A stretch of DNA of 33,941 bases from a virus. Position 1 is the stretch's first letter; the number at the start of each line of letters is the position of its first letter. The DNA lies in IMG/VR virus record IMGVR_UViG_3300047440_000535, positions 1-33,941 of that record; one strand, written 5' to 3'. Shown here one piece after another: positions 1 to 33,941 of the stretch. Under the pieces are notes generated by a model that saw only the letters and a program-made list of their open reading frames with translations, was not told where the DNA came from and searched no databases. Both the position numbers and the translations under genes were made by a program.

Positions 1-578
1 CGCTTGAGCTCTGACTCGCCCTCGCGGACGTTGTGCGGGTCGTCGATGATGAACCGGTCGCCGCGCTCGCCCGTGCCAACCCCGCCGACGGAGGTGGCCA
101 GCTTGAAGCCGGTCCGGCTGTTCTCGAAGCGCACCTTGGCGCTCTGGTCCTGGGACAGGGCGAACCGGTCACCCCAGCAGGCCTGGTACAGCGGGGACTC
201 GATCAGCATGCGCGTCTTGCGGTTGTCGCGGATGGTCAGCGCCTCGGAGTAGCTGGCGCAGACATAGCGCAGGTCGGGGCGGTTCATCGGGCCCCACTCC
301 CAGGCCGGCCAGAACACCAGCGACAGGGACTTCATGCAGCCTGGCGGGATGTTGATCAGCAGCCGGCGGATCTGGCCCTTGGACACGGCCTCGAGGTGCT
401 CGCACACGGCCCGGACGACCCAGCCATCGATGAACGGCCGCCCCGGCTCGAGGACAGGCCACATCATCCGGATGAACGACAGCAGGCTGCGCTCCGAGGC
501 CAGCTGGTCGAGGAACCGGAGCGCCTGGCCGCGGTTGCCCAGGGCGCGCGCCAGCGCCTGCTCTAGTTGGTCCGCCAC
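1..578 (-). CDS. terL: Terminase large subunit, N-terminal part (runs off the left edge)
   Basis: This is the ATPase motor that packages phage DNA into proheads. The frame is open from a GTG at 578 to the window edge, giving 192 codons, so the nuclease domain lies outside. An atypical Walker A, IPPGCMKS, is at residues 77-84. It is followed by a conserved block including ASYSEALTIRDNRK and GVGTGERGDRF. The Walker B FIIDDPHN is near residues 176-183. These are hallmarks of the large terminase family related to Terminase_6. The GTG start has GGAG about 6 bases upstream and overlaps the end of the preceding small gene by 16 bases. The probable small terminase lies just upstream, which is the classical order. 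The identification is firm; the precise start is likely but not certain. Confidence 0.95.
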   Translation of the reverse strand, partial: MADQLEQALARALGNRGQALRFLDQLASERSLLSFIRMMWPVLEPGRPFIDGWVVRAVCEHLEAVSKGQIRRLLINIPPGCMKSLSLVFWPAWEWGPMNRPDLRYVCASYSEALTIRDNRKTRMLIESPLYQACWGDRFALSQDQSAKVRFENSRTGFKLATSVGGVGTGERGDRFIIDDPHNVREGESELK

Positions 579-799
579 GGGATCTCCTTGCCGCGCCACA
601 TGCGTGCGGGGATCGGCGGCCAGCGCCTCCGCGGGTCGCGGCCCTCGAGGCGCTCGCGCGAGTCGAGGACGCAGTCGGTCGAGCAGCAGCAGAGGGGCGT
701 GATCAGGATGCGGTGCTTCAGGAGGAAGCCGTGCTCCCGCAGGAACATCTTGCGGCAGGAGGGGCAGACGAGCGGCTCAGTTGCGTTCGGCTGCGCCAT
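563..799 (-). CDS. Small cysteine-rich (zinc-finger-like) protein between terS and terL
   Basis: This is a 78-residue protein of unknown function. It carries CPSC at residues 12-15 and a second cluster CCCSTDC, which together could bind one zinc ion. The rest is basic and Trp/Arg rich near the C-terminus. The ATG at 799 lies inside the end of the upstream terS-like gene (23-base overlap) and is preceded by GAGG/GGAG. The 3' end overlaps the terL start. Being wedged between the two terminase genes suggests a packaging-related or HNH-like accessory role, but no HNH histidine pattern is convincing. The reading frame is supported by position and by the cysteine pattern. Confidence 0.7.
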   Translation of the reverse strand: MAQPNATEPLVCPSCRKMFLREHGFLLKHRILITPLCCCSTDCVLDSRERLEGRDPRRRWPPIPARMWRGKEIPWRTN

Positions 800-1247
800 C
801 TCCGGCCTCGATGAGGATGGAGCGCAGGCGCTCCTGGAGCGGCGGGGCGAGCTCGCGGATGGCCTCGAGCCCGACGTCGACGCGGCCCGTGACGTGCTGC
901 TCGACCTTGACCGAGTCGCGGTAGTGCTTGATGTGGCGCTTGGCATACAGCGCCAGCAGCTGGTCGCTGAACTTGCGCACCGTGCCGACCTCGCCATTGC
1001 GCGTGTAGAACGGTTCCTCCACACCCTCGATGGAGCGGCGGAGGATCTCGGCCTCGATGAGGGCCCGGTGGCGCTCCAGCGCGTCCTCGCAGGCGTCGTT
1101 GAAGGCCGGGTCGGCCTTGCGGTGCCGTGCGAGCGTCGACATGTTGATGCCGACCTCGTCGCACGCGGTGATGTACTGCCCGGACGCGGCCAGGATCTTG
1201 AGGAACACCTCACGGAGCTCCGGCGTGAGCTTCAGGTGCGCTGCCAT
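777..1247 (-). CDS. terS: Probable small terminase subunit (helix-turn-helix)
   Basis: The protein has 156 residues. The N-terminal half reads like a terminase-small-subunit HTH: a sequence ITACDEVGINMSTLARHR followed by ADPAFNDACEDALERH, the usual pattern of an invading or resting helix-turn-helix plus an acidic helix after a DP motif. It would recognise the packaging site and recruit TerL. The 489-base non-coding region directly upstream contains repeated motifs and could be the recognition site. The start is ATG at 1247, and the gene is the first of a three-gene overlapping unit ending in terL. The family assignment rests on pattern and context, so it is probable rather than certain. Confidence 0.75.
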   Translation of the reverse strand: MAAHLKLTPELREVFLKILAASGQYITACDEVGINMSTLARHRKADPAFNDACEDALERHRALIEAEILRRSIEGVEEPFYTRNGEVGTVRKFSDQLLALYAKRHIKHYRDSVKVEQHVTGRVDVGLEAIRELAPPLQERLRSILIEAGDGAAERN

Positions 1248-1736
1248 GATCGAAGTGTACCGGATGGGGGGTGGGGTGCGCTAGGGGGTGTGGCAAGATG
1301 GCTGCGGGCCCGCGCTTCACTTCGCACCGAGCCAAATCGGCCATACCGTACCCCCCCAGGGGGAACGTGGGTAACCACCATGCCCAGCTCAGGTTACGCT
1401 CGCCGGCCGCAGGACCCCGTACCTCCCAGGGGGTACGCCAGCTCGTCCAATCGCCCATGGGCATTCCACTGTACCGTACCTCCCGTACCCCCCTTTTCCT
1501 TAGAGGGGTATAGGAGGAGGAATACGTAGTATAGAGAATAGGGAGGAGGGGTATAGAGGGCAGCAGGGGGTCTCGGAGGGTACGCTCTGGGCACGCGCAG
1601 CCGTAACCTCAAGCGCCCCAACAGCGTCCTGGCGTTCCTCCCGTCCCCACTGCGGAGGTACGGCCGTTCCCCACCCCGACCCCTCACGGGTCCAAAACTG
1701 CCGCCCGATAATCCGAGACTTACCTAACTCCTACGT
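1248..1736. other. Non-coding region upstream of the terminase genes with GTACC repeats and a purine tract
   Basis: I see no credible gene in this 489-base stretch. It holds several copies of a GTACC-type motif. Two related imperfect inverted repeats stand out: 1346-1367 (CCGTAC, C-run, AGGGGG, AACG) and 1417-1437 (CCGTACCTCCC then AGGGGGTACG). A tandem GTACC arrangement lies at 1471-1490. A long purine-rich tract on the plus strand runs from about 1500 to 1575, containing GGGGTATA twice and a TACGTA palindrome. It may hold the minus-strand promoter for the terminase unit (TATACT occurs on the minus strand within the tract), a pac/cos site, or both. Confidence 0.5.
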
Positions 1737-2132
1737 TCAGCCGTCTCGCCAGGACAGGAGCATGCGCCAGAGCTCCTTCGGGTCGGGGTCATCTCCCTCC
1801 CGGTCGCGCAGCTCGTCCCGCAGCCGCCGCACCTCTGCCCTGGCGGCCTCGAGCGACTGGCGCAGCTCGGAGTTGCTCTTCTCCCACTTCAGCCCCCGTG
1901 CAGCGGGCAGCCCGTACCTGGCAATGAGCCTCCTCTGGGCAGGCCTGCTCCACTTCTCCGCCAGGTCTCTCTTCTCCGCGATGTCCACCGCCATCGAGAA
2001 CCCGACCTGGGAGTCCAGCAGCGCGTCCACGACCTCCTTGGGCAGCCCCATCTCGGCCATCACTGTCCGCGCGAGCACCTCCGCCTCCGGCCCGAGCTTC
2101 CACGCCCTCGCCCCATCCCTGAACGTCCTCAT
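1737..2132 (-). CDS. Hypothetical protein with C-terminal coiled coil
   Basis: This is an unrecognised 131-residue protein. The N-terminal part is mixed. Residues from about 85 to 115 form a strongly predicted coiled coil with heptad-like Leu/Ala/Arg spacing (SELRQSLEAARAEVRRLRDEL), followed by an acidic DDPDPKE segment and a Trp-containing tail. It begins two bases after the stop of the preceding small membrane protein gene and is the last gene before the 489-base non-coding region, so it probably closes a transcription unit. No function can be assigned. Confidence 0.7.
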   Translation of the reverse strand: MRTFRDGARAWKLGPEAEVLARTVMAEMGLPKEVVDALLDSQVGFSMAVDIAEKRDLAEKWSRPAQRRLIARYGLPAARGLKWEKSNSELRQSLEAARAEVRRLRDELRDREGDDPDPKELWRMLLSWRDG

Positions 2133-2133
2133 C

Positions 2134-2301
2134 TCACTCCTCCCTCCACTGCCTCATCTTCTCCATCGTCCGCTGGGCCCGCTCGTGCAGGATCCGCGCC
2201 TCCTCGAGGAGCTCCCTGGCCCGCCTCTCGGCGAACGCAGCCGCAACGAGCGCGAGCCCAGACATCAGCAGCACCGCGACGTCGAGCCAGGTCACCATCA
2301 T
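2134..2301 (-). CDS. Small membrane protein: one TM helix plus coiled-coil tail
   Basis: This 55-residue protein starts with a membrane helix (about residues 5-24, LDVAVLLMSGLALVAAAFAE). A charged amphipathic tail with heptad features follows, ending QWREE. The start overlaps the upstream stop in an ATGA arrangement. A TM anchor plus coiled coil recalls small inner-membrane spanins or holin-associated proteins, but the size is minimal and no lysis enzyme is nearby, so that role is only a guess. It forms a trio of small membrane proteins with the next gene and the one at 2913-3173. Confidence 0.65.
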   Translation of the reverse strand: MMVTWLDVAVLLMSGLALVAAAFAERRARELLEEARILHERAQRTMEKMRQWREE

Positions 2302-2513
2302 CTCCTCCTCAGGTCCAGCCACATGCACCCGGTCACGAGCGTGACCACAGCCGTCAGCCGCGCTCCCAGGATGAGGTCGCACACCGCCAGCACGATCAGC
2401 CCCACCCCGGTCGACACGGCCAGCCACCAGTCCACCCGCTCGCCCCTCCACACCGACCTCCCGGTGGAGGCGAAGAACACCATGGACACCACGCTCATCA
2501 CGAGGTCGGTCAC
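2298..2513 (-). CDS. Small membrane protein with two to three TM segments
   Basis: This 71-residue protein consists almost entirely of hydrophobic segments. A moderately hydrophobic N-terminus is followed by strong helices around residues 30-48 (LAVSTGVGLIVLAVCDLIL) and 52-65, with a C-terminal LRRR. It uses a GTG start overlapping the upstream TGA. Its size and topology are compatible with a small holin, although nothing specific supports that. It is coupled on both sides to neighbours in a run of tiny genes. Confidence 0.65.
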   Translation of the reverse strand: MTDLVMSVVSMVFFASTGRSVWRGERVDWWLAVSTGVGLIVLAVCDLILGARLTAVVTLVTGCMWLDLRRR

Positions 2514-2752
2514 TGGTCCCTCCACTGCCTCAGCAGCATCACGAGCTGCGCCCTGATCGCCCGGGCCCCCTGGTGCGAGCCGTTGCCGTCGAGGGCCGAG
2601 GCGAGCGAGGCCCAGCCGTCCGAGACCGTCGCCCCGAACAGCGTCACCTTCCACGCCCAGCGCTTCCGGGTCGGGTGCGAGGGGAACGGGTCGGGGTACT
2701 TCTCCACCCTCACCGCCCTCCGCGCCCGTGCCTCGATTGTCCGCGTCCTCAC
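2510..2752 (-). CDS. Hypothetical small basic protein
   Basis: This 80-residue protein of unknown function has a basic N-terminus, a middle with VEKYPDPFPSHP and TRKRWAWKVTLFG, and a helical C-terminus ending RQWRDQ. It starts with GTG in a GTGA overlap with the upstream zinc-knuckle gene and ends in a GTGA overlap with the next. Coding potential is inferred from the coupling and the absence of a better frame. No family is recognised. Confidence 0.6.
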   Translation of the reverse strand: MRTRTIEARARRAVRVEKYPDPFPSHPTRKRWAWKVTLFGATVSDGWASLASALDGNGSHQGARAIRAQLVMLLRQWRDQ

Positions 2753-2913
2753 TGCTTCACCTTCAGCTGCTCCCGCGTCTTCCAGCAGGTCGAGCACGTT
2801 GTCCACGGCCGCGCGTCTCTGAACTCGTGGCCCTTCCGGCGGCACTCCTCATCCCTCTTGCCCTGCTCGAGTGAGGCCATGAGCCTCCTCTCGCGCTCAT
2901 AGTCCTGGCACAT
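2749..2913 (-). CDS. Tiny protein with a His-Cys-x2-Cys knuckle
   Basis: This 54-residue protein begins at ATG 2913, overlapping the upstream TGA as TGATG, and ends by overlapping the next GTG start. The N-terminal half is a charged helix (YERERRLMASLEQGKRDEE). The C-terminal half holds C24, H29 and CSTC at 40-43, a possible zinc knuckle, and a Lys-rich end. Function is unknown. The neat fit between two overlapping starts and stops is the main reason to call it a gene. Confidence 0.6.
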   Translation of the reverse strand: MCQDYERERRLMASLEQGKRDEECRRKGHEFRDARPWTTCSTCWKTREQLKVKQ

Positions 2914-3173
2914 CAGATGTCATCCTCGCACGTGTCGCAGAGCGGGTATCCCTTCAGCGTCTTCTTCCCGCACCTCGAGCACTGGACCTCCGCCAGCACG
3001 CTCTGCCACCTCACCGCCGGCCTTCCCCACAGTCCGAACACTACCGCAGCGAGGCAGACGCATCCCACGTAGGTCCCCAGCCGCGACCATCCCTCGAGGT
3101 CACAGAGCGCTCCCCAGGCCGCACCGACGAGGAACAGCACCAGCACGTACAGCAGCCAGCCGCGTCTGTTCAT
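2913..3173 (-). CDS. Two-TM membrane protein with cytoplasmic CxxC tail
   Basis: This protein has 86 residues. Two hydrophobic helices (about residues 6-22 and 35-50) are followed by a C-terminal tail with CSRCGKKTLKGYPLCDTC, a compact four-cysteine zinc-ribbon pattern. Such a layout (membrane hairpin plus rubredoxin-like ribbon) is seen in many small phage and bacterial membrane proteins of unknown role. The ATG overlaps the upstream stop as ATGA. No function is assigned. Confidence 0.7.
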   Translation of the reverse strand: MNRRGWLLYVLVLFLVGAAWGALCDLEGWSRLGTYVGCVCLAAVVFGLWGRPAVRWQSVLAEVQCSRCGKKTLKGYPLCDTCEDDI

Positions 3174-3565
3174 GAGGGAATCCTACCCCGCATCTCCTCC
3201 GCAGCAATCGCCCTGTCGACCAGCGCCACGACCTCCGCGTGCCTGCGCACCGGGTCGTCGTTCCACGCAATGTAGCGGAATCCGTCGGTGGTGTTCAGAT
3301 CCTCCGGAGGCTCCCAGCCCACCAGCTGCCCGTTCAGGGCACGCTCGACCTCCACCCTGCGGCTGCCCGCCTTCTGCAGCTCGGCCTCGGTCACCTTCAT
3401 GATCCCTCCCTGGAGGCACCAGCACACTGCCTGCGCGTCGTGCGACGAGGTGGGCACAGCTCGCCCCTCAACCCGCGCCAGCCGTGCGTTGGTCCTCTGC
3501 GTCCACCGCTCCGGGGTCCCGATCAGGGCCCGCAGCGCCACCAGGTCGTCGAGCAGCTGGGTCAT
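3170..3565 (-). CDS. DUF6197-like hypothetical protein
   Basis: This 131-residue protein contains the pattern typical of the DUF6197 family: a TPERWTQ motif near residues 17-23, a DAQAVCWCLQG motif near 44-54, and the late segment WNDDPVRRHAEVVALVDRAIA. The family is widespread in phages and actinobacteria, and its function is not established. The ATG at 3565 overlaps the stop of the lipoprotein gene upstream (TGATG), and the stop overlaps the following membrane protein start. Membership is judged from memory of the motif set, without a profile search. Confidence 0.7.
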   Translation of the reverse strand: MTQLLDDLVALRALIGTPERWTQRTNARLARVEGRAVPTSSHDAQAVCWCLQGGIMKVTEAELQKAGSRRVEVERALNGQLVGWEPPEDLNTTDGFRYIAWNDDPVRRHAEVVALVDRAIAAEEMRGRIPS

Positions 3566-4107
3566 CAGAACCCCCACCCCACGCTCACCATGAGCGCCCG
3601 GTCGTCCATGTCGACACCGCGGGAGTCCAGCAGGTTGAACCGGGCACCACTGGTGGCACGGTACTCCAGCCCCAGCCGCAGGCTCCGCACGTGCCAGTCG
3701 ACCCCCACGGAGCCGTAGCCGGCCAGGGCCCACGCACTGTCGGCCTCACCAGCGGTGTCCGACACGCGCAGGTGTTCCGGCTGTCCGCCCAGCCCGAGGT
3801 ACACAACCACCGGGCCGATGGGGCGACCCACCCGCACTCCAAGGTCCGCTGCCACTCGGTGCGTGTCGAGCTGGATGCCCTGAAAGGAGTTGGAGCCGGA
3901 GCTCCCTCCGATCCCGAGGACCCCCTGCACGCCGTAGTCCGTCGGTGCCGTCACGTACCTCACACCCTCTCCACTCTCGTGCGCGCCGGCCGCGTGCTCG
4001 AGCGAGGACCTGGAGCCGAAGCCCTCCACCTGCCCCCCTCGCAGCCCGACGCACCCCGTCAGCAGCAGCACCGTCCCCGCGATCCACACCAGTGTCTTCA
4101 TCTTCAT
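3565..4107 (-). CDS. Secreted lipoprotein, beta-rich, outer-membrane-like C-terminus
   Basis: This 180-residue protein has a clear lipoprotein signal (LLLTGC, cysteine at about 19). The remainder is Gly-rich with alternating hydrophobic residues, typical of amphipathic beta strands, for example RSLRLGLEYRATSG. It ends ALMVSVGWGF, with a terminal Phe like the beta-signal of outer membrane barrel proteins. A small barrel displayed in the envelope could block superinfection or alter the surface, but this is inference. It resembles the 145-residue secreted protein at 8858-9295 in layout. The start is ATG, overlapping the upstream stop as ATGA. Confidence 0.75.
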   Translation of the reverse strand: MKMKTLVWIAGTVLLLTGCVGLRGGQVEGFGSRSSLEHAAGAHESGEGVRYVTAPTDYGVQGVLGIGGSSGSNSFQGIQLDTHRVAADLGVRVGRPIGPVVVYLGLGGQPEHLRVSDTAGEADSAWALAGYGSVGVDWHVRSLRLGLEYRATSGARFNLLDSRGVDMDDRALMVSVGWGF

Positions 4108-4430
4108 GTTGCACTCCCCGGACGTCGTCCGGCGTCAAGCCCCTTCTCACGCACCTCGAGCGCCTCGGCCACATGTCGGTCGAGGGGCGCACCACCCCGG
4201 CCGATGATCGTCAGGACCTGCACCGCCACGGTGGTCAGGGTCCAGGAGTCCGCGTCGAAGGTGTCCAGACGGAGCACCACCTCCATCTCCTCCATCTCGC
4301 GCAGGACGTCCGCGAGCTCCCGGCCCTCCCGGCCGGTCCAGCTCCGGAGCTCCGCGAGGGTCAGCGGGAGCTTGCTCGACAGCAGGGCCAGCTCGACCTC
4401 ACGGCGCACGTTGTCCTCCCTCAGCGTCAC
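4104..4430 (-). CDS. Hypothetical protein, winged-helix-like
   Basis: This 108-residue protein has a region [41 protein letters not shown] that reads like a winged HTH: a recognition-like helix followed by a short beta hairpin. It could be a small DNA-binding regulator or replication accessory. It uses a GTG start overlapping the TGA of the larger zinc protein upstream, and it ends overlapping the lipoprotein gene. The fold assignment is tentative. Confidence 0.65.
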
Positions 4431-5233
4431 TTCAGCACCTCCGCCTTGGTCGGCCTCGAGAAGAAGCCGAAGTGGGGCTCACGGTCCCCGGGGGTCACCT
4501 TGGCCTGGAACCGGACGCGCTGCCCGCGCTCCGTGCCCATCAGGGCGGACGGCATCGTGCCGTAGCAGAGCCAGGTGCCATCTCCGGCCGCAGACTCGAC
4601 CTCGACGGTCATCTTGACCACCGAGCCGTACACCCCATCCTGCACGCGCACGCCGACCACGACACCCTCGAGGGTCGCGCGCACGTCCTTGAACGGCACG
4701 GGCACCCGCACCGGGGCCGGCGCAGCCCTCTCGGCCGCGAGCTTCCGGACCAGCTGCTCCTGCTTCTCAGTGAGCCCCCAGCGGGCCCCCGTCTGCACGA
4801 GGCGGTCGCGGATGTCGCGGATGATCGGGTGGTCGACCTCGAGGAGCGGCACCAGGTCAGCGTGCTCGGCGTGCCAGGCAGCCAGGCGTGCGACCCGCTC
4901 CTGGCGCTCGCGCTCGAGGAGGCCCGCGGCCTTTGCCTCGCCCTCGGCTCGCCAGTCGCAGAACAGCTCCAGCTTGTCCGCGCAGTCGTGCCCGACCGAG
5001 ATGACCTCCCCGTCCTTGTGCTGGAACAGCGCACCGTACTTGTAGTGCGCGCCACAGATGTCGCAGCTGAAGATGCCACCATGGATGTTCGCCCCGCGCT
5101 CGCGGTAGGTCGCCAGGGCCTCGGTCACGTTGATGGCCGGCTGGAACAGGTCGGGCTCCGCCTGCGCGAAGTCGATGACGCTGTGGTAGTCCTCCGGGAC
5201 CAGCACGCCAGGGCGGTGGATGTCGGTCCTCAT
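4427..5233 (-). CDS. Phage zinc-binding protein with C-terminal OB-like domain (function unknown)
   Basis: This 268-residue protein carries, near residues 56-85, [12 protein letters not shown]72 and GHDCADKL, a pattern (CxxC, His, GxxCA) recurrent in uncharacterised phage proteins that may bind zinc. A charged helical middle follows. The C-terminal 90 residues ([21 protein letters not shown] onward) look like an all-beta OB-type or tail-attached domain. It starts at ATG 5233 in an ATGA overlap. A nucleic-acid-binding role is plausible from the domain combination, but nothing catalytic is visible. Confidence 0.75.
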
Positions 5234-5430
5234 AGGGGGTACTTCTCCAGTCCGATCTCGAGAGCCTGAGCGATGCGGCCAATCTCGGCCTGGATCACCA
5301 GGAGACCCTCCGGAGTCCCGAAGAACAGGGAGTTACGCTCGTGCTGGAGCTGGCTCTTGATGCTCGGATCGCTGACCTCACTGATGCGTCGGTCCAGGAA
5401 GGCCAGCTTGCTCTTGAGTTCGTTCTTCAT
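5230..5430 (-). CDS. Small coiled-coil protein
   Basis: This 66-residue helical protein is rich in Lys, Glu and Leu ([18 protein letters not shown], then QLQHERNSL) and is probably coiled coil. Its ATG at 5430 lies only 7 bases after GCCGATAG of the repeated promoter-like element at 5435-5467 and has no Shine-Dalgarno sequence in the usual place, so it is a candidate leaderless gene. It ends in an ATGA overlap with the next gene. Function is unknown. Confidence 0.65.
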
Positions 5431-5434
5431 ACCC

Positions 5435-5467
5435 TAGCTATCGGCTCCCACCGCCAGGGGACTCGAG
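5435..5467 (-). promoter_or_regulatory. Repeated bipartite promoter-like element, copy 1
   Basis: Read on the minus strand: CTCGAG (5467-5462), 17 bases, then CCGATAGCTA (5444-5435) preceded by G. TTCCGGAA lies just upstream of the first box. The ATG of the coiled-coil gene follows 7 bases after GCCGATAG. The TAG within the second box is also the stop codon of the upstream gene. Confidence 0.7.
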
Positions 5468-5704
5468 CTGATTCCGGAATCTCCGGCGGAAGTCCGCGAT
5501 GGCACGGCACTTGTCCCGGGCCCGCTGGAACGCGGCCCCCGGCGTGTCGCAGACGTCGCGCTCCGCGAAGTCGCTGTGCCAGCCGTCGAAGTAGTACAGC
5601 ACCCCCTCGCCGAGCCGCGCGACACCGCCCACCTCGCCGAGGAAGACCTCCGGGCCGTCCTCGGTGGCCAGCGCCACCCACACCGTGTCGCCCACCTGCC
5701 TCAC
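5438..5704 (-). CDS. Hypothetical protein (small beta-rich)
   Basis: This 88-residue protein of unknown function has a beta-rich N-terminal half (VGDTVWVALATEDGPEVFLGEVGGV) that resembles SH3-like small barrels. It is followed by a helical Arg-rich segment and the tail LESPGGGSR. That tail is encoded by the repeated promoter-like element, which overlaps the 3' end. The GTG start overlaps the upstream TGA. Confidence 0.65.
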   Translation of the reverse strand: MRQVGDTVWVALATEDGPEVFLGEVGGVARLGEGVLYYFDGWHSDFAERDVCDTPGAAFQRARDKCRAIADFRRRFRNQLESPGGGSR

Positions 5705-6060
5705 GACGCAATCCTCCCGCGGTGCCCTGGGCCCCGGATGGCGGCCAGGATCTGCGCCTGGGAGCCGGTCACCCGGTAGCAGAACTCCCGGCTGCCGAGG
5801 TCGAGCCGGACCTCTGCGTGGCCGAGCTCATACAGGTAGCCGACCCCCGCGACGGCCTCGGCCCGGCTCAGCTCGAGCTCGCGCATGAGGCCGGTCAGCG
5901 GCATCCAGCCGTCGGCCAGCGTGAACGTCCCTGTGCGCTCCGCGCGGGCCTGGACGGAGCGGCCGTCCATCGAGACCTGGAAGATGCCGAGGGTGATCAT
6001 GTCGTGCGCGAAGCGCTCGGCCCGCTCGGTCTTGAACTCGGTCAGGGCGTGCCAGGTCAA
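5701..6060 (-). CDS. Hypothetical protein, possible winged helix
   Basis: This 119-residue protein has the best start at TTG 6060, which overlaps the upstream TGA as TTGA and fits the coupled style of this genome. A region MPLTGLMRELELSRAEAVAGVGYLYELGHAEVRLDLG resembles a winged HTH (two helices then a beta hairpin). It could be a DNA-binding accessory protein. The start is uncertain because no ATG or GTG fits better. Confidence 0.6.
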   Translation of the reverse strand: MTWHALTEFKTERAERFAHDMITLGIFQVSMDGRSVQARAERTGTFTLADGWMPLTGLMRELELSRAEAVAGVGYLYELGHAEVRLDLGSREFCYRVTGSQAQILAAIRGPGHRGRIAS

Positions 6061-6458
6061 GTCACCCTCCGGAACTTCTCCAGCGCCAGCGCGAGGTCCG
6101 CCTGGCGTGCCTTGTCCCCGGGCTGGTCGTGGAAGTTGCGCGCCGCGCGGACGAGCGCCACCAGGTGCGAGGGGACGACCGAGCAGGACCGCTGGACGTC
6201 CTTGCGCCAGTTGGACTGCGCGAGGAGGCGGAACAGCTGCGTGCGGCGGTTCCCCTGCGATTGCAGCTGGAGGTGGTCCGCCAGGTGCTGCCCCCGCGTC
6301 GAGTCGAGGTAGTCCCGGGCCTGCTCCTCGGTGATCTTGAACGTGTCGATGAGGCAGGCCATGGCGCAGTCCCACCACAGTGCCGTCTGCCGCTCGTCGA
6401 CCTGGAGCCGCACCGTGCCTCGGAAGCCGTGGTCGGGGTTGTTGGACTCGAGCATCAC
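6057..6458 (-). CDS. Hypothetical helical protein
   Basis: This 133-residue, mostly helical protein has no recognised motif. It begins at GTG 6458 or the adjacent ATG 6455, overlapping the upstream TGA, and ends in a TTGA overlap with the next gene. The composition (Gln, Arg and Leu rich, a single Trp pair near residue 28) gives no functional clue. Confidence 0.65.
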   Translation of the reverse strand: MMLESNNPDHGFRGTVRLQVDERQTALWWDCAMACLIDTFKITEEQARDYLDSTRGQHLADHLQLQSQGNRRTQLFRLLAQSNWRKDVQRSCSVVPSHLVALVRAARNFHDQPGDKARQADLALALEKFRRVT

Positions 6459-6625
6459 TCCGCCTCCAGCTTGATGATCTGGCGCTCGATCTTGGCCAGG
6501 ACGTCGCTGTTGGGGCAGAGGAGGGGCTGGACCCCCTTGGCCTCCCTCTCGAGTGCCCGGATCAGCATGGCGGAGTCGCGGAGCGTGTCCAGCAGCTTCC
6601 TCACGTCTGTCTTGTTCAGCTTCAT
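6455..6625 (-). CDS. Small helical protein, candidate leaderless gene
   Basis: This 56-residue protein starts MKLNKTDVRKLLDTLRD and ends with an amphipathic helix LAKIERQIIKLEAE. Its ATG at 6625 is 7 bases after GCCGATAG of the promoter-like element at 6630-6662, again without an obvious ribosome binding site. Function is unknown. Confidence 0.6.
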   Translation of the reverse strand: MKLNKTDVRKLLDTLRDSAMLIRALEREAKGVQPLLCPNSDVLAKIERQIIKLEAE

Positions 6626-6629
6626 GGTA

Positions 6630-6662
6630 TAGCTATCGGCCGTAGCCGGGTCCGGACTCGAG
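6630..6662 (-). promoter_or_regulatory. Repeated bipartite promoter-like element, copy 2
   Basis: Minus strand: CTCGAG (6662-6657), 17 bases containing GGACCCGGCTAC, then CCGATAGCTA (6639-6630) preceded by G. The ATG follows 7 bases after GCCGATAG. The upstream gene terminates at the TAG inside the second box. Confidence 0.7.
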
Positions 6663-6848
6663 CCGAACTCCAGAAAGAGCTCTGCGCTCCTCCCAGGTCT
6701 GGACCTCGTCGGGGGTGGCCATCCTCGCTCCACACCGGAGCGAGTAGTCCAGCTGCGTCTTGACCATGCTCCAGCCGCACTGAGTGCAGCAGACGTGCCC
6801 AGCAAAGGCAGCCTGCGGATTCTGGGTCCAGGTGTGGAGGTGGCTCAC
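6633..6848 (-). CDS. Small cysteine protein
   Basis: This 71-residue protein contains HVCCTQCGWS near residues 18-27 and a third Cys near 39, so a partial zinc-ribbon is likely. The C-terminal tail LESGPGYGR is encoded by the overlapping promoter-like element and matches the tail of the gene at 5438-5704 in style. The GTG start overlaps the upstream TGA. Function is unknown. Confidence 0.6.
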   Translation of the reverse strand: MSHLHTWTQNPQAAFAGHVCCTQCGWSMVKTQLDYSLRCGARMATPDEVQTWEERRALSGVRLESGPGYGR

Positions 6849-7081
6849 GAGCCCAGCTCCAGGGCGACCCGCCCGACCTTGGTCAGCGCCCAGCCGTAGT
6901 CGGTGCGCTCGGCCTCGCCCACCGCGTCCCGGCAGGCACCCTCGACCCGGCCGCGCTCCCAGCCGAGGCGCTTGGCGAGCTCGCCCACCTCGCCCGGCCC
7001 CTTCCGGAGCTCGAGCAGGAGCCGCATGTTGTCCTCTGTCCGGGCCTTGAACGTCCGCGTCGATGTCAGGATCAGCTTCAT
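6845..7081 (-). CDS. Small winged-helix-like protein
   Basis: This protein has 78 residues. MRLLLELRKGPGEVGELAKRLGWERGRVEGACRDAV has the spacing of a MarR/DprA-type winged HTH, followed by a strand pair (YGWALTKVGRVAL). It is a possible small regulator. Unlike several neighbours it has a leader: AGAGAGGAA lies about 12 bases before the ATG, downstream of the promoter-like element at 7104-7136. Confidence 0.65.
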   Translation of the reverse strand: MKLILTSTRTFKARTEDNMRLLLELRKGPGEVGELAKRLGWERGRVEGACRDAVGEAERTDYGWALTKVGRVALELGS

Positions 7082-7102
7082 GGTTCAGTGTTCCTCTCTG
7101 GA

Positions 7103-7717
7103 CTAGCTATCGGCTAGAGCAGGCGGCGGCCTTAGGTGTTTCCGGATTTTGTAGCGCCTTGTGATGTTGGCGATGCGCCCGCACTCGCTGCAGCGTGCAT
7201 AGCCCCGGACGTTTGCGGCCCCCTTGCCCGATCCCGGGCACACCCTCTCAGCCTCGGATGCCTCGAGTGCGCGCCTCGCGGCAGCTGCGGCCAGGAAGGC
7301 GGGGTGGTTCTGGACCTCAGGGAAGCACACCGCGCAGGCCCCGTCGCCGTGCTTCTCGACCATCTTCCCCTCGTCGCAGTCCGCGAGCTCGACGAGCCAG
7401 CTGAACCGGGTCGTGGGGTGGCAACTCGCGCAGCTCGTCTCCCGGTGGATGTGGCCACCGGCCACCAGGAAGTACCGGTGCCAGCCGCCCCGGCGGATGA
7501 ACTCGTCATTGAGCGGCTTCATCGAGTTGCGGAGGACCTCGATCATGACCCTGACCTTGTCCAGCCGCTCGAGCCGGCCGGCCAGCAGCCAGGTCCCCCC
7601 GCGCTCCATCGTTGAGTGCAGTCTCCTCTCCTCCAGGATCAGTTCCAGCTGCCTCCCGTCGAGGTCCGCCAGCTGCTCGTCGATCTCCCGCGGGGTCTGC
7701 TCGGAGAGGGGCCTCAC
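7103..7717 (-). CDS. Phage protein with GHIH...CxxC...CxxCFP cysteine motifs
   Basis: This 204-residue protein has a helical N-terminal part. Near residues 80-135 it carries GGWHRYFLVAGGHIHRE, CASC and CAVCFP, a pattern I associate with a widespread family of uncharacterised phage proteins, notably in actinobacteriophages. A second zinc-knuckle-like group (CSECG) lies near the C-terminus. It is probably a metal-binding structural or nucleic-acid-associated protein. It uses GTG in a GTGA overlap. Its stop codon lies in the promoter-like element that precedes the next gene. Confidence 0.7.
   Translation of the reverse strand: MRPLSEQTPREIDEQLADLDGRQLELILEERRLHSTMERGGTWLLAGRLERLDKVRVMIEVLRNSMKPLNDEFIRRGGWHRYFLVAGGHIHRETSCASCHPTTRFSWLVELADCDEGKMVEKHGDGACAVCFPEVQNHPAFLAAAAARRALEASEAERVCPGSGKGAANVRGYARCSECGRIANITRRYKIRKHLRPPPALADS
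7104..7136 (-). promoter_or_regulatory. Repeated bipartite promoter-like element, copy 3
   Basis: Minus strand: CCTAAG (7136-7131), 17 bases, CCGATAGCTA (7113-7104) preceded by G. TCCGGAAA lies upstream of the first box. The downstream gene (ATG 7081) has a normal leader with AGAGAGGAA. CTCTAG also occurs directly before the second box. Confidence 0.7.
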
Positions 7718-7956
7718 TCGAGCACCGCCGCGCTGCTGCGGACCGAGACGTCCAGCAGCGTGCTCTGGGTCTTGAGGTGGCGGAAGAACAACCGCTGCCC
7801 CTCGACGTCGCGCTCGATGTAGTCCTGGGCCCCCTCCGCTGACTTGCAGGAGGAGTGGGCCAGGTGGCCGTTGCGCAAGACGCTGAACAGGCCACGCTTG
7901 TTGGGGTGGATGGTGTAGGCCAGCTGCTCGGTCCGGACCATTCGAGGTGTCTTCAT
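7714..7956 (-). CDS. Small hypothetical protein, candidate leaderless gene
   Basis: This 80-residue protein has no recognised motif and a mixed charged composition. The sequence IHPNKRGLFSVLRNGHLAHSS reads like a short beta meander followed by helices. The ATG at 7956 is 7 bases after GCCGATAG of the promoter-like element at 7961-7993. The stop overlaps the following GTG. Confidence 0.6.
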   Translation of the reverse strand: MKTPRMVRTEQLAYTIHPNKRGLFSVLRNGHLAHSSCKSAEGAQDYIERDVEGQRLFFRHLKTQSTLLDVSVRSSAAVLE

Positions 7957-7960
7957 GCTA

Positions 7961-7993
7961 TAGCTATCGGCCGTCACTGTTCCGGACCTTAGG
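7961..7993 (-). promoter_or_regulatory. Repeated bipartite promoter-like element, copy 4
   Basis: Minus strand: CCTAAG (7993-7988), 17 bases, CCGATAGCTA (7970-7961) preceded by G. TCCGGATTG precedes the first box. The TAA in the first box is the stop codon of the upstream gene at 7989-8651. The ATG follows 7 bases after GCCGATAG. Confidence 0.75.
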
Positions 7994-8651
7994 CAATCCG
8001 GACTTCCTCGCACCAGGGGTTCCCCGTCCTCCGGAAGCCCAGTCCCATCCCCGCCCAGGCGTCGACGGCCTTGCGGCTCGGCCTCGCCTTGTCCTCCCTG
8101 AAGGCCATCGACATGCGCACCGCGACGATCTTGAGCTCCGCCTGGCCCCCCATCGCGGCCGACAGGCCCGAGGCGATGTGCGTGAGCTTGTAGCCCGAGG
8201 CCTGCCAGGCCTTGTGGACGGCCCACAGCCCGCAGGGGGAGAGGAGCGCGTTCACGTCCTGCTTGCGGGCAGGTGCGTCGACACCCGGGTTGATCGAGAT
8301 GCTGACCGTGCCCCTCTTCCAGCCCCGCGTCTGGGGGATGACCTGGGCCTTGAGGGCCGACAGCCGCGCGTCCTCCTTGACGGCTGCATCGACCCGGCGG
8401 GCCTGTGCCTCGAGCTCGGCAGCCGCAGCCTTGATGCGCTCCTGCTCGAGCTCGGCGGCCACCTGGGTCCCGATCCCATCCTGGGGGACCAGGTCACGGT
8501 GCTGTCCCAGGAGCCGGCGGACCTTCTCGTGGACCGTCGACCCGGGCTCCGGCCAGGGCTCCACTGACCCGTCGCTGTCGCGCCGGAAGTGCAGCCTCAC
8601 GCCGTCCTCCAGTATGGTCCCGTGCCCCTCCCACACTGCGACCGGCCTCAC
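7989..8651 (-). CDS. Hypothetical protein with central coiled coil
   Basis: This 220-residue protein has a central helical, Ala/Glu-rich coiled-coil region (about residues 65-105), then a mixed C-terminal half with TVSISINPGVDAP, SALLSPCGLW-like hydrophobic stretches and FREDKARPSRKAVDAWAGMG. I do not recognise a family. It starts with GTG in a GTGA overlap with the small membrane protein upstream, and its stop lies within a repeated regulatory element. Confidence 0.65.
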   Translation of the reverse strand: MRPVAVWEGHGTILEDGVRLHFRRDSDGSVEPWPEPGSTVHEKVRRLLGQHRDLVPQDGIGTQVAAELEQERIKAAAAELEAQARRVDAAVKEDARLSALKAQVIPQTRGWKRGTVSISINPGVDAPARKQDVNALLSPCGLWAVHKAWQASGYKLTHIASGLSAAMGGQAELKIVAVRMSMAFREDKARPSRKAVDAWAGMGLGFRRTGNPWCEEVRIA

Positions 8652-8770
8652 AGGCCACCCACGTGCGCGAGGCCCTGGAAGGCCGAGGCAGCCTTGAGGA
8701 TCAGGAAGATCGAGCCACCGAGCACCACGGCCGCACCAGCCAGCCCCACCACCATTCTGTTCAGGATCAT
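8648..8770 (-). CDS. 40-residue single-TM protein
   Basis: This very short gene begins MILNRMVVGLAGAAVVLGG and has one clear membrane helix (residues 6-26). Its ATG at 8770 is preceded by AAGGGA about 10 bases upstream, and it sits first after the promoter-like element at 8792-8823. It ends in a GTGA overlap with the next gene. Function is unknown. The ribosome binding site, promoter position and overlap make it credible. Confidence 0.65.
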   Translation of the reverse strand: MILNRMVVGLAGAAVVLGGSIFLILKAASAFQGLAHVGGL

Positions 8771-8791
8771 CTTGCACCGTCCCTTCTGCTA

Positions 8792-8823
8792 TAGCTATCG
8801 GCTGGGGGTGCTCCTGACTAGAG
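8792..8823 (-). promoter_or_regulatory. Repeated bipartite promoter-like element, copy 5
   Basis: Minus strand: CTCTAG (8823-8818), 16 bases, CCGATAGCTA (8801-8792) preceded by G, with TTTCCCGGAA upstream. It lies in a real intergenic gap between two genes, so here conservation cannot be a by-product of coding. The downstream gene has a leader with AAGGGA. Confidence 0.75.
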
Positions 8824-8857
8824 CGTATTCCGGGAAAATCGCCGAGGCTGAGAAAAC

Positions 8858-9295
8858 CTACAGACGCCAGCTGATCGTGGCCATGACGGCCTCGCCACGG
8901 TCCTCGACGCACTCCAGGCCGAGCCGGGCGTGCGGCCCGACAGGGACCTCGAGGCCGAGCCGGCCGTAGGGGCGCTCGAGCACGCTCACACCACCTCCGA
9001 GGTGGAACACGCCGATGTTGCAGCGGAGGCCCACCCGCGCGTCGAGCTGCGCCTGCTCCACCGAGGAGCTCCCGCAGGCCGGCGCTCCGGGGCGCAGCCC
9101 CTCGGCCGCAGCGTGGAGGTGGCTGGTGGTCTGGGTCGTGGACCGTGACAGCCCCGAGGCCTCGCACTCAAGGTCGTCCTTGAGTGCGAAGGTCACACCC
9201 GCCTCAGCGGAGTGCCGGCCTCCTGCAGCTGCCCAGCCGCTCCGGGGTCCGAGGCAAGAGGGGAGGAGGACGACGAGCAGCATGAGCTTGTTCAT
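8858..9295 (-). CDS. Secreted, beta-rich envelope-like protein
   Basis: This 145-residue protein has a hydrophobic signal segment (MLLVVLLPSC, cysteine at about 13, a weak lipobox). The mature part is Gly-rich with alternating hydrophobics, for example RVGLRCNIGVFHLGGGVSV and RLGLEVPVGPHARLGLE, and it ends VMATISWRL. It resembles the 180-residue lipoprotein at 3565-4107. An envelope barrel or surface-altering role is inferred from this layout only. The ATG at 9295 is preceded by a decayed version of the repeated promoter element. Confidence 0.7.
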   Translation of the reverse strand: MNKLMLLVVLLPSCLGPRSGWAAAGGRHSAEAGVTFALKDDLECEASGLSRSTTQTTSHLHAAAEGLRPGAPACGSSSVEQAQLDARVGLRCNIGVFHLGGGVSVLERPYGRLGLEVPVGPHARLGLECVEDRGEAVMATISWRL

Positions 9296-9301
9296 GCCGC
9301 G

Positions 9302-9324
9302 CCGAGCCGGGTCCGGCCCTCGAG
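9302..9324 (-). promoter_or_regulatory. Degenerate copy of the repeated element
   Basis: Minus strand: CTCGAG (9324-9319), then a 17-base spacer containing GGACCCGGCT as in copy 2, but the GCCGATAGCTA box is replaced by CGCGGC just before the ATG at 9295. It is either a decayed copy or one bound by a different factor. Confidence 0.4.
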
Positions 9325-9329
9325 CGAAC

Positions 9330-10358
9330 TCAGATGCCGCGGATCTGATCCACCGGAATGTGCAGTCCAGTGATCTTCCCGTCAGCGTGCCGGGCTGAGA
9401 CCTTGAAGGTCCTGCCGGAGGGGTCGACACGGCCCTCGACGTCTATCAGCTTGGACCAGTGGTGACCCAGCAGACGGTCGAAGATCATGTCGGCGAAGGT
9501 CACGGACTCGTGGGTGAACAGTGACAGCTCCCGGGCCAGCTTGGCCACCAGCTCGGATCGCCTCATAGCATCGGTCGTCAGCCGCGTCACCGCGGACTGC
9601 CACCCGCAGTCGTGGCACCTCATCGTCCCGTCCGGCATGGCCTGGATCGCATCGTGGATCCCCTTCCGGCAGCGCTCGCGCCTGGCCCTCCACATGTCGA
9701 GCTCCCGGTGCTGCTCGAGGAGCGGGTCGAGCGAGGACGGGGCCTGGTAGGGGTTCATCACCACATTGACCGTGCCGTCGGAGTTGACCGACGTGACGAT
9801 GAACTCCTGCCCGTTGATGCTGAGGCGCTCACGGATCTGCGTGCCCGGCGGGATCCCGGGTCCGCCGATCTTGACCTGTCCGTGCTGGGTCATGTCAACC
9901 GTGCGCTTGCCGCCCCGGTCGTTGGGCTTGTAGGTCAGGTCCAAAGGAGGACTCCCAGGCACCTGCGGGAACATCTTGTCCGAGATGAAGTCAGGCCCGA
10001 CGTCCGTGCCGTAGGACTCCTCAGCCTGGATCACCCCGCTGCGCAGCTTCTCCCCCACCCCCATGGCGTCCATCGCCCGCGAGGTCCGTGCCCGGTCCTC
10101 CTCGGCGCGCACGGCCGCGCTGTCCTCCTGGGAGCCCCAGCCGGAGCTCCCGACCACCTTGGCCACCTCGTCCCCGTGCGAGGACATGACGCAGCCGCCG
10201 GCCTTGAAGGTGTAGACCTCCTCGGGCTTGACGTCGAAGGGGAGCTTGACGGTGCCGTCGGTGACGCGCCGGAGCGCATCACGGTCGTCCTCAGCCTCGA
10301 TGGTCCCGACACCCAGGCAGCGTCCACGGGACGTTGCGACCCACTTGATCATCGCCAT
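9330..10358 (-). CDS. Hypothetical 342-residue protein with zinc knuckle
   Basis: I do not recognise this protein. The N-terminal 50 residues look like a small alpha/beta domain. A low-complexity acidic linker follows. A beta-rich middle holds GIPPGTQIRERLSINGQEFIV. Further on are MRCHDCGWQS, a CxxC knuckle near residue 250, and a C-terminal domain with helices and a beta meander. GAGG lies 10 bases before the ATG, within the leader that follows copy 6 of the repeated element. Confidence 0.7.
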   Translation of the reverse strand: MAMIKWVATSRGRCLGVGTIEAEDDRDALRRVTDGTVKLPFDVKPEEVYTFKAGGCVMSSHGDEVAKVVGSSGWGSQEDSAAVRAEEDRARTSRAMDAMGVGEKLRSGVIQAEESYGTDVGPDFISDKMFPQVPGSPPLDLTYKPNDRGGKRTVDMTQHGQVKIGGPGIPPGTQIRERLSINGQEFIVTSVNSDGTVNVVMNPYQAPSSLDPLLEQHRELDMWRARRERCRKGIHDAIQAMPDGTMRCHDCGWQSAVTRLTTDAMRRSELVAKLARELSLFTHESVTFADMIFDRLLGHHWSKLIDVEGRVDPSGRTFKVSARHADGKITGLHIPVDQIRGI

Positions 10359-10372
10359 GTTGTGACCTCATC

Positions 10373-10405
10373 TCTGTATCGGACGTCAGTGTGATCGGAC
10401 TCTAC
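10373..10405 (-). promoter_or_regulatory. Repeated bipartite promoter-like element, copy 6 (divergent)
   Basis: Minus strand: GTAGAG (10405-10400), 17 bases, CCGATACAGA (10382-10373). The spacing matches the other copies exactly, but the second box departs after CCGATA. The downstream gene has a normal leader and Shine-Dalgarno. Confidence 0.5.
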
Positions 10406-10616
10406 CCTTCACGCAGTCCCAGTGCCGCCAGGGCTGGTAGGCCCTCCCCGGAGCGCCGGCCGGCGGGGGCTTGCCGCAGACCTCGCACACCGGGTGCCAC
10501 TGCTCGAGGAGGACTCCCACACACGGCAGCGGCTGGACCAGGAGGGAGCGGTGGTGCGCGTTCCAGGCGAACCCAACCCACCAGTCCCGGTACATGAACA
10601 GGAGGCGGATGCGCAT
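10386..10616 (-). CDS. Small hypothetical protein with CxxC
   Basis: This protein has 76 residues. It begins MRIRLLFMYRDWWVGFAWN (aromatic rich, strand-like), and residues near 48-51 form CEVC with a later HWDC, together a possible zinc site. The ATG overlaps the ssb stop as TGATG. Function is unknown. Confidence 0.65.
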   Translation of the reverse strand: MRIRLLFMYRDWWVGFAWNAHHRSLLVQPLPCVGVLLEQWHPVCEVCGKPPPAGAPGRAYQPWRHWDCVKGRVRSH

Positions 10617-10984
10617 CAGAACCTCGGCTCCTCGGCGGCACCCTGCTCGGGGCGGCCCGTGTCGGCGAACTCCCAGTTGTCCACGATCACGCGGAGCTTG
10701 GAGCGGGGCTTCCCCGTCTCCTTGTCGGTCCACTTGTCGGTCTGGTGGTGCCCGTCGACGAGGGCCGTGCTGCCCTTGCGGTGGTGCTGGGCGAAGACCT
10801 CCGCCCGCTTGCCGAACATCGTGCAGTCGATGAAGGTGGCCTCGTCTCGCCAGACCTCGCCGTCCTTGATCCGGCGGTTCACCGCGAGGGTGAAGTTGAT
10901 GCAGGCCGTCCCGTTGTCAGTCTTCCGGACCTCGATGTCCCGGACGAGGCGGCCGATCAGGGTGGTGCGATCGTAGTTGGTCAT
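10616..10984 (-). CDS. ssb: Single-stranded DNA-binding protein
   Basis: This 122-residue OB-fold protein of the bacterial SSB family coats single-stranded DNA during replication and recombination. The diagnostic N-terminus TTLIGRLVRDIEVRKTDNG, the INFTLAVNR strand and the WRDEATFIDCTMFGKRAE block are all visible. A basic beta hairpin region (DKWTDKETGKPRSKLRV) follows. The C-terminus ends EEPRF instead of the usual acidic DDDIPF tip, so interaction with host SSB partners may differ. The ATG overlaps the upstream stop as ATGA. Confidence 0.95.
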   Translation of the reverse strand: MTNYDRTTLIGRLVRDIEVRKTDNGTACINFTLAVNRRIKDGEVWRDEATFIDCTMFGKRAEVFAQHHRKGSTALVDGHHQTDKWTDKETGKPRSKLRVIVDNWEFADTGRPEQGAAEEPRF

Positions 10985-11496
10985 GACTTGAGCACGCGGA
11001 GCGCCTGGGTGCGGTCGACCTTGCGGCCGCAGAAGGGGCAGTAGCTGAGCGCCAGAACGATCGGGGTGCCCCAGTGGAGCACGTGGTCGACGAGGTCGAT
11101 GGGGGCGGGTGCGTTCACGTCCTCGGCGAGTATCCCAGGGACGAACTTGCGCCGCATCCCGCAGCAGAAGTCGGTGCCCGCCGGCTCAACTGGCTCGGTC
11201 TGGGCGACCTCGTCGGAGGAGGTGGCCTCACACAGCGGCATGCCGAAGCGCTCGAGGTCGTCGGACGTCGCGCGCCTCCACTCTCCATCCATGCTGTAGG
11301 AGCCCTTGACCACCTCGATGGTCCCCTGCCAGACGTGGAGGCCCACTCCCTCGGGAGCCGGCATCTCGAGGTTCTCGCCCGCACTGCTCCGGGCCTGGAG
11401 CTCGGCCTCAGCCGCCTCGCCCTGGACGCCCACGATCAGGGCGGAGGGCCCGTCCATCGGCATCAGCGCGAGGAACTCCTGGCCGCGGTAGATCAC
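10981..11496 (-). CDS. Hypothetical protein with C-terminal zinc ribbon
   Basis: This 171-residue protein starts at GTG 11496 (GTGA overlap). The last 60 residues carry DFCCGMRRK and, near the C-terminus, YCPFCGRKVD, a pattern seen in many small phage proteins where paired CxxC/CC groups form a zinc ribbon. The N-terminal part is beta rich. It could bind nucleic acid alongside SSB, but that is inference from position. Confidence 0.7.
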   Translation of the reverse strand: MIYRGQEFLALMPMDGPSALIVGVQGEAAEAELQARSSAGENLEMPAPEGVGLHVWQGTIEVVKGSYSMDGEWRRATSDDLERFGMPLCEATSSDEVAQTEPVEPAGTDFCCGMRRKFVPGILAEDVNAPAPIDLVDHVLHWGTPIVLALSYCPFCGRKVDRTQALRVLKS

Positions 11497-11720
11497 AGCA
11501 GCCCCCTGGCCATGCGCATGTTGCGCTGGCGCGAGGCACGCGCGAGCTCGCGCCGCCGGTCGTTGCGGTTGCGCCGCCTGAGCCACTGCCCACGGGTCAT
11601 CTTGGCGCGCCTCGACGCCAGGCCGAGCGCGGACAGGTGCGTCCTCGTCGCGGCCAGGCCGAGCGCGGCCATGACGGCTGACAGCTTGGCTGCCAGCATG
11701 CCCTTGTCCTTCCAGCTCAC
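11493..11720 (-). CDS. Very basic 75-residue protein
   Basis: This protein has a hydrophobic helical N-terminal third (AAKLSAVMAALGLAATR), followed by a strongly Arg-rich C-terminal half with clusters such as WLRRRNRNDRRRELARASRQR. It may be a small nucleic-acid-binding protein or a membrane-associated basic peptide. It starts with GTG overlapping the TGA of the lipoprotein gene and ends in a GTGA overlap. Confidence 0.6.
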   Translation of the reverse strand: MSWKDKGMLAAKLSAVMAALGLAATRTHLSALGLASRRAKMTRGQWLRRRNRNDRRRELARASRQRNMRMARGLL

Positions 11721-12226
11721 AGCTTGGTGACCTCGGCCGCAATCTGGCCCTCGGCCTTCTGGACGGCAGGGAGCGCCCGGCCCCAGAGCATGTGGGCCCA
11801 GGTGGACAGGACCTGCCCGGTCCGGCGGCCCTTGAGGAGGTCCGCGAGGTGCTGGCGGTTCCGGAGGAGGAACGGGACGAGGTAGGCGAGGATCACTCCC
11901 CACCAGAAGCTGTCGAGGCCGAGGAACTTGACGCCGGTGCTGGTCTTCATGTTGATGGTGCCGCCCTTCTCGTTGGTGATGTTGGTGACGCTCGTGTTGT
12001 GCGATGGCTCTGTGGCCTGGGATGCGCCGGCCCCCACAGCTCCAGCCCCGAACCCTCCCATGAGGGGGAAGTGGAGGACGACAGCGAAGACGAGGCCGAT
12101 GAGCCCTCCGAAGAGGAGCCGCCAGACCTTGCCCCAGAACTCCGGCCCGACGAGCGAGCCGAGCGCCGCGCAGCCCTCGAGGGCCAGCAGGAGGAGGATC
12201 ACCCCCATGTCACGCAGCCGCCTCAC
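11717..12226 (-). CDS. Membrane lipoprotein
   Basis: This 169-residue protein has an N-terminal signal with lipobox-like LEGC (cysteine about 19). A second hydrophobic segment (about residues 36-58, LLFGGLIGLVFAVVLHFPL) follows, then a Gly/Ala loop, a Thr/Asn-rich region, a third hydrophobic stretch (WWGVILAYLVPFLL) and a helical tail. It is an envelope protein; a lysis or exclusion role is possible but not shown. The GTG start overlaps the dNMP kinase stop. Confidence 0.65.
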   Translation of the reverse strand: MRRLRDMGVILLLLALEGCAALGSLVGPEFWGKVWRLLFGGLIGLVFAVVLHFPLMGGFGAGAVGAGASQATEPSHNTSVTNITNEKGGTINMKTSTGVKFLGLDSFWWGVILAYLVPFLLRNRQHLADLLKGRRTGQVLSTWAHMLWGRALPAVQKAEGQIAAEVTKL

Positions 12227-12798
12227 GGCAGCCCCAGGTCGGTCAGGATCAGCTTCATGGTCTGCCTCAGCTCCTCAGTGGTCCCCGAATTGTACCCCGT
12301 CCGGACAGCAACGCCGAGGTCGGACAGGTCGACGTCGACGCGGGAGTCACCCTCGAAGGTCGTCCCCTTGCGGATCATCCTGACGTGGAACACTCGGTCC
12401 ACCCCGAGGCGACGGATCACCGGCAGCGCGTCGTCGCGCCGGCCGAGGTCCGGGACGATCCAGACGTTGGTGCCCGAGGCCCCGTCGAGGTCCATGACAG
12501 TCATCTCGAGGTCCAGGCCGAGCACCTCCGGTCCGTGGACCGTGCTCAGGTAGCGCCACATGTTGATGTAGGCCGTCCTGGGTGAGGCCCCGTTGAACTT
12601 CCAGTGGCGGGCATCCTTCCGCTCATCGAACTGGTCGAATGGGCCGGAGATGCCGTAGGCCCGGTGCGTGAAGTCCTTGAGGGACGAGGCCAGGTGCACC
12701 ACCCGCGCGAGCGGCGGTCCACCCAGCAGGTCCTGCAGGATCCCTGCGGCGGTGTCCTTGCCGGCCCGCGGCGGTCCACTGATGAAGATGACCCTCAC
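12223..12798 (-). CDS. Deoxynucleoside monophosphate kinase (T4 gp1-like)
   Basis: This 191-residue P-loop kinase starts VRVIFISGPPRAGKDTAA, with Walker A GPPRAGKDT at residues 8-16. The GKDT form and the following LKDFTHRAYG region fit phage dNMP kinases, which raise (modified) dNMPs to diphosphates. In this phage the natural substrate would include 5-hydroxymethyl-dUMP made by the TS-like enzyme at 24.8-25.8 kb, an inference from pathway need. The start is GTG at 12798 in a GTGA overlap with the MazG-like gene; the Walker A lies directly at the N-terminus, as expected. Confidence 0.8.
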   Translation of the reverse strand: MRVIFISGPPRAGKDTAAGILQDLLGGPPLARVVHLASSLKDFTHRAYGISGPFDQFDERKDARHWKFNGASPRTAYINMWRYLSTVHGPEVLGLDLEMTVMDLDGASGTNVWIVPDLGRRDDALPVIRRLGVDRVFHVRMIRKGTTFEGDSRVDVDLSDLGVAVRTGYNSGTTEELRQTMKLILTDLGLP

Positions 12799-13379
12799 GA
12801 TCGCCTCTGCCTCTCGACCTCGGCTGCGACGTCGGGCTTGGCCCAGCCCTCGGGCTTCTGCCACTTGCCCCCCACGACACCGACCTTGCGCAGGTTGGCC
12901 GCGTGGACGAGCTCCCAGACCGGCCGCATGTCGACCCCGCACTCGACGAGCGCTCCGGCCGCAATGTAGATCAGGTCGATGGCCTCCTGGGCGATGGCCG
13001 CGACGTCGTCACCCAGCAGCGCTGCGGCCAGCTCGCGCGCCTCCTCGAGCATGAGCTTGCGCCTCTGGATTGCTGTGGCACCGTCTGGGAGCCCAGGGGA
13101 CTCCCTGACAGGACTGCCCAGGTGCTCGTGGGCGGCACGCACGTCGTCGTCTGGCCATCGCGCCAGCTTCTGGATCGCCTCGCGCACGCCCAGCGTCTCG
13201 TCGGCCCGGCGGAGCCGTAGCTCGGACCGCAGGATCATGGACTCCTGCCGCAGCCGCGCGAGCTCCGCGGACTGGTGCTGCGCCGCCTGGGCGGCATCCT
13301 GCAGCTTGATCCGGACGAACGGGTTGCGCTCGTCCTGGGCCAGGAGCTCAAGGACCTCTGCGGGGTCGTCGCGGCTCAC
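12795..13379 (-). CDS. MazG-like nucleotide pyrophosphohydrolase
   Basis: This protein has 194 residues. The C-terminal half holds the all-alpha NTP-PPase pattern: KLMLEEARELAAALLGDD (the EExxE metal site), EAIDLIYIAAGALVECG, and WELVHAANLRKVG followed by GGKWQKPEGWAKPD, as in phage MazG/PRA-PH-type proteins. The N-terminal half is a coiled coil. It would cleave NTPs or dNTPs to monophosphates, either feeding dNMP pools or lowering alarmone. It starts with GTG overlapping the GGDEF gene's TGA, and the next gene is a dNMP kinase, so the two form a nucleotide-metabolism pair. Confidence 0.8.
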   Translation of the reverse strand: MSRDDPAEVLELLAQDERNPFVRIKLQDAAQAAQHQSAELARLRQESMILRSELRLRRADETLGVREAIQKLARWPDDDVRAAHEHLGSPVRESPGLPDGATAIQRRKLMLEEARELAAALLGDDVAAIAQEAIDLIYIAAGALVECGVDMRPVWELVHAANLRKVGVVGGKWQKPEGWAKPDVAAEVERQRRS

Positions 13380-13852
13380 CGTCGGCTCTTGTGCAGGAAC
13401 ATGGCCGCGTCCGCACTGGCGAGGTCGCGGCCCATGCCGGCGCTCACGCTCACGCTGGGGTCGACCTGGGAGCGCCACTCGCGGATCTGGTCGCGCACCC
13501 GGCGGGCCCCGTCCTTCGACCCGACCTGCACCGCGAACTCGTCCCCACCGGCCCGGAAGGCGACGTGGTCGCTGTCGCGGATGATCCCCGCGAGGTGGCT
13601 GGCGAACTCGCGGAGGATCAGGTCCCCGTGCGAGTGGCCGAGGGGGTGTGAGTCCTGGGCAGCCTTGAAGCCGTCCAGGTCCGCGTAGACATACCAGCAG
13701 TCTCCTGCGCGCCGGTCGAGCATGCGTCGGTTGCCGAGGCCGGTGAGAGTGTCGGTGTCTGCCTCGCGGCGGACCTCGATGAGCGCCCGCTCGAGTGAGT
13801 TGACGCGGTCCACGAGCTGGGTCACGGTGAGGTCGAGCTGTGCCTTGTTCAT
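13376..13852 (-). CDS. Stand-alone GGDEF diguanylate cyclase
   Basis: This 158-residue protein is a short coiled-coil N-terminus plus a full GGDEF domain. It carries DTLTGLGNRR (34-43), DLDGFK (58-63), an intact AGGDEF at 101-106 and VSVSAGMG, ending in a DAAMFLHKSR motif. The active-site residues needed to make cyclic di-GMP from two GTP are present. RDSD at 92-95 resembles the inhibitory I-site, but the spacing is one residue longer than usual. There is no sensor domain; the N-terminal helix probably dimerises it. A phage diguanylate cyclase could shift the host between motile and sessile states or interfere with cyclic-dinucleotide immunity. The ATG overlaps a 13-codon mini-ORF as ATGA. 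Confidence 0.9.
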   Translation of the reverse strand: MNKAQLDLTVTQLVDRVNSLERALIEVRREADTDTLTGLGNRRMLDRRAGDCWYVYADLDGFKAAQDSHPLGHSHGDLILREFASHLAGIIRDSDHVAFRAGGDEFAVQVGSKDGARRVRDQIREWRSQVDPSVSVSAGMGRDLASADAAMFLHKSRR

Positions 13853-13890
13853 GACGTCCTGTAGCCGGGTCCGCTGAGGAACCGAACCAT
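13849..13890 (-). other. 13-codon mini-ORF bridging two genes
   Basis: This mini-ORF (MVRFLSGPGYRTS) begins at an ATG overlapping the upstream TGA (TGATG) and ends in an ATGA overlap with the GGDEF gene. It may serve only to keep ribosomes moving between the two genes. The DNA includes GGACCCGGCTAC, the same 12 bases as in the spacer of promoter-like element copy 2, so it may instead be a relic of that element. Confidence 0.35.
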
Positions 13891-14246
13891 CAATCCTCGA
13901 TGACCGCGGAGTAGACCTGCGACAGGCAGACTCCCCAGATGGCGTCGTGCGTGGTCACGCAGTGGTGCTCGTCCGGGACCCAGCGCATGGCATGGGCCCA
14001 CTCGTGCATCAGCGCGTCCCGGCGCTCGTCGGCCGTCGTCGTCCGGATGCGGCCACCGCGGGGCTTGAGCCGGCGGCAGACCGTGATGTTGATGTGCCTC
14101 CCGCTGCGGCTGGCCTGGGTCCAGCCGAAGGAGTTGTTGGGCACGTTGGTCCAGCGGACCCGGACCGGTGTGCCCATGGGGAGCGGGCACTCTGTCCGGA
14201 GCGCCCGCAGCGTCCTGCGCCACAGCCTCTGTCCTGTCACCCTCAC
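13890..14246 (-). CDS. HExxH protein (putative zinc metalloprotease-like), 118 aa
   Basis: This small protein has HEWAH at residues 81-85, the zinc-binding HExxH signature, preceded by DERRDALM. No third zinc ligand can be assigned with confidence (candidates are His/Asp in DEHHCVTTHD). It is one of three HExxH proteins within 3 kb. It uses a GTG start in a GTGA overlap with the phosphoesterase gene. It could be a true peptidase or a zinc-binding structural protein; the substrate is unknown. Confidence 0.65.
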   Translation of the reverse strand: MRVTGQRLWRRTLRALRTECPLPMGTPVRVRWTNVPNNSFGWTQASRSGRHINITVCRRLKPRGGRIRTTTADERRDALMHEWAHAMRWVPDEHHCVTTHDAIWGVCLSQVYSAVIED

Positions 14247-15559
14247 TCGATCACCTCCTCGAAGTGGAAGCCGGGGAGCCAGAGCCCCTGGGGATTCATC
14301 ACCGGGACGTTCCGGCCACGGTACTCATAGCCCTCGACAATGGCGTGGTCGTCGTCGCAGATGACGGGATACTGGCGCACGTGCCCGCCCTCGGTCAGGA
14401 AGGCGACCCCGAAGCCGGACTGCCAGCCGGTCGAGACCCCCTTCATGTAGTTGCGGCCCGCCATGGAGGTGCAGCCCATCGGGGTTGTCATCCACGAGAG
14501 GGTGCGCTGGGACTCCGAGCTCCCGAAGTACAGGTGGGCCCGGTGGACGTGGCCGCTCTGGCCGGACCGGCCCGCCTCGCGGAGCTCGAGCGCGGCGGGG
14601 TACTGGCCGAGGTGCGTGCCATGGTGGACGCGGTAGAAGCCGTGCAGGAGGCGGCCAGGAGCGTCCTGCTCCTGCCCGGCGGGGGATGCGATGCTGCCGC
14701 CCTGGGCCAGCTCCACGTCGAGGTCCTCGAGGCCCGCCAGGACGTCGAAGCGCAGCGTGCGGAGGTTGGCGAAGGCCGGGGCGACTTGCGTGAGGTAGGA
14801 GGCCAGGCGGTCCAGCCCGTGGTTGCCCGCCCCCCAGATGATGCGTGCGCTGGGGAGGACCGCGCGCACCTGGCGGAACATCTCCCGCGCGAAGTCAAAC
14901 TCAAGCTGCAGCGAGGTCGTCCGGCCCGGGACCTTCGGGTGGCGGCTGATCTCGCTCCCGTCGATGATGTCACCGTTCAGGTACACGACCCCAGGCTGGA
15001 GGTCGCGGCAGGCCGAGAGGAAGCATGCCCAGACGAACGGTGAGAGGTAGGTGGCGTGGGTGTCCGAGATGCTGAGCACCAGCTCCGTCCCAGTCAGCTC
15101 GCGCTCGAGCTCGGGGTGCTTGCGCACGTGCGGCAGCAGGCAGCGCTCGATGTAGCGGGCCGTGTGGTCCCTCTTGGACTGCTCTGCGATCGCGCCGCGC
15201 TTGAGGCGGGTCCCTGCCTGGTCCTCAAGGCCGGCCACCTGCTTGGCGAGCTCAAACTGTCCCCACTGCTCGTCGATGAACTCGATGGGGTAGTGGCCGA
15301 ACAGCCGGTAGCGCTTCCGGCTCAGCGTGCGGAACTGCCAGTGGGGGTTGGTCTCGCGGTCCTCCGCGACCCGGATGAGGTCACCCAGCATGTCCTCGAT
15401 CGTGGGCCGGTCGTGGGACTTGCCAGCGCGCAGCTGCTCCTCGTCGGCCCGCAGCCGCGCCTTCCGCTCGGCGAGCTTGCGCCGCTCGCGCTCGCTCAGG
15501 CGGACGGACTCGGGGGCTGAGAGGAACTCGCCGAGGGGGTCAGTGCTGCTGGATTCCAA
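14243..15559 (-). CDS. Calcineurin-like metallophosphoesterase
   Basis: This protein has 438 residues. The N-terminal 150 residues are charged and helical. The catalytic domain follows with the complete motif series: SDTH (165-168), GDIID (196-200), GNH (245-247), then HHGTH and SGHVHRAH, which ligate two metals. Members hydrolyse phosphodiesters in nucleic acids or nucleotides. In phages such proteins are often SbcD-like nucleases or cyclic-nucleotide phosphodiesterases; the target here is unknown. Its location two genes from a diguanylate cyclase is notable, but a functional link is speculation. The ATG overlaps the upstream gene by 20 bases. Confidence 0.85.
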   Translation of the reverse strand: MESSSTDPLGEFLSAPESVRLSERERRKLAERKARLRADEEQLRAGKSHDRPTIEDMLGDLIRVAEDRETNPHWQFRTLSRKRYRLFGHYPIEFIDEQWGQFELAKQVAGLEDQAGTRLKRGAIAEQSKRDHTARYIERCLLPHVRKHPELERELTGTELVLSISDTHATYLSPFVWACFLSACRDLQPGVVYLNGDIIDGSEISRHPKVPGRTTSLQLEFDFAREMFRQVRAVLPSARIIWGAGNHGLDRLASYLTQVAPAFANLRTLRFDVLAGLEDLDVELAQGGSIASPAGQEQDAPGRLLHGFYRVHHGTHLGQYPAALELREAGRSGQSGHVHRAHLYFGSSESQRTLSWMTTPMGCTSMAGRNYMKGVSTGWQSGFGVAFLTEGGHVRQYPVICDDDHAIVEGYEYRGRNVPVMNPQGLWLPGFHFEEVIE

Positions 15560-15797
15560 GGCAGTCCTCCATGTGGTTCCTCACGGCCCTGTGGTCGTGC
15601 GTGTAGCCATAGTGCTTGGCGAGGACCTCGCGCACCATGTTGCGCCACTTCACCGAAGTTGCCCCCGTCCTGCGCGCCTCGTTGAACCGCAGGAGGACGT
15701 CCTCCACGGCGGCCCGGTTGGGATGGCGGCAGGTCGCACAGTGGACGCTGGGACGGTGGAGCTCAGTGGACAGGAAGGAGTCTAGCGGATCGGGCAT
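15540..15797 (-). CDS. Small CxxC + helix-turn-helix-like protein
   Basis: This protein has 85 residues. CATCRHPNRAAVEDVLLRFNEA is followed by VKWRNMVREVLAKHYGYTHDHRAVRNHMEDC. It combines a CxxC knuckle, helices and a resolvase-like or terminase-like HTH ending with RNHMEDC, a recurrent phage DNA-binding design. It may be a transcription or packaging accessory. The ATG lies 35 bases inside the upstream gene; no better start is seen. Confidence 0.65.
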   Translation of the reverse strand: MPDPLDSFLSTELHRPSVHCATCRHPNRAAVEDVLLRFNEARRTGATSVKWRNMVREVLAKHYGYTHDHRAVRNHMEDCLGIQQH

Positions 15798-16302
15798 GAG
15801 TAACTTCTCCGGGGTGAATCATATCCTGGCAATCATCCAGGAGCTCAAACGGCCCGTCGCGCTCGACGATGCGCATGCCGCGGGAGATGCGGAAGGACAC
15901 GCTGTACTCCTGGCCCCAGGTCAGGCCGTGCGGGTCCTCGTCTGGCCGGAGCTTGGGACCTGCGACGCAGTGGGCCCACTCGTGCACGAGGGTCTCGGAC
16001 ATCTCCATGTCGGGCGATGTCACGTTGAGCTGGATGAGCCAGCCGAGCCGGCCGAACTGGGAGCGGCCGTACAGGTTCTCCCGGTCGAGGTTGACGACCT
16101 GGATGACGACCGGGGCCTCAGTCGGGTCCCCAGCCCGCAGGCGCTGGAGCACGGCGGAGGTGATCTCCCCCAGGACTGGCGCACGCGGCTGTGATGGGTC
16201 GTCTGGTTGGGTTGGGACCCCTGAGCCGGGTTGCGAAGTCGTGGGGAGGCCCGGTGCGCCCACCGAGTGGCACGCGCAGAGGAGCAGCAGGGCTGCGATC
16301 AT
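15763..16302 (-). CDS. HExxH lipoprotein, 179 aa
   Basis: An N-terminal hydrophobic signal (MIAALLLLCAC, lipobox-like cysteine at 11) is followed by a Pro/Gln-rich linker and a domain with VHEWAH at 106-111 (HExxH) and later HGLTWGQEY. It is predicted to be exported and membrane-anchored, so it would act on the envelope or outside the cell. A start at GTG 16311 is also possible. It is the second of three HExxH proteins here. Confidence 0.65.
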   Translation of the reverse strand: MIAALLLLCACHSVGAPGLPTTSQPGSGVPTQPDDPSQPRAPVLGEITSAVLQRLRAGDPTEAPVVIQVVNLDRENLYGRSQFGRLGWLIQLNVTSPDMEMSETLVHEWAHCVAGPKLRPDEDPHGLTWGQEYSVSFRISRGMRIVERDGPFELLDDCQDMIHPGEVTHARSARLLPVH

Positions 16303-16315
16303 CCGCCTCACACCC

Positions 16316-16909
16316 TCATTGTACCCCGGCCGGGGGCGGAGGGGTAGCGCGGCGCATCGCGGCCAGGGCGAGCCCACGGGCACGGAGCTCGGCCCGGCGC
16401 TCCTCGGAGATGAGCTTGGGAGGCGTGAACCGGACCTTGTGGCGCTTGAAGGACAGGGCGAGGATGTTGCGGGCCGCAGCGCCGAGGTGCGCCCCCACCA
16501 GCGTCAGGAAGGCCTCGGCGAACGGCCAGTGGTGGCCCGTCCTCGGCGTGCAGATGTGGGCGAGCTCGTGGAGGCAGACCACCTTGGTGTAGCCCCAGGG
16601 GGCCAGCCGGATCCGGCGCTGGAAGGACTGCGCATTGCAGCCGTGGCCCTTCAGCACGGACACGCTCGGCTTCTCGGTGTGGTTCCTCTTGCAGAGCGCC
16701 TTCCACATCGCGGACTCGGTCACGCTGTGGATGAACTTCTGGCACTCCTCGAAGGTCATGCGCTCGGAGCCGATCTTGAGCACCGCCTCGGCGGAGTACA
16801 GCCGCTGCTTCTTGGAGTCCCGGTAGGGGATGTAGTGCCAGCGGCCGGCGTGCTGGACATTGAAGTGTCCCACCTTGTGCTCCGGCTCGGTCGGGTCGCG
16901 CTTGATCAT
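16316..16909 (-). CDS. HExxH metallohydrolase-like protein, 197 aa
   Basis: This cytoplasmic protein has HELAHIC at 114-120 and HHWPF at 126-130. The HExxH followed about 8 residues later by a His matches the arrangement in SprT-like and related minimal zincin domains. The N-terminal part is unrecognised (SprT proteins act on DNA-protein crosslinks, but that is not shown here). The C-terminal tail is basic and then Pro-rich. The ATG overlaps the upstream stop as ATGA. Confidence 0.75.
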   Translation of the reverse strand: MIKRDPTEPEHKVGHFNVQHAGRWHYIPYRDSKKQRLYSAEAVLKIGSERMTFEECQKFIHSVTESAMWKALCKRNHTEKPSVSVLKGHGCNAQSFQRRIRLAPWGYTKVVCLHELAHICTPRTGHHWPFAEAFLTLVGAHLGAAARNILALSFKRHKVRFTPPKLISEERRAELRARGLALAAMRRATPPPPAGVQ

Positions 16910-17109
16910 CGGAGCTTGATCTCCATTTGGGCGTCGGTGCCCGCCTTGAGGCCCATCGCGCGGACGAGGCCACTGAAGTGCCCCTGGGCGATCTGCTCGG
17001 CGGTCAGGATGCGGGAGATGCTCCCGCAGATCTGCTTGCCGTCGAGGACGACGCGGTACATGGTCGGGTGGGCCGGGTCACGCTGGATCAGGTAGGAGGA
17101 GGTCATCAT
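16906..17109 (-). CDS. Small hypothetical protein
   Basis: This 67-residue alpha/beta miniprotein (TMYRVVLDGKQICGSISRILTAEQIAQG) has no recognised family. The ATG at 17109 is 10 bases after GCCGATAG of promoter-like element copy 7, with no clear Shine-Dalgarno. The stop overlaps the next ATG. Confidence 0.6.
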   Translation of the reverse strand: MMTSSYLIQRDPAHPTMYRVVLDGKQICGSISRILTAEQIAQGHFSGLVRAMGLKAGTDAQMEIKLR

Positions 17110-17116
17110 GGTACAC

Positions 17117-17149
17117 TAGCTATCGGCCGTCCCCACCCCGCACCTTAGG
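17117..17149 (-). promoter_or_regulatory. Repeated bipartite promoter-like element, copy 7
   Basis: Minus strand: CCTAAG (17149-17144), 17 bases (GTGCGGGGTGGGGACGG), CCGATAGCTA (17126-17117) preceded by G. TCCGGGAATTG lies upstream, like copy 4. The upstream gene's TAG lies in the second box. This copy lies well away from the others, showing the element is not confined to the left end. Confidence 0.75.
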
Positions 17150-17389
17150 CAATTCCCGGATTCTCGTCCACTCCACGATTGACACAACCTTCCGCCTCCA
17201 GTACACACCGACGACGGCAGACGACGGGAGGCGGTGCCGGCCCTCGCGGGCCTGGAACACGACGGACACGTGGCGCGGGGTCGGGAAGCCCATGATGCGG
17301 GCCATCCGCAGCCCCTCACAGTAGACCTCGCACCAGCGCCCCTTCAGGTCGGGCACCTTGCGGAGGTCGGTCTCGGGTGATGTCTTCAT
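17120..17389 (-). CDS. Small hypothetical protein
   Basis: This protein has 89 residues: N-terminal KLGRWCEVYCEGLRMAR-like helix/strand content, then beta-rich RHVSVVFQAREG and VVGVYWRRKVVSIVEW. No family is recognised. The ATG follows a TATACT hexamer (17400-17395) by only 5 bases, so it may also be leaderless. It is the first gene after the 217-base non-coding boundary. Confidence 0.6.
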   Translation of the reverse strand: MKTSPETDLRKVPDLKGRWCEVYCEGLRMARIMGFPTPRHVSVVFQAREGRHRLPSSAVVGVYWRRKVVSIVEWTRIRELPKVRGGDGR

Positions 17390-17606
17390 ACCCTAGTATA
17401 CCCGATTGGCTTTCTCGGTTTTCCCACCGGTGGCTGGGAAAGGGTGAGGTCCTCCAAGAGAACGTGGCGCCCACCTCGCCGTGAGCGCCACGATTTGCTG
17501 GGTCCCCGTCACCGCGACCCTGGTCAGCTGTTGCAGCCTCCGCCATCACTGGCGGCCCGCTCGCACCAGGACCGGCCGAGGCCGGTACGGCAACGGGGAG
17601 GACTTG
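17390..17606 (-). promoter_or_regulatory. Non-coding boundary: hairpins then promoter
   Basis: This 217-base stretch separates the replication unit from the next unit. Reading on the minus strand there is a hairpin ACCGGC-loop-GCCGGT (17586-17571). Next comes a perfect 8-base stem CGTGGCGC/GCGCCACG (17492-17463) followed by TTCTCTT, a plausible weak terminator. A stem TTTCCCA/TGGGAAA around the palindrome CCACCGGTGG lies at about 17425-17445. Finally TATACT (17400-17395) lies just before the next ATG. CTAGGGTATGAAG after it is identical to the start region of copy 1 of the repeated element. Confidence 0.55.
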
Positions 17607-18338
17607 TCAGAGCCCGCTGGCGAGCTCCTCCGCGCGGGGAGGGGCGATTTGGAACAGGTCCTGGTTCACGATGCCCTGGAGGGCCAGATGCACCTCGGAG
17701 GCGTCCTTGTAGGCCTTGAGGAGGAATGCGATGGCTGTGACCTCGTTCCCTCCAGACAGCTTGAGGTACTCCGCGAAGGTCGCGCGGATCTGCTCGACCC
17801 GGCGCTTGCGGCGCTGGACCGTCTCGAAGTCCTCCAGGATGGACTCGATGGCCTGGTCGGACTCCTTGATGCCCTTGTCATAGGCGTCACGCGCCTCGCG
17901 GTTGGCCTTGGTCGCCTTCTCGGCTGCCAACGCGCGCACGCTGATCCTGTTGTGTTCCTCCTCGGAGGTCACCTCAACCGGGGCGATCGAGATGACAGCC
18001 TTGCCGTCCCGGTTGCCGCCGGCCGTGTACGGGATCTGGCTGCCCTGCCAGTCCTGTATGAGACCGCAGGGGTTCAGCTTCAGGAAGGCCTCGGCCTCCG
18101 CCATCGTGTCGAAGGCGAAGGGGTAGCTGTCGCTGCTCCCGTACCGTCCCGGACCGGAGGGCCTGTACTTGATCGTCACCGGGGGCTTCGGGACCTCCTC
18201 GGACTGGAGAACGATGGGCTGCGGCAGCAGCACCCCCTTCTCCATCCGCTCCTGGGCGAAGAATGCATCCAGGTCCTCCCTGGCCAGCATCTGCTTCTCC
18301 TCCTCGGTCAGGTCCCAGTACCGTGTCTGTCTCGTCAT
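17607..18338 (-). CDS. Hypothetical protein with long coiled coil
   Basis: This 243-residue protein has a helical N-terminus with a Tyr/Pro-rich segment. A beta-rich middle follows (KAVISIAPVEVTSEE). A coiled-coil region (about residues 130-195) is rich in Ala, Lys, Glu and Arg, and there is a helical C-terminus. No family is recognised. It is the last gene of the replication unit before a hairpin-rich gap, and its ATG overlaps the upstream stop. Confidence 0.7.
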   Translation of the reverse strand: MTRQTRYWDLTEEEKQMLAREDLDAFFAQERMEKGVLLPQPIVLQSEEVPKPPVTIKYRPSGPGRYGSSDSYPFAFDTMAEAEAFLKLNPCGLIQDWQGSQIPYTAGGNRDGKAVISIAPVEVTSEEEHNRISVRALAAEKATKANREARDAYDKGIKESDQAIESILEDFETVQRRKRRVEQIRATFAEYLKLSGGNEVTAIAFLLKAYKDASEVHLALQGIVNQDLFQIAPPRAEELASGL

Positions 18339-18586
18339 GTTGGAATCTCGCTCTCAATCCTCTCCCGGACCAGTGCTTCCAGGTCAGGGAGAGGTCTGAT
18401 CCTGGGATGCTTCAGGAGCGCCCCGGCCCAGGCCGCAAAGCGGCACTCATGAGGCTCGGCGCTCAGCTGGTACTCACGCTGCTCCCCGTCGGGGAACGCG
18501 ATGTGGACTGTGACGAGGCCGAGGCCCCGGGCCTTGGCGTCGGCACGCAGGTCCTTGGGATAGCTCACGTGGGTCTTCTCGGCCAT
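18335..18586 (-). CDS. Small hypothetical protein
   Basis: This 83-residue alpha/beta protein (LGLVTVHIAFPDGEQREYQLSAEPHE, then helices) has no motif recognised. It starts at ATG 18586, 15 bases after the primase-helicase stop, and ends in an ATGA overlap. Confidence 0.6.
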   Translation of the reverse strand: MAEKTHVSYPKDLRADAKARGLGLVTVHIAFPDGEQREYQLSAEPHECRFAAWAGALLKHPRIRPLPDLEALVRERIESEIPT

Positions 18587-18601
18587 GGCTGAAGCCTACC
18601 C

Positions 18602-20806
18602 TCAGAACCTCGGCTCGGTCTCGGGGGCGATCCTCACCGAGCCGTCCGGGCAGATCGTCACGCCGAGCTGCGGCCCCTCGCCGTTGGTGTAGACCCAGCG
18701 GGGCTTGCCCTCGAAGCGCAGCTTGCGCCGCCTCCAGCCGAGCTCGAGCATCACGCTGCCGAGCCGCTCGTTGTGGTCCTGGCTGCGCTGCCCCTCGGGG
18801 ATGCCGGCCGCGGCCCAGATGTCCACGGCCCGGATCTTGCCCTTCTGGTCGCCCAGCGCCTCGGACAGGTTGTGCAGGAAGGGGTCCTCCACCATGCGCT
18901 CCTCCTGCTGCTCGGCGGCAGCTGCGTACAGGGACGGGTCGAGCCTCACCGGGTCGCCCCGGGCCTCGCAGAAGGCAGCCTCGGCCCAGATCTGGTCACG
19001 GTCGCGGCGGAGCGCCTCGAGGTCGACGGCCCCTGTGACCACGGGCCAGTAGCGCCTGTTGCCGTGCGAACTCCGGAGGTAGCGGTCCGAGTTGGTCGTC
19101 CCGATCATGATGAACTGCCGCGGGAGCTCGGTGGTCATCCGGCCGTAGGCGAGCCGCGACCGGTCGACGCGGCGGGAGAGGCAGGCGTTGAGCGCCTCGA
19201 CGTCGGAGCGCCTCATGCCGGTCAGCTCACCCGCCTCGATGATCCAGCGGCCCGCGACGGCCTCCATGAAGCGCTTGGTGTCCGCGCCCAGGGGCAGGTC
19301 GTCGCTGAACCAGTCCTCGTTGACGGCCAGCGTGGCAATCAGGGAGGACTTGCCGCGCCCCTGCGGCCCCTCCAGGATGAGCATCTCGTCAAACTTCGCG
19401 CCCGGCTGGCGGATCCTGCGCACGGCTGCCACTAGGGTCAGCCGCCCGACGGCGCGCACGTAGGGGTTGGACTCGGAGCCAGCATAGATCGGGAGCCACT
19501 CGCTGATGCGCTCGCGGCCATCCCACTGGAGGCAGTCGAGGTACTCGCGGACGGGGTGCCGGCGGTTGGCCAGGGCCAGCGCCTTCATGATCCCCACTGC
19601 CCGGTCCATGCTGAGGTTGAAGCCGTAGCGCTCCTCGAGGTAGCCCCACAGCACGGTCGCTGCGTTGTCGCTGAGCCCCGGGCCGTAGCCGGCCAGGCCG
19701 TGGACCAGCAGCCGGTCGGAGAAGTCGTCCTGCTCGAACTCCACACCCAGCTTGGAGATGGCCATGCGCACGTTGGCGATGGTCGGCCGGGGCTTGCCGC
19801 CCTCGTCCTCGGCGAAGTCGCCTGTGGAGTCCTTCGCCCGCCGGATCTGGCGCAGGGCGTACTCGTGGGACTTGCGCCCCAGGCGGGTCACCGTCTTCGA
19901 GATGCCGAAGCGGGGGTCAGTGATGACGGAGTACGTGACCTCGTCGGGCACACCGGCCCTGACGAGGTCGCAGACCACAAAGAAGAGGGCCTCACTGTCC
20001 GATGGCCACCGCTCCGGCCGGTCCGGGTCGCGCCCCTGGGCGATGACCTGGCGGCAGGTCTCGGAGACGTTCTCCGGGAGGTCGGCCAGCCCGCCGATCC
20101 GGACGATGTTCTCGGGGTTGATCCGCAGGGCGGGGGTGTCGCCCTCCTCCACGGTCGGGGGGAGCGCCCGCCCGAACGTCTGCAGGAGGTGGTCTCCCTC
20201 GAGGAGCTCGATGACGCACGCCATCGCGGGGGTGCGGCCCTTCTTGCGCTTCCGCTCGTCCGGCCAGTTGACCGTCCCGGGCAGGCGCATGATCCGGTCC
20301 GCGTTGTGCGTCCCGTTGTCGCCCTCGAGGTCGAGCACGAGCTGTATGTTGTAGCGCTCGAGCTCCTCGGCCCGGTCCAGCTTCCCGTCGATGACGAACG
20401 GCTCCGACAGCCTCCAGAACCCCTGGTAGCCACCGCCGGAGAAGCAGATGGCAGTGGGGCGGGGGAGGTGGTCCCGGAGGCGCTTGAGGATGCGGGTGCG
20501 CTCGGCCTCCAGGTCCTCACCAGCACGCGGGTCCAGGTCGACGTGGAGCCAGTGGACGGCCTTCAGGTCCTCCTTCGAGGCCTTCTTCTGGACCTCGTGG
20601 AGGAGCTCCGCCACACTGAAGTAGACGTTGTCCGCTGCGTGGCGAGCGAGCCACTCGGCGAGCTCGGCATGCCTGGCTGTGTCGAACGTCGCGGTGTCGA
20701 TGCGCTTCTTGTCTGTGGCGATCGAGGTCAGGGCCCAGGCCCGGCCGGGGTGGAAGGCCTCGAGGAATGCCGTGGCCACGGCCGGGTCGTGGCGGAGGTC
20801 GGTCAT
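18602..20806 (-). CDS. Primase-helicase: AEP-like N-terminus plus VirE/SF3-type ATPase
   Basis: This 734-residue replication protein has an N-terminal domain with WLHVDLDPR (86-94), where the Asp pair fits an archaeo-eukaryotic primase-polymerase active site. Next are CFSGGGYQGFW (121-131) and HNADRIMRLPGTVNWPD (168-183), both typical of RepB/prim-pol proteins. A linker leads to an ATPase domain with Walker A EGPQGRGKSS (479-488), WIIEAGE (521-527) and the sensor IMIGTTNSDRYL (566-577), as in virulence-associated-E/D5-like helicases. It should prime and unwind at the fork with the adjacent family A polymerase. The ATG at 20806 overlaps the nuclease gene; an upstream extension is open but lacks conserved content. 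Confidence 0.9.
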   Translation of the reverse strand: MTDLRHDPAVATAFLEAFHPGRAWALTSIATDKKRIDTATFDTARHAELAEWLARHAADNVYFSVAELLHEVQKKASKEDLKAVHWLHVDLDPRAGEDLEAERTRILKRLRDHLPRPTAICFSGGGYQGFWRLSEPFVIDGKLDRAEELERYNIQLVLDLEGDNGTHNADRIMRLPGTVNWPDERKRKKGRTPAMACVIELLEGDHLLQTFGRALPPTVEEGDTPALRINPENIVRIGGLADLPENVSETCRQVIAQGRDPDRPERWPSDSEALFFVVCDLVRAGVPDEVTYSVITDPRFGISKTVTRLGRKSHEYALRQIRRAKDSTGDFAEDEGGKPRPTIANVRMAISKLGVEFEQDDFSDRLLVHGLAGYGPGLSDNAATVLWGYLEERYGFNLSMDRAVGIMKALALANRRHPVREYLDCLQWDGRERISEWLPIYAGSESNPYVRAVGRLTLVAAVRRIRQPGAKFDEMLILEGPQGRGKSSLIATLAVNEDWFSDDLPLGADTKRFMEAVAGRWIIEAGELTGMRRSDVEALNACLSRRVDRSRLAYGRMTTELPRQFIMIGTTNSDRYLRSSHGNRRYWPVVTGAVDLEALRRDRDQIWAEAAFCEARGDPVRLDPSLYAAAAEQQEERMVEDPFLHNLSEALGDQKGKIRAVDIWAAAGIPEGQRSQDHNERLGSVMLELGWRRRKLRFEGKPRWVYTNGEGPQLGVTICPDGSVRIAPETEPRF

Positions 20807-21207
20807 TGGCGCAGCAGGTTGAGGAGGCGGTCCCAGCCGTCCTTGTCGTCCGTCCGCCACGTCAGGTCGGCCGCAGCTCGGAGCTGCGCCGGGCTTGACT
20901 CCCCGATCAGGTCGGCCGCGACGTCCCCGCGGAGCAGCAGCCACTCCGAGGCGACCTTCAGGAGGAGATGGGCCCGCCCGCCCTTCATGACGCGCTGGCG
21001 CAGCCAGAGGCGCTGCTGGACCGTGAAGTGGGGGATCCGGAGGTGCCAGCGGTCCGAGCTCGGCCAGCTCGGCACCTCCTTGTTCTCGATCCAGCCGCCG
21101 ACATAGTTGATGTCCGGCGTGCCGGGGTGGACAGCGTTCTCGACGCGGACCGGGTGGAGCGGTCGCAGCGCGTCCATCACGAGCCGGCTCATGCTCTGCT
21201 CGCTCAC
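20803..21207 (-). CDS. VRR-NUC-like PD-(D/E)xK nuclease
   Basis: This protein has 134 residues. HPVRVENAVHPGTPDINYVGGWIENKE contains the nuclease core: E23, PGTPD (28-32) and EnK (41-43). This is the arrangement in VRR-NUC/Holliday-junction-resolvase-like phage enzymes, which cut branched DNA during replication and packaging. The C-terminal half is helical. It uses a GTG start overlapping the dCMP deaminase TGA and is coupled to the primase-helicase. Confidence 0.8.
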   Translation of the reverse strand: MSEQSMSRLVMDALRPLHPVRVENAVHPGTPDINYVGGWIENKEVPSWPSSDRWHLRIPHFTVQQRLWLRQRVMKGGRAHLLLKVASEWLLLRGDVAADLIGESSPAQLRAAADLTWRTDDKDGWDRLLNLLRQ

Positions 21208-21644
21208 AGGGGGAACTTCCTCACATCGACTCCGGCCTCGAGCAGCATGGCCTCGGAGAGGGCCATCGCATCGCGCCAGCGTTCAGGAACGGGGATCCAG
21301 CGGGGGAATCGTACCGCGCGGATCCCAGACTGGATGATCAATTTTGAGCATTCAGAGCACGGTGGGAGCGGGAACAGGTACAGCGTCGAGCCGCGGACCG
21401 GTCCGGGGGAGTTGAGGATGGCGTTGGCCTCGGCGTGGACCACCATCTTGTACTTGAGGTCCCTGTCCGCGAGGCGTTCAGGAGTGTCCTGAATGCCTCG
21501 CGGCAGTCCGTTGTAGCCGAGGCTCAGCACCCGCTTCAGGTCGTCGACGATGACGGCACCGACCTTGGTGGACGGGTCTTTTGACCACGTTGAGACCATG
21601 TCGGCCAGCTGGAGGAACCGGACATCCCAGTTGGATTGGCTCAC
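21204..21644 (-). CDS. Deoxycytidylate (dCMP) deaminase
   Basis: This 146-residue enzyme converts dCMP to dUMP, the substrate of the TS-like hydroxymethylase encoded upstream. The zinc and catalytic motifs are HAEANAI (70-76) and PPCSEC (94-99), and the N-terminal SKDPSTKVGAVIVD block and GYNGLPRG are typical of the dCMP deaminase family. The start is GTG 21644, in a GTGA overlap with the DNA polymerase stop. Supplying dUMP fits a phage that replaces thymine with an hmdU-derived base. Confidence 0.92.
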   Translation of the reverse strand: MSQSNWDVRFLQLADMVSTWSKDPSTKVGAVIVDDLKRVLSLGYNGLPRGIQDTPERLADRDLKYKMVVHAEANAILNSPGPVRGSTLYLFPLPPCSECSKLIIQSGIRAVRFPRWIPVPERWRDAMALSEAMLLEAGVDVRKFPL

Positions 21645-23527
21645 TTGATCTCCCCCCAACTCGGTCCCGTCTCCGCGTCCACCTTCATCGGCACCTCGCA
21701 CGGCACTGCGTCACGCATGATCTCCGACAGACTGGCCGAGGTCTCCGGCCCGGAGGACAGGTCGAGCTCGTCGTGGACCTGGAGCTGCAGCGGGATGCTG
21801 GCGTCATCCGCGTCCACCATCGCCTTCTTGGTCTGGTCCCCGCTCGACCCCTGGATCAGGCGGTTGAGCGCCTTGTGGCACCAGTCCCACCCGCCCTTGC
21901 CGTTGGGGGGGAACCGGCAGCGCCGGCCGAGGACCGTGCGGATGAACCCGCGCTGCGCGGCCCGGTCCTCGCAGCGCTTGGCCATGGCCCGGACGAACGG
22001 CATGCCGCTGTCGAACTTGAGCAGCACGGCCTCGCCCTCGGGCCCGGCCGCGTCCACCATCTTGTTCTGCCGCCTCGAGAACACCTTGACGGTCGGCAGC
22101 TTGAGCTTGCGGCACATCTTGCCCCCGCCCATGCCGTAGCAGCGCCCCAGGAGGATCTCCTTGGCGTCCTTCCGCTTCAGGCCGGTCCACTCCGCAGACA
22201 TCTCGTGGTAGTCCAGCCGGGGGTTGTCGATGTAGCGCTGGCGCGCAGCCGCGGCCCCCTCGCAATTCGAGATGAACGCCCAGTGCACCAGCCAGCGGAT
22301 CTCCTGCTGGGAGTAGTCGTGGCAGGCCCAGGGGAGGTCGCCGTCGGGGAGGAAGTTGGAGCGCCACATCGGCCCCAGCACCGGGTCGCGGGCCGGCTGC
22401 TGCTGGAGGTTGGGGTCGCACGAGCTGAGCCGGCCGTAGCGGGCCCCGGAGTCGTCGCCACCCTCCTCGTCGTCGGTCTTGCGCAGCTGGTTGAACGTCG
22501 GGTGGATCCGGTCGCCGATGGCGTGCTCCCTCATCGAGGCGACGTAGGAGGTGCGCACCTTGTTGATCTGCCTCGAGCGGCGCAGCAGGCCGGCCACGGG
22601 GTGCTCGATGGAGTCGAGGAGCTCCTTGGTCACGCTCGGCTTCTTGGTGGCCGGCGTGAGCGGCACGTCCACTCCCACGTGCTCCAGGACCTTGGCCAGT
22701 GGGCCGGCGGTCCAGAGGTCGTTGGAGGACAGGCTGATGCCAGTCAGGCGCTTGACCTCCGCCAGGACCTCCTCCTCCATGAAGCCCAGGCGGGTCTCAG
22801 TCTGGGCCAGCCGGTCGAAGGAGATGCGGACCCCGCGGCGGCGCATCTTGACGAGGACGGGGAGCAGCCGGCTCTCCAGGTCGAAGATGCCCTCGAGGTC
22901 CTGCTCTGCAATGATCCTCTCCTGGCGGCGGAGGAGCGCGAGCGGCTTGCGTGCGTCCGCCTCACCGTAGGCCCCGACGTGCTTGGAGTGGAGCCGCCAC
23001 AGCCCAGCCTTCGGGTCGAGGCCGAAGGCAGCAGCCGCAGCACGGAGGTGCGCCTCGTCCTTGCCCGGCAGGCCGTGGCGTCCCAGGACGTCGTCGAGGC
23101 CGTATCCGTTCTGCAGCTCGTCGATGAGGGGCTCAGCCACGAGCACGTCGAGCCAGCGGTGGGGGCGGAAGTGGACCCTGGCCTCCTCCAGGAAGTCATA
23201 CTCATACTGGAGGTTGGCCCCGACGAGGCTGCCGGTGAAGTCGCGGGCCTGGTCGCGCAGGTACGCCAGGACCTGGACGCGGTCCAGGTTGCCCCCGGCC
23301 TCGTGGCCGAACGGCAGGTAGCCACCAGGGCCGTCCTCGATGGCGAATGAGACCCCGACGATGCTGGCACCGCGGCGGACACCCGGGCCGAGCTGCTTCA
23401 GCTTTGCGTCGTGCGTCTCGAGGTCGATGGAGACCCGCTTGGCACCCCGCCAGGAGGGGAGCGAGGAGAGTTGCGGGGGAGTCCAGCTGGAGCGGGGCTC
23501 CAGGAGGGGGAGGTCAGAGAGGGACAT
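21641..23527 (-). CDS. Family A DNA polymerase with 3'-5' exonuclease
   Basis: This 628-residue replicative polymerase has the exonuclease motif I DLET at 35-38 and the exo II-like GANLQYEYDF at 103-112. Polymerase motif A is DYSQQEI (404-410), the O-helix is RKDAKEILLGRCYGMG (452-467) and motif C is QVHDEL (583-588). In the O-helix the residue aligned to E. coli Phe762 is Leu460. It would have to use the modified dNTP (hmdUTP). No 5'-3' exonuclease domain is present, as usual for phage polymerases. The ATG overlaps the upstream gene by 14 bases, and the stop is coupled to dCMP deaminase. Confidence 0.95.
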   Translation of the reverse strand: MSLSDLPLLEPRSSWTPPQLSSLPSWRGAKRVSIDLETHDAKLKQLGPGVRRGASIVGVSFAIEDGPGGYLPFGHEAGGNLDRVQVLAYLRDQARDFTGSLVGANLQYEYDFLEEARVHFRPHRWLDVLVAEPLIDELQNGYGLDDVLGRHGLPGKDEAHLRAAAAAFGLDPKAGLWRLHSKHVGAYGEADARKPLALLRRQERIIAEQDLEGIFDLESRLLPVLVKMRRRGVRISFDRLAQTETRLGFMEEEVLAEVKRLTGISLSSNDLWTAGPLAKVLEHVGVDVPLTPATKKPSVTKELLDSIEHPVAGLLRRSRQINKVRTSYVASMREHAIGDRIHPTFNQLRKTDDEEGGDDSGARYGRLSSCDPNLQQQPARDPVLGPMWRSNFLPDGDLPWACHDYSQQEIRWLVHWAFISNCEGAAAARQRYIDNPRLDYHEMSAEWTGLKRKDAKEILLGRCYGMGGGKMCRKLKLPTVKVFSRRQNKMVDAAGPEGEAVLLKFDSGMPFVRAMAKRCEDRAAQRGFIRTVLGRRCRFPPNGKGGWDWCHKALNRLIQGSSGDQTKKAMVDADDASIPLQLQVHDELDLSSGPETSASLSEIMRDAVPCEVPMKVDAETGPSWGEIK

Positions 23528-23882
23528 GCCGAGGAGTGGGGTTCATCGCCCGGGCGGCATTGTCGATGGCGTCCGCGACAGAGCCCAAGCCGGAGGCTAT
23601 CCCCTCGAAGGTCTCTCCCATGAGAGGGTGCGCATTGAATCTGTCAACGTCGTCCACACGCACGCTGACCCCGTCAAGGACTTCGATGGGTAACTTGCCT
23701 CCTTCTAACGCGAAGTCGAGGCGTTCTCTGATCCCAGAGAGAGCATAGGACTGTCTGTCGAAGATCGTTGCCTTGAACATCTCGACCAGAGCTCGTGGAT
23801 CTCCCGCGACGTCCTCCAGACCGTGCAGTCTCAGCTCCTCTTTCAATCTGAACAATGAATCTGCGTATCGGCTTGCGTCCAT
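23514..23882 (-). CDS. Hypothetical protein, lower GC than neighbours
   Basis: This 122-residue helical protein (SLFRLKEELRLHGLEDVAGDPRALVEMF; later SVADAIDNAARAMN) has no recognised family. The DNA is visibly richer in A/T and has different codon choices from the genes either side, suggesting later acquisition. It sits between the Nmad1-like gene and the polymerase, overlapping the polymerase start. Confidence 0.6.
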   Translation of the reverse strand: MDASRYADSLFRLKEELRLHGLEDVAGDPRALVEMFKATIFDRQSYALSGIRERLDFALEGGKLPIEVLDGVSVRVDDVDRFNAHPLMGETFEGIASGLGSVADAIDNAARAMNPTPRHVPL

Positions 23883-23891
23883 GAGAATCTC

Positions 23892-24236
23892 CTACTTATT
23901 GTCCCGGTGCCACGGGTTCACGCCGCGGGCCCGCACCTCGGCCTCGACCAGCATGAGGTAGCGGCGGAGGTCACGGATGTCGTCCAGGATGCCCTCGGAG
24001 CGCTGGTCGGCCTCGACGGCCTTGAAGACGTCGAAGCCGTGCTGGCCGACCTGCAGCTCGGCTCGGTCCCACTTGCGGGCCAACATCATGAAGGCACCGA
24101 CACCGCCCCGGCGCTTCCAGGAGTCCCCGTAGCTCTGCTGCGCCTTCTTCAGGCCCGCGACGTCCTCCTGGGCGATGGCCTCGAGCTGCTCGAGGTACAG
24201 GTAGCGGAGGTCAATGGGCTCAGGAGTGAGGGGCAT
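23892..24236 (-). CDS. DUF1599/Nmad1-like protein (nucleotide-modification associated)
   Basis: This 114-residue all-alpha protein has QSYGDSW (34-40), ARKWDRAE (53-60) and a helix GILDDIRDLRRYLMLVEAE. This fits my memory of the DUF1599 pattern (DYG-x-SW then a Lys/Arg helix), a family also named nucleotide modification associated domain 1. Its biochemical role is not established. Its place at the end of the hypermodification genes, overlapping the HD phosphatase by 17 bases, supports the assignment. No profile search was possible. Confidence 0.6.
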   Translation of the reverse strand: MPLTPEPIDLRYLYLEQLEAIAQEDVAGLKKAQQSYGDSWKRRGGVGAFMMLARKWDRAELQVGQHGFDVFKAVEADQRSEGILDDIRDLRRYLMLVEAEVRARGVNPWHRDNK

Positions 24237-24762
24237 CGTCGGTCTCCTTCGGGATCAGGTCGGTGCTGCGGCCGGGGTAGTAGGTCTCGAGGAACACGGT
24301 CACGGGGTCGGGGATCTTGGTGGCCTCGCGCTCGAACCAGCCGACCAGGGCTGCGCGGATCTTCTGCGACAGCTGGTTGCCGAGGGCCAGCTGGTCGAAG
24401 GTCCACAGCAGGAGCTCGAGCTTGTCGATGGCCCTCAGCCAGCGCTCGTCCTCGTCGGTGAGCTGGATGAGCAGCCCCGCCCGGTCGAGGCACATGTGCT
24501 CGAGCGCCAGGTAGGACTCGTTGAAGGCGTCCGAGGACCACAGGGCCGTCGCTGGCGTGTCGCCGATCCAGCGCTCCGGGGCGTCATGCCACAGCAGCGC
24601 CTTGACCAGGTCCATCGACGGGTTGGGGTGGAGGCAGAGCAGGAGGTTCACCGCGTTGAAGCTGTGGAGCCCGACGGAGTAGGACCCGTGGTGCGGGATG
24701 GTGTGGCACCGCTCGACGGCCCCCGCCTCGCGGAGCACCTTGGCCCGGTCGTGTGCGTTCAT
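24220..24762 (-). CDS. HD-domain dNMP phosphatase (YfbR/dTMPase-like)
   Basis: This 180-residue HD-superfamily hydrolase has a metal-binding series RCH (18-20), GLHSFNAVN (31-39), WHDAPERWIGD (58-68) and AIDK (110-113). This matches 5'-deoxynucleotidases of the YfbR type, which dephosphorylate dNMPs. In phages that exclude thymine such enzymes destroy dTMP so that the modified nucleotide is used instead; this specificity is inferred from context. The ATG overlaps the TS-like gene stop as ATGA. A longer upstream extension of the frame is not conserved and was not used. Confidence 0.8.
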   Translation of the reverse strand: MNAHDRAKVLREAGAVERCHTIPHHGSYSVGLHSFNAVNLLLCLHPNPSMDLVKALLWHDAPERWIGDTPATALWSSDAFNESYLALEHMCLDRAGLLIQLTDEDERWLRAIDKLELLLWTFDQLALGNQLSQKIRAALVGWFEREATKIPDPVTVFLETYYPGRSTDLIPKETDDAPHS

Positions 24763-25751
24763 TTCATCCTCTTGAACAGCCACAGTGCGGCTGCGGTTCT
24801 CCAGTCGTCGGCTGTGACTGCGTCGACCTCCTCGAGGGCGACCTGTGGCCACTTGTTCTTGTGGGCACGCCAGGCCCGGAGGAGCGGCAGGGCCGTCTGA
24901 GTGAAGAACGGGTCGGTGTAGTGCCCCGGCTGCGTGTCCCCGTCGAGGAAGAGGCCCAGCTGGGCCATCCACTCGTCGACGTCGATGGAGACGAGGTCCT
25001 GGGTCCTGACCTGCCCGAGGGAGTAGGGGCACTCGTGGACCTGGGGCGGCATCGGGGCCCAGTTTGCCAGCTCCTTGACCAGCCCGAGGTGCGTGTTGAC
25101 GTAGGTGTGGGCGTTCATCGAGACCTGCCACGAGCTCCCGACCTCGCACCCGATCATCGCGGCCATGAGCTCCTGGAGCATCGAGAAGTGGACCGCGTTG
25201 GCGCCCAGCATCCCCCAGATCACGTCGTTGGAGCGGTTGGTGACCACCATGTCGAGCTCGCCGGTGTCCCGTCGCTGGAAGATGGCCTGGAGGTTGCAGG
25301 GGATGTCCCGGGACTGGAGCCCGAGGTCACGCCGCGCGTCCCACATCGAGACGACCTCCCGCCTCGAGTCGGGGTTCACCCGGAGGGCCGTGGCCACCTT
25401 CACGATCTGGTCGATGCCGAAGTGGCTGCGCCAGCGGCGGCCGTATGCCCCGTTGAAGGTGAGGCCGTCGTCGGAGAAGTCGGCCATGCGCTTGTTGAAC
25501 TGGGCCAGGTAGCCGACATCATCGCGGCCACCCAGCATCCAGAGCGCCTCGAACAGGTGGAAGAACGGGTTGGCGTCGCGCTGCGGCCAGAACAGCACGC
25601 GCTCGCGCGGACAGTCGAGCTGGACGGTCAGGGGCTCGCTGAGCTTCAGGACCGGGCCGTTGCGGCTGACGCGAGCAACACCGGAGTTGAGGAGCTGGTG
25701 GCAGGCCTCGGGCAGCGCCTGGTGGACGTTCCGGACGTGGATGACCTTCAT
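24759..25751 (-). CDS. Thymidylate-synthase-like dUMP hydroxymethylase
   Basis: This 330-residue enzyme of the thymidylate synthase superfamily has the catalytic Cys in DIPCNLQ (C152), the nucleotide-binding RSND (173-176), and a phage-type block WGMLGANAVHFSMLQE, where Asn185 would accept a uracil ring, then HTYVNTH. In a cluster with hmdU-DNA kinase and transferase genes, the reaction is most likely dUMP plus methylene-tetrahydrofolate and water giving 5-hydroxymethyl-dUMP rather than dTMP. Ordinary thymidylate synthase is the alternative. The ATG is overlapped by the end of the homing endonuclease gene (ATGA). Confidence 0.88.
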   Translation of the reverse strand: MKVIHVRNVHQALPEACHQLLNSGVARVSRNGPVLKLSEPLTVQLDCPRERVLFWPQRDANPFFHLFEALWMLGGRDDVGYLAQFNKRMADFSDDGLTFNGAYGRRWRSHFGIDQIVKVATALRVNPDSRREVVSMWDARRDLGLQSRDIPCNLQAIFQRRDTGELDMVVTNRSNDVIWGMLGANAVHFSMLQELMAAMIGCEVGSSWQVSMNAHTYVNTHLGLVKELANWAPMPPQVHECPYSLGQVRTQDLVSIDVDEWMAQLGLFLDGDTQPGHYTDPFFTQTALPLLRAWRAHKNKWPQVALEEVDAVTADDWRTAAALWLFKRMK

Positions 25752-26317
25752 GCTGTAACCCTACCTTGGTTGAGATAGCGCGGCTGAGACTCTCGTTGCC
25801 TACTGGCTTTGTCGCTCACTATGCGTCGGCTGGCATCCGTCCACGTGTGATGCCCAAGATTCTTGGCACTCCACTGTCGCTTCGCTCGAGCCGATCGTCG
25901 TTGGACCTCACCGGGCCTTCTGGCGACTTCTTTGGCTCGTTCTGATAATCTTCGGCGGGTCTCGGCCGATCTGCGCACCCCCCTCGTCGCGCCCGCCGTC
26001 TTCAGTTGATTGTATCCGTCGGCGTTACGGTCAATGAACCACTGTTCATACCGCAACAGCTCAGATCGCTCGCAGATCAGCAAGACGCGAAACGAAAAGG
26101 CCTCCTCACCGTGCTTGTTCCATGAACGCTGAAGATGCAAGTTGGAGTGCTTGTCTCGCCGGAGCAGAGCTTTGTGATTGCTCCAACGGTTGAAGCAGCT
26201 AGCGCCTGATCCGATGTAGCGTCGGCCCGTGACTCTGTTCACGAGCTCATAGATGCCCGGAACTTTCGTTTGGCCCTCCCTCCCTCGCGGATTGAGACGA
26301 TTTTTGCCACTTCGCAT
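25748..26317 (-). mobile_element. GIY-YIG homing endonuclease inserted in the modification cluster
   Basis: This 189-residue protein (from ATG 26317) has the GIY-YIG core GIYELVNRVTGRRYIGSG (about 21-38), the catalytic Arg in FNRWSNHK, and the Glu in YEQWFID. A NUMOD3-like SAETRRRLSERAKEV segment and a basic DNA-binding tail follow. It makes a DNA break that spreads its own gene between related phages. Its DNA is clearly richer in A/T than its neighbours. It overlaps the last 79 bases of the HMUDK helical-domain gene and ends in an ATGA overlap with the TS-like gene, so it is fitted neatly between two modification genes. The exact start is uncertain. Confidence 0.9.
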
Positions 26318-27114
26318 GCCCAGGTCTCGACCTCCTGGAGTGTCCACGGTCTGCTGCGGTCATGCCAATGGTCACGCGAGGCCTGCAGCACCTCGCGTGC
26401 GGCCTCAATCATCTGCTCCTGGTCGCGCCTCGAGCCGTAGCTCCAGTGGTCCATGTCTCTGTGGAAGACCCAGCCCAGCCCGCGTGCGCACCCGGGCCCG
26501 GCGCAGGTCCAGGTGTCGATGTCGGCCGTGTCGACGAGCGGGGTGTTGATCAGGTCGCGCACGGCCTGGTACGCCATGAAGTTGCCGAGGCGGGGGAACA
26601 GGCGGAGGTCGTTGAAGGCCTCCTCCATGCGGTACTCGTTCAGCCGCCAGTCGGCCACCGTGCTGTGCCAGACCCTTGCCACGTTGTCGATGCAGTCGAG
26701 GATCGAGGACAGCTTGTCCATCCCCGGCTTGCTGTTCACGATGAAGGCCCCGGTGAAGATCGGGAGGCCCGCGTCCCTCCGCTCCTTGAGCCTGGCGTGG
26801 ACCGAGGGGCTGCTCCACTCTAGCTCACCGTTGAGGAAGGGGAGGATGGACTCCCCCGTCTCGATGAGGTTGAACCAGCGGAAGGCGATGATGGATAGGA
26901 ACACACTGTCGTCCCGGGCCACCACCAGCGGCCTGGTCACGTTGTCCCTCAGCCAGCGCGTCGTCTTGTCGTCGTCGCGGAAGACGTTGCACAGCCGCGT
27001 CGTCTGGAGGACCGGGTCCTGGGTCCAGGGGGGAGGCTCGCCACGGCTCCGACGGAGCCGGATCTGGTCACGCTCGTTCGCCAGGGAGATGAACTCCCAC
27101 AGGCGGGAGCTCAC
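26239..27114 (-). CDS. 5-hmdU DNA kinase helical-domain protein (HMUDK_hel / aGPT-Pplase2 type)
   Basis: This protein has 291 residues from GTG 27114 (GTGA overlap with the kinase). The N-terminal signature RGEPPPWTQDPVLQ (24-37) then RLCNVFRDDDKTTRW (40-54) is characteristic of the family called 5-hmdU DNA kinase helical domain, formerly alpha-glutamyl/putrescinyl thymine pyrophosphorylase clade 2. The rest is helical and includes YGSRRDQEQMIEAAREV. It lies next to the P-loop kinase and probably works with it as a two-subunit enzyme. The last ~26 codons overlap the homing endonuclease, so the C-terminus may have been altered by the insertion. A start at ATG 27132 is also possible. Confidence 0.8.
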   Translation of the reverse strand: MSSRLWEFISLANERDQIRLRRSRGEPPPWTQDPVLQTTRLCNVFRDDDKTTRWLRDNVTRPLVVARDDSVFLSIIAFRWFNLIETGESILPFLNGELEWSSPSVHARLKERRDAGLPIFTGAFIVNSKPGMDKLSSILDCIDNVARVWHSTVADWRLNEYRMEEAFNDLRLFPRLGNFMAYQAVRDLINTPLVDTADIDTWTCAGPGCARGLGWVFHRDMDHWSYGSRRDQEQMIEAAREVLQASRDHWHDRSRPWTLQEVETWACEVAKIVSIREGGRAKRKFRASMSS

Positions 27115-27680
27115 AGACCCAGGAGCTGACATGCCGTCACCACCGCGAGCTCGCGGGAGCAGTCGTGGACGGGGACGCCGGCCGCGCGGATGCGCGCCAG
27201 GCTCCGCTCGATCACCTTGACCCGCTTCGAGGTGTTGGTCGGGTCGAGAAGGGTGGGGACCTTGCCCCTCTTCTCTGCGCTCGCCTCGCGGCGGAGCTGG
27301 ACCGAGGCCAGGCACTCCTCGAGGCTCGTGGTGAGCGCGATGCAGTGGATGGGCAGGCCGTCTCGCTGGAGGGCCAGGATCCGGTCGGTGCCCTCGGACA
27401 GCAGCAGCCCCTCGAACAGGACGTGCTTGCCCTGGGAGTGGAACAGGCGGACCAGCTCGAAGGTCCTGTCCAGCCCCTTGATCGTGTCGCAGCCCCCGCA
27501 GGTCGACTCATAGGAGCCGAGGGTGGCCACCTCCGAGCCCGACGGGAGGGCGTGGATGTAGGCCAGCGGCCTGCGCCGGCCGTCCTCCATCACGGTGCTG
27601 ACCAGCTTGAGCTTCTCCAGGACGCGGCGGACAGCCGTGGACTTGCCCGAGCCGCTCGTCCCTCGCATGTTGATGATCAC
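27111..27680 (-). CDS. 5-hydroxymethyl-dU DNA kinase, P-loop domain
   Basis: This 189-residue P-loop kinase starts MIINMRGTSGSGKST (Walker A 7-15). SYESTCGGCDTI (57-67) and GKHVLFEGLLLSE are hallmarks of the phage kinase family that phosphorylates 5-hydroxymethyl-dU in DNA to activate the hydroxymethyl group for nucleophilic replacement, as shown for phages ViI and M6. The GTG start overlaps the stop of the small gene upstream, and its stop overlaps the helical-domain gene. This is the central activation step of the predicted pathway. Confidence 0.88.
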   Translation of the reverse strand: MIINMRGTSGSGKSTAVRRVLEKLKLVSTVMEDGRRRPLAYIHALPSGSEVATLGSYESTCGGCDTIKGLDRTFELVRLFHSQGKHVLFEGLLLSEGTDRILALQRDGLPIHCIALTTSLEECLASVQLRREASAEKRGKVPTLLDPTNTSKRVKVIERSLARIRAAGVPVHDCSRELAVVTACQLLGL

Positions 27681-27919
27681 AGTCCCATCTTCCTTCTGAG
27701 GTCAGCGTTGAGCCTGGCCTCCTCGGCCTGGAGCCGAGCAACTGAGGCCTCGCGGATCCGGTTGGCCGCCTCGGCCAGCATGTTGCCCGCGTTCATGAGG
27801 GCGTCCGAGAGGCAGGGGCGGTAGATTGTCTGCTTGTTGTCGAGGTCGATCTCCAGGCACCCGCAGGGGCGCTGGCGCTGGGCCACGACCTTCGGCTGCT
27901 CAGGGGGTTGGTCAGTCAT
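27677..27919 (-). CDS. Small cluster protein with CxC motif
   Basis: This protein has 80 residues. The N-terminal RPCGCLEIDLDNKQTIYRPC could hold a small metal site, and the C-terminal half is a charged helix (LAEAANRIREASVARLQAEEARL). Function is unknown, but it is sandwiched with overlaps between the radical SAM gene and the kinase gene, so it may be a partner or chaperone of the modification enzymes. Confidence 0.6.
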   Translation of the reverse strand: MTDQPPEQPKVVAQRQRPCGCLEIDLDNKQTIYRPCLSDALMNAGNMLAEAANRIREASVARLQAEEARLNADLRRKMGL

Positions 27920-29292
27920 CGGACTCCCTTCCGGAGGTCGGCCAGGCGGAGCGCCTTCGCGGAGCCGAACAGCTCGGACCCGCAGCGCGGCTTGCCGGCG
28001 TTGTTGTCGGCGCACAGCAGGCACCCGGTGGGCGGGCACTCCTTGACCTCGGCGAACTGCTCCGCGGACGAGGTCCGCGTGTACATCGGGACGCGGTGCC
28101 CGTGGCACTGGGCCGAGGTGATGAAGTCGGCCCCGATGGAGACCCCCCGCTTGTTCACCGGGTCGCCCGCCTCGTCCCGCAGGTACTTGTACTCATAGCA
28201 GGTGGAGTAGGTGAGTCCCAGCTCGGTCGCCCTCCGGCGGTAGCGCTCGTGCCCCTCGAGGCGGTAGGCCTCGTCGACGGTCTTCTGGCCGCCGATGTTC
28301 TGAGTGAAGAGGCGGACGAACGGCTCCATTCGCTCCGCTCCGAAGCGCTTGACGTGCCGCTCGACCATGGTGCTGGCCCAGGAGTAGCCGGCCTCGACGA
28401 ACTTGACGATGACGTGGTTGGCCCCGGCTGCCGCGAGCTTCTCAAAGAGGCGCTCGACGTCGTTGTGGTTCACCAGGCCGGGGATGATCGGGTTGCACTG
28501 GATCGAGACGTAGATGTTCCGCGAGCGCATCTCCCGGATCTCCTCGAGGTGCTCGCGCAGGCTGATCGCCCCGGGGCTCAGCTTGCGCCAGACGTCCTCG
28601 TCCGGGGTGTTGATCGACTTCTGGGCGTAGCTGTGGCGGTTCACCGTCAGGATGTCCTTGGCCCAGGAGGGGTAGGACAGGCGGCTCAGGAAGAAGACCG
28701 GCAGGCCCTGGCGGACGAACTCCTCCGCGCCGGCCTGGGTGTTGTGGTACAGGTCCTCGAGGGGTAGGAAGGGGTCGGTGAAGGAGGAGAAGTAGCCGGC
28801 CGCGCTGGTCCGCATCGTCATCAGCTGGTTGCGGACGTGCTCGCCGTACCCGACCGGGACGGTGACGAGCCCCGCGCCGCGGTAGCCGCGCACTCCGGAG
28901 TTGATGTAGCAGAACGAGCACCCCACCTGGCACGTGCCGCCGTAGGGCTGGGTCAGGATCGCATCGGTGAAGCAGGGCCGGGGGCGCACGTCGAGGTCGT
29001 TCCCGGCATGGTCCTTCGAGCTGTACCAGCCCTGGAGGTCCTTCGCCTTGGGCATCCTGATGTGCGGGATCGGGTCGAGGAAGACCTTGGAGCGGGCCTT
29101 GACGGCCGCGTTGCGGACCATCCCGACGTCGATCATGCGGTGGCGCAGCTCGAGGCCCGTCAGCGGGTCGAGCTCGGTCACGATCGGCCCCATGTCGTGC
29201 ATCGGCTCCGGCCGCATCATGTACTTGTAGTTGGCCTTGGCCGGCTCGCCGCCGTCCTCCTCGTTGTTCAGCCATGCGTCGACCTGGTCCAT
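27916..29292 (-). CDS. Radical SAM enzyme, predicted modified-thymidine isomerase
   Basis: This 458-residue enzyme has the canonical CxxxCxxC cluster CQVGCSFC (C121, C125, C128). After it come YINSGVRGYRG, a YFSSFTDPFLPLE stretch and a TIM-barrel-like series of strands. Four more cysteines near the C-terminus (419, 424, 427, 437) could hold an auxiliary Fe-S cluster. In Pseudomonas phage M6 a radical SAM enzyme converts a glycyl-N-linked thymine side chain into a carbon-linked one; the gene context here supports a related reaction. The general barrel layout also resembles spore-photoproduct-lyase relatives. The ATG overlaps the upstream stop (TGATG). Confidence 0.88.
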   Translation of the reverse strand: MDQVDAWLNNEEDGGEPAKANYKYMMRPEPMHDMGPIVTELDPLTGLELRHRMIDVGMVRNAAVKARSKVFLDPIPHIRMPKAKDLQGWYSSKDHAGNDLDVRPRPCFTDAILTQPYGGTCQVGCSFCYINSGVRGYRGAGLVTVPVGYGEHVRNQLMTMRTSAAGYFSSFTDPFLPLEDLYHNTQAGAEEFVRQGLPVFFLSRLSYPSWAKDILTVNRHSYAQKSINTPDEDVWRKLSPGAISLREHLEEIREMRSRNIYVSIQCNPIIPGLVNHNDVERLFEKLAAAGANHVIVKFVEAGYSWASTMVERHVKRFGAERMEPFVRLFTQNIGGQKTVDEAYRLEGHERYRRRATELGLTYSTCYEYKYLRDEAGDPVNKRGVSIGADFITSAQCHGHRVPMYTRTSSAEQFAEVKECPPTGCLLCADNNAGKPRCGSELFGSAKALRLADLRKGVR

Positions 29293-29624
29293 CAGAAGGT
29301 CTCCCCGGGATGCTTGGTCGGCTCGCGGCCGTCGCGCCAGTTGATCAGGTAGCTCTTGTGGACGGCCGGCATCTCACCGACTCCTCTGGATGAGTCGCCG
29401 ACGACCCTGAGCTCGAGGAAGGAGTCACCGATGGGGAGGCAGTAACAGTCCCCAATGTGAGCCGTCTTCGGGACGAGCCAGTTGACGACGGCCTGCTGAG
29501 CGTTGGCGATCTCGCAGGTTGCCCTGTTGAGCTCGCTGTGGGCAGCCTCGACGCGCGAGGACGCTGACCTCCAGGCACTGACGAGCCGCGCGCCCTCCTG
29601 GGCCAGGTCTAGCCGACGTTCCAC
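29292..29624 (-). CDS. Small hypothetical protein in the modification cluster
   Basis: This 110-residue protein has a helical, Arg/Ser/Ala-rich N-terminal half and a beta-rich C-terminal half (IGDCYCLPIGDSFLELRVVGD). No family is recognised. The GTG start overlaps the PLP-enzyme stop by 16 bases, and its stop overlaps the radical SAM start. The tight packing argues that it belongs to the pathway, but its role is unknown. Confidence 0.6.
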   Translation of the reverse strand: MERRLDLAQEGARLVSAWRSASSRVEAAHSELNRATCEIANAQQAVVNWLVPKTAHIGDCYCLPIGDSFLELRVVGDSSRGVGEMPAVHKSYLINWRDGREPTKHPGETF

Positions 29625-30424
29625 AGCAGTGTCTCCCCTCTGAACCGGTAGGAGGCCTCTGCGCGCTCCCGGAGGAACCAGCGCAGGGCCTTCAGGTCAT
29701 AGAACTGGTTGCACGGCCACGGCGGGGTCGCGCCCGGGAGCGCAACGTCCCTGTACCCATACCCCTCGTCGACGACCGTGACGTTGGCGAGGACCAGCCC
29801 CGACATCTTGGAGAGGTACTCCCGCACGGCCGGCTCGGGCCGGCTGTAGCCCATGTGGACGATGACGTGTGGCTCCTGGCCGATCTGGTGCAGGCCCTTG
29901 ATCACGCCGGCCGCGATCGTGCCCGAGCTCGCGGGGATGATCACGCGGTCGATGCGGACGGGCAGGCTGGTGTGGCGGACCTCGCGGGCCGTCTCGTCGA
30001 CCGACTCCTGCAGCTTGAGGGCATTGGGCATCATGTAGCCGCCTGAGCCGAGGTCGGCCAGGTACTGCCGCGCCCGGTGGTAGATCACGGCGCTGCGCCC
30101 GGCCTGGAGGGGCACGAGGGCTGCTCCGAGCTCGCGCGCACGGAGCTGCGCCGCGTGCGGCCCCTCGTTCTTCTTGAACGAGGGGTAGAAGTTGACGCAC
30201 TGCTTGCCGAGGGTCTGGCAGGCCCAGGCGACAGCGTGGCCGGCCTGCGAGTGGTAGGTGTCGAGGACCCCGATGACCGCCTCCGGGCGGTTGGCGAGGT
30301 GCGCCATCACTCCGCGCATCTTCGAGAAGGGGGGACCGGGGGGTGGGGAGGAGAGGTCCTCCCGCTTCACCCACAGCCCGAAGTCGGTGCGGTGGTCCTC
30401 GACGGGGGTGCCTTGAACGAGCAT
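29609..30424 (-). CDS. Fold-type II PLP-dependent enzyme (side-chain tailoring)
   Basis: This 271-residue enzyme is of the tryptophan-synthase-beta / ACC-deaminase fold. The probable PLP lysine is K35 in PPFSKMRG. DTYHSQAGHAVAWA (55-68) and the phosphate-binding SSGTIAAG (166-173) are typical. Known members eliminate, deaminate or decarboxylate amino acids. In hypermodification phages PLP enzymes act on the amino acid after it is attached to the thymine methyl group, for example as decarboxylase or lyase. That activity is inferred here. It lies between the UDG-like and radical SAM genes. Confidence 0.85.
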   Translation of the reverse strand: MLVQGTPVEDHRTDFGLWVKREDLSSPPPGPPFSKMRGVMAHLANRPEAVIGVLDTYHSQAGHAVAWACQTLGKQCVNFYPSFKKNEGPHAAQLRARELGAALVPLQAGRSAVIYHRARQYLADLGSGGYMMPNALKLQESVDETAREVRHTSLPVRIDRVIIPASSGTIAAGVIKGLHQIGQEPHVIVHMGYSRPEPAVREYLSKMSGLVLANVTVVDEGYGYRDVALPGATPPWPCNQFYDLKALRWFLRERAEASYRFRGETLLWNVG

Positions 30425-30433
30425 GGGTGAACT

Positions 30434-30928
30434 CTACTCCGTCCTGCTGAGCTCGGACTTGAGGTGCGTGAAGAAGGCGAGCGCCTGGGCACGGTGCTCC
30501 TTGCTGTTCCACCAGAGGTTGCGCCCCGACGGGTGCGGCACAACAGCGAAGTGGGCGGGTCCGTTCAGGGGCGTGAGCCCGTCGACCTCGAGGGGCTTCC
30601 ACTTGAGCAGGGCGATCTTGCGGCTGCCAAAGAAGGCCTGGGTGACCTTCTGGCCGAGGAGGATGACCTTCTGTCCAGAGCTCGCAGCCTTGATGAACAG
30701 GGCGACCGAGGCGTGCGCCGCCTCCTCCCGCGGCCACTTGGTGACGGCCCGGCGGACGAGGTTGGTGCGGTCAAACCAGGCCAGGTACTCCTCGAGCGTC
30801 CAGCCGGTGTAGGTCAGCAGGCGGTTGGCCGAGTGGCAGGCCCCGGACCGGTCGGGCCGGAGCCAGAGCTCGGGGTGGTGCTCCGTGTTCCAGTTGGGCG
30901 ACTCGCCGATGAGGATGACCTTCTTCAT
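30434..30928 (-). CDS. Uracil-DNA-glycosylase-superfamily protein
   Basis: This protein has 164 residues. ILIGESPN (5-12) and the late HPSGRN motif (132-137) in VVPHPSGRNLWWN, plus VILLGQKV (88-95), are the typical pieces of the UDG fold. Classical catalytic residues differ between families, so I cannot say whether it cleaves a glycosidic bond or only binds a base. Its ATG at 30928 overlaps the transferase stop as ATGA. A role in removing or sensing uracil or partially modified bases is plausible. Confidence 0.75.
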   Translation of the reverse strand: MKKVILIGESPNWNTEHHPELWLRPDRSGACHSANRLLTYTGWTLEEYLAWFDRTNLVRRAVTKWPREEAAHASVALFIKAASSGQKVILLGQKVTQAFFGSRKIALLKWKPLEVDGLTPLNGPAHFAVVPHPSGRNLWWNSKEHRAQALAFFTHLKSELSRTE

Positions 30929-31818
30929 GAGGCGACGTCGAGCGGGATGTGAGCCGCGAGCCGGCGGGCCGTCTCGCTGTACGTGGCCCAAGCGCAGAGG
31001 GAGGTGTAGACCTCCTCCCAGTCGTTCCCGACGGGGTAGTGTCCGTTGAGGTGCGAGCCCCACTTGCATAGGACCGTCTCGACCTCCTGGAGGCCGCAGA
31101 GGCGCTCGTTGCGCGGCGGGGCAGTGAGGCGCATAGAGCAACCAGCCTGCGCTACCAGCCCGTCCTCGGTGTACATCAGCTGCCGAGCGCACTCCTTCAG
31201 GGCGAGCAGGGGCGACTCCGGCTTGGTGTTGTAGGTCATCTCCCACCACCTCACCGCAGCCTCCCGCGGTGACTCCACCCTGAGGACGTCCTCGAGGGTG
31301 AAGGACACCTCCGCGATCCCGATGCGCTCGATCATGTCGGCCGCCTTGAACCCGATCCAGGGACCGAACTGGGGGTGCTCGCGCATGCGCGCCACTACCT
31401 GGGAACAGGTGATGGCCGGCTCGCCAGCCATCCGGCCGAAGCCGGACACATATTGCACCATCTTGTGGGGGCAGTCCCCGTACAGGCCCCGCAGGGAGTA
31501 CACGGCCGTGACGGACTTGGTCCCGCGGAAGTGCCGGCGCTCGTGGCCGCGCGGCCACCGGTCCTGTGTGGGGGCGGGGACCTCGTTGTGGGCAGCCAGG
31601 GCCATCCACTCCCAGAAGTCGTTGCCCTCGTGCTCTGAGAGCCACGACGCTGCGCCGACGGAGTAGAAGCACCAGTAGGCCACCAGCCAGCGCTGGAGCT
31701 GCCGCTCGGGCAGCCCCGCGCGGTGCAGGACGATGTAGACCGGGTCGAGGTCGCCCGTGCGGACGAGCTCGCGGCCGAAGGTCGAGATGTCGAGGCGGGG
31801 GTAGTCGCGGGTGGACAT
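30925..31818 (-). CDS. Amino acid:DNA transferase (aGPT-Pplase clade 3-like)
   Basis: This 297-residue protein carries the recurring motifs of the alpha-glutamyl/putrescinyl-thymine pyrophosphorylase family: GDLDPVY (22-28), RWLVAYWCFYSVGAASWLSE (43-62), RGHERRHFRG (90-99) and FGPWIGFKAADMIER (151-165). In characterised relatives the enzyme replaces the activated phosphate on 5-hmdU in DNA with an amino acid or amine. The likely substrate is glycine if the downstream radical SAM/PLP steps follow the phage M6 model. It is the first gene of the modification cluster. The family call is confident; the amino acid is inference. Confidence 0.85.
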   Translation of the reverse strand: MSTRDYPRLDISTFGRELVRTGDLDPVYIVLHRAGLPERQLQRWLVAYWCFYSVGAASWLSEHEGNDFWEWMALAAHNEVPAPTQDRWPRGHERRHFRGTKSVTAVYSLRGLYGDCPHKMVQYVSGFGRMAGEPAITCSQVVARMREHPQFGPWIGFKAADMIERIGIAEVSFTLEDVLRVESPREAAVRWWEMTYNTKPESPLLALKECARQLMYTEDGLVAQAGCSMRLTAPPRNERLCGLQEVETVLCKWGSHLNGHYPVGNDWEEVYTSLCAWATYSETARRLAAHIPLDVAS

Positions 31819-31835
31819 TGCGAGCTGCGCTTTTC

Positions 31836-33008
31836 TTACTGGATGACGGTGACGCGGTCGGCCGCGCGGGTGATGGCGGTGTACAGCCAGCGGCGGCTGT
31901 GGGCCCGGAAGCAGTCAGACTCGTCGACGACCACGACCGAGTCCCACTGGCTGCCCTGGGCCTTGTGGCAGGTCAGGGCATAGCCGAAGTCGAAGTGCTC
32001 GGCCCGGCTCATCCCAATCGGGATCTCCTGGCCCAGGAAGTGCTCGGTGTGGGCATCGCAGATGACAATGCGGTCCTCGTCACGTAGCCGGAGGCCGACG
32101 ATCCCCGAACCCTTCGGGCAGGATTCCTCGACGGTCCACTGCCCCCCGTTCAGGAGGCCGAGGTCGTGGTTGTTGCGGAGGCAGACGAGGCGCTCACCCG
32201 GCTGGGGCAGGGCCTCGGTCTCCTTGTGCAGCGTCCGGAACATCCGGTTGATCCGCCTCCGCGTGGCGTTGCGTCCGCAGATCACCTGGTCATGGGCGGC
32301 CAGGTCGGAGGTCCGCAGGCTCCCGCGCTGGACGACCTGCGACTGGCCGTACTCGCCCAGGGCGAGCGTGTCCCCGTTCCGCACGGACGTGGCGAGGGCG
32401 ACCACCGGTGACCCCTGGGCCTGGCGATGGATCTCCGTCAGCATCGTGTCGGGCTTGCGGCCGGTGAAGTAGTCCCCGTCCCCGACCGGGGGGAGCTGGG
32501 CCGGGTCGCCCAGGACAAGGATGGGGGTGCCGAAGGAGAGGAGGTCGATGCCCATGCGCTCCCCCACCATCGAGACCTCGTCGATGATCAGGAGGTCCGC
32601 GCCCTTGATGTCGGAGCAGGGGTTGAGGGAGAAGGCGGGGCGGTTGTGGGCGATGCGCTCGCGGCGGAGGGCCTCGCGCAGATCACGAGCGCGGTCAGGA
32701 TCGTCCGCGCTTGCGATCTGCGCCTCGAGCTCGCGGATGCGCGCTGCGGACTTGGACTGCGGGGTGTAGGCGAGGGAGTGGATGGTGCGCGCGCCCAGGC
32801 AGCCCTTCTTCTGCATCACGAGGGCGGCCTTGCCGGTGAACGCAGCGAACAGGACGCGCTCGAGCCCCATGAGCTCGGCGAGGTGGATGGCCAGCGTGGT
32901 CTTCCCCGTCCCGGCGTAGCCGAACAGGCGGTAGACCTGCTGGGTGCCCGCGGCCAGCCAGGCCCGGACCCCGTCGACGGCTCCCTGCTGCTGCGGCGAG
33001 AGGTCCAT
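31836..33008 (-). CDS. SF1 helicase (RecD/Dda-like)
   Basis: This 390-residue ATP-dependent DNA helicase has Walker A GYAGTGKT (30-37), then TGKAALVM, Walker B LLIIDEVSM (139-147) and GDPAQLPP. The late motif TCHKAQGSQWDSVVVVDES and motif VI YTAITRAADRV complete the UvrD-like C-terminal set. Such proteins help replication, recombination or displacement of DNA-bound proteins. The ATG overlaps the stop of the 41-codon membrane gene upstream. Confidence 0.92.
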   Translation of the reverse strand: MDLSPQQQGAVDGVRAWLAAGTQQVYRLFGYAGTGKTTLAIHLAELMGLERVLFAAFTGKAALVMQKKGCLGARTIHSLAYTPQSKSAARIRELEAQIASADDPDRARDLREALRRERIAHNRPAFSLNPCSDIKGADLLIIDEVSMVGERMGIDLLSFGTPILVLGDPAQLPPVGDGDYFTGRKPDTMLTEIHRQAQGSPVVALATSVRNGDTLALGEYGQSQVVQRGSLRTSDLAAHDQVICGRNATRRRINRMFRTLHKETEALPQPGERLVCLRNNHDLGLLNGGQWTVEESCPKGSGIVGLRLRDEDRIVICDAHTEHFLGQEIPIGMSRAEHFDFGYALTCHKAQGSQWDSVVVVDESDCFRAHSRRWLYTAITRAADRVTVIQ

Positions 33009-33133
33009 CAGGAGCGGTGGAGGGGACCCGCCGGCAGGAGCAGCAGGAACCCGAAGGCGAACCAGGGATGACCTGTCATCACGAGGCAGAACAGTGCCGC
33101 GACGTAGACCAGAGTGAGGATGCTACGCTTCAC
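33008..33133 (-). CDS. 41-residue membrane protein
   Basis: The gene is short but well placed. The GTG at 33133 overlaps the upstream TGA as GTGA, and the stop overlaps the helicase ATG as TGATG. The peptide begins VKRSILTLVYVAALFCLVMTG and is almost wholly hydrophobic (TM residues 5-19 and perhaps 24-34), ending PLHRS. Function is unknown. The double overlap and the hydrophobic composition make it credible. Confidence 0.65.
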   Translation of the reverse strand: MKRSILTLVYVAALFCLVMTGHPWFAFGFLLLLPAGPLHRS

Positions 33134-33495
33134 GGCATCCTCACTTCCTGCCGCTGCAGCTTGCGCGAGTAGGACCAGAGGTGGTAGGACCGGAGCGGGT
33201 GGCGGACCCGTCCCGCGAGGACGCGGCCCCAGTACCGGACGACGTCACGCCAGGTCCAGGTGGGCAGCGTGTCCCCGTCGAGGACGTACCAGTCCAGGAG
33301 CGCCCGGAGCTTGGTCTCTGCAGCCTCGAGGTCAGCACCGGAGCAGACCACGAGGTAGCCGGGGAGGTGGATCTCCACCCGGGCCCCGAGCTCGCGGTTG
33401 GCCTCAGCGGTGTAGCTCATGCGGAAGTGGTTGCGGAGGTGGGCCCTGTACCAGAGGCGGCCGAAGGTCGGGTGGTCGATGTAGTTGGCGTACAT
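33130..33495 (-). CDS. Hypothetical protein
   Basis: This 121-residue protein is rich in Tyr, Arg and Trp (RLWYRAHLRNHFRMSYTAE, TWTWRDVVRYWGRVLAG). It includes a beta-like segment RVEIHLPGYLVVCSGADLEAAE and a basic C-terminal stretch. No family is recognised. It is the first gene after a 157-base gap with a strong hairpin, and it is coupled to the small membrane protein. Confidence 0.65.
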   Translation of the reverse strand: MYANYIDHPTFGRLWYRAHLRNHFRMSYTAEANRELGARVEIHLPGYLVVCSGADLEAAETKLRALLDWYVLDGDTLPTWTWRDVVRYWGRVLAGRVRHPLRSYHLWSYSRKLQRQEVRMP

Positions 33496-33652
33496 GCTGA
33501 GTGGGGTGACGGGCTCACACCGTCTGCTGGCGCTCCGTTTGACCTTTCAGGGGCCCTGAAGCCGCCATCTGCGAGGAGGGTGGGCCCAGGGGAGCTCGCA
33601 ATCCCCTGGGCCCTGCTGCAGGCAGGCCGGTCCGAGCGGCTGCCCGCTGCTC
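33496..33652 (-). terminator. Intergenic gap with a strong hairpin
   Basis: A perfect 12-base inverted repeat GGGCCCAGGGGA / TCCCCTGGGCCC lies at 33582-33593 and 33602-33613 with an 8-base loop. A second short inverted repeat TTCAGGG-G-CCCTGAA lies at 33546-33560. There is no U-run on the minus-strand side, so it is either a non-canonical terminator, an attenuator or a protein-binding site. A promoter for the next genes may also lie here, but I cannot point to one. Confidence 0.5.
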
Positions 33653-33941
33653 TCAGAACTTCTCGTCGACGCCGTCGCCCTCGGCGGGGGCGGTGCCGGA
33701 CTGGCTGCGGTCGACCTGGACCTTGCCGGACATCACGAGGTCGCGGAACGTCCGCGCCGCGGCCAGGATCGGGGACGTCGGGGGCATCAGCGACTCGGCG
33801 AACTTGGTGCCCACCGCGGGGCTGAACCCGACGTTGAAGTAGGGCCCCTTGGGCCCCTTGTCCGGGACGGCCCGGAGGAGGACGCGGAAGGCGTAGCGCG
33901 GCGGCTGCCCAGGCACGGCCTGGAGCTGGCTGTTCAGCTTC
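33653..33941 (-). CDS. Hypothetical protein, C-terminal part (runs off the right edge)
   Basis: The frame is open across the window edge, so the N-terminus is missing; the 95 visible codons end in EGDGVDEKF. The segment RYAFRVLLRAVPDKGPKGPYFNVGF is beta-rich, and a helix (PILAAARTFRDLVMSG) and an acidic tail follow. An acidic tail and a Gly/Pro-rich beta core could suit a single-strand DNA-binding or recombination protein, but there is no specific motif. It is followed downstream by the strong hairpin at 33582-33613. Confidence 0.6.
   Translation of the reverse strand, partial: KLNSQLQAVPGQPPRYAFRVLLRAVPDKGPKGPYFNVGFSPAVGTKFAESLMPPTSPILAAARTFRDLVMSGKVQVDRSQSGTAPAEGDGVDEKF

Follow-up and report, generated by a model that had tools for sequence, protein, structure and literature searches.

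In GGDEF enzymes the subunits pair and two GTP molecules are joined across the dimer. Genes for such domains have been annotated in phages for years and in many isolates, although neither an enzyme assay on one of them nor a measured activity for a phage enzyme of the type considered here was found in the literature searched. Stand-alone GGDEF proteins are annotated in the Yuavirus (AN14_48, 156 residues) and Vojvodinavirus (LK3, CN1, CN2 and FP1) isolates of the Mesyanzhinovviridae, and phage polyvalent proteins have been reported to contain GGDEF domains, with a suggested interference with host nucleotide signalling (Iyer et al. 2017, PMC5512222). The remark in the preliminary description of the present DNA that phage-carried diguanylate cyclases are unusual is therefore too strong. 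The polyvalent-protein domains are compact phage domains like the one analysed here, but they lie inside proteins of thousands of residues. The Panoptes OptS (mCpol) protein is likewise a small stand-alone palm-domain cyclase, but its GGDEF motif is nearly absent and it is a bacterial defence gene paired with OptE (PMC12657218), whereas the motif described below is canonical and no partner effector was recognized beside its gene (OptE itself being outside the search). The subject here is a clade of phage GGDEF proteins whose substrate pocket carries a glutamine and a two-residue insertion.

The window is the entire 33,941-base virus record, which is classed as linear and is possibly a fragment. 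It has no close named relative by DNA comparison and contains no tRNA genes; the nearest isolates by its DNA polymerase are Pseudomonas phages such as PAO1_Ab18/Ab19 and PaMx11, at about 55% identity (tblastn). The features discussed are collected in Table 1.

Table 1. Features of the GGDEF gene and of its surroundings in the window.
Feature	Position	Strand	Basis
Compact stand-alone GGDEF protein, 158 aa	13376..13852	minus	ATG start; PF00990 5e-15; AlphaFold2 model
N-terminal helix, residues 3-31, predicted dimerising stalk	13760..13846	minus	Model secondary structure and DgcB alignment
Substrate pocket D58-L-D-G-F-K63-A-A-Q66-D-S-H-P-L-G-H-S-H-G-D77	13622..13681	minus	Alignments, including profile alignment to PleD
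RxxD motif R92-D95, I-site-like	13568..13579	minus	Alignments
GGDEF motif, residues 102-106, D104 = metal ligand	13535..13549	minus	Sequence; invariant in clade
C-terminus K155-S-R-R-stop, Lys = PleD K442, domain end	13376..13390	minus	Alignments
Single-strand DNA-binding protein (SSB)	10616..10984	minus	phrog_44 1.4e-37; syntenic in L088, L091
Deoxynucleoside monophosphate kinase-like ORF	12223..12942	minus	phrog_139 1.5e-18; syntenic in L088, L091
MazG-like nucleotide pyrophosphohydrolase (PRA-PH), GTG start	12795..13379	minus	PF01503 2e-14; phrog_671 3e-18
Small SprT/zincin-like protein between phosphoesterase and GGDEF genes	13890..14246	minus	PF10263 E 0.003, below Pfam cut-off
Calcineurin-like metallophosphoesterase	14243..15559	minus	phrog_221 4e-21; adjoins GGDEF gene also in L088, L091
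Primase-helicase, VapE-like domain, same gene block	18602..20944	minus	PF05272 8e-67
DNA polymerase	21641..23527	minus	phrog_17 6e-92

The GGDEF reading frame has no internal stops, and its product matches PF00990 with an E value of 5.2e-15 (56 bits against a Pfam cut-off of 23.8). An AlphaFold2 model calculated from a 24-sequence alignment (mean pLDDT 95.6, pTM 0.86) consists of an N-terminal helix and a trimmed GGDEF fold. In comparisons with VIA-align, the modelled domain superimposes on the GGDEF domain of WspR (3i5b; Z 18.0, rmsd 1.7 over 128 residues) and on 4wxw (rmsd 1.5 over 125), and the full chain (1-158) superimposes on DgcB across both its coiled coil and its GGDEF domain (Z 16.9, rmsd 1.9 over 155); with the predicted model as the query, Z values of 15-18 were obtained to 50 listed GGDEF-type entries. 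Score and predicted fold confirm that the protein belongs to the GGDEF family. A second domain was looked for and none was detected, and residues 3-31 are modelled as one helix, in agreement with the earlier statement that the protein has no sensory domain. It has in common with WspR, PleD and DgcB the fold, the metal ligands, an equivalent of D344 and the layout of helix followed by GGDEF domain; unlike them, it lacks a receiver or sensor domain, is shortened at the C-terminus and in the helix after the NRR motif, and has a different base-contacting segment. The closeness of the model to these active cyclases, including the stalk helix, would favour an active enzyme.

Alignment with PleD equates D58 with the metal ligand D327, K63 with the phosphate contact K332 and D77, which is invariant in the clade, with the guanine contact D344. 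The metal ligands D58 and D104 and the GG[D/E]EF signature are present and clade-invariant, so the description of a stand-alone protein retaining the metal-binding and GGDEF residues holds, as does its numbering of D104 and E105. What it missed is that Gln66 replaces N335 of PleD, the second base-contacting residue, and that two residues are inserted after Gln66 and before the next conserved Gly-His (Q-D-S-H-P-L-G-H compared with N-D-T-F-G-H in PleD). The name diguanylate cyclase is thus backed by an apparently intact catalytic centre, but it goes further than a pocket in which one of the two base contacts is replaced throughout the clade. Because the alignments place Gln at the N335 guanine contact in all clade members, the protein is filed under the GGDEF family rather than as a proven diguanylate cyclase. 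The Yuavirus and Vojvodinavirus proteins (34-38% identity to that of the window) are similar in being about 150-156 residues long, sensor-less and near replication genes, and in having a compact domain with a short ending (S-x-G-x-G-x-D, AD, K); they differ in keeping Asn at the base contact and in the absence of the insertion, and Yuavirus has SGDEF where the window protein has GGDEF.

Searches of viral contigs with profiles and peptide patterns produced ten further distinct relatives in uncultivated phage contigs of 12 to 156 kb; a single-sequence search of these contigs with the window protein gave nothing, alignments being needed to find the relatives. All 11 aligned clade sequences have the Gln and the two-residue insertion, including three (L088, L094 and L096) recovered by a profile search with peptide patterns that did not demand Gln. 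Residues D58, K63, D67, D77, GGDEF and A147-D148 are identical in 11 of 11, and Lys155 is present in all except L088, which has Arg. Close pairs within the clade give dN/dS values of 0.11-0.19, indicating purifying selection, while distant pairs are near saturation and their values are not interpretable. The gene is conserved beyond chance, since it is kept in ten other phage-contig sequences under this constraint and its position is kept in L088 and L091.

A FastTree phylogeny (151 columns, support values approximate) places the window group in one clade with support of 0.87, or 0.93 when one Actinomycetota sequence is included. The Yuavirus and Vojvodinavirus sequences fall in a separate, neighbouring grouping with the polyvalent-protein GGDEF domains (0.90 for the Yuavirus sequences). 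A profile built without the window protein gives it 163 bits, against 77 bits for the top-scoring cellular GGDEF sequence, on which grounds a recent import from bacteria was rejected. An exact Gln-plus-insertion pattern, which like all such patterns misses variant sequences, matched once in 84,980 bacterial and archaeal species genomes, in an Actinomycetota metagenome-assembled genome, there as the last domain of a larger ORF. Together, these comparisons depict a distinct and almost exclusively phage-borne GGDEF group that appears to have an altered substrate pocket. In the cellular match (JAHWKL010000082.1, minus strand, about 1867 to 2), the compact GGDEF domain is at the C-terminus and the part of the ORF upstream of it looks, by eye, like a diiron oxygenase.

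The altered pocket raises the question of the product. In viral contigs the exact patterns were found as Gln with insertion in eight, Gln without insertion in none and Asn with insertion in one, the last being an unrelated polyvalent protein; among 246 Actinomycetota genomes the canonical Asn pattern occurs in 215 and Gln at the canonical spacing in none. This co-occurrence would suit a pocket rebuilt around Gln66 and the insertion in an active enzyme with a different product (cGAMP, c-di-AMP, or else a dinucleotide that is mixed or linear), and this product could be a competitor of the cyclic-nucleotide signals used in host defence; Asn/Ser recognition of guanine or adenine does matter in mCpol and GGDEF enzymes (PMC12657218). 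The cGAMP synthase GacA, of the Hypr type, resembles the window protein in having GGDEF rather than GGEEF and an altered base pocket, but in GacA the D344 position is the one altered, from Asp to Ser, whereas the window protein keeps Asp77 at that site and changes the Asn position. Mutants of GacA that combine Asp at this site with GGDEF are specific for GTP, and in GacA Asn339 makes a sugar-face contact (PMC6456294). Since this aspartate, the driver of GTP specificity, is kept in all clade members in place of the Ser/Thr of Hypr enzymes, and since Gln is a conservative swap for a sugar-edge contact, a different product appears unlikely. The more specific proposal, in which a phage-specific clade produces a dinucleotide that is not c-di-GMP, whether cyclic or linear, and uses it to jam host cyclic-nucleotide immunity or in replication, is judged improbable.

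Several features of the chain could instead indicate that efficient catalysis has been lost and that the protein binds GTP, c-di-GMP or a partner. Of the phosphate contacts equivalent to K332, K442 and R446 of PleD, K63 and K155 are kept, but the chain stops three residues past K155, so that the R446 position lies beyond its end. Two parts of the fold are reduced, the helix that follows the NRR motif and the stretch leading up to the final helix; the short post-NRR helix was dismissed as a unique trait, because some Actinomycetota GGDEF proteins share it. One extra residue separates R92-D95 from GGDEF relative to PleD, which displaces the RxxD motif from the I-site spacing of five residues before GGDEF. 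With Gln in the pocket, these changes fit a loss of catalysis, and the Gln at the guanine contact of every member, the missing R446 position and the shortened domain would each count against a c-di-GMP cyclase. On the other hand, the metal ligands, GGDEF and K63 do not vary among the 11 divergent sequences, which evolve under purifying selection, whereas degenerate GGDEF receptors usually lose the GGDEF motif, and a non-catalytic role does not seem likely. The invariance of the catalytic residues throughout the clade and the purifying selection in close pairs argue rather for activity, and it is probable that the window protein is an active dinucleotide synthase.

The surrounding genes form a phage replication block encoding a polymerase, a primase-helicase, dCMP deaminase, thymidylate synthase, the phosphoesterase, the MazG-like protein, the dNMP kinase and SSB. 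The GTG start of the MazG-like gene overlaps the GGDEF stop codon (GTGA), which suggests coupled translation of the two. L088 and L091 keep the order phosphoesterase, GGDEF, dNMP kinase and SSB, and in L090 and L092-L095, a second lineage, the GGDEF neighbours are an HNH-like endonuclease, an exonuclease, an HD 5'-nucleotidase and a primase. Because these neighbours differ, the GGDEF gene can be said to recur in early-type blocks with varied partners. Replication and nucleotide-metabolism neighbours wherever examined, including the overlapping MazG-like gene, could also mean that the enzyme has no signalling role but supports the nucleotide metabolism or replication of the phage, perhaps as a source of short linear dinucleotides or as a drain on GTP. 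This is very improbable, as no known GGDEF enzyme works in this way, and such gene blocks also contain host-takeover genes. The conserved placement among polymerase, primase-helicase, kinase and SSB genes, and among exonuclease, HD nucleotidase and primase genes in the second lineage, counts in favour of the reading set out below, in which the enzyme would be made early in infection.

The phosphoesterase gene is, as had been noted, two genes upstream of the GGDEF gene. A general pairing of the two does not follow, as seven of nine phage records contain a phosphoesterase domain, yet it is next to the GGDEF gene in only three of the phages examined and is far off or not found elsewhere. The phosphoesterase encoded in the window has no detectable sequence relative in the PDB, and related enzymes are present in Streptomyces, Mycobacterium and other phages. 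The proximity is a weak sign of a make-and-break pair, and with adjacency limited to three phages and the phosphoesterase a general phage gene, such a pair is not claimed. A phage-internal c-di-GMP circuit was also rejected: PilZ and EAL domains were not found in seven phage records, which are possibly fragments, and any c-di-GMP effect would hence run via host proteins.

The reading that is somewhat favoured overall is an active, sensor-less and dimerising GGDEF cyclase that most likely makes c-di-GMP and raises it during infection. We infer that the N-terminal helices would join two copies into a dimer, that each subunit would bind one purine nucleotide, most likely GTP, and that catalysis by the dimer would form a cyclic dinucleotide, most likely c-di-GMP. 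Expression would probably occur together with the surrounding replication and nucleotide-metabolism genes, and since there is no sensor domain activity would follow expression, the signal rising early in infection without an environmental trigger. As the main product, c-di-GMP is the best guess, held with modest confidence; it is not a safe one because the Asn-to-Gln change falls on the second base contact. It would act on host receptors that govern motility, surface structures and adhesion. Precedents by analogy for a benefit to the phage may be seen in Bordetella LK3 lysogens, which form 2-4 times more biofilm in two strains (LK3 has a compact GGDEF gene, to which the effect is not itself tied; PMC8471281), and in the YIP peptides of PB1-like phages, which raise host c-di-GMP by binding YfiN (PMC9145820). 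That the benefit would come through host behaviour rather than immunity or replication is nevertheless doubtful.

The clade offers a small, confidently predicted protein with a clear test residue (Gln66, with the insertion), and several phage lineages carry relatives. If the protein is active, this would show that phages themselves synthesize a bacterial second messenger; if its product differs, it would represent a new specificity for the GGDEF superfamily, perhaps used in counter-defence.

Other observations concern the remaining window genes and other phage GGDEF loci. The small ORFs flanking the phosphoesterase gene (13890-14246 and 15763-16383) have weak SprT-like matches and HExxH-like motifs, and a similar motif was seen by eye in 16316-16909. 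The window also encodes a DNA photolyase-like protein (27916-29292; phrog_9252, 2e-197) and, at 30434-31672, a weak match to uracil-DNA glycosylase, with relatives encoded close to the GGDEF gene in L086 and L089. In Bacillus phage G, the GGDEF gene gp350 (2746-3510) is two genes from the metallophosphoesterase gene gp352 (4190-6273), an arrangement like that of the window. GGDEF domains of the polyvalent type occur in very large phage ORFs in L054, L105 and L166, the motif being degenerate in L166. A 727-residue phage ORF (L151, 7273-9453) combines a weak N-terminal head-maturation-protease match (phrog_1028, E 4e-4) with a compact C-terminal GGDEF domain. L036 and L038 encode a small phage GGDEF protein of about 148 residues that keeps the Asn, and its frame continues from an upstream repeat-rich stretch (RGQPHRG-like).

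Follow-up and report, generated by a model that had tools for sequence, protein, structure and literature searches.

A predicted M6-type thymidine hypermodification operon in an uncultured phage

A dense series of predicted DNA-modification genes in an uncultured phage raises the question of whether it encodes a thymidine hypermodification pathway of a known type or a new variant. The sequence studied here, called the window, covers positions 1 to 33,941 of IMG/VR record IMGVR_UViG_3300047440_000535, and the operon lies on its minus strand. A preliminary description, made from the sequence alone, proposed that the phage replaces some or all of its T with a hypermodified base, probably of the aminoethyl type, and that an additional UDG-like protein and two small proteins might mark a new variant. 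The DNA of Pseudomonas phage M6 was shown to contain 5-(2-aminoethyl)-dU (5-NedU) (PMC6449724). The window phage has the full complement of genes by which M6 exchanges part of its thymine for an aminoethyl-modified base; it is a distant further member of the M6 system, and not a separate new system.

Gene content and identification

All genes named in the preliminary description were found where it had placed them (Table 1). The minus-strand series consists of genes for an amino acid:DNA transferase (AADT), a UDG-fold protein, a PLP enzyme, a radical SAM enzyme, a P-loop hmdU-DNA kinase, HMUDK_hel, a TS-like enzyme and an HD phosphatase; downstream of the modification genes are those for PolA, then dCMP deaminase (with a stop at 21204 and a start placed by the longest reading frame), and then primase. 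Neighbouring start and stop codons mostly share 1-25 nt, so "overlapping cluster", as it was first called, is a correct description. No virion gene was recognised within the 33.9-kb fragment.

Table 1. Predicted genes of the block, with profile matches and identity to M6 proteins
Feature	Position	Strand	Evidence and remarks
Dda-like helicase	31836..33008	-	47% to M6 gp45; PF13604 1e-25; upstream edge of the block
AADT, predicted glycine transferase	30925..31818	-	PF18724 1.6e-18; 46% to M6 gp51
UDG-fold protein, accessory	30434..30928	-	M6 gp48 homolog; phrog_12275 1e-19
PLP enzyme (PALP fold type), predicted decarboxylase	29609..30424	-	PF00291 3.5e-14; 49% to M6 gp52
110-aa protein	29292..29624	-	GTG start; essentially no relatives
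Radical SAM enzyme, predicted glycyl-thymidine isomerase	27916..29292	-	61% to M6 gp53
80-aa protein	27677..27919	-	single weak relative
5-hmdU DNA kinase (P-loop), predicted	27111..27680	-	GTG start; 28% to M6 gp54
HMUDK_hel partner protein	26239..27132	-	PF18723 1.4e-41; 29% to its M6 counterpart
GIY-YIG endonuclease-like gene, inserted	25748..26317	-	PF01541 2.4e-4; between HMUDK_hel and TS-like
TS-like dUMP hydroxymethylase, predicted	24759..25751	-	PF00303 (Thymidylat_synt) 8.6e-23; 53% to M6 gp58
HD-type nucleotide phosphatase (YfbR-like)	24220..24762	-	phrog_6047 1e-47; 45% to M6 gp59
114-aa conserved small protein	23892..24236	-	relatives in 17 loci, up to 63%
Family A DNA polymerase (PolA)	21641..23527	-	PF00476 8e-37; 50% to M6 gp62
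dCMP deaminase	21204..21701 (longest frame)	-	PF00383 1.7e-17; 48% to M6 gp65

In Pfam searches, HMUDK_hel, ADDT, Thymidylat_synt and PALP were matched clearly, while Radical_SAM, at 18.4 bits, stayed below its curated Pfam cut-off, as did UDG (PF03167, 21.1 bits against 24.3), HMUDK_HMUD1 (18.5) and YfbR-like (15.3). Leave-one-out profiles, built without the window sequences and scored against 465 window ORFs, recover the tested genes with E values of 1e-33 to 1e-232, at 315 bits for AADT, 110 for the UDG-like protein, 388 for the PLP enzyme, 733 for radical SAM, 148 for the kinase, 208 for HMUDK_hel, 432 for the TS-like enzyme, 175 for HD and 769 for PolA. These scores remove the doubt raised by the sub-cut-off Pfam matches.

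Active-site motifs (Cys, Lys, P-loop) are preserved in the enzymes of the cluster. AADT reaches 67.7 bits with PF18724 (ADDT; cut-off 26.2), and its solved relatives are 25qc and 8z2m, the latter named a glycinyltransferase (2e-64). In the radical SAM enzyme, CxxxCxxC and a C-terminal Cys set are invariant; its profile found no relative among PDB sequences, and no second copy of this stretch of the window was found in viral contigs. The PLP enzyme has an invariant lysine, K35, and the kinase keeps its Walker A motif; the kinase and HMUDK_hel profiles are unrelated to one another. The TS-like protein conserves Cys, RSxD, Asn and His/Tyr and has Met in place of the TS active-site Trp, which is missing in all 79 aligned sequences of its family. 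The best PDB fit of this family is a CMP 5-hydroxymethylase.

The order AADT, PLP, radical SAM, kinase, HMUDK_hel, TS-like and HD is colinear with that of M6 (a Yuavirus), and in both genomes it continues with PolA, deaminase, a VRR-like protein and primase. Mesyanzhinovviridae, the family of M6, share a conserved replication block and virion genes; of these, the window shows the replication block, colinear with that of M6. The pathway proteins are 28-61% identical to those of M6 (gp51-gp59). The window differs in lacking Nmad5 (gp56), DUF3489 (gp49) and RNR (gp46), in having its UDG-like gene between AADT and PLP rather than upstream of AADT, and in the addition of the GIY-YIG gene and two small orphan proteins. 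A search of all window ORFs gave no match to Nmad5.

Other phages carry comparable blocks. Bordetella phages FP1 and CN1 and Stenotrophomonas phage Bhz59 have the same pathway block as the window, and the examined stretch of Bordetella phage MW2, up to the PLP enzyme, also matches it. Unlike the window, FP1, CN1 and Bhz59 have Nmad5, and no UDG-like protein was detected in Bhz59. Pseudanabaena phage Pam3 has the same enzyme set (PLP 62% and radical SAM 60% identical to the window) and a relative of the 114-aa protein, but its AADT follows radical SAM, Nmad5 is present and a UDG-like protein was not detected. Across 48 radical SAM neighbourhoods, PLP occurs in 44, AADT in 43, kinase and HMUDK_hel in 41 each and TS-like in 40. 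Nmad5, common in the M6 group, is found in only nine, and for this reason is not counted as defining. AADT, PLP, radical SAM, kinase, HMUDK_hel and TS-like genes appear to form the core, with Nmad5, DUF3489, RNR and the UDG-like gene apparently optional.

Predicted route to 5-NedU and its alternatives

Judged by homology, the cluster is probably an M6-type thymidine hypermodification operon that converts part of T to 5-NedU via 5-hmdU and a glycyl intermediate. The reaction order is transferred from M6, and we infer the product in the window phage by the same analogy; the M6 order reportedly given by Lee et al. is partly the basis of the one assumed here. In this scheme, dCMP deaminase and the TS-like enzyme would produce 5-hydroxymethyl-dUMP, the HD phosphatase would probably clear competing nucleotides, and PolA would build 5-hmdU into DNA. 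After replication, the kinase and HMUDK_hel would phosphorylate 5-hmdU at certain sites, where AADT would use glycine to displace the phosphate leaving group, yielding N-alpha-glycylthymidine. The radical SAM enzyme would then shift the glycyl group from an N to a C-alpha linkage, and the PLP enzyme would decarboxylate the C-alpha-linked product to 5-NedU. Replacement of T would be partial, with restriction resistance as the presumed benefit.

This reading is favoured because every step has an M6 homolog in colinear order, with radical SAM 61% identical to gp53, and because two solved proteins, one of them named for glycine transfer, are relatives of AADT. It also draws on the retained Cys, Lys and P-loop motifs, the Trp-less TS-like enzyme with its hydroxymethylase fit, and the usual company of the radical SAM gene (PLP, AADT, kinase, HMUDK_hel and TS-like genes). 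The 5-NmdU pathway uses a flavin-dependent lyase instead of radical SAM and PLP enzymes. Among the proteins of this genome fragment scanned with Pfam, neither a flavoenzyme nor an acetyltransferase indicative of a different product was seen, which also favours 5-NedU. An aminoethyl-type base made from 5-hmdU in DNA, the core of the original proposal, is well supported as a partial replacement of T by M6 homology and synteny. In Salmonella phage ViI, which makes 5-NeOmdU, and Delftia phage phiW-14, which makes putrescinyl-T, 5-hmdU in DNA is likewise modified post-replicatively by a kinase and transferases (PMC6449724, PMC5977210), but the substituents differ.

Some observations count against 5-NedU: the kinase and HMUDK_hel are only 28-29% identical to their M6 counterparts, the kinase falling under the PF18748 cut-off, and Nmad5 is missing, though present in M6, FP1, Bhz59 and Pam3. 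Together with the two orphan proteins within the operon, they leave some room for the same chemistry up to glycyl-thymidine followed by a different end product, made through divergent enzyme specificity or by a further tailoring enzyme, which could lie outside the 33.9-kb fragment. Such an outcome is unlikely, given that radical SAM and PLP (49% to M6) retain their motifs and that no extra tailoring family was seen among the scanned window proteins. The sub-cut-off kinase and the 79-nt overlap of the GIY-YIG gene with the end of HMUDK_hel could also indicate a partly inactive pathway and DNA with 5-hmdU or normal T only. This is very improbable: all frames are open, motifs are intact, gene GC3 is about 0.9 or more, and HMUDK_hel is complete to its conserved C-terminal part.

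With 5-NedU as the preferred product, the known range of the M6-type pathway now includes a GC-rich, uncultured phage only distantly related to M6. Its enzymes, at about 30-60% identity, may be of use in locating specificity residues and in adding an amine handle to DNA.

The UDG-fold protein

That the UDG-like protein marks a new variant was ruled out, since M6 carries the same protein (gp48, 32% identical) and 44 phage records, of which 41 are from Pseudomonas phages, contain relatives. In viral contigs and plasmids the single sequence found no match, and an alignment was needed as query. An AF2 model (pLDDT 90.4, pTM 0.87) resembles 1ui1 and TDG 3uob (Z 12.6; for 1ui1, rmsd 3.1, 145 aligned). 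Motif B of the UDG superfamily (HPS) is present as PHPSG, and PHxSG is invariant in the family.

The protein is probably accessory and not needed for any pathway step. That it is an active glycosylase removing U or unmodified 5-hmU as quality control is possible but doubtful. The fold and the invariant PHxSG favour such an activity, as do the differing in-cluster positions of the gene (window, M6, loci L056/L057 and L088) and the joining of a UDG domain to PolA in SPO1, probably also SP-15. However, the gene, intact in MW2, is truncated in FP1 and CN1, where the other pathway genes remain, and for about half of the family no TS or HMUDK genes were detected in the phages that carry it.

A family dedicated to hypermodification was likewise ruled out: among 33 UDG-like records searched over their full length, a TS match occurs in 14, HMUDK_hel in 10 and HMUDK in four, and ThyX was found in only two of 21.

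In SPO1, and probably SP-15, both modified-thymine phages, a PF03167 domain is N-terminal on PolA. The UDG fold is thus tied to replication there, but as a fusion, whereas the window has a separate gene. The UDG-like profile gave no match to the SPO1 or SP-15 polymerases, so the link rests on PF03167 and the fold, not on close homology. It is possible but doubtful that proteins of the gp48 family take a working part in hypermodification, reading or editing U/5-hmU in modified-T DNA during replication as a separate form of the PolA-fused domain; the connection of M6-type phages with SPO1-type polymerases is a testable lead.

Small proteins and the GIY-YIG insertion

The 110-aa and 80-aa proteins, also proposed as signs of a new variant, do not bear this out: neither matches a Pfam or PHROG family, and about 130 loci yielded no relative save one weak match (35%). 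The real differences from M6 are the absences (Nmad5, DUF3489 and RNR) and the GIY-YIG insertion.

The GIY-YIG gene, absent from the earlier gene list, has a GC3 of 0.62 versus about 0.93 in its surroundings. A second contig is 99.98% identical across 20170-26284, so the region around this gene is not a mis-assembly. The position directly behind HMUDK_hel is a recurrent one for GIY-YIG genes.

An M6-type operon on a single strand

The thymidine hypermodification cluster proposed in the preliminary description is borne out: the genes that it named are all present, on one strand and mostly overlapping, and are matched by Pfam or by leave-one-out profiles. The virus record (33,941 bases, GC 68%) has every named gene on the minus strand, read downwards from about 33.0 kb in the order Dda-like helicase, amino acid:DNA transferase (AADT), UDG-like protein, PLP enzyme, 110-aa protein, radical SAM enzyme, 80-aa protein, kinase, HMUDK_hel, GIY-YIG protein, TS-like protein, HD phosphatase, 114-aa protein, 122-aa protein, PolA, dCMP deaminase, a relative of M6 gp66, and primase. 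Most neighbouring genes overlap at their start and stop codons. AADT, HMUDK_hel, TS and PALP score above the Pfam cut-off. The radical SAM, UDG, kinase and HD genes fall under it, and their identity is settled because profiles built without the window recover them (733, 110, 148 and 175 bits, respectively). A second assembled contig, L133, is 99.98% identical across window positions 20170-26284.

In a phage-wide tblastn search, the radical SAM protein found 67 records, chiefly M6/YuA-like Pseudomonas phages and Bordetella phages, with about 59-61% identity among the matches listed. The gene order is like that of M6 (Dda gp45, RNR gp46, UDG-like gp48, DUF3489 gp49, AADT gp51, PLP gp52, radical SAM gp53, kinase gp54, HMUDK_hel gp55, Nmad5 gp56, TS gp58, HD gp59, PolA gp62, deaminase gp65, gp66, primase gp68), save for the position of the UDG-like gene. 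Identity to M6 is 61% for radical SAM, 53% for TS, 49% for PLP, 46% for AADT, 45% for HD, 32% for UDG-like, 29% for HMUDK_hel and 28% for the kinase; the other proteins range from PolA (50%), deaminase and gp66 (both 48%) to Dda (47%) and primase (43%). A profile search of the window ORFs gave no match to Nmad5, DUF3489 or RNR, and the GIY-YIG gene occupies the site of Nmad5. The thymidine hypermodification operon is real, complete and of M6 type, and belongs to a distant uncultured phage.

The block also occurs in four bacterial MAG contigs (L127-L130), binned as Flavobacteriales, Anaerolinea and Thermogutta; L128 and L130 seem to be M6-type phage sequence inside a MAG.

Catalytic residues and the predicted product

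The CxxxCxxC motif and C-terminal Cys set of the radical SAM enzyme are invariant or almost so among 96-99 aligned relatives, the lysine of the PLP enzyme is invariant across 76, and the kinase retains Walker A. In the TS-like family the nucleophilic Cys, RSxD motif and His/Tyr pair are retained, as is the base-reading Asn in 75 of 77. None of the 79 aligned sequences has the first Trp of the thymidylate synthase WDEW stretch; Met, Phe, Ile, Tyr, Val or Leu stands there instead. CMP 5-hydroxymethylase, which the family profile matches best in the PDB, has Ile at this place. Loss of this Trp fits hydroxymethylation rather than methylation. Among solved structures, AADT has the relatives 25qc and 8z2m/8z2n; glycinyltransferase is the name given to 8z2m/8z2n.

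Phage M6 carries 5-NedU in its DNA, which withstands 48.4% of over 200 restriction enzymes (PMC6449724), and the share of T that is replaced is put at about 30% in the review part of PMC11946847.

The gene content comes from the present analysis, and the reaction steps from M6 and related work. Following these, hmdUMP would be built into DNA and the hmdU phosphorylated there, glycine would be joined to the base, the radical SAM enzyme would rearrange the adduct, and the PLP enzyme would decarboxylate it to 5-NedU. We infer the same product at part of the T positions of this phage, a prediction held with good, if not full, confidence. A MazG/PRA-PH-like pyrophosphohydrolase (PF01503, 2e-14) is also encoded in the window, with nucleotide pools as a possible target.

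The UDG-fold protein

The UDG-like protein, previously regarded as extra, is M6 gp48 (phrog_12275); 44 phage records have a relative, in several cases under the annotation uracil-DNA glycosylase. The protein as modelled by AlphaFold2 (pLDDT 90, pTM 0.87) has the UDG/TDG fold, matching Thermus UDG 1ui1 (Z 12.6, rmsd 3.1, 145 aligned) and human TDG 3uob (Z 12.6). G8, L21, R54, N56, G92, V95, P131, H132, S134 and G135 are invariant in 28 relatives.

The protein appears dispensable, since the Bordetella phages FP1 and CN1 carry a truncated copy and contigs L128 and L130 a broken one, with the pathway otherwise present. It is intact in the sister phage MW2, so that these Bordetella phages amount to a natural dispensability test. 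Phages showing no sign of the pathway carry members of the family as well. The remaining link to modified thymine, a suggestive one, is a UDG domain in the polymerase of SPO1 and probably in that of SP-15, both phages with modified thymine. This domain is fused to the PolA N-terminus in SPO1 (PF03167, 3.4e-22) and probably in SP-15 (1.7e-4, under the cut-off), whereas M6-type phages have a separate UDG-fold protein, and the window and M6 polymerases gave no PF03167 match. The N-terminal part of the phiLo polymerase structure 9qhs (titled "with modified template") also matches the model (Z 11.7, rmsd 3.1, 140 aligned).

Small proteins and inserted genes

The 110-aa and 80-aa proteins have essentially no relatives in Pfam, PHROG or the fetched loci. 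The 114-aa protein is kept beside HD/PolA in 17 loci, with identity up to 63%. The GIY-YIG and 122-aa genes both look recently acquired because their GC3 (0.62 and 0.67) is low against surroundings mostly above 0.9; the 122-aa orphan is probably a recent insertion. In five divergent phages a free-standing GIY-YIG homolog immediately follows HMUDK_hel, and that of the window overlaps the HMUDK_hel 3' end by 79 nt. The arrangement perhaps marks a homing target used repeatedly within a modification gene.

Elsewhere in the window, a GGDEF (diguanylate cyclase) domain with an intact motif makes up the whole of a 158-aa protein (PF00990, 5e-15), which has relatives in 13 phage records. Three small proteins carry HExxH-type motifs, the first two with weak SprT resemblance.

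Coordinates of the features discussed
Feature	Source	Position	Strand	Remark
UDG-like gene	FP1, CN1	L003 8397-8606; L068 5672-5881
UDG-like gene	MW2	L086 3013-3483
DNA polymerase	SPO1 (L131)	27242-29068
DNA polymerase	SP-15 (L132)	27354-30599
GIY-YIG gene	window	25748-26317
GIY-YIG gene	other phages	L007 14041-14640; L017 6513-7277; L095 6045-6458; L104 6405-7025
114-aa protein	window	23892-24236
122-aa orphan	window	23514-23882	minus	directly upstream of PolA
Pyrophosphohydrolase	window	12795-13478
GGDEF protein	window	13376-13852
HExxH proteins	window	13890-14246; 15763-16317; 16316-16909		HEWAH; HEWAH; HELAH
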